From Allacma fusca (lineage: Eukaryota > Arthropoda > Collembola > Symphypleona > Sminthuridae), in NCBI GenBank assembly GCA_947179485.1, contig OX359248.1, positions 50,974,386-51,038,385 on the forward strand: 64,000 bases of DNA. Reading direction: 5' to 3'. The position numbers and the translations under genes are program-made. The number at the start of each line of letters is the position of its first letter. The stretch's first letter is position 1. Under the pieces are notes generated by a model. The model did no database searches. It was given only the letters and a program-made list of their open reading frames with translations, and was not told the DNA's origin. Positions 1 through 64,000 of this stretch are shown one piece after another.

Positions 1-505
1 CTCCCGAAACTTAGAATCTCTTGACCATCCTGCCACACCAAAAACCAAGATTACGTAATTCAATCTACGAATCGTTCTTAAATTCCCCACCGATTGACAA
101 ATCAAATTCGCATTCGGTGAAGCAGATACAAAATCCAACCAATAATTCGGTACCTCATTTGTAATTAAAAAAATGCGAAAATTATTACAGTTTCAATTAC
201 ATATACTAAATAATATAAATATTCAATATTTAATTTAAAATTACCTTTCGCTTCCCACGTTTGCCCTATCACACCTGATCAGTCAACAAAATTGTTTTAC
301 CAAATCTCTTAGTCTTTGTAAGGTTAAAAATAATTACCAGTATATGAGGAATTGCTTATTTACGTAATTACAGAGCAAAATACAAGGACAGATTAGGCGT
401 TGGAAAAAGAAAAATTGGTGTGTTAAAACAGAATAAATTAATTTCTCAGAATGTCATTTCACCACAGTAACCACAATTTACTGTCTACAATGATTAGTCA
501 ATTCT
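1..505. other. Non-coding AT-rich flank
   Basis: I see no reading frame, repeat or RNA gene that I can support in this stretch. It ends at the 8-bp flank of the first hAT-like element. Confidence 0.6.
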
Positions 506-513
506 CAATAAAC

Positions 514-1612
514 CAGGGTTGCTGATTTTTTTGATTTTTTTCAAAAAAATGAAAAAAATCGGATTTATTTGATTTAAATCGGATTTTTTTGATTTAAATC
601 AATATGTTCTGATTTAAATTCAAAATTTTATCGTACGATAGAATTACCTTACAAATTCTTTGATTTTAATTTTCCTCGTATTATTGTACACTTTTGGTAC
701 CAATAAAATTTAATAATGATGAACAATAATAAAATATATTGAGAGAAAATTACAAAAGCAAGTCAACTACCTAACATGAAATAAAAAGCTGGTTAAAGGC
801 CAGTTCCAAAAATCAGTAGTATTTTTTGTATTCAGTTTTGTCTTTGAAGCCAAACGCTGTGTAGGGCTGATGCCAGAACTCAAATGGATTTTTATTAATA
901 TATGAATATATATATAACGTGTAGTGTGTACATATATAGTGTTTCGGGACAGGCTGATAGAGTATGTCGGAACAGAAATATTATTTGCAAATTGAGAATA
1001 TACTGTTTAAATAAGTGTGAATATCTCTCCGTACAAGATTAACATTTAAAAAACGCAAAATTCACAGTCAAGTATTGCCACTTTAAATGGTACTCTTTTA
1101 GAAAGATTAAATATTGGGATGTTTTTGTAGCTATACTGCGTATATCTGTAAGGGACGAGAAAATTTCGGGGCATAAATATTGTCCCCGTGTTATTTCGGG
1201 GCGGGATTTCTGATACGTATTTTTGTCCCTGGATTTTGGAACGAGACGGAATATTCTGTGGGACATAACAATTGTCCCCGGCAGAAGCTTTAGTAATAGA
1301 TATACAATATTTCAAAACTCACTCATATCAAAATTTTATAGCGCTGTGACAGCTTGACAAATAATAAATATGGCGTATCCAAATTAACCTGAAATGATAA
1401 AAATCCAAAATGGTCTCATGCCCAAAATTTATAAAAACACAAAACTGCACGTTTTACAACGTCTCTAGACGTGATATTACATTTTACCTTGCCGCGAAAG
1501 TTGAAGAGTCAATTTTGATTTAAATCAATGATTTATTTGAAAAAAATCAAGTGATTTAAATCTTGATTTAAATCAAGATTTAAATCAACGTGATTTAAAT
1601 CAAGCCACCCTG
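514..1612 (+). mobile_element. hAT-like non-autonomous element, copy 1 (1,099 bp)
   Basis: The element begins CAGGGTTGCTGATTTTTTTG and ends in the imperfect inverse, AGCCACCCTG preceded by GATTTAAATC repeats. Inside both ends are many GATTTAAATC and GATTTTTTTGA motifs, which resemble the subterminal transposase-binding repeats of hAT elements. CAGGG ends with 8-bp target duplications also fit hAT. The interior has no transposase; its only open frames are about 75-90 codons, overlap each other and match no family I know. The left flank is CAATAAAC (506-513) and the right flank is TCATGAAC (1613-1620). These do not match each other, but each matches a flank of copy 2. Confidence 0.75.
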
Positions 1613-1719
1613 TCATGAACAGAGCTCTTTAAATTGTTGTGTAAATTAACTTTGCCTTCAGAGCTGGTCTGAACGGACAATGAGACAGTCAAAAACGCCC
1701 ATATCAGGGAGTAACTCAT
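1613..1719 (-). pseudogene. Carboxylesterase exon 1, 5' half (inverted piece with signal peptide)
   Basis: On the minus strand an ATG at 1719-1717 opens a frame of 33 codons plus GTT CAT GA, reaching the end of the hAT-like element. The first residues (M-S-Y-S-L-I-W-A-F-L-T-V-S-L-S-V) form a typical signal peptide. The last 8 bases equal, in reverse complement, the 8 bases at 4480-4487. If one copy of that duplication is removed, the frame runs straight into the plus-strand frame at 4488 with no stop. This is therefore the displaced start of the carboxylesterase whose remainder lies at 4488-5298. The gene is broken here by transposon insertion followed by inversion. Confidence 0.75.
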
Positions 1720-3380
1720 AAAATATTAGATTCCTCCGTTTTGTAGTGAATTCTTTTCCAGATTTTCTAAAATCTGTATTACTGACCTGGATAAATTTTT
1801 GCTGTCACATGGATTTACGAGCGTGAAGAAACGTCGGAATTTTTGAAGCATTCAGAATTATGACGCATTTGAATTGAACATTTGTTCATTTCAACACACA
1901 TTTTTCAAGAATACGATTTGATGCTTTTTTGTAAGAAATTGAATTGGCTTCGCGGGGATGATTTGTCTCAACATTGAGAATCGTGGGCATGAGTTTAAGA
2001 TTACAGAGCAAGCTTGAGATAAATGGAGTCTCAGGAGCGAAACTGAGGAAACCCCGAATAAAGAAGAATGCTTGATCGCAACATTTTTTTAAAGCAGATC
2101 TCGTAGTTGTGAAAATATTTCGAAACGCATGAGCATTCCAAATCAAAAATTGCGGCTCTAGGTAGAAAAAATGTGAGACCCGGTTCAAGTAAAGAGAATA
2201 TGATTGTTTCTGACGACAGAGTTTTGAAATAACAAAAATAACAATTAACCCCTTAATTACTTATTTCGCACCTTGTCCAATTTGCTACAAAACCGTTCTG
2301 TCCACAGATGTCCACGAGTGGCAGCACAGAATACTCATCCTCGGACACATTCTAATAATTGAGAATAACAGAGACGTACACTTGACTTGAATTTGATTTA
2401 TCAAGTAAATATTTTGTAAAGGAACATACATACAGATAGTAGGTCAGACAAAGCATTCATATAGTTATTGTAGTTGATAATGGTTGGACTGTTGATAGGA
2501 TAAACTCAACAGGACGCCCATGATGTTCTTTGTTTTAATGTTGCTAAAACGACTCCAGCTCTCACTAACGATTGCTATCGTCGGACGGGTGTCACAACCG
2601 AATAATGTATTACCCGAATTTTGCACTCTAAATAAACAAATATATTTATTACACAACATTTTGCTCTTCCGAGTGTATCATTACAAATATTTGGTGGGCA
2701 AAAAACCCAGGTAGTGTAGTACCTGGTACAAAATATCACTTGAAAATATTGAAACCATTTATTCAAGAGTATGGACACAATTTGAATGTGTCGAAATTCA
2801 GATTAAAAAAATCTGCATAAAAATTTTAAAATCCCGCATAACAAACTGATACCCCAAATGAGATGTTGAACTTGGCTCAGCCAATTTGGCTAAATATTTA
2901 CTGCTTACGGACCGGAGGCAGTAAACATGGAGGGTTTTATTTATCCTACAAATTATGTTTAGTAATGGGGAAATATAGTGTTTTGCTCAAAATTATTTTA
3001 ACAAGTACTGTAGACTGTAGGTATGTAATTTTTCGATTTTTCCAAGGGGGGTCAAAAGTAACTTTGGTATGCCCTTTGTACATGTATGTGTTCCGGGCTA
3101 AAATCAGTATAAATAGTTAAGTTGCAGAAAAGAAGGCTATCGGGGGAATGCGGTTGTGATTTGTGATGATATGGTTCCGTTGTTTCTCGGAACATCCTTT
3201 TAGTATTACATTTCATTGGAGTGTACTGTATGCGCATGTTAGTGCTGGCCCCTTTTGACGTAGTGCTAATCCAAAAGTACAAAACGTATAATAATACAAT
3301 ATCAGCGGTTTACGAATTCTCGGAATTGGAGCCATCATTCGTGTTACTTCGTGATTGTAGATAATGCACTGGGTTTATTG
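1720..3380. other. Inverted 1.77-kb segment: presumed esterase 5' flank
   Basis: This is the rest of the segment lying between the two inverted hAT-like copies. If the segment was flipped, this DNA is the original upstream flank (promoter and leader) of the esterase, now pointing the other way. It contains only short overlapping frames of 64-100 codons and no recognisable domain or repeat. The last 8 bases (GTTTATTG, 3373-3380) are the reverse complement of the left flank of copy 1. Confidence 0.55.
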
Positions 3381-4479
3381 CAGGGTGGCTTGATTTAAAT
3401 CACGTTGATTTAAATCTTGATTTAAATCAAGATTTAAATCACTTGATTTTTTTCAAATAAATCATTGATTTAAATCAAAATTGACTCTTCAACTTTCGCG
3501 GCAAGGTAAAATGTAATATCACGTCTAGAGACGTTGTAAAACGTGCAGTTTTGTGTTTTTATAAATTTTGGGCATGAGACCATTTTGGATTTTTATCATT
3601 TCAGGTTAATTTGGATACGCCATATTTATTATTTGTCAAGCTGTCACAGCGCTATAAAATTTTGATATGAGTGAGTTTTGAAATATTGTATATCTATTAC
3701 TAAAGCTTCTGCCGGGGACAATTGTTATGTCCCACAGAATATTCCGTCTCGTTCCAAAATCCAGGGACAAAAATACGTATCAGAAATCCCGCCCCGAAAT
3801 AACACGGGGACAATATTTATGCCCCGAAATTTTCTCGTCCCTTACAGATATACGCAGTATAGCTACAAAAACATCCCAATATTTAATCTTTCTAAAAGAG
3901 TACCATTTAAAGTGGCAATACTTGACTGTGAATTTTGCGTTTTTTAAATGTTAATCTTGTACGGAGAGATATTCACACTTATTTAAACAGTATATTCTCA
4001 ATTTGCAAATAATATTTCTGTTCCGACATACTCTATCAGCCTGTCCCGAAACACTATATATGTACACACTACACGTTATATATATATTCATATATTAATA
4101 AAAATCCATTTGAGTTCTGGCATCAGCCCTACACAGCGTTTGGCTTCAAAGACAAAACTGAATACAAAAAATACTACTGATTTTTGGAACTGGCCTTTAA
4201 CCAGCTTTTTATTTCATGTTAGGTAGTTGACTTGCTTTTGTAATTTTCTCTCAATATATTTTATTATTGTTCATCATTATTAAATTTTATTGGTACCAAA
4301 AGTGTACAATAATACGAGGAAAATTAAAATCAAAGAATTTGTAAGGTAATTCTATCGTACGATAAAATTTTGAATTTAAATCAGAACATATTGATTTAAA
4401 TCAAAAAAATCCGATTTAAATCAAATAAATCCGATTTTTTTCATTTTTTTGAAAAAAATCAAAAAAATCAGCAACCCTG
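3381..4479 (-). mobile_element. hAT-like non-autonomous element, copy 2 (inverted, 1,099 bp)
   Basis: This is the reverse complement of the copy at 514-1612, with the same length. I found no mismatch in the stretches I compared base by base (both ends and the short internal frames). Its flanks are GTTTATTG (3373-3380) and GTTCATGA (4480-4487). In its own orientation it therefore reads TCATGAAC-element-CAATAAAC, the mirror of copy 1. The near identity means the two copies are young, or have been kept alike by gene conversion or recombination. Confidence 0.75.
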
Positions 4480-5298
4480 GTTCATGAGCAGGGCTTAACA
4501 ATCCTCGGCGCAAGCAGTGAAGCATTTCAGCTGACAATAGATGAAAATAAAGGAGGGGATAGAAATCGACCCATTTTCAGAATTTCTGGCCAAGTAAGAG
4601 GCAGAGGAACAATTTTCCAGTCCAGAAAAAATCGAAATTACGACCCTTTTTATAATATTCCGTATGCTCGGTTTGAAAGTCCTAGTATTTGTAAATATTA
4701 TCGAAAAAATTTTAACAGGAGTACAAGTCATTGCATAACCCGCTCTGCGGTTTGAGCAAAAATGTACTTCCCATTTCTCCACTACCTGTGGCTTAGCCAA
4801 TGTCATTGATTGTGAATGAATAACTTAGGTTGATTAGTAAGGCTGACAAATTAGCAGTACCTGGATGATTGCTAGTACTGTATTTTATTAGTTTTCAATC
4901 GAAGCAATAGAGTATTCTCAGGAATTTAAAATCTCTATCTACTGCTTCCCTCAAACTAATTGAATAAGCCACTGTCTCGTGCTGTACAGATTTGAATCCT
5001 TCACGGTGGATATCTTTTTCGTAGTTTTGAACCCATGCCCCTTTCTATACTTATGATATACATACGAATATAGTTGCTATTTATGGGGAGAGTAACTCAC
5101 CAACAATAAACCTTCTCTGAAACGTTTGTCAACTTATCTAATCTAATAAAATCTATAGCCGCCAAAGAGTCCAGAAGATGGTTTGTGAACCGCGATGCCG
5201 AAAATCCAGGAAAGGTATGTCTTCAAATGGAGAGGTCCCGAGTAAGCATTCCAGCTAGAGAGGAAGATTGTCTTTATTTAAATATTTACAGACCCCAT
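4480..5298 (+). pseudogene. Carboxylesterase type B, N-terminal exons (truncated gene)
   Basis: Two exon pieces are visible. 4488-4684 (frame open from 4480) encodes the start of a carboxylesterase: a GQVRG strand, then YNIPYARFESP, the family's F-x-x-IPYA-x-x-x-x-RF region. It ends CCTA|gtattt in phase 1. Exon 2 at 5159-5298, after CTATAG, continues in phase to the W-x(3)-RDA-x(2)-PG-x-VCLQ stretch and the family hallmark EEDCLYLNIYRPH, then a gtaagt donor in phase 0. With the minus-strand piece at 1613-1719 this gives 148 stop-free codons. The oxyanion-hole (HGG), nucleophile-elbow (GESAG) and catalytic Glu/His exons are absent downstream; a 6.76-kb element begins 260 bases on. The gene cannot make an active esterase here. 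Confidence 0.75.
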
Positions 5299-5681
5299 GT
5301 AAGTTTTGGCAATAAGATCGTACAAATATACAGTGTTAGCAATAAACTTTGTCCATGTGTTCTCCAAGTTCTTTGCATGCTGCATAATTACAGAAGGTAA
5401 GAAGAATGGTGCGATCTTGAAAAGCATACGGGGCACAGGTGATCGACAATCATAAATCTCGAAGAGGGAGATAATACTAAGAGTTACTGACAAATAGTAA
5501 ACGCTCTAGTAATTATATTTATGAAAAGCTTCTGAGTATTTATAAGGGAACTAATATTTACCAGAGAAGACCAGAATAGTCGATTAAAGGAATAGTTAGT
5601 TCCTAAGGGCATACGAAAGTCTATAAGAAAGGACTGTAAACCTGTTTTTTATCCATAATAAATAAGTGCCAGTTGCTACAC

Positions 5682-6396
5682 ATTGTAATAAAGCATACAA
5701 ATTATTTGAGGTTGAAAATGTACTAACGCAGCCTGTCGACTTCATACAGCAAAATTAATTTGTAACAAAGTGTGGGCATTCCAGTTCGCAGTAAATAATA
5801 TTAAATTATTGTCACCAAATTAATTATTTAAGAAAAACATTTTCATATTTTGCACCCAGAACTTGCATCCATCATTACGATCCAATTTGTATTTGCTTCG
5901 GCCATGAATATCATAAGAGGTGGGGAAAGAGACGCACGGAGATTGGAACCCTGGAGCTACCAGTCCAATTTCCAAGAAGACGCACGGGGATTGGTGTAAG
6001 TAATTTACTTTGTTACTGCTGTCGTGTAGTTAAAAGCGTAATTAGTTACCACTGGAACGTTTTGTTTAGCAAGCTATGAAGTTGACGTCTATGATTGTTC
6101 TTTCGGATTCCCTTGTCATTGTGTCAACATCTAATGCTTTCTTGTCCTGATCCAAATTTATTTTGTTATTTTGTTGTTGTTGTTGGAACAGTTGTTTAAA
6201 TTTGTTTTTGTTTTTATCTTCAACTTGTTTACTTTTGTTATAAAGCTATGGCTAGTGGTAAGAGACGACTACTTGAGAGAATTATTATTATTATTTAATT
6301 TTGTGACTCTTAAAAAAACTCTTGTGCTAATAATTACTATTTAATTGTTTTTAACTCGAGTAAATCCAGAGTGCGACAATTTGATTTGATTTTCAG
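5682..6396. other. Left interior of the 6.76-kb element, no gene seen
   Basis: No coding exon was recognised. There is a short direct repeat, GACGCACGG-GATTGG, at about 5930-5950 and 5977-5995. A first exon with the start codon of the membrane-protein gene at 6397-7312 probably lies here or further left, but I cannot place it. Confidence 0.45.
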
Positions 6397-7312
6397 TGTG
6401 TGCACCCTTCCTTTCTTGCCGGGACTGTACACGAAATGAACGCTGTGACTGGGCCATTATTTTCGGACACGTAGAAAAATGTTTCGAGGATCTCGTTGAA
6501 TTGTCAGACGATGTTCTTGGGGTTGCTCGATTTCCTGACGAATGTAATCTACCCGAATGTGCTGACACTATTGTAAGGACTGTTTCAGCAATAAATTGGC
6601 ATGCAACAGGTGAGTAATGGTTTGAAAGACTTTGTTTGTACGAATTTAATTTTTTGAGTTGCCAAATAATATATTCACTTGCCAACCAATGTATAAACTT
6701 GCCAACCAATATATAAACTTGCCAACCAATATATAAACTTGCCAACCAATATATAGGCTCTCCAACCGATATATAAACTTGCCAACCAATATATAAGCTT
6801 GCCAACCAATCTATAAACTTGCCAACCAAATATAGGCTTGCCAATCAATATATAGACTTACCAACCAATATGTAGGCTTGCCAACCAATGTATAAACTTG
6901 CCAACCAATATATAGGCTTGCCAACCAATGTATAAACTTGCCAACAAATATATAGACTTGCCAACCAATGTTGAAAATAATGAAAATGTTTTTTGTTTGT
7001 TTTGCAGGCATTCTGAGTCTAATTGGGTCTCTGTTGCTCGGTGCTTTGGGCTTTGCTGGCTTTTTCTTCCTTCAACGTCGATTCAGGCAAGATCGACCCC
7101 ATGTCAACCCCCAGGGCTTGGCCAATATTGGGGGGTTCATTCCAGCTGGAAGTAGGTTTGCTCGTCGACAAACCGTTCGGGTATGGCTGGATGAGCTCAT
7201 GCGACACGAGGCTGATGCAGGAGACGTAACACTTGGCCGATACGGTGGGAAATATTTTTTTAAGCGGCTTAAGTATATAATTAGTAATCAAAAAAGCATA
7301 AACAAGCTCTAG
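6397..7312 (+). CDS. Putative single-pass membrane protein, 3' exons (start not found)
   Basis: Exon 6397-6609 follows a TTTTCAG acceptor and ends ACAG|gtgagt in phase 1. It encodes about 70 residues with a Cys-rich start (CAPFLSCRDCTRNERCDWA), a spacing like a PSI/plexin-type knot but too short to assign. Exon 7008-7312 follows TTTTGCAG; the split codon gives Gly, then a hydrophobic span (LSLIGSLLLGALGFAGFFFL, about 20 residues) followed by QRRFRQDRP, as expected of a transmembrane helix with a basic cytoplasmic side. The tail runs to a TAG at 7310-7312. The matched phases support a real gene. The intron (6610-7007) is mostly a 20-bp minisatellite. The start exon and any homologue are unknown to me. 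Confidence 0.5.
6660..6972 (+). repeat. About 20-bp minisatellite, unit GCCAACCAATATATAAACTT
   Basis: About 15 imperfect tandem copies of GCCAACCAATATATAAACTT fill most of the intron between the two exons at 6397-6609 and 7008-7312. Variants alternate AAACTT, AGGCTT and AGACTT at the unit end. Confidence 0.9.
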
Positions 7313-7397
7313 CCTATATACTGGTTGACAAGTTTATACATTGGTTGGCAAGCCTATATATTGGTTGGAAAGTTTATACGTTGGTTGGCAAGTCTTG
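7313..7397 (-). repeat. Inverted copies of the 20-bp minisatellite
   Basis: Just after the stop codon of the membrane-protein gene are about four copies of AAGTTTATACATTGGTTGGC-type units, the reverse complement of the intronic array. The exon at 7008-7312 is therefore bracketed by complementary arrays. Confidence 0.85.
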
Positions 7398-9060
7398 GCA
7401 TTTATTGCTAGGTGAAAACAAACAAATGCATACCGCCAGGGAATTTATTTTCCACTTCCACGTTATTTTTATCGACAGGGAATTGTCAATAATGCAATTA
7501 TCTCTTGGTTTCAATATGTGATGTTCCCTACTGGTTATGATATCCCTCGTTAAAGCAAGTTTAAAACGCCCTGTTAACAATAACTTTCGTTATACATCCC
7601 AACAAATTCAAAAATCCCTCCAGAAAATTGTCGACAATTGAAATCATTGTTCACAAACAAAATCGTAAATTACCTAACAATTTTGAAAATCCCGACTATT
7701 TTTTAAAGTAAAACATGTTATTAATTTCAAAAATACCTACTGACAAAAATTCGTTAACATAAAGCACTTACAACTTCGAAAAACCGGTTAATTTAAATCG
7801 TCCAAAAGGATGATCGGCCAACTTTCAATGACCGTGGTCGGATGGCGGCTAGCTCAGCCGGACCAGAAGGAAGACGCACGAAATCTAATTTGCGGCTTCC
7901 CACTCCCTCCTTTAGTCTTTAGTCCGTGTAATTGTTAGTACTACTGCCCACAGATTTCAATTCTATTCGGTTTATAGTTTGTCCCGTCTCTAATAATTAT
8001 TATAAAAAACCAGTGCTACAGTCGTTTGTTTTATAGATATAGAAATATAAGAATTATGACAAACAGTCTTGCTCAAGACCCTTCACTCCGCTCTCAAGAG
8101 TGTGTGTGTCTCATAAAACTGAGATTTTAACCAAACTTGCATGTTATTGTTACGACTCCCAAGTTTTGTACTCTTTTCCCACTCAATTTGCATTCAAGAG
8201 CCAAACCAGTGTTACAATCGTTTTTTAGTGCTCCAATTGTTTTTCCTCCGACCCAATCCATTGAAACCATAGTGCTACAAGCCAGTGATTCTTGTGTTGC
8301 AACTTTAATTATTCCCCTGAAATTAATGTAAAGGTAATCTCATGCCCATTTTTAATTACTTGTATTTTTCCAAATCACTGGCTACAGTGAATTTCCCATA
8401 TATTGGTTTCCTCTTAGATGGCATTTCCTCTATACTGGCATGACAAACCCGTCCCTAGAGGTTTGCAAAGTTAAAGGTATACAGTATAGTGGCACCCGCT
8501 AAAATGGTATTCTATTTACAATGGCATAATAATGTGTTACGGTGGAAGTGACAATGCAAAATTATAGTGGTAGTTGGCATAAAATTAGCTAGATGTGGTT
8601 ATGGGAGTATAACATGTTGTTAAAAAGTGCAGACAGTAAATACTGTAATGTGTGTGGCAATTGGTTCAATTTTATTTTCAAATTCTAATGCATGCAATGG
8701 AATTATTATTGTGTGGTATACTGAAGCTGTAGTATGATCAAAGGGATTTCCGTCACAGGACCAGTGACTAAAATCTGAAGACGAAGATTTGGCTTATGAA
8801 AGGACTCTGGATTCTTCATATGTTTTGGAAAGTGTACATACCATAAAAATGTGGATTTCTATGCAGAGCAGCTCCGATCAATCCGTGAGTAATGGTATTC
8901 TTGCAGTCGAAACGTTTTCTACGACTAACACTATTAATAGCATGCGGCAATCTAAAGTTACCAAATATTTTACACTCAATTAGGCTTAGCATATCTCATA
9001 ATTTTACGTGTTGCGTAAAAAAGAAATTCATGTTATAGGGGACAAATTTCTTCATTCCCG
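7398..9060. other. Interior of the 6.76-kb element, no gene seen
   Basis: AT-rich sequence with only short frames. At 7844-7860 there is a tRNA A-box-like TAGCTCAGCCGG but no B box. No domain was recognised. Confidence 0.5.
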
Positions 9061-9560
9061 TCAATAGCTTATGTCTAAGCATGTAATGTTCGCTATAATC
9101 ATAAAGCGGAATACTCTTGGTTTTGGAAAAATGTCAAGCTCGCTGTGATTCCGTTATAAACATATTTATCTGTATTTAGCTGGAGTGTATTACTTTTTTG
9201 CTCATGAACAAATATTTTGTTTGCTTGCAGAAAGTGACGAGTTGCAATAATTCAACAGAAAGAATTAGATGACCGTGATACAGTGCACGCTCACTATAAG
9301 AGGCCCCCGAATAAGTGTACGCTCTGCTTAAGAGCACTACCCCTTCCAATGAGATTGCAGTAACGTAAATGTTACCTATCAGAGCACCGCTTATAAGAAC
9401 ATTTACGACGTAAGATCTGACACTTTGTTTCCTCACGGTAAACGAAATCCTTTATAAGGGCATATTAACATAAAACTAAGCGGGAAAATATTTATATCGG
9501 GCGACATCCGGAGCTCCCTCGATTCCGTTATAAACAAATTTTACTGTATGTAGTGTACTC
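9060..9560. mobile_element. Pogo/Tigger-like transposon end remnants
   Basis: Two stretches in the same orientation (about 9119-9175 and 9508-9555) share GATTCCGTTATAAACA followed by an AT-rich run and CTGTAT. Reversed they read TACAG(T/A)-AT-run-TTTATAACGGAATC, like the ends of pogo/Tigger elements. The space between also holds short CTATAAG and CTTATAAG motifs. No transposase frame remains. The assignment rests on end similarity alone. Confidence 0.3.
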
Positions 9561-10099
9561 ATATACACCGAGACTCAACAATTACTTGTTTGGGCGCATT
9601 TTTATTAGAAGAGCATACTGTTGTAGGAAATCCGTTGAAGTGATTTTAGGGTGCTCGTATAGCTAGAGTGGACTGTCGGGATTAAAGTCCAGAGCAGTTA
9701 CAGTTGCAACAAGCCTGAAACTAATATTATAAATATGACTTGATTTTTAGTATTACTAATTTAGTGATAATTTTTTCGTTGTCACAGCGTCTTCAACTAC
9801 AAAATGGGTAGGAAATATCTAGCAAGACCAATTGTCATCAATTTAATTTCGGCTGACTGTCGTTTGTCACTACTTGGAGAGTTGACAATTTCTTTACTAA
9901 TAAGTAGGTGCTGGTGTACTTTTTCCGACTGTAAAGTCAATTCGTTTCAATGATTTTTTATACCTAGAGAATAAGTTTTAGTGAGTGGTCTCTCATAGAA
10001 CGTTTGATTTGGGCATACTTAATTATTTGTCTATCTCAGCGAGCGTTTGTGAGTGTGTTCGTTCGATATTACGTCGGATAATTTTAAATGCAATTGAAA
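9561..10099. other. Gap before the zinc-finger gene remnant
   Basis: I see no coding or repeat feature here. It may contain the promoter and leader of the gene remnant that starts with the ATG at 10100. Confidence 0.4.
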
Positions 10100-11392
10100 A
10101 TGGAGCAACACGCCGGAGAAGTATTTGTCTGCAATGATGTTTACAAGGCTATCCAGTTTTGTTCTCTCCTAGTCCCAAAACAACTCCGTCTAAATGATTT
10201 CAGAAAATTCATTGACCAGTGAATCCCATTTCATACACAACCAATAAACACCGAAAATTCCTGCTTTTTTTCATTTCCTCCGGAGGCTGAGATGTGGGAG
10301 AGGAGATCGTTCGACGTTGAAATGCTGAGACCACGCAAAGTGAACACTGGACCATTGTGCGTATAATAAAGTGGAAGACGGAACTTTCCAACGAACTCAC
10401 GAGGAGCATTCTGGGAGCTACGAGACAATTGATGAATATTTCCAGGGACCGATCGTTTTAAAGAACTTGTTCACTCAAGACTTGGTGGACCAAAACACAG
10501 ACATTGTTTCAACTACTACAAGCAAATTTGAATCAGTCGAATCAAAATCGATCCACATATGTCAACGACTTCAATTTCTGGAGCGAACCAACTCGCAATT
10601 GGTTCCATCCCTTTTCTTTAGCCCACTTGGAATCTCCGTTAACAACCTATAAATCCCTCAAACAGGGAATCTTGGCCACAATGTCACGCAGTCCGTCAAC
10701 TACTGTCATGATATGTATTTTGGACTCAATATACACAATTGCAAGTGCCTACTGATGAGACATGGTGATACGAACCCGTTCGATGTCCGCATAATGAAGC
10801 TCGATTGGATGAACTACATTGAAAATCCAATCAGTAAGTAAAAATTAATTATTTATGAAGAGACTGTAACTGTTGCAAATTTAATTGGCATATTAGCAAC
10901 TCAATTTGGTTTTTAAATTTCTGTTTTAGATTGGAGTGACCGGTACGAGCAAATGCTGAAGGCTCGACATCCAGAGCCGCCGCCATCATCAGCATCATCG
11001 GCAGAAGCAACATACACCAGCAACCCGGTGGCTTCAACCAGCACACGGGCTGAACTACATAAGCCCATTAAACGGTTAGGAAGTTCACCCTCAGATAAAC
11101 CCATCCGATGTGAATTTGCGGGTTGCAATAAATCCTTCAAGTATAAAAGCTTAATGAAAAGGCACTACCTCTCCTTCCACCTTAAATCTACTCGGGGTAT
11201 ACAAATTTTTCTTTATTCTGCAAACTTACAATAATACGGAACCAGTGCAAGAGATTTAATTAATTACTCTTGTTATTGTTGACAGTTGTGTGTGACGTCT
11301 GCGGAGTTGGCTGTTACGACTCCCACAGCTCAAAGCCGCACAGGGCGGAACAAGGTTGTAATGTTCTCCCTTTCAAAGCTCCCAGCCAATAA
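10100..11392 (+). pseudogene. Decayed or unusual gene ending in C2H2 zinc fingers
   Basis: An ATG at 10100 opens 40 codons to a TGA at 10217. From 10330 to 10833 protein-like frames occur in all three phases with stops between them, so introns I cannot see, or frameshifts, must be invoked. The 3' end is cleaner. An exon ends at 10833 (ATCA|gtaagt, phase 1) and joins 10930-11196, which encodes a Pro/Ser-rich linker and a C2H2 finger (CEFAGCNKSFKYKSLMKRHY then H, spacing C-x4-C-x12-H-x4-H). After CGGG|gtatac it joins 11286-11392, which starts a second Cys pair (CDVCG), with a TAA at 11390-11392. Phases match at both junctions. I do not recognise the upstream part. Lying inside a transposon-like element, the gene may be a captured host gene or an element gene. 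Confidence 0.45.
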
Positions 11393-12207
11393 ACCTAGTC
11401 TCCCTTTTATAATAATAACTTTTATACTAATTTTAACAATTTTAATTATTTTTTAACTCAACAATTGTGAAATAGTCAGCATCAAGGACTATCGATAATT
11501 TTAACATGAACATATTATAAACCCATTGTACAAATGATTTAAAGCTCAGTGGCTTGTGACCGATTGGCGAGCAGAAGTCCCAGTGTCTCATTGCTTGAAA
11601 TCTGTGAAAAATTCAGAAAGCTTCAATCGATCCTTTCCGGTCACACGAATAGACGGGTCATGCCCGATTTATCCTCCCTGCAATTAATCCAGCAGTTTAA
11701 GCCAAAAATCTAATGTAATAATCAAAACAAAAAGACTGAAAATTGAATGACAATACTAAACGTATTATTACATGTCGTGTACATAGTGTATATTTCCTAA
11801 CAAACTATACTATTATGACACGATATTATGTGAACTGTAATTTCAACAATGCAATCAATAATTATTATTCAAGTCGTTCAATTTAAATGCAAGACTGTAA
11901 CTTTAAAAGCAATATTACAAGACTGCGAATAATTTTAAGAATAATCCTGTGATGAAATGAAACCATGCTCTAGTACTATAATAATGCAACTTATAATTGT
12001 GGTATTAATTTAAATGTGTGCTCAATTATTGTAATAATCAAAACTAAGTACAAATGTTTAAATCTCAAAGCAATTAATAGACTGAACATTTGCGAATAAT
12101 ACTTTCCTGATATGAATATGAAGGAAATAAAAGTGCCTTGGGAATACCAAGTGTCAATTCTCAATCGAAAACAACTGTATTCAACCCTTCATTTTTTACT
12201 TATAATT
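11393..12207. other. Right interior of the 6.76-kb element, no gene seen
   Basis: AT-rich, non-coding. Nothing recognised before the right terminal inverted repeat. Confidence 0.5.
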
Positions 12208-12329
12208 TTATCTAACTGACGCTGATTTATTATGGATACAAAACAGGTTTATAGTCCTTTCTTATAGACTTTCGTATGCCCTTAGGAACTAACTATTCCT
12301 TTAATCGACTCTTCTGGTCTTCTTACCAG

Positions 12330-13542
12330 CTTGAAATGTTACATCCCTTACAATTATTAGTGACGCTGCGCCCCTTATGGACAAACCAAGTAGTACTGAT
12401 CACAGATGATTCTTTTAATATTAGTTTTTCTGAAAATATATTTGTATTTCCTATTTTGAACATGAAATTCATGATCACACCTGTCAATAGTAGGGAAAAG
12501 CATAATAACTTTAGGTAGTTTAGATAGATATATTAATGACGATATGTAGTACATGTTCCTTTACGTTGGCTACCCCGAAATTACAATTGCTTCCCCTTTT
12601 CGGTTGATGATTCAAATCAATAGTCTAAAGTGTAATCATTATGAACTTGTAAGTAACTTATGGTCATGTGCAGGGAGACCCGGAAGGAACAGTTAACCTC
12701 TGGCAAGGTATAAGGACCCACAATAGGAAACCCTGCGACCAGGTATGAGGAAGAACACGTTCGGGAGCTAGCATATGTTGAACGAAAGCTGCAACTTTGG
12801 TTGTCCTAACGTTAATGAAGTAGCTATTTTAGAATCTTGAAATATTCATCTCATTAAACTAGAATAGATCCTGGGTCAAATCAGGACTTCTAGGCACCCT
12901 GGTCCGAACAAATATCAGCTGACCCAGTGTCCGGACAAACCCCACTTGACCAAGGGTGTGCTGGCAGGCCGCATTTAACCCAGGGCGTCCTCGTCCTCGG
13001 AATGCTTTTTTATGTATTCAAAACATAGTTGAAGCTATTCCGCTTCAACTATGTAACATTTTCATCATCTCTGATCATTCCCCTTCTCCTACTTCCTATT
13101 TCCCTCCATCCCCTGCTCGTTTAAATACTCCTCCGTCTCCGTCCTCCACAGTGCCATCTGCCATGCTGCCGTTAGTTATGTGTTTCAGGAGTAAGTAGTG
13201 GCCATTTTAACAGTCCGTAGCGTAACGAAGCCACCACCCCTAGCCCAATCATCGACCCCATCAGACCCCGTCCACCGTTGCAGTGGTCCGGTTCAATCAC
13301 CACTTCATTCAGGGAGCTTACTCATGGTGAACCCGAAACCCATACCTGCAACATAGTTATATATAACCATTAAAAATAAAAGCAAAAATGTTTACCTGTT
13401 CTGCAGTAGGTCGGTTGCACACTGCAATCGATTGGTTGAAGCATGGCCTGGAGGAACGGCGCGACCTTATCAGCAAAATCATTAGCAAGATTCCTCTAAA
13501 CCTGATCTAATCAGAAACGTTCCGACACGGCGCAGGCTCAAG
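12330..13542. other. Intergenic stretch, no gene supported
   Basis: I searched this region for the missing esterase exons (HGG and GESAG motifs) and found none. A 20-codon open stretch after GCAG at 12671 is too short to call. Around 12870-12985 there are several GACCCAGG-like words. Confidence 0.5.
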
Positions 13543-13735
13543 TAGTGCTGTAATATTGTACTCGCTTAGTCTGTACTTTTGTATTGTTTTCGTATTTGGT
13601 ACAAAACTAAACAAACAATATCCATTGTCGAGATACAAAACTAAAACAAAAACAAAACGGGAATTGAAAAAAACAATACAATCCAAATTGTATTGTTTCA
13701 AGGTTCTTGAGACGCTAAAAATTTACTAGTGATTG
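13543..13735 (+). repeat. Interspersed repeat A, copy 1 (TAGTGCTGTAAT end)
   Basis: About 190 bp beginning TAGTGCTGTAAT, rich in TTGTACTTT and TTTTGTATTG words, and ending AAGGTTCTTGAGACGCTA. The same order of motifs occurs in reverse complement at 15708-15893. The style of the ends resembles a hAT-derived fragment, but I cannot define both termini. Confidence 0.55.
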
Positions 13736-14033
13736 TTGTAATAGATGACTAGAGCACATAGGAATTGATTTGTGTAATTGGAATCGTGAAAAAAAACGTC
13801 AAAGCACAAAAACTGGGCATTGATTAATTATCGGTAGATCCACCTACTACCGCCCATATAAAATATATACTTACATTGAGTCTGTCATTCTAGTGTCATG
13901 TGACCATTAATGCGCCAATAAAGTCAATCATAGGTGATTTTAATAGTTACTCACCAAGTTTCCTTATATGTCATGCGCCCCTTAAAACCGTAATCTGTCA
14001 TGAGACAATTGGTGACCCGATAAGGTCAATTTG
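13736..14033. other. Short gap before the 39-bp minisatellite
   Basis: Nothing recognised. The words CATGTGACC and GTCATG appear here as outlying fragments of the array that follows. Confidence 0.4.
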
Positions 14034-14034
14034 A

Positions 14035-14970
14035 GTTCACATGACCTTACTGTGTCACGAATAGTCACATGACCTCAGATTGATCTTACTGTGTCACGAA
14101 TAGTCACATGACCTCAGATTGATCTTACTGTTTCACTAATAGTTGCATGACCTCAGATTGACCTTACTGTGTCACGAATAGTCACATGACCTCAGATTGA
14201 CCTTACTGTGTCACTAACAGTCACATGACCTCAGATTGTCCTTACTGTGTCACTAACAGTCACATGACCTCAGATTGTCCTTACTGTGCCACTAATAGTC
14301 GCATGACCTCAGATTGACCTTACTGTGTCACTAATAGTCGCATGACCTCAGATTGACCTTACTGTTTCACTAATAGTTGCATGACCTGAGATTGACCTTA
14401 CTGTGTCACGAATAGACACATGACCTCAGATTGACCTTACTGTGTCACGAATAGTCATATGACCTCAGATTGATCTTACTGTTTCACTAATAGTTGTATG
14501 ACCTCAGATTGACCTTACTGTTTCACTAATAGTTGCATGACCTCAGATTGACCTTACTGTGTCACGAATAGTCACATGACCTCAGATTGACCTTACTGTG
14601 TCACTAACAGTCACATGACCTCAGATTGTCCTTACTGTGCCACTAATAGTTGCATGACCTCAGATTGACCTTACTGTGTCACTAATAGTCGCATGACCTC
14701 AGATTGACCTTACTGTTTCACTAATAGTTGCATGACCTCAGATTGACCTTACTGTGTCACGAATAGTCACATGACCTCAGATTGACCTTACTGTGTCACT
14801 AACAGTCACATGACCTCAGATTGTCCTTACTGTGCCAATAATAGTTGCATGACCTCAGATTGACCTTACTGTGTTACTAATAGTCGCATGACCTCAGAAT
14901 GGCCTTACTGTGTCACTAATAGTTGCATGACCTCAGATTGACCTTACTGTGTTACTAATAGTCGCATGAC
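14035..14970 (+). repeat. 39-bp minisatellite, about 24 copies
   Basis: Head-to-tail copies of a unit that reads CACATGACCTCAGATTGACC then TTACTGTGTCACGAATAGT, period 39 bp. Units differ at a few positions (GTGTCAC/GTTTCAC/GTGCCAC; CGAATAG/CTAATAG/CTAACAG; ATTGACC/ATTGTCC/ATTGATC). The variants recur in blocks, suggesting amplification of multi-unit segments. The array has no coding frame. Confidence 0.95.
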
Positions 14971-15707
14971 TTTGACTGTCACCATATTGATTATTAAAGG
15001 TTGTAACGGCTGAGGCCACTATATCAACCAATAAAACCCTATTATTATTATATTATATTGATTATTATACTCCACCGATAAGATGTACTAGTTGTAGGTT
15101 ACATTTAATGTGGATTAGTAAGACGTCATGAAAAAGGTCACGAATTAAATCAACACTGGATACTGACAATTCAATTGCATCAGATATGATACCAATGAAT
15201 CGGTACTGATCAATAAAATTGGCTAACCGTATGGTTTAAATGTTGACCTGGATAAATCTAGTCGGAGTTCGCGGGTAGACAACAAAGACAAAAGATCTAG
15301 TCTAACAAACGAACTATGCGATTTGTAAATGTAGTCCACGCATAGGGGACATTTCTACATCGATGAAATAGGTGGTAAAAGCCAACGGCTGAGCCAATGG
15401 AAAATATAGATATATAGAGCCTACGCGTCTACTCTATCCATTCTAATTTTAAGCAATGGTAGTGAATATTGTTTATGAAATTATGTTGTTCTGGAAATTA
15501 AAATGAGGTTATTACAGGGGTTATTCACAAATAGGTTGGTGCCACAGAATTGCACCCTTCAAAATTCGACCGTCAACAGATTCAATGCATCTCATATGGG
15601 AGATTAGTCAGTGATTGGTTTTTTGATCTTTTACGTCATTTTTAAACAACTAAAGTTGCACAAATCGATTCCTTCGTGCTCTTGAACTCAGATACAACTA
15701 TCACTTT
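14971..15707. other. Intergenic stretch, no gene supported
   Basis: AT-rich, non-coding, with no recognised element between the minisatellite and the second copy of repeat A. Confidence 0.5.
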
Positions 15708-15893
15708 AGCCAATTTCTAGCGTCTTCTAGAACCTTAGAGCAATACAATACAGATTGTACAGAAACAAAAACAATCTGATAGAAGTACAAAACAAAAACA
15801 AAACTCGGAGTACAAAACAATATCTTAGTTGTACTACTTTTGTACTTTTCGCCAAAGTACAATACAATACTAAAAGGACAAATTACAGCACTA
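15708..15893 (-). repeat. Interspersed repeat A, copy 2 (inverted)
   Basis: The reverse complement reads TAGTGCTGTAATTTGTCC, then TATTGTATTGTACTTT, and ends TCTAAGGTTCTAGAAGACGC. It parallels the copy at 13543-13735 along its whole length, with many substitutions. It is an old interspersed repeat, not a perfect palindrome. Confidence 0.55.
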
Positions 15894-16454
15894 GGCTCAA
15901 GTAACACGAACTTAGCGTGCAGTTCCGTCTTGCTTAGTACTATGTCTCGAAGCCATAGAGAAATTGATTTTTGAACAACACCGGGGAGAAATATAATCTC
16001 AACTTCTGTGATAACAGTCGAAAACACTGAAAGATGCAATACTAATCATAAAATTGGGCGTGTTGAGTCAGAAGAGCATTCCGAAATCGCTGGTATTGTT
16101 AGCACATCTTCTCGAATATCGAAAGATTGCCATCTAGGTAGAATAGAAAACCCTCAAAAGCACGAAACTATATGAATATTTCCGTTCCTGATGTACTTTC
16201 ACAAGAAAAAACCCTAGCACGACGCTGGACTGCTAGTGCGGAGTCTGCATCTTTGGCTAATATGTTTAAATCGTTGACAAGAAAGAAACGAAGTCGGTTT
16301 CAAAATCTAAAAGTAAAACGTCTTTCCATGACGGTTCGAGTTCCAGTAACTTGCAACTTTTTAACTACTGATCGTGGCAGAAAATATATGCCTTCAGTCT
16401 GGATGATTGCATTTACGCGGTGTTGACTTCACTGCAATCAATTTTACAATTGTG
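15894..16454. other. Intergenic stretch with a weak 84-codon frame
   Basis: A plus-strand frame at 16172-16426 has no recognised domain and no splice context, so I do not call it a gene. Otherwise nothing is seen. Confidence 0.4.
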
Positions 16455-16460
16455 TGTATG

Positions 16461-17188
16461 CCAAAGGTGTCCGCCTATCCTACATATAGGCCTATTTGTA
16501 GGCTAAATTATAGGGTGCGAGGATTTTATTAAAGAGGCTTGTAGGCAAAATAGGGTGCAAGAATATACACTTCAAACCTAGCCTACAAAATAGGTAGGCT
16601 CAGCCGTCATAAAATTATAGGCATATATGTAGGCTATTGAAGCACATCATTTTCATTTAATGGTATATGGAACGGGCAAAATTAAAGAATAATCCGCGAC
16701 TGGTACTTGCAGATTGTATACCACTGAAATAAATAATTATTGCGTTTGTAATAAAGCTGACTTTGGAAATGTTTCATGCGGTATTTAATTTGTGAAATCT
16801 TAAGTATGACATCCCTTTTGACCAACGTTGTAAAATTTGGGCGCAATCCAAAACGAGGTCGACACTGTTCCGCTCTTAGGAACTTTGACCAAGGTGACTA
16901 AACTATTTTATTCCGATTCCATTGACTTGAGACATTGTTTTTAATTAGAGTGGAATGCTCTTAAATAGTCTGTCAGTAACGAAAAGCATAGGGAAGGGTG
17001 TAGTATTTGTTGATCTAATTTGTCAATGAAATGTTGGCAAACATGTAGGCTTGGTGCTCCCCATATAGGAAGGATGCAGGATAGGCTGGCCTATTCGGTG
17101 GTTAAAATGTAGGCATATATGTAGGCTCGGTTCAAATTTTATAAATAGGAAGGATATAGGATAGGTTGAGTTATTTGGACACCTTTGG
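16461..17188 (+). mobile_element. MITE family B, copy 1 (728 bp, 6-bp TSD)
   Basis: The ends are the perfect 12-bp inverted repeat CCAAAGGTGTCC / GGACACCTTTGG, flanked by TGTATG on both sides (16455-16460 and 17189-17194). Internal landmarks are CCTATCCTACATATAGGCCT near the left end, TAGGGTGCGAGGATTTTATT, and GGAAGGATATAGGATAGG near the right end. It has no coding capacity. A second copy with the same landmarks lies at 35298-36113. Confidence 0.8.
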
Positions 17189-17194
17189 TGTATG

Positions 17195-19214
17195 CTGTAA
17201 ACAATTGTATTGTTTACAGAAATACAAGTCGTGGATACGGATATCAACGCTGTTGGTGGAGATTCGGATTTACCATTTTTGTTGTTGCTGTAACAATGAA
17301 TGAAACTAGGTTTGCACAAATTAAAATTTCGTCCTGTTGTACTACCCTAACCCTACATAAAAATCCCCTGAAAATGTTCGATATTTTGGGCAAGTGTTAC
17401 CGTACATCAAAACCTCCTTATTATGAGACAAGCCGCTGTAAGGGTGTTGTTTAAGAGAATACACTGTATGATATAACTCTGGAGGGTGTAAATAATTTGT
17501 AAAATAATCTGTTTTAGGTGTTATTTCAAGTGCGACTCGGAAGTTGTTTATGTGCATTGTAATTAAAAATTAATTCCGTGCACAAAACACAAAAAAAAAA
17601 ACACGGTCAGTTGTTGTGGAGTTTAAAATGCAAAATACGTTGGGGTCTCAAAATACTTTTTTTTAAATACCGCACAGCTGTGCCAATAATTCTACGGTGT
17701 GGTATCTTGATGAGTATAGTAGTAATTAGATTATCTCATACGTATTTACATGAACTGGTTTGAATGTATGTATTAGTTAAAAATTAATACAGAAAATAAT
17801 TATTACTTACGAGCTGCCGAGAGCGAGATGTCTGTTAGTATACATACTGTAATTATATGTAATTTATTATATACATATGTACATCCGTAAATACTGTGAT
17901 TTGTCCTAAAATTGCCGTATCATTGTAGCTGCTTAAATACTTCGTCCCATTTAGTCACTTACCTAAACAATTTTATGCTGTGCCATTCATCTTAATTGGC
18001 TATTTCTCTACGTCTTATTGAACATTCTTGCATTCGAGCAAACAGTAGATAATGATAATAATTATTATTAATAAATATATAGTCATTGTACAAACGCTCT
18101 TGTCATCTGATGGGGATTACGTAAGTATACTTTCAAACAAAGCATAATATTGTATGCATTTTAGATAAAACTTCATAACAAATGTTTTTCTTTCGTTTTG
18201 TTATTTGATTGTGTTCTGTTTCTCATTATATGGCGAAATTCCGAGATAGATATATACATAGCGTACCGCCAAATCATTTTCCTCCCCATCAGCCTATATA
18301 AGGGAAAGCGACCAATGGCAAAAATAATTCGATCTCCCCATTTTGTAGAAAATTTCCTTCCAGATTTGTAAACATTTATTCCATTCCCCTAGCTCAAAAA
18401 TTCGGGATACAACGCTCAGGGAAGGAGACACTGGTTTGCTAAAGAGTGCAAAGCAACGTTTAGCCACAGAATTAAAATCGCCTTGATGAATACAAAATTT
18501 AAAATTTCAATAAATGTAATGATAAATGAATCATCCCAGTGCTTTAATTTTCAACCTCAGAATCCGGTGAAAAACATTGAAACAATTGAATGATTTAAAA
18601 TCATTTATTCAGTTTTTTAACTTTTGATCAACCAAGCTGAGTTACTATTTTGTGGTTAAACCATGCTTCACCCTTTTTCGGTCAGTGTCTAAAGTATTCA
18701 ACACATAGATGTCGTGTTGCGCTTGTTTAAAAGGCCTTTAAGTTTTCTACAAACAAGTTTTTAATTAAATTTTTTTCTGAAATTTTGAAATAAAAAATTA
18801 ACTTAAAATAATAAAGCTCCTGTTCCCTGAAACCTATATCCAAAGTACTTGAACTAGAGGGACGGAACAAATATTTAATATCTAGAAGAAAATTTGCGAC
18901 AAAATGCAGGAATCGCAAATATTTTGACATTGGCCAATATACTGTATGGGACAAGGAAGGAAAAGGTTTTGCGACACGGTACACATTGTTTCTGTAAAAA
19001 AAACTTCACTCGGAGAAGAATGTTTTTGGCATTATCATTATTGCAAAGCTGACTGAGACGAATTTACAAATTGTTTTTAACAATGTAACCGGCACATTGT
19101 AACCTCAATATCATGGTCCTTCATGCACGTACATACATATATTTATCAGCTTATGAAATCACTTGCAATTGTTGCAACAATAACTGAAAGCTCTTTAATT
19201 TGTAGTAATGTCAA
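17195..19214. other. 2-kb intergenic stretch, no gene supported
   Basis: Only short frames (up to 89 codons) that overlap each other on both strands. Lysine/AT-rich runs but no domain, exon pair or repeat that I can define. Confidence 0.5.
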
Positions 19215-20277
19215 TTATAAAAAGTTCTGAACACAAGTTGTTATATTTTGGAGAAAATCAGATGTCAAGTAAAAATCAGCAGCCTTTTGTGTAGTGATTT
19301 TATCCACTGTCAGATAACTAAAAAAATCCTTCGAGGCTCCTTTGAAAAGAAATATCAAATTTTGTGAGCTATGACAAGATTTGCTGTACAATAGCACAAG
19401 GTCATCCAAAAATCTGGCAAATCTATCTTCACCCGGTCTGTCATCGGATGCGTCAAAGATTGATGGAGATCGTGAATTTTTCTGATTTTCCTTTCAATCA
19501 AATTGAGGCACATAAATACAATTTTTTGTAACATAATGAGACGATTTTTGTACCAAATCAGGTATGCTACCGTCTTTTTGGTACTTACTGAAGGGACTCG
19601 TAAGTATACCAGTTTTTGAAATTACCTTTCTCTGCTTAAATATCTCTGCTATTGGGTTTATCTTATCCTTTAGGTATTGAAAGAATGACATCATTGTACC
19701 AACATAAAAAGGTGGAATTCCAAGCTCTTCCAGATTCTTGAATACTGTATGCAGGAAAGTGTTTTGCTGACTTAGAATTTGTCGATAATCAGTGGTAGAT
19801 GAACAAGTTCGAATGCTTCCAAGTACACTATTAAAGTCTTTCCTTCGACCAACTGCTTGATCTATTTTTGCTGAATGTCGCTGTGAAATGTACCGCTGGA
19901 TTTGGTGTATTTTCAATGAATCCACATTATGACATTTAGTTCTCAGGAGGTTTAGAGTATGGCCTGCAAATATCTTTACTTCGGCAGGACTTAAATGCAA
20001 TGAGACCGGGATGTGCTTAGATGTGTCCAGTTTTACCAATTTGACACCATCTTGTTTCAGCTGGGACAAACGATCTACTGTAAAAATGTAAACCATTTTG
20101 TTTAATCTCAAAGGTTTGCCCTGAAAATTATTCGGCAGGTCATAATGGTTCCGTAATTTATTAGCACACACTAAAATAACACTAACTCAAATTATTACCT
20201 AAATGTTGATCTCCAATATTTCCAAAAATAAAAACTATGTTAAATATAAACAAAAATATTAATATTGCACTTTGCAT
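19215..20277 (-). CDS. Secreted orphan protein, 3 exons, about 289 aa
   Basis: Model on the minus strand: exon 1 20277-20199, ATG with a hydrophobic signal peptide (M-Q-S-A-I-L-I-F-L-F-I-F-N-I-V-F), ends TTTAG|gtaata in phase 1. Exon 2 is 20077-19554 after TTTTTACAG, phase-matched, in the middle of a long open frame. Exon 3 is 19481-19215 after AAATCAG, ending in TAA. Intron 1 is 121 bases. Intron 2 is 72 bases with a weak gtacaa donor and removes an in-frame TGA at 19496-19494; exons 2 and 3 share one frame across it. Total 870 bases. The protein has scattered Cys residues and no motif I recognise. Without intron 2 the gene would stop 90 codons early. Confidence 0.55.
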
Positions 20278-22424
20278 TGTCAGTGACAATTTGTCATATC
20301 TACAGGTGCTCCAAAATACCAAAACCTTGAAATAACAATCCAGTAAAATCCTAGTGTGCAAAATGAAGTAGCAGCAAATTATTAGCGTCCATGAGAGTCA
20401 ACTGATTGACATGATTACGAACAGCATAAAGTAATTACAACTAATGGAATTCTTCACTGCTTCAATTGTTCTTTGTCATACAAGACAAATAATGGCACGA
20501 TAGCCGTTTGTTTATTGGTTTCCTTTTTATGCCGTTACTTTTCCTCATAACAAAATTCCACAATGTATATTTGTGGTATTAATGAACCACCAAAATATTC
20601 TTACTAAGAGCGAGCAATATGATAATGAATATGTTGTTATTACATGTATAGGTAGGTACGTACAAAAATACCCCTATTATACTGTGATCCACGGGGTAAT
20701 GCGTGACACGTACATAAATAAACAAACATTTGTGTAGGAGTGTTAAAGCTAAAATTTAGCTCATCATTGAGACAATTCCGACCTTCAACTTCTTGAACAA
20801 AAGCAACGGCAGAGTTTGTAAACCACTACATATGCCATGGGATAAGATCAATTTATTACAAACCAGAACGGTTTAATTGCGAGAAACATTTGAAATCGTG
20901 GAGCAAAAAATTAGTGACAATCCCTCCATACATGCCTATAAGTGCAGTACTTCATATAGGAAAGGCTTCATAGACACCCGTACATACGTATGTACATCAA
21001 GATTGTACACACATGCACTTTTTTAATTAGGTGCCCCTGACGCAATGTTATATCACTAACTGTGGTCGATACAGAATCCAAGTGCTATAAAGCATGACAG
21101 GATTTTTCTCACAATCAGTGCCTGTATGTAACGGCTTGAATTGAACTCCCTGTGAGAGAATGCATTAATGGACAATCATCAAATATGCTTGATTATGAGT
21201 CTATAGTACACATGTATGTATGTATGTAATATGTATATTAGTGATTGTGTTTTCATGTGGCAATGATAATCATAGCCATGTAGTAAATACGAGTACATAG
21301 CGCTCACCGTACTATGTTAGAACAGTAGAAGAAAAAGTGTTTTAAAGGCTTACAAGCCAGTGCAATCATGCTTTAGAGGCAATGCACTAGAGAATCCTTG
21401 AAAAATTATGTGAGACATCGTAGTAAAGTTTTGTAATAAAGATACTCATATGCATTACCTAAAATGCGTAAGCCAGGCTTTTCGCACATGCATGACCGTT
21501 GATGCAGATTGCATCCACAGATAATTTCTACTCACAATATAGGGCTCACTTATCGGCCCTAAAGCCATTACATGGCTCCATCATTGTGTACATATACTGA
21601 AAGAATTAATGTTTTTCTTTCATGTAAGTACTTGTCACGAAGTGACAATGCGTAAAAATTATTAATCTATTATTTTCCAACGGATGTTCAAGTAATACTT
21701 TCACGCCCAATAATTTGCGTGTGTTCTTCAGGGAGAAAAACAAAATCCTGGAAGTAGCACTTCCAGAAAAACAGGAAAACAAAATGTTGCTTTGACTGAT
21801 CAAAGAATGTCTTCCAGTTGGTCCGACTATAATTATCAAATATATGGAGGTGCGTAGGAGGAAAATCATGCCATTTTATAATTAGTTATGTCTTTTATTA
21901 CTTCCACTAAAAATAAAACTTAGCATTGAAATGTCAAATTGAAGGGAATTATTTTCCTCTCATTCAATTCAACTGCTTAACTTGGAATTACATCTTTTTG
22001 TACACCCAATGGCCCAACTCTTGACATCTTAATTTGGTTGCTACTTTGCGCTTTGATTAAAGGTTATGTTTTCGAAAGAATTTCATCAAAATAACTTCTC
22101 GCTTCAGAGGTTTAGATACTCTGTAAGGCGTTTCTGGAGTTATGCTGTACCATGCCAAGACCAAGATTCTTGCCATCAAGTGGTACTTTGGTATTGAACC
22201 TTAATTAAATGGCCCACAGGGGGTGAAAAATGTTTTGACAGCCAAAATTATTTTTTGTTCAACTTAGTATCTATTTGCATTTCCTTTGGTCAAGTTGCTC
22301 TCAGATTTTTATTTCTGTTGTACATACATACTGAATTCCAGGATAATATTCTAAATATTTTTTCTGTTGCTCACGGCGAATACATTCATAGCTATATAGA
22401 GTTGGACAGTTTGCCAGTGCGACA
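20278..22424. other. 2.1-kb intergenic stretch
   Basis: Separates the orphan gene (minus) from the CRAL-TRIO pair (plus), so both upstream regions lie here. Contains short ATGTATGTATGT / TACATAC-type runs (about 21212-21228). No gene was recognised; an 87-codon minus frame at 21606-21869 has no support. Confidence 0.5.
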
Positions 22425-24115
22425 ATGAGATGCTTACATTTTCTGTTGTTTCTTGTGACCCAACTCCATGGACAAGAGCTCTTTGTCAAGTCCACAGAAA
22501 ATACCACAACCACAAATACTACGGCGGTTCCAGAAGTTTTGCTCATTGAGATAAATACAACGGAGACGAATTCAGCACAGGGACCGTCTCCAACGCCGGA
22601 GATTATTCCTGTCACTCTGTCAGTCCGTGAAGTGACTGTCGAAAATGTCTCTGTCGTGGCTGGAAATGACACGACAACTATAGTGGTTCCCATTACGGTT
22701 GTAATTCCAGAAGTTGGGAACGTATCGTTTATCCAAGATCCAATTATTACAAACGAAACGGTCCCAGAACAGGTCAAAGCAGTAGGCAATGAAATTAGGA
22801 ATCAAACTAGCACTAAAAGTAATGAAATCCCAACGTTGATCGTTGTGGATATAATCCCTGACTTACAATTAGCAAAGAGCAATTTCACTGAGACAACAAC
22901 AACAACAACAACAACAACAACACCAACAACACCAACAACAACTTCAACTCCGGCTCCTTCTCTAACCTCTCAACCCACCCCATACTCGTTTGTAGAAGGA
23001 GACAAGCTAAATGAAGCAGCAATTAATTACATTTTGTCTCAAAATGTAAGGCCTACAGCAAAATTAAACAATTTATTTTAAATTTGTGGGCTTTAGAACA
23101 AGCGCTTGAGTTAATTGTGAGTTCAATTAGCCACACAAAGGTTGCTGAAAATTTTTACGCATATATTCAGGTCTCAGAAAATTTGGTGGAAGACTTGGAC
23201 GAGATTGATTCTTGGGAACCTCCACTGAATCTTCAGAGAGCCTATCCATATTATTTGACAGGATTTGATGAAGAGAACCGTCCCAGTAAGTTCATTATTA
23301 CGGTATTCATAATTATTGGAAGTTCCATGTAAGTTTAGATCTTATACTTAATGAGCCTCAATTTCTGATGTTTATTAAAGTCTGGGTATCTGAGTGGGGA
23401 AAGTTCGATTTAAGGAAAATCGTGGAAGGAGGAAATAAAAGTATGGAAGAATTTAACAAGTATGCCAGGAAAGCTGTTCGTATCATTACAAAGTCTCATG
23501 ACTTGAAGTCAACTCCGGAGAATCCAGTGACCCAAGCTGCTTTCATTGTAGACTTTGATGGGATGAAACTGGATCAATATGCTCATCTGCCAAGTAAGTT
23601 ACTTTATGTATCAGTCATTGGCACTTATTAGTTTATCGGAGCTGTTGTAATAAAATGTAGAAAATGTTGTCTCGGTAAATTTAATCTAGTAATGGTTAAT
23701 TTCTTACAGCCGTCATGTATGCCTTGGACCTTGCCAAGGAACATCGGGATATTATTCAAAAACATGCGTCCAGAATTGTCATTGTAAACAGTAAGTGACA
23801 GTAATTATCTGTACTTTTATATTATTACGGATGGATGGGTAGTTTCTGACATTTAATAATTAATTTAATACTGATCAAATTTAATAGTAACATACTAAGC
23901 CATCCCTTTAAATTACAGCTAACTTCATTGCTGAAGCAGCCATTAATCTTGGACGGAACGTTTTTGGACGTCTCTTTGAGCGTGTGGAAGTTTTCGGAGC
24001 CAATAAATCAAGATGGGTTCATCACCTACGCCGAATCTTCCCTGCAGACCAGATCCCAGAGTGGTACGGAGGAACTAAGAAGAGTCACAAGCCACTTTTT
24101 ATCTACGGGAAATAA
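22425..24115 (+). CDS. Secreted CRAL-TRIO (Sec14-like) protein 1 with mucin-like N-terminus, 408 aa
   Basis: Five exons: 22425-23045, 23171-23285, 23381-23593, 23710-23790, 23919-24115; all GT-AG with matching phases (0,1,1,1). Residues 1-16 are a signal peptide. About 20-200 are rich in Thr, Val and Pro with many N-x-T/S sites and a poly-Thr run coded by an (ACA)n tract. About 210-408 form a CRAL-TRIO lipid-binding domain: YYLTGFDEENRP, WGKFDLR, VDFDGM, then I-V-N-T-N-F-I-A-E, LFERVEVFGANKSRW and the closing IPEWYGG. CRAL-TRIO proteins carry small hydrophobic ligands (retinoids, tocopherol, phosphoinositides) and are usually cytosolic; a signal peptide makes this an extracellular form. The paralogue at 26098 is downstream on the same strand. 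The ligand is unknown. Confidence 0.85.
22890..22944 (+). repeat. Coding (ACA)n microsatellite
   Basis: A run of ACA/ACC triplets in frame encodes the poly-Thr stretch of the first CRAL-TRIO protein. Its length probably varies between alleles. Confidence 0.8.
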
Positions 24116-26097
24116 TCATACGTTCAAAACTGAGCGGAAGAGGCAATTTATATAGCGAATTTATTTCAGGGTCAATGAAGCAAATATATTTTTTGAATGT
24201 GTATTTGAATGTTTGCATGCATCTTCATACAATAAGCGTACAGCTACTGTCCTGTATACATTTAAAATTAGATCACACTGTCTTTGGTAGTTGTAAATCT
24301 ATACAGCTACGTCAAGTTGATACAAATACACATATTTACATTAACAGTATTACGTAATCATCTACAAATCACATTTTCTTTCACTAGTTTAAAATTGACA
24401 TGTAAACACTTCTGCAATCCCGAGCTAACTAAAAGAAAAAAGACAACTGCTCTGAAGTTTTAAACAATATTTAGGGGTGGCTATAGCGGAAAATAAATTC
24501 ACTCGTTGTGACCATGTTTTGATTGAGCAAGGCTTAAACCATTTCAGGTGAGGGACACAAGACTAGTTTGAAACTAAACTAAAGAGACTCCAAAATTAAT
24601 GATGTGTTAGTAGTACCAAAAGTATACGTTGTCTATATGGCTGTATTTTTTATATCTATAATTATGTATGTATGTATATGCAATGCTTAGTACACGCAAG
24701 TACATACAAATTCTGTCTAAAAGCTTTTGTTTGTAGATAAAATTAAGTAATTATTCTGACGTGGAGGTCTTACGGAAATCCTTAATTGCTTTTATTTTTT
24801 TGATGCTCCTGTAATTCTCAGACTGCGTAAGGCAGTGCACTCTGAAGTGGTAAAACTTAGAATTAGTTTTTCGCTTTAATAAAACAAAAATAAGAATACG
24901 TGCGTAGTTTTTTATTAAAATTACTAACTGTCCTTTCACAGTAATTAATGTAAATGGGAAAACATTTGTTTTACTCTTTCGCATCTTTCAGGTTAAAAGA
25001 AGATAAGCTTCTTGTGGGCTTTCCTGCTAAAAACTGAGGTTGCAACAAGGACGTGTTTTTATAATATTTCAATATCGATCCCTGAAACATGAGTAACTTG
25101 TAAAAGGCGTTGATTCGTTTACCTACAAGTCGGTAAAGTGTCGAAAGTCAAGTTTTCATTATAGTAGGATTTTTTTTAGTAAATCAACGTAAATAATTGC
25201 AGTTACATATAGGAAGACGGAAGTTGATATTCATTTATTTCATGATTAAATTCTCGTGACTTTGTTCACATGATTCCTAAAAGAGGGAACAAAAAATTAT
25301 CCCCTACAACACCCATAAGCACTACTATTTGAGCAATGTCAGCAGCCTGAAACTCATTTTTCTGTTGGTTGCTCAAGATTCTTGAAAACTGCAGATTCGA
25401 ATGATATGAGCGTAAAAGGGCATGATAGTTTAAGGTAAATCTCAATTCCTTCAAAATGATTTAAACGAGTTCATATATCTACAGTTTGTCATCTACACGA
25501 AATTGTCACACTGGACTACATGTAATTGCAAACACACTAGGCCGTGGGTGGGATACATGACTTAATTGTGAAACATGCTGATTCTTAAAGCCTGAAGAAG
25601 TACATACTCAGGCTGAGTACACATATGTACATACATACGTGCATACATATGCAATTCGTGCATGCAGCCCAAATGTAATCAATTAAACCTTAGGAAACAA
25701 TTTATTTAGTATAGCTGACACTTGGATACCCTCTGAACAAGATGCTTTCATTTTCTTATGAGAATTTTATTTTTCCAAGTTATGAGTTCATTTCTCACTG
25801 TCTGTATCGTAATAAAAGTGACGAAACCTCTTGCATGATGATAAATAGGGTACTTATACATATGCAAAAAAGTACTCATTTGTTCTGTAGTCTGCTAGTT
25901 CAGTTGAGTACGATCAGTTATTATTTAGTTGCACTTGCATGCTCCTACTGAAGGAATCCCGGCAAAGTGCTCTCCAAAGTTTTAAAGTTACTGGGTTATT
26001 GTGTCAATTCTATTCATACTCAAAATTTGGATTACATCAGCAAGACAAATACTCAGAGACGGCGCACATCAAGATAGAATTTTAATTACAGTGCAAA
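24116..26097. other. 2-kb spacer between the CRAL-TRIO genes
   Basis: AT-rich, without a supported gene. Contains clustered TACATAC/CATACATATG words at about 25615-25665. Confidence 0.5.
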
Positions 26098-27237
26098 ATG
26101 TTAAATAAATTGGAATTATCCGAAATGTTACCATTATTTGTGTTAGTATTTACATTAACATTTCAAATTTGTGCAGCGGAAGGTAATGATTTAAATGCTA
26201 CCCTCGCTAGGATATTTTCGGCAACAAATTTTACCTACCCTTATCCCGAACTTGAACATTGGCAACCCCCCTACGAACTCCTCAAGAATTATCCATTTTA
26301 CTTATCCGGATTTGATGACGAAAATCGGCCAAGTAATAAATTATATTTTACACTCATATTTATTTATATAAATACACATACATTGGAAACTATAAAATAA
26401 TAATTCAAGCAGTCACATGTACTTGTACTTGAGTAGTAATTATATTTAAGAATAAATATTTAGCAATTCACAAATGTCTAAAATACTTTAATATTTTTCA
26501 GTTTGGGTTGCCGAGTGGGGAAAATTTGACCTGAGAAGAATTGTGAAAGGCGGACAACCCACTATGGACTTATTTGACAAATATTGTCAAAAAACTGTTC
26601 GAGTGATTTCTAAATCTCATGATCTGAAATCTACAAAGGAAAATCCAGTGACACATGCAAATTTTTTAATTGACTTCGACGACCTCAAATTCGATCAAAT
26701 CACCGACCCACAAAGTGAGTTATTTATTTGCACAAATTCTATATTCTGGGCACACAGATTTAGTTACGTACGATTCTTGTCCTATTGTGCAAGTAAACTT
26801 TTTAAAGGCAGAAACGCTCTACATTAACTACAGTATTTGGTCACATCTAATTTTTTTTCAGCGCTTGCGTATGTCTTGCATTTGGCTGTGGAACACAGAG
26901 ATATCATTACTCTGCATGCTCACAAAGTCATTGTTATAAACAGTAAGGAATTTTTCAAGCTTTACTAATGACAAAATATGAGATGGGTCAAGTAGGAAAA
27001 CACTGTGTTTAGAAATCTGATTTAATGCATACATTATTTTTTACAGGCAACTTCATTGCTGAAACAGTCATCAGATTTGCTAGATCAATTTTTGGTGGGT
27101 TATTTGAGCGTGTGGACATTTATGGATCAAATAAAGCCAAATGGATTCCTCATTTATTACGGATTTTCCCGGAAGAAGCTCTTCCTGAATGGTACGGGGG
27201 TCGGAAAGGACACAAGCCCGTGATAATTTACGGATGA
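26098..27237 (+). CDS. Secreted CRAL-TRIO (Sec14-like) protein 2, 239 aa
   Basis: Four exons: 26098-26332, 26502-26714, 26862-26942, 27047-27237, all joined in phase 1. The last three have the same boundaries and lengths (213, 81, about 194) as exons 3-5 of the gene at 22425, so the two are tandem duplicates. The N-terminus is a signal peptide (LPLFVLVFTLTFQICAAEG). It lacks the Thr-rich region of copy 1 and goes almost directly into the CRAL-TRIO domain (FYLSGFDDENRP, WGKFDLRR, IDFDDL, SNFIAE, LFERVDIYGSNKAKW, LPEWYGG). Likely a secreted lipid carrier. AATAAA lies about 50 bases after the stop. Confidence 0.87.
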
Positions 27238-27285
27238 GTGACAGATCCTTGACACCTTGTAATAAGGTCAAAGAAAGCAATGTCT

Positions 27286-27291
27286 AATAAA
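27286..27291 (+). terminator. Poly(A) signal AATAAA for CRAL-TRIO 2
   Basis: AATAAA 49 bases after the TGA, followed by a T-rich stretch (TTTGTACTGTTTTTTT). Confidence 0.55.
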
Positions 27292-28599
27292 TATAATTTG
27301 TACTGTTTTTTTAACTCCATGCAATCCCACGCATATTTACCATGTGACTCATATCTACTATAGTGAGTAGCTAATTTTATTAGTTATTAAGTGCAAAAGG
27401 TGATTAAGGTAGAAATGAGTTCAATGAATGTGTCTTACATTTTTGTGCAACTAAGTTTTTGAATTTACCTATGGTTCATACATACAATGTAATAAGTTAT
27501 AATCATAGTTCAGTTCAAGAGACATTCTTGAATGAAGACTTGTACATTAATTTTAATCCAGAAATACAGTCAGGGCGTATAGTGTACAATTTATAACCAA
27601 TCCAATAAACTTTTGTTCAACATATTGTATTAAAAAGCTCAAATAAGGAGATGCACTAATATAATAACCTCATTCAGGTACATATGTATATGCCTCATTT
27701 AGCTAAATTATTCAATCACTGTCAAAAACTTTCCCACAGACAGTGCCTCGTTCCTTTCCAATGCTAATATTTCTCACGCTCATTGTCAGTGAAAATTCAA
27801 TCAGGCTTTTGCTGGAGCCAAGGCTGGCTCTTCCGAAATAAGTTTTTTTCCCATATTTAACAAAATCGTAAATTGTGGGGATTAGGATTTAGTTTTCTTC
27901 TGCACCTAATTGCATCATTAATTTAATCCATGGTTATTGTAATGTATTATGTAATTTCTATACCGTAAGAACAGCTACTGTCACAAGGTCATGTGTGTTT
28001 AAGTTTCGTGTGGGTGGATAAGGCATCCCATGACATGTGGTTCTGGATTCTGAATGCATACGGCTTATTTGAAAATATGGTTGTTTTTGTAGCGTTATAA
28101 TTTTTCCCTTGCTTGTTAAAAAAAATTCGAGAAACCCTGCACTTATATAGAACCTTGGGTGAGTGTGTGTCTTACAAATATTGTGAAATGAAAGAGTAAT
28201 TGTACATGCAGAAATACGACAGTCTCAAATCTCAAAGTTGAAGTATAGAGGTTAATATATTTACGCTCATAAAATAATGCAAAAACTGATACTTAACTCA
28301 GGCACAGATATGATCAGATGAGTCCATTATGTACAGGATCAAAGAAATGCCGAATGAATGAAGTTCAGGTGCACTATAGCGATAGTGACTAAATGTGTAA
28401 TAAAGTTTGTATAATGATAATATAAAGTTGTTTAACTTAAGTACTTATCACTTTATCTGGAGTTCTTTTTATCTCAAGGTTTATCATGAATGATAAATTA
28501 TTTAACGTAAATAACTCGTGATTTTATGACATTCAAAATTACCTGCAACAGCGAAACTTTTACGTTTAGTGTTTACTTCTTTATTAGAAATACATAACA
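27292..28599. other. 1.3-kb spacer before the methyltransferase cluster
   Basis: No gene recognised. It would contain the promoter of the first methyltransferase. Confidence 0.5.
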
Positions 28600-29990
28600 A
28601 TGGCTACACTATTTCAAGGGAAAGATCATGCTCTGATTTATTCCCAAATTCGACAGCCCACTCCAGCAAGTGTTATCAATAGAGTACTGGAATTTTTAAC
28701 GGAGAAGGTTTGGATCATAATTCTACCTCCTGTACTGTTTTCATTATTTTTATAATATTATACCTATCTTTGAATTAAAGATTCTTTGATATGTTTTGTT
28801 GTCCAGTATTCCGGGAAACTAGCACTAGCAGTTGACGTCGGCTGTGGTTCCGGTCAAAATACTTTCCTATTTGCAGATAAGTTTGAAAAGGTTGTGGGCA
28901 TTGATATTAGTGCAGCACAAATTGAAGCAGCTACATCTAAAAATGAGAGGACAAATGTGAATTTCGAGTAAGTTTCTTTTTTGTTCGTACAATATTCATG
29001 CGTATATGGTTAGTGTCTATTTGTATCTAAATTCCAACACTGCTCATGTGACACCAATTTAGGGTTCATAACTCACATGAAATTCCTGCAAAAGATGAGT
29101 CTGTACAGCTAATAACTGCATCAGCGGCTGCCCATTGGTTTGACCTACCGAAGTTTTTCGACGAAGGTCACAGAGTTCTATGTCAAGATGGGGTCATGGC
29201 ACTGTACTCATACAATATGTTCCCTAGACTAACATTTGTGAATGGGACAGACGACTTTGATAAAAAGTCCAGTCAAGTGAATGACATTGTCGACAAGGTT
29301 ATTTTCTGATTTCATCATTCAATAAAATTAAGTATCAATGTATTTCTTTTACAATGCCTTTATTACTATTACACATAGAAATAAATTGTGATTACGCGTA
29401 ATTTTTTTAATACCTACAGTTGTACTACGAGACATTGTGGGAGCACTGGGACAGGGAAAAAGTAAAGCTTGTAATGGATTTGTATAAAGATGTCACTATA
29501 CCCATGCGAGATTTGACAAGGTTGATATTATGACATAAAATAAGTACTTAATTTTTCAAATAACATAAAATTACTCTTGTTTAGTCTTGCTCGTAACCCA
29601 TGAATTTGATTGTCAATTATAATTTTTAGGGAGTATGACTTTTTAAATCACTACACCATGACCTTGCAAGATGTTTCTGCGAGAATTCAAAGCTCCTCTG
29701 GATTTCAATCATATTGTACACTTATTGGGAAGGACAGAGGGGACGCAGTCATTCAGACGTTTGAGAATGAGTAAACCATTATAATATTATGATAATTATT
29801 TTATTATTTAATTAATTAATTATTACACCTAGTCTCAGACAGTATTTATTCAAATTTTAAATTCCATCCATTTTTTGTAATACTGCGCAGCGTTTACAGG
29901 ATTCTTGGAGAAGCCTTTAAAGATGTCCCACAAGAAGAAATAAGATTCAATGCTGAGGATAACTTGTTTTTAGTTATGGCCCGTAAATAA
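28600..29990 (+). CDS. Class I SAM-dependent methyltransferase 1, 281 aa
   Basis: Six exons: 28600-28707, 28807-28967, 29063-29297, 29420-29520, 29630-29770, 29891-29990; phases 0,2,0,2,2. The SAM-binding motif I is VDVGCGSGQNT (residues 45-55), the acidic ribose-binding residue is Asp69 in GIDIS, and the post-motif region has AAAHWFDLPKFFDEGHRVL. This HWFD-type layout is typical of Methyltransf_11 proteins related to yeast Crg1/Tmt1 and the insect 'putative methyltransferase' group; the substrate cannot be told from sequence. No signal peptide, so probably cytosolic. The N-terminus MATLFQGKDHA groups it with copy 5, not with its neighbours. Confidence 0.88.
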
Positions 29991-30957
29991 AACAGAGACA
30001 TCTTTAAAATCTCCTTTCCCTGGCTATGGCTATTTGATACATTATTTATAGAACTGCGTTAATTTAAAGAATGGGAACTTGGAAGGGATACTATCTTTAG
30101 AGTTCAGTTAAATGCCAGCTTTGAGCTAAATTACATCGGCTCGGCACTTGATGAAGTAGCCCATTGTAATTAAAGTCAGTGTGTTTAATTTTCTTCGTAC
30201 AGGGATAAAATCCGTGGTTCTTCTCCGTTCACAGTACACATTTTTCTGCAAGTAAAGAGGCGCCCCGGAAGTGCAGATATCTACTTGCGCTGGAAGTTCT
30301 GTTCACATTATTTCACAGTATTGTACTTCCAGAGGCAGCTTATTCTCACTTACTCTGCAAGCAGTACATGCTAAATCATTTCCTATTAAGCTCCTTGCAA
30401 CGTCTTGAAACAACTCATATGCCGCGCAATGTTAAATTCCTGACAATTCCTATTCTGCACCATGTCAAATTAACAACACAGTAAAGCAACAGTAACTAAA
30501 CGCACGTTGCCAAGAGACGAATCGTTTGCTCATCATCAGTTGAAAACATCATCAGAGGACAAATATTTACTTCCAATGTGCAAGAAATTTGATAAAACAG
30601 CAGCTAAATATCCAGCAGCAATTTTTGACTTCAAAATTTTTAAACATGGATGCAAGATAACATTACTAGGTTGTCGTTGCAGACTATAGTTATATGCAGA
30701 ATGTACTTAATTACAGTTACACACTTATATTTACTGCCTATAAGAATTCCCACGCATACATGATAATAATTAACATAAGCATCCACGACCCACTCATAAT
30801 GACAACAGAGGGAAGTTTAAGGTCGCGATAAAAAGTCTCTTCAAAACCAGATAGCAGACTGGAGTAGTGCATGTGACTCTGCCAGTATACCAAAGTAGTC
30901 AAACTTGACATTAGCTGTAACCTATACTTTCAAAAAGTGTCAGAATAATTTTTTGAA
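29991..30957. other. Spacer between methyltransferases 1 and 2
   Basis: No gene seen. The last 120 bases before the ATG are similar to the corresponding bases upstream of methyltransferase 3 (shared GCATGTGACTCTGCCA and ACTTTCAAAAAGTGTC), so the duplication included the proximal promoter or leader. Confidence 0.6.
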
Positions 30958-32277
30958 ATGGCGAACCGGTATTTTGAAGACGCAAAGCAAACTGAGCTTT
31001 ACCAGAAATACCGAATGAGAGTCCCAAAATTATTTGTGGAGAGAGTCATTAATTACCTCAAAGAAAAGGTAAATATTTCATATAATATTACTGAACGAAA
31101 GGCAGTGAGAAAAGTAGCTGCAATTTCCTTTTAATTTTTATTTTAGTATGCTGGTGAGTTGGATTTGGCTGTGGATGTTGGCTGTGGCTCGGGACAAAAT
31201 ACGTTTGTAATCGCAGATTACTTTAAAAGAGTCATAGGAGCGGATGTCAGTCCCAATCAGATTGCCAATGCTAAAAAAGTAAATGAGTGTAGCAATGTGA
31301 CCTTTGAGTAAGTTTTAAGCTATAATTAAGCTGTTCTTGTCCTGGCCTAAGCTTTGATGTATACCATCACGATTTATTCTCATTTTTGTAGAATTTTGTG
31401 GGTTTTTTTAAGGACAGGGTATAATCAAGTCTTATATTTATAGAGTTTCCTCTGCAGAAAAATTAAATGTGCCTGACGGAAGTGTACAGTTAATCACTGC
31501 TATGGCTGCAGCTCATTGGTTTGATCTGCCCAAATTTTATGAAGAAGGACGTCGAATTTTATGTCCAGGGGGCGTCATGGCAATTTACTGCTATCATTTT
31601 GGTAAACTCAACTGGCCGAGAAATCCTAGCAAGAATGAAGCTCTCCAAAAGGTTTATGACGAGGTAATTTGGTTTTGTTGCGTTAGAGAATGTTGAAAAC
31701 GCGTGTAACTAAGACTTGAGCACCTAATTTGTATGAATGTTTTCTTTTAAACAGTGTATCTTCCAGGGCGAACTGGGGGAATTATTGGTACCTTGTGTGA
31801 AATTGCATGTCTTGTCATATTTTAGGACTATTGCGATCCCCTACGACGATTTGGTTAGGTAATGAATAAATAGTAAACAAGTTTCAAATTTATTTGTGTA
31901 ATTATTCTGTAATTATTTACAATCTAGAGATGAATCAGCATACACGATTGAGCGTCAAATAACTTTGGATGATCTACTCGGTTTTGTTCAAACCTCGTCT
32001 GTGTTTCAAACTTACAAGGAAACAAAGGGAGAAGATGCGGCGGTTGCTTTTATTAGTGGGCTTCAGAAAAAGTATAATTAATTACAAGGGATCCTGAAGC
32101 TCTAAATGTAGTTCAACTCTGTCAGGTAACTCTAAAATGTTAACGGGAATTTTTTTTTCTAGATTGGTGGAAATAATGAAAGAAGATTTAACTCCAGAAG
32201 AGGAATCCAATCCGGATCAAATAACAATGATTGAAACATCCCCAATGATCCTGATCATGGCAAGAATACCCGCTTAA
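30958..32277 (+). CDS. Class I SAM-dependent methyltransferase 2, 284 aa
   Basis: Six exons: 30958-31068, 31147-31307, 31444-31663, 31755-31858, 31928-32071, 32163-32277; phases 0,2,0,2,2 as in the other four copies. Motif I is VDVGCGSGQNT (residues 46-56), the acidic residue is in GADVS, and the HWFDLPKFYEEGRRIL block follows. It belongs to the MANRYFE subgroup (copies 2-4). It is closest to copy 3: exon 1, intron 1, exon 2 and exon 3 are nearly identical, while intron 2, intron 3 and exons 4-6 differ more. The ATG is preceded by GAA and starts the conserved MANRYF. Confidence 0.88.
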
Positions 32278-33654
32278 GGCTACACCATACTAGTTTGAAA
32301 TGGAATGTACATATAATTATTAAATTGATTTGGTTCGAGAGTTTTCAAATTAAGTATTGTACTCGAACGATGCCACCGTACAAAATCTTATTCCGACTTT
32401 GAAAATTTCTATTCGGATCCGAGCACGACATATAAATGTTGTGTGTTACAAGTGAAGTATAAAGTTAGAAGAAAGTTAAACCAGTGTTATTTAAATATAA
32501 CTAACTACATTGTGCTATTTTTCCTGCCTCAAGAAAAATTACCTACTGCAGCTGTGATTAAAAGCTGTTTGCTGTAAATAATATACAAATTTTACATTCG
32601 AAACCAAAATTATTTAAGGAAACATTAAAACGTTTGAATTATTCAAAGGCGTTTTTCTGATTGGAAGGACTGAAAAAAGTCTGCTGGAATAATTGTTAAA
32701 TCATTTGACATCTGATATTGAAATAATCTCATCAAGAAAATTAATTATTGCTCCGCGAATAAAAATTTGCTTTCACTTTTGGGAGGAAAAGATGTTTACT
32801 ATTACGTATGGAATTGTTGGGATTAAAGTGTTTAATCTTTACAGGATTTGATTTGAATATTTATATCATAGTAATGATCTAAACCAGAAGAATCCGCGCC
32901 AAGTCGGGGTTTTCCTCTTATTATTAATTACATATAACGCGACAGGACGGCTTTCTTCAAAGTTTTTGTGCAAAGGGAGCTTTCAGGTTAATGATTTATC
33001 AAGTCTTCTGACCAGGATGCTACTAACTGACAGAGTTAAAGTACTAGGGCCTGATGAGTTGTACGTCCCAAACATTTATGGAAACAGCTGTCAAATTTGT
33101 ATCCCAATGTTCCATCGATCCATGTTATTTGTAGTTCGACCTGTCATTTATTATTGTTCTTGGTGCAAATCTGACAGCTGCCAGTGTGTCAGTTATGAAG
33201 TGTTTCAGTAGGCTCAATGTGTTTTTGCACAAGCCTTAAGGGTGGACAATCGTATGTACGAATATTCAATTGCTATAGAAAGCGGATCCCACAGGCCAAA
33301 TTGAAATACATTCGTAAGGAGGTAGCATGACATTCCTGATGTAGCCTATAAGATATGTAGAATATGCGTATGCATAATTGCCTAATAGCAATAATTATTA
33401 TACACTGATAATTACTAGCCACAAGACATTTACCATAAATGTATACAACCAACTCGTTCGCATGTGCATCCACTCATATCACAATACAGAGAAGTTTGCC
33501 ATCGCGATAAACAGAACTGTGGTCGTGATCCAAAGCAGACTTCAACAACAGCCTTGAGCAGTGCATGTGACTCTGCCACTCGTAAAAAAGCAGACAAACA
33601 GCATATTCGCTGTTACCTTTATACTTTCAAAAAGTGTCTGAATAAATTTTTGAA
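32278..33654. other. Spacer between methyltransferases 2 and 3
   Basis: No gene supported. An 81-codon plus frame at 32966-33211 shows no domain. The 3' end is the duplicated leader described upstream of copy 2. Confidence 0.5.
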
Positions 33655-34995
33655 ATGGCTAACCGATACTTTGAAGATGCAAATCAAACTCAGCTTTACC
33701 AGAAATACCGAATGAGAGCCCCGAAAGTATTTGTGGATAGAGTCATTAATTACCTCAAAGAAAAGGTAAATATTTCAATATTATTGAACGAAAGGCAGTG
33801 AGAAAAGTAGCTGCAACTTCCTTTTAATTTTTATTTTAGTATGCTGGTGAGTTGGATTTGGCTGTGGATGTTGGCTGTGGCTCGGGACAAAATACGTTTG
33901 TAATCGCAGATTACTTCAAAAGAGTCGTAGGAACGGATGTCAGTCCCAATCAGATCGCCAATGCCCAAAAAGTAAATGAGTGTAGCAATGTGACATTTGA
34001 GTAAGTTTTTGATTTGACATAAAAAAGTCGAACTTATTTTGTCTCCAAAATTCACAGTATTTTTATTTGATTGTAGCACTTTGATAGGATTATTTTAATT
34101 ACAGAGTTTCTCCAGCAGAAAAATTAAATGTGCCTGACGGAAGTGTACAGTTAATCACTGCTATGGCTGCAGCTCATTGGTTTGATTTGCCCAAATTTTA
34201 TGAAGAAGGACTGCGCGCTTTGTGTCCAGGGGGTGTCATGGCAATTTACAGTTATCATTTTCTAAAACTCAGCTGGCCGAGAAATCCTAGTAAAAATGAA
34301 GCTATCCAAAAGGCGTATGATGAGGTAATGTATTACATTGGAAGATTTCAGAAAGGGAAACATTCTTACATGCAAACATTTTATGTTTTTTTTATATAAT
34401 TTTTATATTTTTTTCCCCTGAGAAAGGTAGCCTTTGAGGGTGAACTCAAGGACTGCTGGGCACCTTGTGTGAAATTACATGTCCTTTCATATTTCAGGAC
34501 TGTTACGATTCCATACGACGATTTGGTTAGGTACGGTATACGTACAAATACATTACAACATGTAATAATAATTTTTTTTACAACTTTTGAAGACGGAGCA
34601 AGTTTCAAAATTTTAATTTATACGATTGCCACTGTAGAGATGAATCAGCGTTTACTATTGAGCGTCAAAACACTTTAGCTGGTCTGGTCGGTGGAATTCA
34701 AACCTGGTCGGCCTTTCAAACTTACAAGCAAGAAAAGGGTGAAGACGCGGCAGCTGCTATTCTTAATCGGCTTAAAACAAGGTATATTTAATTTATAGTT
34801 GTTTGTGAAGCTCTGAAAATGAGTCAGTTGCCTGATTTTTGTCATGTGTAAGTTCAATATTACTGATTTTATTTTCTTAGAATTTTGGAAATACTGAACG
34901 AAGATTTAACTAACGAAGAGAAATCCAATCCAGATGAAATATCATTGCTTGAGACATCTCCAATGATCTTAATAATGGCACGAAAACCTGTCTAA
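33655..34995 (+). CDS. Class I SAM-dependent methyltransferase 3, 284 aa
   Basis: Six exons: 33655-33765, 33840-34000, 34105-34324, 34427-34530, 34638-34781, 34881-34995; phases 0,2,0,2,2. Motif I is VDVGCGSGQNT, the acidic residue is in GTDVS, and the block HWFDLPKFYEEGLRAL is intact. All catalytic-fold motifs and splice sites are intact, so it is presumably functional. Exon 4 begins directly after AGAAAG, an acceptor with a good T-rich tract. It is the closest relative of copy 2. Confidence 0.88.
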
Positions 34996-35297
34996 GTTTC
35001 TGCCAAGTTGTTTTTCCAAAATCTTCATAAGTATTTTGGTTGGACTGCATTTAAATTAAACAGTTCATATGCGATTTTTATGAGACATTGTAATTGTATC
35101 ATACCTCCAAACATTGTCATTATTAATGTGAATTTTGAATAGTATTAAATTAGTAAAAATTTATAATTTATATTAAACAACAACGTAATAGTGTTTGCAA
35201 CCTTTGAAATGGAAATTTCTTCAATATTAAAATGTGCAACTGTGGCTTTCTCGAGCTTTTTACTGTTCAGTAACATTTAACTAATTATAACATAATT
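34996..35297. other. Short spacer after methyltransferase 3
   Basis: AT-rich 3' flank, nothing recognised. Confidence 0.5.
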
Positions 35298-36113
35298 GCA
35301 AATGTGTCCTCCTATCCTACATATAGGCCTATTTGTAGGCTATTTATAGGGTGCGAGGATTTTATTAATGAGGTTTGTAGCAAAATAGGGTACACGAATA
35401 CATCGTTGACTAAATTCTAAAAAGTGTACCATTTTCAATGGAGATCCCATTTAAAAAACATGGGTAACGAAATTAAAATGGTACCTTTTAAAATTTAGCC
35501 AACGATACACTTAAAATTTAGCCTACAAAATAGGTAGGCTCAGCCGTCGTAGAATTATAGGCATATATGTATATATGTAGGTTATTGAAGCATGTCATCT
35601 TGATTTAATGTCATATCGAATGGATAAAATGGAAATTAAAGAATAACCCGCGCCTGGTACTTGCAGATTGTTTTATGGGGCGGTTCAAGCGTGAATAGTA
35701 CGTGCTATCTCGCCTTGATATGCGCTGAAACCTCACCGAAATTAAAACTTCTATATATTCGGTAAAGTGGGAAATTAAGACAATCTTAAGTTCTATGTTA
35801 AAATGTTGTAAAATTTGGGCACTATTTCCAGTGTAAACCAAATCAAGATTCGTACTATTTTGCTCTTAGGGCTTTGGCCAAGGTGACTAAACTTAAACTG
35901 TTTTATTTCAACCCCATTTACTTGAGACAGGATTTTAAATTTATTAGAGTAGAATGCTCTTAAATAAGTCTGCCAGTTACGAAAAGCATACAAGATTTAG
36001 GTAGGGTGTAGAATTCGTTGAGCTAATTTGTCAGTACAAAGGCTAATATTTAGGCTTGGTGGTCCCCATATAGGAAGGATGTAGGATAGGCTGAGTCATT
36101 TAGACACCTTTGA
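35298..36113 (+). mobile_element. MITE family B, copy 2 (816 bp with nested insertion)
   Basis: Same internal landmarks as the copy at 16461-17188, in the same orientation. The ends are GCAAATGTGTCC and AGACACCTTTGA, decayed versions of the 12-bp terminal repeat. The flanks ATAATT (35292-35297 and 36114-36119) form a perfect 6-bp duplication. The extra length over copy 1 is explained by a palindromic insertion at about 35402-35506. Confidence 0.8.
35402..35506. mobile_element. Palindromic mini-element nested in MITE B copy 2
   Basis: About 105 bp that folds back on itself: ATCGTTGACTAAATTCTAAA at the left and TTTAAAATTTAGCCAACGAT at the right, with GTACCATTTT opposite AAATGGTACC further in. 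The corresponding place in copy 1 (GAATATACAC) has no insertion. The target duplication is 2 bp, TA or AC; the two readings cannot be told apart. Confidence 0.7.
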
Positions 36114-36119
36114 ATAATT

Positions 36120-37367
36120 ACATTATGTATGTATTTAAATTCGCATGAAGATTAAACATTAAGTTCTAGACTCCCTTATGATTTAAAAAATTGAGTCGTC
36201 CCTATCCTGTCAAAGCTTTGATAACCTCAGATACCTTACACCGCTGGTGTTGTTGTTGCTGTTGTTGTTCATAAAGGGGCTTGAGGTTTGTGTTGTTTAC
36301 CGGATGTACTTTTGTAAAAGCAGCAGTAAAAAACCTTGAGAAGGTAATGTACAGGGTCTTTCAAATCCATTTTCTCCCATATGATATTCTGATTATTAGG
36401 ATTTTCCCCCTCTGATAGATTCCTGGAAAGCCCATAAAATTTCCTGCAATCGAATGTCAAAGCATACCAAATCTGTAATTTGCTGAAATAGCCAACTGAT
36501 ATCAAAATCCGTAGAAATGTCCGACTTTGGTTCAGGTTCGTTACGCCTGTTACCGCAAAAATTGAGTGAGGTCAATGAAATAAATTTTAGAAAATCCGGA
36601 AAAGAATTTTGTGCAAAACTGGGGGAATCAAATGAGTACTCCCTTAAGTGTGCTAGAGGGGTAGAAAAATATTATGAAATGCTCTGTAATTTATTATGAA
36701 ACAACAATTGGTCAAGCAGCAAAATTACAGCCACCTGTTTCAAGGTACACAACTATAAGTTCTTAGAATTTAATTAATTATACTCATTATTAAAAGCTCC
36801 TCAGACTTCCCAGCTCAAGTACTGAGCAAAATAATACAACCATCAACACAAATAATGCATATAGCACAAATTGGCTGTTGTGTTTGTCACGCAAGAGCTT
36901 ACAAATTGGTCATTACATTCCAGCATTAGCAAAGAGAAGGATGTGTATCTTTCAACTACTTAATAAGTCATTATACATTAATTGCTACAAGTTAAAAGGT
37001 TGTACGCATATGTATTTACAATATTATTTTTGTGAATGCATTTACGCTCACATTATTTCTGGAAATCATTAAGTATACTTTGAAGTCAATATATTCTCCA
37101 TGGTCAGCAGGAATTTCCAGACAGTGTCAATCCAGTGGTTCGAATGGTCAAGGACTGTAAAGTAAATTCTCTCATTCGTCTTTTTAATCCTCAGAAAGCT
37201 TGTTATCTGTGTAGTGAATGTCAACAGCGTCCTGATACTCCTGATTATAATATCAAGCAGTTGATAAGGAAATATAAAACAGAATCACAGAGCATTAACA
37301 TCAAATCATTCTCAATCATAACATCTCATTGTACGAGCACAACACAGAAGAAAACATTCAATTGAAA
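36120..37367. other. Spacer before methyltransferase 4
   Basis: Contains a short (GTT)n run at about 36246-36269. A 60-codon plus frame at 36517-36699 is open but has no splice or domain support. Confidence 0.45.
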
Positions 37368-38751
37368 ATGGCCAATCGTTACTTTGAGAATGAAAACCAC
37401 ACTAAATTATATCAAAAATATCGGATGACAGCCCCTAAAGCCTTAGTTCAAAGGGTCATTAATTATCTGAAAGAAAAGGTAATTTAATTTTTTTTGCATA
37501 ATGTCTGTATTAAAAAGTTAGTATTATAACAATTTTTTAAAATGAGAATAACTGAGGAATTACAATTTAAATATCCCTATCTCTAAATACAACTATAGTA
37601 TTCTGGGGAGTTAGAACTCGCTGTGGATATTGGTTGCGGCTCCGGACAAAATACTTATATTGTGGCAGACTATTTCAAGAAAGTCATTGGAATTGACGTA
37701 AGCCCGAACCAAATAGCAAATGCGGTCAAGGCAAACGAGAGAACCAATGTCGAGTTTCAGTAAGCGAGTTTTACATGTGGTGATGTTTACAGTTAATTTT
37801 TACACAAAAGAATATTTACAGGGTAATTAAATACAATCTTATCGTTTTATTAACGGATTAGACTTGGAGCAGCTGAGAAATTAAATTTGCCCGACGGAAG
37901 TGTGCAACTTATCACAGCAATGGCTGCTGTGCATTGGTTAGATTTGCCCAAATTTTTTGAAGAAGGTCTCCGAGTTCTATCCCCAGGGGGAGTGATGGCA
38001 GTTTATTCCTATTTTATTTCCTTTTATGAATGGCCAAGAGACCCCACGAAAAATGAGGCTATTAAAAAATTCTACGAAGAGGTAATTAATTATAAAAACT
38101 TCAGTAAATTTTATGTAGGAATCTTTATAAAAACGTCAGCGTTGACAATTATTAAAACGTACTAACGTCTATTTATGTTTTTCGGCTATATTATTTTAAC
38201 CTATTTATTAAAATGCTAAAAGATAATCCTGGAAGGCGAGTTGGGGCAATTCTGGTCAGAACCTATAAGAAAGCACATTTTTACAAAATACAAGAACATC
38301 TCCATTCCTTACGACGATTTTACACGGTAAGGCATTGTTTGAATTGGAGTAGGGTGGAAATTTAAGTATTAAAAAATAATTAAATGAGCCGAGTGCCTGT
38401 TAAATATGATTTTTACATTTTTCAGTGATGATACATTTCGGAATGAACGACATATGAGTTTAACGGGGATGCTTGGTGAGATGCAAACCTTTTCGGGGTT
38501 CCAGAGTTTAAGGGAAGCTAAGGGTGATGAGGCTGCAGGAGACTTATTGGATCGATTGAAGAACGGGTAATCAAAATAAGTTTTACCAGCCTCTTATAAT
38601 CCTCTAAACTGTTTTTAATGGACATACATCGTATTTCAGGATTCTGGAAATTATCAAAGACGATTTAAGTCCTGAGGAATCGAATCTGGATGAAATATAT
38701 TTTGAGGAAAAATCCCCACTTTTTCTTTTATTGGCAAGGAAGCCAGTTTGA
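37368..38751 (+). CDS. Class I SAM-dependent methyltransferase 4, 282 aa
   Basis: Six exons: 37368-37478, 37599-37759, 37862-38081, 38223-38326, 38426-38566, 38640-38751; phases 0,2,0,2,2. Motif I is VDIGCGSGQNT, the acidic residue is in GIDVS, and the block reads VHWLDLPKFFEEGLRVL. The change from HWFD to HWLD at the otherwise conserved aromatic could affect substrate binding. Subgroup with copies 2 and 3 but clearly diverged, so an older duplicate. AATAAA at 38800-38805. Confidence 0.87.
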
Positions 38752-38799
38752 GTTTAAGGCCAAAAAATACCAGGATAAAGCAATGATTACGTTTGAATT

Positions 38800-38805
38800 A
38801 ATAAA
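38800..38805 (+). terminator. Poly(A) signal AATAAA for methyltransferase 4
   Basis: AATAAA 49 bases after the TGA, the only canonical signal close to the stop. Confidence 0.5.
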
Positions 38806-39670
38806 CTAATGTTACTGTAAACGGTCTCTATTGGATGTACGCTATCGTTGGGTTTACGCTATTACTTATCATATTGCTAATTTTAACCGGGTAATACCGG
38901 GAAAAGTTACCTAGAAAAGCCATTTATATTGTCGTTACAGGATAAACCTTTCACTACTCCGCTACAATAAATATTAAACAAAAATATTCTGCGATTTCCA
39001 TATCAGACACACACATTCTGTAGTTGACAGCGTCATGCTACAGGCAGCCAACCTTGATCTTGTCAAATGTTTCACCAGATTATCACTACCGAGAACAGCA
39101 ACTGCTTTCCAGATTAGTAAACATCATGCGATATCATGTGTTTTAAATCATTGGTAGTTACATATTACTAATATACCTCTATAATATATATTTCCAATCA
39201 ACTACATGTAATTATGTAGTTCATTGCTAACAACAACGAGCAATATTTACTTGAACTTGAACCTCATACCATAAAAATACATACATAGAGTGTGTAAGTC
39301 CTTGAAGAAATAAATAGTATTTTCTCACTAGGTGCAATATTCCTCAGTTCGTAGAAACAAAATAATTACATCGTGCTTATGAAATTACTTATTGCATGAA
39401 AATAAATAATTGTTTCTGGTTACTTCTACACAATTGTTATTTACTACATTACTGCAGTAATTTATGACTATAATAATTGACCTTCTCGTGCTTAAGGTGT
39501 TTATATGAGTTAACACATTTATTCACTGGCTTCACAAAAGTTGTGAATTAATTAAATAGTGCCTACTGCCTACTGTTAACATTTTTGTTAGTCTTCCGAA
39601 GTTAACTATGAGTGTATTATAGCGAGTCTTTTGAGATCAACAGTTTCAGAATACTACAAAATAAGTAATG
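38806..39670. other. Spacer between methyltransferases 4 and 5
   Basis: AT-rich; no gene or repeat recognised. Confidence 0.5.
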
Positions 39671-41058
39671 ATGGCAACCCTTTTTCAAGGAAAGGATCAT
39701 GCTCAAGTTTATGCTCAAAGTCGTCCATCAACTCCTCCAGAGCTTATAAGCAGGGTGCTGAATTTTCTAAGAGAGCAGGTATAAGTATTTCTTTCTGCAT
39801 AATTACCTATGTATGTATATAAATTATTGTTTCTTGCTTAATACAGTATTCGTATTTAACTTTAACCGAATTTCATAAGGTACAAAAATATATTATCAAA
39901 ATTATTTTCATTGGGTTCCTGTACATAATTTAGTACACTGGAGACTTACACCTTGCTGTGGATGTTGGCTGTGGTTCGGGTCAGAACACGTTTTTGTTCA
40001 GTGAACATTTTGAGAATGTCATTGGAACGGACGTGAGTGGTGCGCAGATTGAAGTTGCGACAACATCTCGGAATGACAAACCGAACGTGACATTTGCGTT
40101 AGTATTTATACGTTAAGTACATTCTGTATCATTTCTTCTGTAATTTTATTGTGGTCAACAAGAATTATTACTCCCTCATCATCTAGAATATATTGAGTAA
40201 GAAATAATTACTTGAAGGAAAATTGCTTCAGGGTGCATCCTTCTCATGAAATCCCTGCAATGGATGGATCTGTGGAACTAATAACTGCAGCAACGGCTGC
40301 ACATTGGTTTGACCTCCCTAAATTTTTTGCTGAAGGTGACAGAGTTCTACGTCAAAATGGGGTCATGGCTTTATATTCCTACAATATGTTCCCTCGACTT
40401 AATTTCGTAGATGAGAATGGCATTGACAAATCGGATCAATTGAACGGAATTGTACAACAGGTATTTTTTTATTTACTCAGTTCAGCATTGTTATAACCTT
40501 TCCTTAATTTTCAAGAATGTTTGACTAATGATCTAGATACAAACAGAAAATCTTGCAGGGTGTTTTGATACAGAGAGGAGACAAATTGCGCGGGATGAAT
40601 ATAGAAGCATTGTCCTACCGATGAGAGACTTAACCAGGTTTGAATGCTCGCCTCAACTTGTAAATTTATGAAAATATTTTGTAGGATTGTATTCGTAGCA
40701 CCATTTGTCATTTACAGAGAATTCGGATTCATCAATCACTATAGAACTTCCCTACAAAATCTGGCAGCAAGACTTAAAAGCTCATCGGGATTTCAAACTT
40801 ACTGTAGACTCAACGGAGAGGAAAGCGGAGAAAACATTGTCCAAGATTATCTGACGGAGTCAGTATTTGTATTTGTAATCCTATTTGAGACGCTGGAACT
40901 TAATTATGTTCCTTACTACCTTAAAATGTAAATGTTATCTATGCATATTTTTTGGCAGTGTCTATCTACTACTGGGGGAAAACTTTGAGGAAATGTCACC
41001 AGAAACCATTGTGTTTGACGCTAAGGAGACATGGTTTGTGGTAATGGCTAGGAAGTAA
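39671..41058 (+). CDS. Class I SAM-dependent methyltransferase 5, 280 aa
   Basis: Six exons: 39671-39778, 39934-40097, 40232-40460, 40537-40637, 40718-40858, 40959-41058; phases 0,2,0,2,2. Motif I is VDVGCGSGQNT, the acidic residue is in GTDVS, and the block reads AAHWFDLPKFFAEGDRVL. The N-terminus (MATLFQGKDHA) and the stretch MALYSYNMFPRL match copy 1, so copies 1 and 5 flank the MANRYFE trio. Intron 2 uses a GC|gttagt donor position in phase 2, like its relatives. It is convergent with the GMC-mucin gene. Confidence 0.87.
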
Positions 41059-43433
41059 AATGGACCCGTCACATTTATTTGCCAGCTGCGATAATCTATA
41101 CAATTTAGAGAGCTTCCGGATTTACTTTAACCATTTTTTGAAATAATGTACGCGTTTGTTCAACATTTGCGTATTTGGTAATACAAAGAAAAAACTCGGA
41201 CTGTTTCAAAATTATTGCTAGTACACAAAATGTATTATTAAAATTTGGAAAGATTTCTGAAACAGTTTTTCAAAACTTTAGCTAAAAAAAGTTTTTAGAG
41301 CTTTCTCTTGGCACACCTTACAGTACTAGGAGTTAGGATAAGAAAGAGAAGGTTACAGCTGAGCTCGAGCGCCAAGGACAGCATTAGTTGGAAACGTAAT
41401 TATTTAATTCGGGTAGGTAGAAATTGGCATTCAAGAGAAAGGTTTAAAAGCAAAATAAATGTATGTACAAGATCAAAGAACGATGAAAGTATTCTACATG
41501 TTCAATCACAAGTAGTATCTTTATTGCATTTAAGATTGAGTATCTTATTCGATCACCACATTAAACCCATCGTCACGCCGACAGGTCCCACTTACGTTTA
41601 ATTGTTAGTTTTACAACTATATATATATATGTGACACGAGTCCTTTGGTTACATAATCAAAATAATTTGAAGTTCTAGGAACTTTCCATAAAGTAACCAC
41701 AAAACCTTACATTTTTTTAATACGTATTTCACAACCATTTCTTAAACTCGTATGTGAACATCATAAGAGCGATATTCAAATCAATATTCTCTCTGAAGTA
41801 GAAACATGATCTTCTTATTTGTATACATTTAATTTTTTAAGCATTTTGACTTCTATACTCATCAACAGGTTTCAATAAAATTATAAGTTCAGCATTACTA
41901 ATCCAATGGATCGCGACTACATATGGAACTTAAATAAATTAATTCCCATAGTGTCGATTTATTCAAGAATATATAAAAATGTTTTAGATTTCACATTACT
42001 AAAAACAGTGTACTCTTGATAATCGTTACTCTTACATTTTCTATCGAATTTTGGAACGCTACTATGTAGAGGTCTTCAATACATTCTATTACTTATTGTT
42101 AGTGGGTTTTTATTCAAGTAGATGGCATTTACTAGACTTCACATCCCTGATTGTAAGACCAGTGTACTCTGGCTTTAAGAGACCCCCTTACAAAAGCAGT
42201 CTAAAGAAACAAAAATATTCGGACAAAATCTCACTTTTACCCCAATGTTAATTAGTTTCCTTTTAAGAGTAAAGAGTCAAGCTTTTGTGCTTTTGGAGGT
42301 AGATACTCTTATACTGTAAAGACAGGTCTTATATCTACGCATGTGTGTGGGTACTAGTTCTAGCGGCTATCTTCTGGAGGCAGGGACAAGGAGAAATAAA
42401 ATTTGATTTAAAGCGGATTTGCAGATTTTCATATGATAATATATAATGTAGACTAATAATTCACACATTGTTTAAAATATGTTGTCGGTAAATTGTTTTT
42501 GAGCAGCTTTCTTTGGCCTACTAAGTAGTCACAACAAACACGTTCAAATTACGTACAACTCCGACAGGTGGCACAAACCAGGTGCCGCATTGTACACAAC
42601 TTTTATGAACGTTATACTCGCTTGTCCGTCTTAGACACAACTGGCATTATTTTTTTAAGAAAATCAGGTCATTTGCTCGACCTCAATAAAACTAAATGAG
42701 GTCATGTATAAACACATGCAAAACAATTGTAAGGAAACCCGGAGATAAAGCTGGGTCCATCTGTAGTCTGATTTGTTATTACATACATTCAATTATCATT
42801 TCCACTTACCGGTAGATGTCCCATGAGTTCGAATGTACCTATATTTAATATACACACCAATAAGCGGGGAATTTATTTAATCGACAGATGAATGTAGTAC
42901 CGACCAGCAGCGCAAAAAAATTATATGTGAATCATGTGAATGTACGCACGTAGGCTAGATTATCCGCAAACATGTGCACCTGTATGTACAAGATTTTTAA
43001 TCGCCAATTATACAAGCTCACGGGTATCTTAGTGACTTAGCTCACAGTGCTGATCACGGATGATTTTGCTGTTATACTATAGCAGCAAAATAAAACAATG
43101 TAGTGTAGGCCTTAACAGTTGTTGAATTGATCATACGTATGTACATGAAGTCAATTCTATAAAATTTGTGAAAGAACAATAAGAACACGGAACTTGAGAC
43201 CAGCAAAGAATATTTCTAAAATATGGCAATCACTCGAATATGTTATTTATGATATCTTCAGGCATTTGATGACAGTCAGTGTAATTCCCCACAGTGAATC
43301 CAAAATATATGGCTTAGTGTGACCACCATGAGGAGAGTGAATCCTCCAGCTGGAAACGAAAAGACGTAAAAAATGTCAATACCTTAAAACTTTAAAAATT
43401 TGGTATATAATCTACATACGATCTTAACGTTCC
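41059..43433. other. 2.4-kb convergent intergenic region
   Basis: Lies between the 3' ends of methyltransferase 5 (plus) and the GMC-mucin gene (minus). A 97-codon frame at 41308-41601 shows no domain. Nothing else seen. Confidence 0.5.
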
Positions 43434-45696
43434 TCATGTACCTTGAGCATGGTAAGCTCCAGCAGTTACTGGCCTTTTCTTCTCCATTTTCTTGTGTAAA
43501 GTTTCATCTGTATTTGATTTAGAGCCGAACCCCAAATTTTCCTCAAAATGAACTTCTACATTCGTTTCATCGACTCCCAATAAACCCTCCATTTCCAATA
43601 ATTCGACTGAAGAAGTACTGCCATCAACAAACAGTGCTTCTTCTGAACTTTCTGTGGACTGTAATTCAACCTTCACAGTGTTGGCGTGAGTTGTGGATTC
43701 GTTTTCTTGATTTTTTAATAGCATTGGAATGAAACGTGGAGCAGGTTTTGTAGAAGCTATAGTTTTCGTTTTAACTTCTGTTACGTCCGACTTCAAATTT
43801 GTGACACCTTGGTGACGAACTCTGCCTCCTAAATAAATTACGGACGATTTTGGTGTGGAAATTTGGTAGGGAAGGAATACCTGCACAGAATATTTGCGAA
43901 AGATTGATCAATCTTAGTAACATGTGTAAACTTATATGACATGGAATGATCTGCATGGACTATAGAGAAATGGTGGCTGAAATTTACCTCCGATTGGATG
44001 TTTGGACCAGTCTCCGATTTAATTGGATCTGTTGATTTGTACGAACTTTTGGCATCAGTAGTTGTTTCATAAAAAGCACTAGATGTTTCCAAAACTTTAG
44101 CCCTTGCGGAATTTTCTGCAACCCCAATTTCATCTTCTGAATTTGCATCAAATTTTTCTTCTACTGATGTTTCTTCAGTTGTTTCATCTGAACCGGCATT
44201 TTGGATTTCAGTAATATTCAAAATAGAGAGCTTACGGGGAAACCTTGTTTCTGTAGTAACATCCTGCAAGGATAAGTTTGTGAAAGATTCATAACTCTTA
44301 GTAAAACGTGTACTCTTGTATGACATTGAATGATCTGCATTCACTATAGAGAAGTGGTTGCTAAAATTTACCTCCGATTGGATGTTTGGATCAGTCTCCG
44401 GTTTAATTGGATCTGTTAATTTGTACGAGCTTTTGGCATCAGTCGTTGTTTCATAAAAAGCACTAGATGTTTCCAAAACGTTTGTCATTACGGAAGTTTT
44501 TGCAAACCCAATTTCTGCTTCTGAAGCTGCATCGAATTTTTCTTCTACTGATGTTTCTTCAGTTGTTGTCCCATCCGAACTGGCATTTTGGATTTCAGTC
44601 ATGTTCAAAATAGAGAGCTTGTGCGGAACCTTTGTTTCTGTAGTATCTTCCTGCAGTGATACGTTTGTGAAAGATTCATAAGAGTTAGTAAAATGTGTAC
44701 CCTTCTATGTCATGGAATGATCTGCATTGACCTTAGAGAAGTGGTTACTAAAATTTACCTCCGATTGGATGTTTGGATCAGTCTCCGATTTAATTGGATC
44801 TGTTGATTTGTACGAGCTTTTGGCATCAGTAGTTGTTTCATAGAAAACACTAGATGTTTCCAAAACGTCTGTCCTTGCGGAAGTTTTTTCAAACCCAATT
44901 TCTGCTTCTGAAGCTGCATCGAATTTTTCTTCTACTGATGTTTCTTCAGTTGTTGTCCCATCCGAACCGGCATTTTGGATTTCAGTCATGTTCAAAATAG
45001 AGAGCTTGTGCGGAAACTTCGTTTCTGTGGTATCTTTCTGGAAGGATAAGTTTGGTGATATTGTTAGTGAATTTTTCGGAGATCGGGCAGAAGTTTCTTC
45101 AGTTGAATTATGTACATCTTCATATGGCTGCAGTGTACTTGTATCAGTTGGCTGCTTCGAGTGAGCTTCAAAAGGCTTTTCCATACTGTGTTCCAAAAAG
45201 TAACCTTTAGGGTGCTTCACTAAACGTTTCTTATACTAAATTTTAGCTTTATGACATGTCAATTTCACCAAATATTTTTAAAAAATAAGCCGCCTGGTGA
45301 GCAGTCAATTTAAAGTTTACCTGCATCATTCCTGACGTGGATTCCCAATTAATAAACTATTACCATTTATCTGGTTAAGATAAAGGAGAAATAAATAGGT
45401 CCCGTGTTTGCTTTTAAATAATTATATACGTGCTTTAATCTTGGTCCCAGGAAAGAAAGAGAATAATTTTATTACAAAGAACACTTAGATTCTTAAGTAA
45501 TCAATGGCCTTCATGCTCGCCAATCCTTTGATCCTATCTCAACTCTCCTGCTCCTTAAGTGGTTTATTCTATTATTCACCCTTTTACTCTCTTCCCTTTG
45601 TTCTTTTCACTCTCTTTTTCCTTCTCTACCACTTTCTCTTACTTCCCTCTGACTTTCTCTCCCCCTTTAATTTTTCCTTTACTCTGATTCTCTCTC

Positions 45697-45733
<37 letters not shown>

Positions 45734-48700
45734 TTCATTCTTAGTCTTTCTTTTTCTCCCCCTTTCTCTCGGTCTCCTTTCATTCCGTAACACATAGACT
45801 CAAAGAGGAATCTTCAGAATTTAAAGTAGATACTTTACCCAGTAATAGGAGCTTCGGTTTGCTCCCTAACAATATTTCTCATAGAGGAAGCTGGAGTGTC
45901 TCTGTTCAAATTCAAAACTCGGATCTGCTTTGTCCTGCCTGCGTCGGAAATCTCGCCGGAGTAGTCCATAAAATCAGGGTGTTTAATATCGGCTTCAACA
46001 TCATAAAAGACAGTATCGGGTTTATCAGAAGGATGCTCAGATTTAGACGTAATAACTTTTGCCACGGAAATTGTTTTCTCCATCCTAGTTCGTGCCATAG
46101 AAATTGTATGGGATTCCTTTTCTATCAAATCTGCTGATTCGGCAGGTCGTGGAATAGTCACTTCTACATCATATGCAGGAAAATCATCTGAAACATGTTC
46201 ATTCTTATTGACAATTGTTTTTGTTTTAGAAACTGTCTTTTCGGTTCTGGATTGCTCCCTTGAAATTGAATGGACTTCTTTTTCAATTATATCTGCTTCT
46301 GCCGCTGGGAAGTCTGGTTGAGATAAGGTTATATCCACATCATATACATGATGTGGATCTGATATCGGGGAGTCTTCGGAATGAGAATCTGGCAAAATAC
46401 CAAGTTCACTCATAATTGCTTTATGGAGTTGGAACTTTGTTTTTGAAGTAGTTTGGGCCTCGCTGGGATTTGTAGTTGCGGAAATAGTATGACTAGTAGA
46501 CTGGGATGCGTTTTTCATATCTTCGAAGATTTTGTCGATTGATACAACCATCGATTCTGCATCGGGCGACTTCTCTGCCACTGTGTCCGGTTTACCTGTA
46601 TTTAGATTCACTGCAACACTACTTGGAGAAACGGTGGTGGTATCTGGTTCATCATCCAAAATTAATGGATCAGTTGTGAGAACTATATCAGTTACATGTC
46701 CTCCGGCGGTAACATGTTCAATTATTGTAGCGTCAGTTGATGCTAAAGGTCTATCCTGTTGTATCAATTCAGTCCCAGGCGATTGTGTTGTAATGTCGTT
46801 TAAGGCTTTGGATAGCCGCGTTGAAGTTTCTTCCGGCATTAGCGTAGTTGGTTGGGGTTTTGTGGGATCTGTTGTATCTTCATCATCTGAAGAAATCTCG
46901 TTTTTGGTTTTGGATGGGCTGGACTCAGGGCGTTTTACAGTTGTAGATTCCGTTGTCTCAGTGAGATGTTCTGTTGTTTGCCCATTTTCGAGGTTGTGTT
47001 GTGGCTGAGAGTTCAAATTTGTTTTTATTGAATCTCTAGGGGCTTGAGATACTTGAGCAGCTTCTAATGCAACTTGGGTAGATGTGATAGGGATTTCAGT
47101 CGTGATATCTTGAGACCCGTCCGAATTTTCAAAATTAATGACATTTCCCATAATTGTTGTTGAGGCTTCAATTCCCAATTTGGTATCTTTTCCGAGTACA
47201 GTGTTGTCATCGTCAGAAATATTTTCAGAACTTGGAGTAAAGCTTATACTAGTGTCTGATTCTGGTAGAGCTGTTGACGAATTTACTGATGTAGTTACTG
47301 CTTTAGAAACTATCGGGTTTCCCAATAAATCATTGTTGTAGCGATCGGACTCTTCGGTAGCAAAAGAATCTTCCGAATTCGGTGAGTTGGTAAATTCTGT
47401 ATTTTCACTTGGTACATCAGAGGTCACCGCCTCCTTATTATTATCCACCCTTGCTCCTTTGTTTCTAACAGTAGAACTTGCAAGAACACGGACCATCGTT
47501 TTGGACCTCGAACTTGTTTCTATTATAGTAGATTTAGTTGTGACACTCGTTGGGCTATTACTTACAGCAAATTCTGCGGTAGTAGTTGCTTCAGTGGACA
47601 CATCAGAATATTTTGTCATTTCCTCAGTGCTAGATCTGGAAGAAGTAGTAAGCTGTTCAGTGGTGTCGTCAACATCAAAACCATTTCCGTCCGTGACACC
47701 ATCCGCTTCAGCCGAAGTGGTTTTCGAGGTTGAAACAGGCAGATTATTATCTGTTCCTCCTGAACGTTCCGAGTCGGAAAATTTATCTTGATCAGTTACA
47801 TGTGAAAAACTGTTATTTTTACTATTGTCAGCATAAGTGATGATTGGTTTTTCTATCGCATTTGACAAATCTTCAGCCAAATTTTGATCCGTCGTAGTTT
47901 CGAATTGTAAATCCGTACTTATAAGATTGGACAACGTTACTGCAGCGCCGTCTGCGGTTACAGCACTAGAACTTGTTTCTATTAAAGTAGGTTTACTTGG
48001 GAAACTCTTTGGACTTCGGCTGTTATTTATAACGAATTCTGCCGTTGTAGTTCCTTCTGTTGGCACATCCGGATATTCTGTCATATCCGCTGTACTAGAT
48101 CTTGAAGAAGTAGCGAGCTGAAGTTCCGAAATCGGTGAGTTGGTAAATTCTGTATTTGCACTTGGTACATCAGAGGTCACTACCCCCTTAGTATTGTCTG
48201 CCCTCGCTCCTTTGTTTCTAATAGTAGAACTTGCAAGCACACGGACCATCGATTTGGACCTAGAACTTGTTTCTATTATAGTCGATTTACTTGTGACACT
48301 CGTTGGACTATCACTTACAGCAAATTCTGCGGTAGTAGTTGTTTCGGTGGGCACATCCGGATATTCTGTGTTATCCTCAGTACCAGAGGAAGAAGTAGCG
48401 AACTGAAGTTCTGAAATCGGTGAGTTGGTAAATTCTGTATTTGCACTTGGTACATCAGAGGTCACTACCTCCGTAGTATTGTCTGCCCTCTCTCCTTTGT
48501 TTCTAATAGTAGAACTTGCAAAAACACGGACCATCGATTTGGACCTCGAACTTGTTTGTATTATAGTAGATGTACTTGTGACACTTGTTGGACTATTATT
48601 TAAAACAAATTCTGCCACAGTAGTTGCTTCGGTGGGCACGTCTGCATATTTTGTCATATCCCCAGTGCCAGATCTTGAGGAAGTAGCGAGATGTTCGGTG

Positions 48701-51700
48701 GTGTCATCTACATCAAATATATTTCCGTCCGCTTCAGCCGGAATGGTTTTCGAGGTTGAAACGGGGAAACTTTCATCTGTCCCTTCTAGACGTGTTGACT
48801 TGAAAAGTTTAGCTTGATTGAGTTCATGTGAAAAATTACTATTGTTATTGCTGTCATTAAAAATGGATGGTTTTTCTATCACATTTGTTACACCTTCTGT
48901 CAAATTCGGAGCCGTTGTAGTTTCGAACGATAGATCACCGCTCATGAGATTTCCTGATAGCGTTACTAATGCGCCATCTGTTGTTTCCAAAGGTAGTTCC
49001 TGGATTTCGGTAGTTGTTTTGGGAAAGTCAGATTTTGTGACCTGTGAGTCACCTAAATTAAGGGTTCTTTTAGTAGTCCCAAAGGGATCAACGGGCTCCT
49101 TTTTCCGTTCCTGTTCCGATGTCCATTTACTTAAAGCTGAAATTACAGGATCTTCTGTATTTTGCAAAATATTTGCCGGAATTTTGGTGGTCATCTGTGT
49201 TACACTATAGTTCTCTGTTGAAAAATTTGTGCCATCGGCGTTTTCTGATAATCTTTGACTCCCTTTTTCTGAACCAGACGTTTTATCTTTACCAAAATCT
49301 ATTTCGAACGCTGAATTGGTAGTAACGTCTGGGTCGCCATTTTGTAAATTAGCTGTCATAATGGAGGGTTTTACTGCTAATAGCTCGATTAGAATTTCCT
49401 TTGGCTGAATTGTTGTTTCACCATCTTGCCTTTGCGGACCATTGTCAGGTGTCTCGGGTAAGTCTTCCTCGACAATATTTTCAGATTTTATTGACGGCGT
49501 TTGGGTTTCCATTTCAAGAGTAGTAGTATTAGTTTCATTTGGATGAGTCTTCATTGACAAGGGTTGTACTGTAAGGAATGAAAATGTATCTGTTGTTGTA
49601 GTTGTTTCAATGTTAGATTGTTCGCTTGGGCTTGTCAATGTTGTGCCCATTTTGTTAACTTCTGAATCATCTAAAGCTCTGGTGCTACTGCTTGTAGTTT
49701 CCCCCTTAGTGAGTGGCTTAGATTCTGTTATTGATTTTAAAGTGGACACTTCACTATCGTTTGAATCGGTAGTTAATTTAAGAGAATCATCAGATTTTGC
49801 ATTAATTTTATCTTTTGTATTAACTAAATTCTGATTAGTATTAAAAGTTTTTGGGGCGTCCGTAAAAAAGTCATTTCCGCTTGAATCGGCTTCAGTTGTC
49901 AAGGATGATTTAGAAATCCAGTCTTTTGTTTCTTCAATTACGCGACCATCAGTAACAAATTCTCTATCTGTGGTTTTGGAAGCAACTGTAGACGCACCTG
50001 TGTATTCTGGCTGCATCTGTGTGAATGATAGTTCAGTAGTTAGATCTGAAATTTTCTTGCTACCAGATTCTGTTGTTTCCATTTTGGAATTCAATATTTT
50101 CGAATATTTTGATGATGGTTTAGCATTCGAGTCATTTAAAGCTTTAGCGTCACCAGATGGTTTCATTTCAATTGTGGAATTTTCGATTTGACTAAATGTA
50201 CTCGTCCAGTCAAGATTTGACGCTGTTGTGGATATAGATTCCTCAGGAATAGAGGTTGCCTCAGTTGATTGATGCAGATGAGCATTGCCTTTATTTTCTT
50301 GTACTTTTACGAGAAATCCCTGATTCTGTGCAACTTCTTTTCCAATTATTGAAGTATCAGTTGTATTGGATATTTCTGTTTCTTCGACTGGAGATTCTGT
50401 TGGGACGTAAGCTGTGACACCGCTTTCTGTCATGGAATCTTTGCTTCTGGAAGAATTAAAATTACGACTGATTGTTGTGTCTACCCGATGATCTAATTCA
50501 CTTCCTGAAATCCTGTTGCTTTCTGGGATTTCGGTTGTGTTTTCTTGTGTTTCCAAATCCGGAGTGGTTGATTCGAGATCCGAACCATTTTTCAAAGGTT
50601 TTCGCGGATTTGTAATTCCGAAACTTTTACCTTCTCTATTATCTGGACATGTGGGCGTTATTTCGACCTTTTCTGTTTGGAGTATTTCCAGTGGTGTATT
50701 TTCTTGCGGTTTCAGTTTAGACTCCGACATTTCTGTTGTTTCCCGTACGTCTTTACTTGACCGGCTTGCAGATTCGTCATCTCCAGAAAGTATTGACATG
50801 GGACTAGTCATGGGAATACTCATTTGAGCAGTATCGTGCTCGTCAATATTTAAAGTTGAAACTGTAGTGTCCTCTTCTGGAGATTTAGTTTCAGAATACG
50901 TTAGGTGTTTCAGTTCCGTCGAGATTTTTGATTCGTTCCATTTTTCAGAAGAAGATGGTAATAATGTAGGAATTTCTGCACCGGATTTCTGACTTGCAGA
51001 TTCAGATGCTGTTGCTCCTTCTGTGGTTGAGGAAACGTCGAATAAAATGGATGGCGTTGACCCAGTTTTGGGACTCTTGGTACCTTCTGATGTAACGGCA
51101 TTTCCATTCAAGGGTTGAACTTTGTTGGCATCATCTGTTGAACCTTGATCTAAACTACCTTTCGTAGTTTTAGTACCAGAACTAATCCTTGTATCTTCCT
51201 GAGTTGATTTATCTAAATTTAAAACCAATATGCGCTGTCTGTTCTGAGAATCTTGTCCAAAAAGAATGTCTTCAGGAAGTACAGTTGTATACTCTTTTCC
51301 AGCTACAGTTTCTGTGGTGCCCTCCGGCAACTCTGATTTTATATGAATACCTTCAGTATCTAAAATTGTTGAGTTTTCATCGTCTGGTTTAGTTTTGGAG
51401 ACTAACCCGGCGCCATTCTCCAAAACAGATTTTGAATTACTGCTACCTTCTGTACGACTTGATGTCTCAGGTCTAATCAATGTAGATTCCAGTTTTTGCT
51501 CGGATTCAAGTGATAGATCCGTAGCGTTAGTTGTGCTATCTTCTGATGAGATCGTAGTTTCCTGATCTTTTTCAGACGAAACTATTGAAACCAATGTAGT
51601 TCCAGTAATGTTTTCAAGTTCATTATTTATTAGGGTTTTCCAGTCGGAGGTGCTGTTTGTTGGATCAACTGAAGTAGTTTCCATGGATGTTGGAGATTCC

Positions 51701-54700
51701 TCTGATGATGCTTTTGTAGTGTTCCAGTTTAGGTTAATGGCATTTGTTTTTTCGGTTCTGTTCTTGTTTTCTTTACCGTTGGTAAGGAAATCTGGTGGAA
51801 ATACATATGATCGGATATTCTCTGTTTTTAAATTTTGACATGCGTTTTTAAATCAGAAATTGCTAGTATATACATATCTATAAAATTGAATCAGCCAAAA
51901 TTTTACTGTCCAGGGCGATTATTTTTTGAAAATTGTGATCAACATCAGCAGGACTACAAAGCAAGAATCAAATATTAGACTTACGCAAGTTAGTAGTACG
52001 TATGTACATACATGCATACGCATCCGCTGGTCCAAACATATGCGCTTTAAAGGACATTGTTAAACATGCTTCGTGCCTATGTTAGTTGCTGGTTATTTGA
52101 TCAAATTGCTGTTTGGCAATGAGTACATGCACGTAGTGGGAAGAATTAGTCATTATTATTATTATTACGGTACTGGCTTCCAAAGGAAAACACATGTTTT
52201 TTAATAAATCATTCATTCAGTTAATCGGTTACATTTATCTAATACACCCACACGTTAGCTCAGGTCAAATAATATTTACAAGGTAACTTCTAAACACCTA
52301 CACAAATGTAGATACAGACAATCATCCTCAAGTAATAACATTTCATTTCCGCTGCCAAGATAAAAAGAAGTATATGTAATTACGTACATGCCATTATTGG
52401 TGGTTAGTTGTAAAATTATGACTACTCACACTCCCTCTGAACTGGACTAGTGAAGCATAAGTCAAATTAAGAAATTAAAGCGTTGTCGTGTTAATTTTTG
52501 TAAATTCAGAGTATTGAGCTTTGAAAGGTATCTTCGTCAAACGTTTAACTCAATAAAATTGAAAAATGACATTACCAGGAAGACTTGGCACCGTAGCATC
52601 TTCCATTGAATTCTCCACTAACTTCTCGGAGCTCAAGTCAGACCGTAGGGACTGTTCAATACCTGCAGTAATGTCACCGTAATCAGCAATTTCTTCAGCT
52701 GTTGTAGTAGCTACAATGTTATATGAATCTATACTTGATTTTCTTAAAGAATTTCTTTCCGTTGGGAGTCCTGTAGGAGCAGCACTTGCTAGTACTTCAT
52801 CAATTGCAGCTGCATCAATTCCAGTTGAAGAATCTGCCTCATCATAGTAGTCCACAGATTTTTCCGTATTAGAAGGAATGGGGGTCCCTATTTTGTCATC
52901 CTGGGAAGTACTTTGAGTGAACATTGATTGCGTAGATGTTGAGAAGCCTTCGATACTTGAGTCCATGGTTGTGTTGAACAATTTGCTTGCATTTCTGTCT
53001 TGATTGTTTTTATTTACCAAGGTGACCATCCTATTTAAATTCTTCGTAGTTTCAGAAACTTGCTCATTTGCAGTCATTGATTCAATGGCCTTTCTATCTT
53101 TGTCCGTACCCGTCCAATCAATTTCCATCGCATCAATTCGGTTTGTGGTGGAAACAACAGCATTGTCTTTACTGGATTCAGTGAGTCCATGCAATGTTGC
53201 TTCTACATTGCCGGTCCCCATCTTTTCAACGAGCGTTTTGATATTTAGCAAACTTTCCAAACCATCCTGGGAGGCGGGGACCGGACTTGGTGCTGAGGTT
53301 ATAGAGGATATTTTAGGTCTTCCATTAAAAATTCCTTGTGGAGAAGTAATATCGTCTCGACTCTTTTTGTTTACGGTGGAAGACCTTCTAGTTGTGGACG
53401 AACTAGTGAAAGTAAAGGGTCGATAACGATGGAACACTGGTTGCGACGGGGAGGGCGGGACTTTTGACCAGTGCTTTAATATGAGGTCCGCACCTTTCTC
53501 ACCGATCATCACAGTCGGGGAATTGGTATTTCCAATGGGAACGGTTGGCATTATGGAAGCATCTATGACTCGGAGGTTTGTCACACCACGAACTTTTAGA
53601 TGTGAGTCAACAACTGAGCTGGAATTGACTGGCCCCATGGCACAAGAGCCCACTATGTGATGAAGGGTTATTGACAATTGTCGAATGAAACACTCCCAGT
53701 AAGCATCACTTCGAAATTGTATTTTTTCGCAGCCAGGGAAGGGTTGAGAAGTGAATTTTGCTCGAATCTCTCGAAAACTCTTGGTGTTTTCTGCGAGGTC
53801 CACTGCTTTTTTGACACCTGGGTTTTCAAAAATTATTACGCATCATTACATACTCATGTCATTCTCTCTCACAAGAAAACCTGTCGGGTTGAAACTTTAT
53901 GTGAACATTGGACCTTGGCTAATACAATGCCCAAACTTCGTGCTAGTTCTTCTGCCAGGGGGCAAAAGTTGAAATTCAAATTTTTTGGACGGGTCTCGTC
54001 TACATTTAATTACGCGGGGGTGGGGGATTGTACCTCTAAATGCATTAAATCTAAATACAATAATGGCAAACGGTACAAGAGTCAAAGGTATAATAGCCAC
54101 AGTCAAAGGCATGAGGTAGCAGACGCCATAAGTAATGAATGGTATAAGATAGCAGAAGATATAAGTAATCATAAGCATAAAGTAGAAGCAGGTATCAGTA
54201 ATCAAATACATCTGAACGTTTACTGAAGTTTCAAAATATCTACCGACGTTTATTTCTAGGAAATTTAATGGCTTATAAACGAGCTATTAAACATGTACCT
54301 ACGTTAAAAATTGTCGATATGACCAGTAAAACAGCAAAATTAGAGAAATTAACGGTCAGGATCAATGATATGAAAGAAGAGTTTCGGATCTAGCATTTTT
54401 TCATGATCAGTCTGGTGTTCACAAAAATAATTCGGCAAGCTGATTGTAGCAACATGGGGATTCAAAATTTGAGTATAATATATAATAACTCATATTGACC
54501 AGGAACATACGAACAGCTTGTTTCCTTTACTGACCAAAAACAGGTCACAAAGCCATTATTGTCAATCAATATATGCTCACATGACCACTATTGACCGCCC
54601 ATTGCACCACATGTGGCCTTTTTTGACCAATCGCAGGTCACTGAAGTCTTTCTGATACATTTGATCAAATCAAATCTTAAAATTCAAAAATTGAGTAAAT

Positions 54701-57700
54701 TTTAATGTGCAAATTTTAAACTGAGTCGGGCCTCCTCGATCGAGCAACTGGGTCTAAGTTTTGTAGAGGTTTGGGCATTGGGCCAAGGTCATATACTCAT
54801 CCTTTACCAGGGGTGGATTAACAAAAACAATTTTGGCCCTAAGCTTCAAAATAGATTTGTGGATCTTTGCAAGTACACTTGTATACATTCTGAGGGCCTC
54901 TGTTATTTTTTTTACCATACCCCTAAATGATTTACTCTGTCCACCCCTTAAATCTACCCCTGCCCTCAACTATGTAATTGTAAGTTTCATTCCACGCTAT
55001 CCATCCCGAGAGGTTTCTTGTCAACTGTTAATGTTGACCTGTACCAATTTGTTTATAAAGCGAAATAACAAATAAATTTCATGGTTCCACAATTAAATTC
55101 GACAAAGTTAAATATTTTTTAAAGCACTGCACATTGTAATCAAATCAAAAATAATAAAAACAATACTAATCATCCGGTAAATGCTGACTCAATTTTAAAA
55201 TTACCTTCTATCATGACCCTAATATCCTTTTCATTTTGGAGGTACTTTGGATCGATATGCAGTTTCTCATCGGGGTCTTTGCTGTTCAGAAGTATCTCCC
55301 CTCTTTGGATAGGCCTTGCCAAAGAAGTGATAATAACGAACGAATCTCTCCCCAGGTCGTTTCGATGATACTCATTTAATATGTCCTCCCTCACATGAAA
55401 TCCATGTGCAAAATGTTTAGGATATTCGTTGTAGGTTCCGTATCCGCCGTACATTAGTTGGATGTCCGGCCAATCTTCCTCACCTTCAGCCTTGGCTATT
55501 GGGGTAGAGAAAAAACCCATGGCTTGAATACCAGATGAAGTGAGGGCTCCGGTACCTCTGGAGAAGTACTGTATGAACTGGTTCACTTTGATATCCCTGT
55601 CTGGTATCAGGCTATGGCCCTGATCAACAAAAAATGGACCGAGGTACAAAGAGATGTGATCCTGAACGTTTTTACCTACCTCGGGAGAGTCAGCTTTTAC
55701 TTCCACCTGTGGGTTTCAAAGGCATCAGTAATTAATTTAAATTTTTGTCGTATCTGATGAAATAAAATAAATGTGCAAATCCAAATTGCTGATTAATTTG
55801 AATAACGTGGAATTTACATTATGAGATTCCAAATGCTTCCTTGGACCAATTCCAGACAACATTAAGATTTTTGGTGATTGTATGGCTCCAGCAGATATTA
55901 TCACTTCTTTTGTAGCACGAGCTTCTCTTAAATGTCCATGCCGTACATACTCCACTCCACAAGCTACATTTTTTTCGTCTATGATGATCTGTAAAATGTT
56001 GTCGGGAGTTTAATATTAAATTGGTAAAGTTATAAATGAAGAATTTAATAAACATATAACACTACATATGATACTGGAGTTACTATCTGAAAATAATAAT
56101 TGAATGAAAACAATAATGTTAAGAAAGTACTAGATACTTATTTTTCAAACTAGATATTCTCACTACATTATAATTTAAACTCTTTTCATTTTTCTAGCCT
56201 CAGAAGTAATCATTTATGTACATTCTTGAAAGAGCCTTTTATTTACATGGGCAAATATATTTACCGTAAATTGTGCTTAATTTACCACAATGTAATTTTT
56301 TCTTCTTATGCAAATCCACACATTTAATTTCCCAGTGATCATGCAATAAAAGGGATGCTCTCTTTAGGGAAAGTTAAGTATATCAAGCATGCATTTCCTG
56401 TTGCATACATCATCATGTTGTCTATAAAGTAGTTACTTACATAAATAAGATATGTAGATATTTAGTACCTTGTTAACCTGCGCGAATTTTTCTATAGTCA
56501 AAGTCCGTTTCTGTCGAATGGGTTTGATGTAAGCAGCGTACGCTCCGTGTCGCCGGCCATTTTTAATGAAGTTATAAATGCTATCAAATCCTGTAAATTA
56601 AAACCGCATTAAATTTTTGTTTAAATCAAATCCCATCGTCTTCATATGGTAACTAAATTTTCTAGGAAATGGCCTCAGTCAGGTATGTAATTCACACTTG
56701 CATAAATATCAGGGAAAATCTGGTCAAGATTTTTTTATAGTTAGATTTTGGACTTTATCATTCTAAAAGCGTTTAGATCTATCGATAGTTAAACTTTAAA
56801 TTTTGTTTGGAAATTAGAAGGATCATAGTATGGATTAATTATAAATGGACTTCTTTTCATGGTTTACGTTACGTGGTTTTCTACTTTACGGACTTTATCT
56901 TTATGTGGAAGAGAAACTAAGACGAAACAGTGATACGTGCAGCAAACAAGGGGTCTGGTAAGTAGCAGTACCCCTGTTTGGGATAAACAGATTTCAATCT
57001 CAATTGAGGTCCAATTGGAAAGAGCTTGCCTGTTATTTTCACACTTAACCAATTAAGTTTTATTTGTTAATTATCTTCCATCATAGAAATAATTCCCAAT
57101 ACAATAGAAAGCGAAAATTGCTACCTAAAGTTTCTCAAACTCACCAGAAAGCAAAATGGTTATTGGGACAAAACAGTTAGTGGACTCAGGACTGTGCACA
57201 TGTTAGATACTATTTTTATACCTTAAATGTTACATAATCACTTTGACAAGTTGTGGCTCAGGATGAGCATAAATTATCAGAGAAGTCATTGAGGCAACTT
57301 GCGCTAAATATTTTGCAGAAATCATCCAAGTTTAGTAAGAACCTGTTTTTACGATTTTTGCCCTTGCTGCTTCCCTTTCTTACATAAAAGTAAAATAAAT
57401 TTTATTAACTTGTGTAATTTGTACATTTCTGCAGCATACCTTGAGTGAATCTTCCATTCAAGTCAACTTTCTCATAGCCGAGGTCCTGTCCGGCTCTAAC
57501 AAACATATCAGCATTACCACGCTCAGGAGGGAGCTCAATCCGCATCTTGCCGTCTTTTCCATGCAGACCTATAAATATAATGAATAATGAATAGATACTT
57601 CTGTGTCCAAATGTCCTTATTAGGTTAGAATTTTACTGGGAAATACGACATAACAGTTGCTTCACTGAAAGACTATAAAAGTTGGTATTTATTATAACGG

Positions 57701-59925
57701 ACCAGAATATTATTACTTGTTACTAGGAAAAGACCTCTCAAGTTGTACACAAGCAAAGCGTTAATACGTTAATAAAAAAAATTGCACAGGAGGCCAAGAA
57801 TACTTAACCCCTCACCCATATATGGAGGAATTGTAAATAATATTCGATTCCCCCACATTTTAACAAATAATTTTCTGATCTTTCAAATATTGGATTCAAA
57901 TTATTCGGCACAAGGTTTTGGAAAGATTTCATTTTTATGTATCTCAGCTCGAAACAATTCACAGACGTCTCACATTTTTTTAGTTCCTGATACCACAATT
58001 TTTGGCTTCGGAATATGATATTAGACTCAAATGAATCCTCATGAAATTCAAAAATTCCTTTTTCCGCATCCTTTTCACTTTTGCGCTGAATTTTGTAGTT
58101 GAATTTTCTGCAACCTTCAAATAAACGTTGTCTCTCTATATTTCCGGTCATCCCCTCGATTCTCAACAAGGGACTTGTCTAGTAGCTCCCTGGAAAGCCC
58201 ATATTTGCTATTACCAACTAAACTTCAAATATATTTTGAAAAACATTTTGGACTGGAGTAAACAATTTTAAACTGAAAATTTCTGATTTCCCAATGAAAT
58301 CCTGACTTTGCGTCACTCTTTTTGATCAAACCCCATAACGTCAGAACTGCTAACGCAGAATTCGGATTCAATTTTTTTTAAATCAAAAAAATTATTTGCT
58401 AAAATTAAGGAGAATTGTATATTGTTTATCATTCCTTCTTATATTATGCCAGGGATGAGGTATTTATTCTTTGGCACCATGTGTGCTTAATTTTACCTGA
58501 ATGGCTATAGTCCCCATGATAATCTTCCATCTTCCTGAAATAAGGAAGAACCCCGTCGTAGCTCCAGCTTGAGTCACCCGTGATTCTTGCCCAGTTGTCG
58601 TAGTCTTTAGGGTGACCTCGGGAGTGTATCATAAAATTTATATTTGAAGTGCCCCCCAAACCTTTCCCTTGGGACCAGCCAGATTCCTTCAAAAATGTTT
58701 AAAATTTCATGTGTTGCATAGACAAACAATTATCCATTATCTAAGCAATTTGTTGTACACTATAAGAACAAACATCTTAGCATCATAAGTTTTGTAATGG
58801 AATTTTGTCTCTACCTGATTTACTAGGGCTAGGCAAGCATTCCTCTGAGGGACCGTCCTGTGCATCCAATCTATTTGAGGGTAATTGAGCAAATAAAATG
58901 AGAATCCCGGGATATGACTGAAGACATAGGGTTCTCCTCCAGCCTCCAGCAAAAGCACGTTGTAGCTTTGTGCTAACCTGTGAGCCACAACTGAGCCAGC
59001 AGTGCCTGCTCCAACTGTTTTTCATTCCGGATAATGATAATACATTAGTATTTTTGTGTACGATCAATTTAATTTAAAAATTATAAATAATTAATATGTT
59101 ACAAAGAATGCTTAGATTATCTACCCAAGTGTAGAGTACATATCAACAATATTCAGTTTCATGCTGCTGTCTGTAAAGGCGACAATTTACACACCTTGGA
59201 GAGACTGCCTACAGTAAAAATGTAAACAGATCCTTGACTGAATTACAAAATTATTAAACAACAAAATTCAAAGTAATGTAAAGAAGTTAAATTGAACAGC
59301 TACAGTAATTAGTATCAAAGACGGTTATCTTTATTGTGTCAACGTAGATATTCCTTTGCTTCCAGAAAACCTCTTTGCTCCTTGCCCTCCTTTGCTATCT
59401 TCTTGTTTACTTTTTACCCAATGCTATTAAAAACTCATTGTTGACTAATTGTATGTACGGAGCAAAGCAAAACTAGATATATTGCTAACAACTTTGCTGC
59501 TAAAGAGTTTCAAAGTTATCTCTTGGCTGACAGTAGTATCCATATGTACATGCAATGACTGACACTCCCAATACATTATTTGTACAGGCATACTACCGCT
59601 AATGGGTGAAATATAATATCTCTGACATTAACATACATACTTATGTACATTTGATGACAATACTATTAACGACAATGCACATAGTTTAAGCACAATAGTA
59701 ATTAATTGCAACAGGATTAAATCCTGTCACGAGCAATAAAGTCCAGGAGGAAAGAAATAGTTTCTCACCAACAATAAAATCATAACTACTTCTTCCCGGC
59801 CTAAAGCCTGAGGACAGTTTATCCTTTAGAACGTCCGCACCATGCCACAGTGAGATATAAACAGCCATAGAAGCTATCAAAGAATAGAGGAACCGGACCA
59901 ACGAAATTCTCAGAATTTGCCCCAT
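43434..59925 (-). CDS. GMC oxidoreductase with giant Ser/Thr-rich mucin-like tail, about 3,374 aa
   Basis: Thirteen exons on the minus strand: 59925-59769, 59014-58815, 58686-58497, 57568-57440, 56590-56469, 55988-55818, 55706-55205, 53817-52576, 51821-45839, 45185-44759, 44650-44372, 44263-43988, 43880-43434. All phases agree and the sum is 10,125 bases. Signal peptide about 1-25; FAD motif VVGAGTAGS (G54, G56, G59); GMC signature 1 GKGLGGTS at 126-133; signature 2 GAIQSPKILMLSGIG in exon 6; C-terminal HHIVGSCAMG with catalytic His544, and GNTNSPT giving Asn587/589. This is a glucose-dehydrogenase-type enzyme, complete at about 610 aa and normally ending there. Here exon 8 continues for about 290 Ser/Thr-rich residues and splices in phase 1 to a 6-kb mucin-like exon. 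There is no C-terminal membrane segment. The exon 8-9 join is the step most in need of proof. Confidence 0.75.
43881..45060 (-). repeat. Tandem exon-intron units at the 3' end of the GMC gene
   Basis: Three copies of a unit of about 385 bp, each an exon stretch (LSILNMTEIQNAGSDGTTTE ... SYKSTDPIKSETDPNIQSE) followed by a homologous 107-108-base intron that starts gtaaattt and shares AATGCAGATCATTC. The units occupy the end of exon 10, exons 11 and 12 and introns 10-12. Intron 10 contains an in-frame TAG and intron 12 is 107 bases, so both must be removed; intron 11 is 108 bases with no stop and could be retained in frame. Confidence 0.8.
45689..45735. repeat. (CT)n microsatellite in intron 9 of the GMC gene
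   Basis: A nearly pure CT run on the plus strand within a longer pyrimidine-rich stretch (45560-45785). On the transcribed strand it is a purine (GA) tract. Confidence 0.9.
45839..51821 (-). other. 6-kb mucin-like exon (exon 9) of the GMC gene
   Basis: A single exon of 5,983 bases, open throughout: about 1,994 residues dominated by Thr, Ser, Glu, Asp and Pro, with many N-x-S/T sites, no Cys-rich domain and no hydrophobic span. It contains a run of about 95-residue repeats (47.4-48.7 kb). Near its C-end are three related blocks (YDVDITL, YDVEVTI, YDVEADI, each followed at intervals by KTVSKTK-like stretches). The acceptor is AAAACAG|AG and the donor GG|gtaaag in phase 2. Such regions are usually heavily O-glycosylated and extended. 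A standalone gene would need its own start; no ATG with a signal peptide was seen at its 5' edge. Confidence 0.75.
47380..48705 (-). repeat. About 285-bp coding repeats inside exon 9
   Basis: Three well-kept copies and one diverged copy of a 95-codon unit. Each starts near FTNSPISELQ, then has TSSRS, YPDVPTE-TTT, AEF, ETSSRSKSMVRV and SSTIRNKGARADN, then VTSDVPSANTE. On the plus strand, GGTGAGTTGGTAAATTCTGT marks the unit boundaries at about 47381, 48134 and 48419. The last two are 285 bp apart. Confidence 0.85.
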
Positions 59926-62900
59926 CGTCACAACGTAATCAATTCTTTCGCACCACAAAAAACAACACTATTTTTTACCCACACATTTAATTTAACAAAT
60001 ACACCATACATGACACTAACATTCTATCCAAGAAAACACCCAAAAAACCATCTCACAATTTTAAAGTAATCATTTTTAACAATCCCAAAATCACTTCCCT
60101 TAATAATTATTGAAGAACCAATTATTTCAATGAACATTGACTCGCTCTGTGCAAACATCCATTGGCAGAATGTGCAGAAATAATATTACTACTACACTAC
60201 TGTATCACTTTCAACTGCACACTTATTCCTAGCACGTGGAGGAACTACTGAGGACTGGAATCACAGCAAGAGCAGTAAGTGGTGTGAAATTACAAAATAT
60301 AACCAAAAGATATACAGGTATTTAGTAAACTTGACAGTGAAAAAATTAATCATATTAATATATAACGTGAAGTGGTCCTTTCATCCTGTTATAAAGTGAA
60401 ATCGTAACACGTGAACAATTGAATAAGGTGTCGTATTCTTAGCATGCTGGTTAGTATTGGGGGGAGGGGGAATTTACTATGAGTAAGCGAATGTGTAATT
60501 TATCGAGGTGCACATTTATTTGTTGTTACATAAAGGTACAGGTTGTAGTAGTGAGGAATATGCATGCCATATGTAAATATATTACGCTACGGATATTAAC
60601 ATAACGAACAGTAAATTAGTATTCCGAATTCCCCTTTAATTCCGTTAAAAATGTGCATATACATATGATATTAGAACGGTCTCAGATATGGCATACCTGT
60701 ATATCCCATTCGTACTCCCTATATCAACCAAAGTCTCTCCATTGGTTTGTTTATGAACTCTGTCTGTAGAGATAGAGGTTCCTTGAGCATAGTTTCCTTC
60801 TCTTCCTTTCACTTATGTACATTTGCATTTAGCACCTCCATAATATCAACAACATACTCACATATGTGCAGAGACGTTAGGTACAAAGGTTATGTATTTT
60901 GCAACCTCATTATTGTCCATGGATTTTAAATCTAACGTACGACAAACAACCCCCTTATATTTTCATGTGAGCCTGTCCACCTCTCAAGTGGTAACGTGTA
61001 AAGAAGATAATTACTAACCAACCTTGCCAAAACCTGTCCATGACTTCCGAAAAAAACTGTCTCCACAAATCAATGCAGACTAGGGAAGGAGACGCAGGTA
61101 CTCTCAATCTCAAAACTACATTTAGAGTCGATAGGAGGAATGTGCTCAAATCAGTCAACTATTTATAATTCAGTTTTGAATCCGATTCCCTCCAGGCCCA
61201 AAAACATGCTTAAGTTACAAAGGACATATTATGGAATTCAATTTCTTCAGAGTGTACATAAATGGGAGATATTTACTAAATTTTATTTATTCCTGCAAAA
61301 AGTACATAATGGCAAAGAAGCCGACGCCTGTTTTCCTTCAGCAAAATACTTAGTATAGGTGACTACAATTATTTGATAGGTGTGTATACAATATGTACAT
61401 TATTGGTGGTCACGTCACAGCATCAAAGACTATGTAGCTTTTGCAGTCCTTGTAGTTATGCAGCTCGTTATTATCACACAAAATTGTAGTCTCATCAGTG
61501 TTCAATAATTTCCGATAGAAGCAATGCAAAAAATTGGTTCGTGGACAAAATCCAATGTTAAAACTTTTGTCACTGAAACAATAGCAAAGTAATCAGAGAA
61601 TAGAGATTTAACTGGTCTTGTATACATACACACACATACACACACACACACCTTTTATTTTGACTACTTTGAAGTGTCTCCCATCTAGACGCATGTAGAA
61701 TGCTACAATTTAATTGCTCTCTTAGCATTGCGACTAGGTTACTAGGTACGAGTACATGCATATGTATGAAAGAAACTGGCTCTAGACAAGTTGCAATCCT
61801 TGTAAAATTTAAAAAATCTTGTTTTTATCGTATGGAGCTAAACAGCATGACATGCATGCACATTATCTACCATCAAACGCCAATAAATTAACAAGCCTTA
61901 ACTTGGGGGTGCATCTGCACATAAATCTGTTACAATTTAACTTGTCTGTACCCGAAATTTTATCTGGGTAAAATGATTTATTTTGTCTAATTTTAGCAGG
62001 GTTTTTTTCTCATCAGTAAATCGTGTTTTACATTTCAGTACACTATTGCCAAACGAGTATTAGCATGGCTCAGGCATGTATGTAAATGTTACTACATATT
62101 GTCAGATACATATGTACATATGAGCAAGCAATGTTACCAATTACACCGTGTTTATAAATGCATAGCGTATAGTACTAAATGTTTTAATTTATTTCATAAT
62201 AGACAGACATGTTACCAAAATTAAAATGTAATCAACGTAGTTGTAAATTGTCACTATTGGGAAAAATTCTTTTCAATGTATGCGTGGATTTTATGAATGA
62301 GTCCTTCAGCTGTTCCTCTTGTAAAAATTTACTATAATCAAGATTTGTGACTTTTTCATTGATTAGGACATTAACTAATGAAAAGAAATATTTATCAAAG
62401 TAATTATAATTTTTAGGGAGTGAATCCTCTCTGTATGTCAATGTAACAAATTGTAGAACATGACGGCAATAAATAATGGTATAATAAATGAAAAACAAAT
62501 TATTCGCGTTTGCAAACCTTGCACTAGTTTTATTTGTGCATAACCAGGAGCTCGACCACGGGGCGATACGGGGGGTACACTTACCCCCCACTAAGAGCCC
62601 GGAGGGGTACGATCGTTGATCTGTATCACCCAGAAAACTGATACTATCAAAGTTACAAGAAACAATAATAATTACGTTCAGCCTAATGAATGGTAACTAC
62701 ATTTGACTGCTTTCATAGAACCGAAAGAGGGTTTTGGCATTCCAAAAACTATCTCATATCATACTTTAGAAGGGGTAAAATCTCAAAATTGGAAAGCAAA
62801 ACAGTTAGTTGCCCTTGATGTATTTAATCCCTTATGTTAATAGCAAAGTAGCAATTTTTTAAATAATTGTTACTGACCCAGGTCAGTTAAAGGAATTAAA

Positions 62901-64000
62901 AACCTAGAGGAAACTCAACGCTTTTGTTGCCGTTAAAAATAAGTTTCATTCTATGTACTGTCTTGTTTTAAGCCTGTTTGACTTTTTAACAACTTTCCAT
63001 ATGTTGAACTGTGAGCCTGATTATGGATAACATTTTTATCAATCATGCTTACAACGAGTGAGGAACTCCGCCTCAGGAGGGAAAACAAGAATTATCCTTA
63101 GTACATATAATGAAGGAAAAAGATGTGTCAGTGTTAATTTTATGGGATATAAAGTTTTGAGAATGAAAATAAGCAAAAAGATACCAACGTGTTTTACTGA
63201 TTACGATCTGCATACTTAGTCACTCGAAGTTGTATGGTATTCCTACAGGATACAAGGTCTGTGAGAAAATGTACCAGAAATAATATAGGATCTCGTAGAA
63301 ATCCTGTATCTCTTCAGGAACTTGCATTAAAATCTTTTAAGTTAGGGTACCATAGATCCTGCAGACAAGAGTACCATAGGTCGTTTTTACAAAAATCCCG
63401 TACTTGCTTTGACAGAGATCCTGCGCTCCTCAGGTTTAGTAACAGACATGGATTTGAACCACCAAATTTGCCATACTTTATCTCCAGCAGTTGTCGTTCA
63501 CATGTTATTTGGCTGTGCTCAACGTCAAATGTATTTATTTGTTTTTAGTTTGTTTCAATTATTACTTAAACAATTAGTAAGACAGAAATGGAAAATACAA
63601 ACAATCAATGTGTTGGATTTTTTCCAATCCATGTACGTGAGATTATTTACTTGCGGCCACAAAAACATATTTGTTTGAAGTGTGTTACCTTTCTGTTTCT
63701 ACACAAAACTACAGCGTAGGGCGTAATGAGCATAATATAGTTGACAATTTGAGATGTATGTATGTATGAAAGTTTATTGTTAAGTTAGTTAGAATACTGT
63801 AACTATTTACATTTGACTAAAAATTAAACTAAACAAAGTAAAGATACTTTTGTAGTTTCAATTGTGGAGGAAAAATGAGTAGAGATAATTAGAGAATCAC
63901 ATAAGATAAATGTTTTTTTGTAAGCAAATAATCCGTTAAATCAATTTTACGTCACAGTCATGTAAGTAGCTATAATAATTATTTTATGGGGTTTATACTC
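59926..64000. other. 4-kb upstream region of the GMC gene, no gene supported
   Basis: The first several hundred bases would be the promoter and leader of the GMC-mucin gene; no TATA or initiator stands out. A short (CA)n run lies at about 61627-61650. A 119-codon minus frame at 62232-62591 begins in a G/C-rich low-complexity stretch (GGGGCGATACGGGGGGTACA) and has a possible acceptor before its second half (ACATACAG at about 62436), but no domain and no second exon. Frames at 63234-63678 overlap one another and look like shadows. Confidence 0.45.

Follow-up and report, generated by a model that had tools for sequence, protein, structure and literature searches.

A GMC oxidoreductase gene of the springtail Allacma fusca with a predicted Ser/Thr-rich tail of 2,762 residues

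The usual GMC enzyme is compact, with about 600 residues. A complete GMC oxidoreductase is encoded on the minus strand of the window analysed here (64,000 nucleotides of Allacma fusca contig OX359248.1, assembly GCA_947179485.1, positions 50,974,386 to 51,038,385), and its frame leaves the enzyme domain inside exon 8, runs on through a Ser/Thr-rich stretch and is predicted to be joined by an in-frame splice to five further exons; because of this read-through and splice the product is likely to comprise 3,374 residues. On balance, we favour a secreted or membrane-anchored GMC flavoenzyme, made as one product of that length, in which the tail of 2,762 residues would serve as a tether to the extracellular matrix.

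Gene model

The model was rebuilt from the DNA, as the earlier note contained no exon list and stated only where the gene begins and ends, how many exons it has and the junction 52576/51821. Between 59925 (start) and 43434 (terminal TGA) on the minus strand, 13 exons are joined in phase to 10,125 nt, that is 3,374 codons and a stop. The bare chain would have a mass of 370 kDa. All 12 introns are GT-AG and phase-matched, in agreement with the 13 exons, the length divisible by three and the matching phases that had been described before. The features are as follows.

Exon 1: 59769 to 59925, minus strand; ATG, hydrophobic N-terminal segment, beginning of the FAD-binding motif; donor ttgttg/gtgaga
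Exon 2: 58815 to 59014, minus strand; VGAGTAGS dinucleotide-binding motif
Exon 3: 58497 to 58686, minus strand; GKGLGGTSNINFM GMC signature region
Exon 4: 57440 to 57568, minus strand; GMC_oxred_N
Exon 5: 56469 to 56590, minus strand; GMC_oxred_N
Exon 6: 55818 to 55988, minus strand; GMC_oxred_N, GAIQSPKILMLSGIG
Exon 7: 55205 to 55706, minus strand; GMC middle part and start of GMC_oxred_C
Exon 8: 52576 to 53817, minus strand; end of GMC_oxred_C with His544 and Asn589, followed by about 292 Ser/Thr-rich residues
Predicted intron 8: 51822 to 52575, minus strand; 754 nt, the critical junction
Exon 9: 45839 to 51821, minus strand; 5,983 nt, Ser/Thr-rich, in-frame internal repeats of about 95 residues
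Exon 10: 44759 to 45185, minus strand; repeat unit 1 at its end
Exon 11: 44372 to 44650, minus strand; repeat unit 2
Exon 12: 43988 to 44263, minus strand; repeat unit 3
Exon 13: 43434 to 43880, minus strand; terminal exon with TGA stop; next AATAAA at 42877
387-bp tandem repeat: 43893 to 45054, minus strand; three copies, each of about 279 nt exon and about 108 nt intron
Candidate separate first exon in intron 8: 52299 to 52346, minus strand; hydrophobic start, 16 residues, could join the 51821 acceptor

Enzyme domain

The enzyme part is a complete GMC oxidoreductase, in line with the hallmarks claimed for it earlier. Both Pfam domains are found in order and above cut-off (GMC_oxred_N at residues 48–341, 3e-44; GMC_oxred_C at residues 455–596, 4.7e-40), and the FAD-binding GxGxxG motif, VVGAGTAGS, lies near the N-terminus at the join of exons 1 and 2. 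The best match among solved structures is 8b7s (2.6e-89, residues 44–611), opposite whose His and Asn the residues His544 and Asn589 are aligned; by analogy with choline oxidase, these two would be the catalytic pair. The enzyme would oxidise an alcohol or a sugar and may pass the electrons to oxygen or to a quinone. A hydrophobic segment at approximately residues 4–27 is predicted to direct the protein to the secretory route; no Lys or Arg was counted before this segment and two after it, and the orientation is not settled by these charges. Drosophila GLD is described as essential for exoskeleton metabolism in a passage of PMC1891103, and by kinship with it an outer location of the enzyme would be expected.

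Composition and openness of the tail

Beyond the enzyme, the predicted model continues for 2,762 residues, acidic overall, with 783 Ser/Thr (28%), Pro 5%, Asp+Glu 16%, Lys+Arg 9% and one Cys. Approximately 292 of them, in open frame, sit in exon 8 together with the end of the enzyme domain, matching the stretch of about 290 residues past the usual C-terminus that had been noticed in this exon; the remainder of the tail, put earlier at about 2,760 residues, hangs on the predicted splice. In nine of the 12 introns (those of the repeat were left out) stops occur once per 14 codons, and at this rate the exon-8 tail would be open by chance with a probability of about 4e-10 and exon 9 with one of about 1e-64. 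The openness of the 5,983 nt of exon 9 cannot be a matter of chance.

Exons 9, 10 and 11 gave no Pfam match at E≤1, and the hits of exon 12 to Treacle (0.0036) and of exon 13 to Nuc_deoxyri_tr2 (0.073), both below the Pfam cut-off, were taken as low-complexity noise. No VWD, cystine-knot or chitin-binding modules, such as those of gel-forming or peritrophin mucins, were detected by Pfam in exons 9–13. The term mucin, which had been applied to the tail, suits its Ser/Thr-rich and partly repetitive character but is otherwise only loose, because of the Pro content of 5%, the single Cys and the lack of any above-cut-off Pfam domain in exons 9–13. Sites for N-glycosylation in the tail are not enriched (38, against a shuffle mean of 44.5). 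A search of 5.8 billion proteins with exon 9 returned no homologs at E≤1e-3 (7,977 candidates scored, lengths approximately 1,096–3,488 aa).

Related proteins

The springtail-type set consisted of 36 single-GMC proteins among the best 120 of 4,462 matches; P0001 and P0017 (two GMC units each), the partial P0070 and P0099, which lacks an end motif, were not included, and it was their place on the tree that led to P0006, P0020 and P0031 being counted as springtail. The enzyme of the window falls in a springtail group apart from seven outgroup rows, whose selection did not aim at representing GLD and GOX. Five of the 36, among the matches listed, carry one GMC unit with a long tail of 496–596 residues: P0014 and P0015 (Allacma fusca), P0024 and P0035 (Orchesella cincta) and P0032 (O. 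dallaii). The earlier statement that no GMC enzyme has such a tail is therefore unsupported as worded; it holds for size, since none of these tails reaches a quarter of 2,762 residues, but not for kind. All five tails are Ser/Thr-rich and Cys-free, some also Pro-rich, and on the tree their proteins fall within the springtail group that also contains this enzyme, to which other proteins are closer. With such tailed enzymes defined by one GMC unit and at least 400 low-complexity residues after it, the predicted model would belong to them by way of the exon 8/9 splice. They are at least 4.6-fold shorter than the tail in the window and have no alignable similarity to it; the whole tail, compared with springtail tails of more than 50 residues by local BLASTP, gave only E≥0.99. 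Over 500 aligned residues the tails of P0032 and P0035, which come from two Orchesella species, show 76.4% identity; the cores of the two proteins are 92.8% identical. In the AlphaFold model of P0014, a relative and not the protein of the window, 582 of 1,117 residues have a pLDDT of 90 or more, and residues 622–1020 and 1044–1117 fall below 50.

Among the 128 matches listed, nine proteins, all springtail-named, have a single GMC unit followed by at least 100 residues and no other domain; a tenth with at least 100 residues after the enzyme, P0128, continues into an ABC transporter. None of eight GMC matches of 1,856–5,904 aa combines a single GMC unit with a low-complexity tail: five are multi-GMC, and three contain further long segments, which in two cases precede the enzyme. 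GMC protein lengths of approximately 1,583–1,855 aa lay outside both searches. No paper on tailed or springtail GMC enzymes was found in the literature searched, among the matches listed.

Nearest on the tree, with an SH-aLRT of 99 in a quick tree, are P0005 (Allacma fusca, 684 aa) and P0006 (674 aa), with 55% and 53% identity. Their tails are Ser/Thr-rich but short (69 and 56 residues) and share the end RPPLQCKYGxC; P0006 resembles a transcript, because its contig of 2,201 nt is too short for introns. This end, sought as a possible missed last exon, was not found within the window. The best match to the last 25 residues of the sister end (E=0.18 at 20539–20471, gapped) was taken as chance, as were two short pattern matches near 13.3 and 13.9 kb, on other sequence.

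Predicted junction of exons 8 and 9

Splicing of exon 8 to exon 9 is a prediction, which was scored with a matrix built from the remaining 11 introns of the model. Of the 38 AGs in 52500–51600, acceptor 51821 has the highest score, and its phase is right; donor 52576 is third of the 86 GTs in 53460–51822. Against the junction, the pair ranks sixth of 511 phase-compatible pairs. The gap of 754 nt is of ordinary size, as the other introns measure 107–1,387 nt. The in-phase splice proposed earlier, to a 6-kb exon followed by four others, stands as a phase-compatible join to a coding exon, which can be called mucin-like only in a loose sense. An in-frame stop begins 23 nt past the donor, so that the unspliced frame ends at 52550, and another lies 36 nt ahead of the first whole codon of exon 9; most other exons have such close flanking stops too, but exons 11 and 12, which belong to the repeat, do not. 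The first Met of exon 9 occurs 45 codons in, without a signal-like start. No AATAAA is present in 52550–51822 on the minus strand, and one ATTAAA lies at 52205, within intron 8.

The exon-8 tail has the codon preference of exons 9–13, and its composition distance from them is 0.055, compared with a median of 0.063 for their own 292-residue windows (n=109) and 0.155 for the single other Thr-rich ORF tried. Sequence similarity between the exon-8 tail and exons 9–13 was rejected as proof of one gene, 37 of 60 shuffles scoring as high.

It is possible, and we put it forward tentatively, that a short form stopping at 52550, with the exon-8 tail only, is made alongside the long one. The same geometry is found in honeybee GLXr-2, the C-terminus of which is altered by splicing out of its exon 8 according to cDNA evidence in a passage of PMC1891103. 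Reading through would add only 8–9 codons here, and the ATTAAA at 52205 is in keeping with such a transcript; the resulting end, NVIFQFY, is by eye unlike the ends of the relatives.

Less probably, the locus holds two genes. The GMC gene would then stop at 52550 after some 300 tail residues, and exons 9–13 would encode another secreted, Ser/Thr-rich protein that has a promoter of its own and a short first exon, either in the 0.7-kb gap or farther upstream. The ATTAAA could terminate the GMC transcript; the sisters P0005 and P0006 end after short tails, and springtail single-GMC proteins are no longer than 1,218 aa among the matches listed. One of eight candidate first exons in intron 8 (52346–52299) has a hydrophobic start and joins acceptor 51821 in phase; a looser scan gave 106 of 792 combinations with a hydrophobic start, and the first-exon scan, when applied to intron 7, yielded 12 candidates, every one of them hydrophobic. 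However, at least one such candidate arises in 14.5% of 200 shuffled introns, the one at 52346–52299 lacks good cleavage residues by eye, and a first exon in the gap would require a 3' end, a promoter, the exon and an intron to be squeezed into about 730 nt. Both ends of exon 9 resemble those of an internal exon, and the composition and codon preference shared across the junction likewise argue for one gene.

Repeats and growth of the tail

Nucleotide self-comparison revealed the internal repeats of exon 9 in frame at protein residues of approximately 1850–2390; a protein self-BLAST of the tail gave no rows. These repeats evolve like coding DNA, as shown by a dN/dS of 0.34–0.53 in four overlapping exon-9 repeat pairs; over all repeat comparisons, which are not independent, the ratio is below 1 in seven of seven (0.34–0.73). 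In the 387-bp repeat, exons and introns differ between copies by 14/279 versus 15/108 (p=0.005), 30/276 versus 22/107 (p=0.019) and 30/276 versus 16/106 (p=0.29), and one predicted intron of 108 nt contains an in-frame TAG (44707–44705). Growth of the tail is at least partly via duplication of units of about 92–96 residues, and because repeat units and introns can be read in place, the locus offers a clear example of the growth of a low-complexity tail to great length.

A tail that is real but has no specific function, being tolerated low-complexity sequence from slippage and segmental duplication, seems unlikely to us. It would fit the segmental repeats inside the tail, the failure of related enzymes' tails to align and the tree, on which long tails require at least four changes. 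Against it stand the dN/dS values below 1, the frame maintained across 2,762 codons and the identity of the two Orchesella tails, though the last is explicable by recent descent. An artefact of misjoined contigs or of false introns in the 387-bp repeat is highly improbable: three predicted introns are needed there, one of them removing the TAG, but the repeat introns diverge more than the exons at the p values given, and the window is free of any N.

Proposed tethering and role of the enzyme

In the favoured reading, that of a single tethered flavoenzyme, the tail is predicted to be disordered and is probably O-glycosylated, as its Ser/Thr residues and net negative charge suggest; it would then act as a stretched-out brush and retain the enzyme in the cuticle, in an epicuticular secretion or in the glycocalyx. 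The anchoring in mucus, cuticle or silk proposed in the earlier note is a reasonable guess, and the enzyme may, as also suggested there, generate H2O2. The springtail cuticle has been studied for its anti-fouling surface, as noted in a passage of PMC6083677, and an enzyme seated in its matrix would therefore offer a molecular handle for tests.

Provided that the long transcript exists, no other single-GMC enzyme among the proteins examined comes near this one in the size of its tail, and a wider springtail habit is indicated in which long disordered GMC tails arise or change repeatedly. A bolder extension, which we regard as doubtful, is that springtails have repeatedly made brush-tethered surface GMC flavoenzymes, in which a catalytic head anchored in the membrane and a disordered, glycosylated tail (about 2,760 residues in this case, on the order of a micrometre if extended) would carry redox chemistry through the outer cuticle matrix.

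Comparison with known systems

Like mucins, the predicted protein is Ser/Thr-rich, partly repetitive and likely extracellular; unlike them, it carries a flavoenzyme. Multi-GMC arthropod proteins, such as P0121 from Blattella (six units) and P0122 from Strigamia, are also very long, but by repeated enzyme units. Honeybee GLXr-2, of the insect GLD/GOX/GLXr group, belongs to the GMC family as well; its added exon measures 85 bp according to the passage of PMC1891103, in contrast to the 7.4 kb of exons here.

Gene model and enzyme core

The gene model was rebuilt from the DNA. On the minus strand, from 59925 to 43434, it comprises 13 exons with GT-AG borders and matching phases, which yield 3,374 codons plus a stop; its exon number, both of its ends and the junction between exons 8 and 9 (52576/51821) are those proposed in the earlier note. 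Two GMC domains were located by Pfam at residues 48-596, and the GMC domain end lies at about residue 612. The closest solved structures are GMC-type enzymes (8b7s at the top, 2.6e-89); in the alignment to 8b7s, His544 and Asn589 face His and Asn, and we take them to be the catalytic pair. Among the matches listed, springtail proteins are closest to the enzyme, with an Allacma fusca protein at 55% identity, and the enzyme was placed within a springtail group in a quick tree of 44 rows.

Coding status and composition of the tail

The frame of exon 8 (53817-52576) stays open for 292 residues beyond the GMC domain end and, together with five further predicted exons, gives a tail of 2,762 residues (Ser+Thr 28%, Pro 5%, Asp+Glu 16%, Lys+Arg 9%, one Cys). 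Nine introns of the GMC gene carry one stop per 14 codons, so the open frame of exon 9 (51821-45839; 5,983 nt) is not due to chance (probability ∼1e-64). Repeats of about 95 residues within exon 9 gave dN/dS values of 0.34-0.53 (four overlapping comparisons); among the three units repeated over exons 10-12, dN/dS is 0.52-0.73. In the 387-bp repeat, each of the three pairs is more divergent in its predicted introns than in its exons, a clear difference for two of them (p 0.005, 0.019 and 0.29), and an in-frame TAG at 44707-44705 falls within a predicted intron. The very large coding tail adjoining the GMC enzyme is real. The mucin label of the earlier note was not borne out by domain content, as exons 9-13 contain no Pfam domain above the cut-off. 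A unit of about 56 residues that opens with YDV(D/E) occurs three times, at residues 2731, 2788 and 2844 (window ∼46342-46003, minus strand); the units lie in a stretch with 19% Ser/Thr, less than in the rest of the tail, and are possibly a folded module.

Junction of exons 8 and 9

The coding tail is most likely part of the GMC enzyme gene. The gap of 754 nt between exons 8 and 9 is of ordinary intron size, as the gene's other introns measure 107-1,387 nt. By using a splice matrix built from the predicted model's own other 11 introns, acceptor 51821 was ranked first of 38 and donor 52576 third of 86. The chosen pair is sixth of 511 phase-compatible pairs, all of which keep the enzyme-tail frame by construction; the exact junction is therefore less certain than the join. 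One in-frame stop begins 23 nt past the donor and another 36 nt ahead of the first whole codon of exon 9; close flanking stops also occur at the other exons of the gene, except exons 11 and 12 in the repeat. The first 45 codons of exon 9 contain no Met, and AATAAA was absent between the enzyme part and exon 9. The exon-8 tail matches exons 9-13 in amino-acid composition: its distance from them is 0.055, a value equalled or exceeded by 71% of 109 windows of exons 9-13 when each is compared with the remainder. Both parts share their codon choice (GAA 0.79 and 0.81; enzyme core 0.53).

Alternatively, exons 9-13 could be a separate gene with a hydrophobic first exon at 52346-52299, the only hydrophobic start among eight candidates joining the 51821 acceptor. 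The nearest relatives, P0005 and P0006, end 56-69 residues past the enzyme, and the end motif common to both was searched for in the window and not found. At least one hydrophobic candidate was obtained in 14.5% of 200 shuffled introns; in intron 7, all 12 candidates from the same scan were hydrophobic, and when the exon 8-9 interval was scanned more loosely, 106 of 792 combinations had a hydrophobic start. Hydrophobic starts are thus cheap in this AT-rich DNA, and the first-exon scan is no arbiter between one gene and two. In our judgement, a single transcript probably joins the enzyme and exons 9-13.

N-terminus and proposed mechanism

The N-terminus carries a hydrophobic segment (highest 19-residue Kyte-Doolittle mean 1.72, from residue 4), as in 19 of the 20 relatives compared (mean at least 1.02); the exception, the GMC protein P0027 (0.26), has an apparently shortened N-terminus. 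By eye, a W...D...D pattern is kept after the hydrophobic segment, which would be more in keeping with a membrane anchor that stays uncleaved than with a signal peptide. The flanking charges favour neither orientation decisively. Enzyme and tail would lie outside the cell, where the tail, as a hydrated and likely glycosylated tether, might retain the enzyme within the outer matrix.

Other features in the window

6659-6969, 20-bp tandem repeat, 15.6 copies
7311-7393, 40-bp tandem repeat, 2 copies
14042-14970, 39-bp tandem repeat, 23.8 copies, 91% matches
22434-23078, plus strand, Thr-rich ORF with signal-peptide-like start, Thr runs and TTTPTTPTTT
23290-23631 and 26492-26827, plus strand, similar exon pair (VWVSEWGKFDLRKIVEGG... 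/ VWVAEWGKFDLRRIVKGG...) adjoining the Thr-rich ORF
39934-40496, plus strand, class I methyltransferase exons (Methyltransf_25, Methyltransf_11)

Close to the 20-bp and 40-bp repeats lies a short ORF whose start, at 6983, is hydrophobic. The Thr-rich ORF, which had no Pfam match at E≤0.01, would encode a second Thr-rich protein of the window, probably a secreted one. The similar exons are possibly duplicated genes; exon 26492-26827 on its own had no Pfam match. A stretch near 28840 resembles the methyltransferase exons, and the two are possible tandem duplicates.

Comparison with tailed relatives

Among the matches listed, five of 36 springtail-type single-GMC proteins carry tails of 496-596 residues and four more carry 122-219; none of these tails aligns to the present one. 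In a domain-search recount of the 128 matches listed, ten single-GMC proteins extend at least 100 residues beyond the enzyme, namely these nine and P0128, which continues into an ABC transporter; the remaining long proteins either contain multiple GMC units or have the enzyme preceded by long additional parts (P0126, P0127). Two of the five longest tails belong to an ortholog pair from Orchesella dallaii and O. cincta, whose cores are 92.8% and whose tails are 76.4% identical, so that tail has been kept by selection or recent descent. Tails of at least 400 residues occur in six tree rows, including the window, and need four changes, each of which is required by branches with good support; long-tailed rows cluster only modestly (in 13 of 500 shuffles the count was as low). 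The AlphaFold model of the tailed relative P0014 is confident for the enzyme (pLDDT of at least 90 for 582 of the 1,117 residues) and mainly below 50 for the tail, apart from a weak helix pair at ∼1012-1046; by likeness, the present tail is taken to be disordered. The Ser/Asn-rich end of P0090 (84 residues) suggests that short tails may occur beyond springtails. The C-termini of P0005 and P0006 share a conserved two-Cys peptide, NE(I/V)K-x-RPPLQCKYGxC.

No paper on tailed springtail GMC enzymes was found in the open-licence literature. A new kind of enzyme was rejected in favour of an extreme form of these tailed proteins: the predicted gene product is a new, extreme variant of the springtail tail habit.
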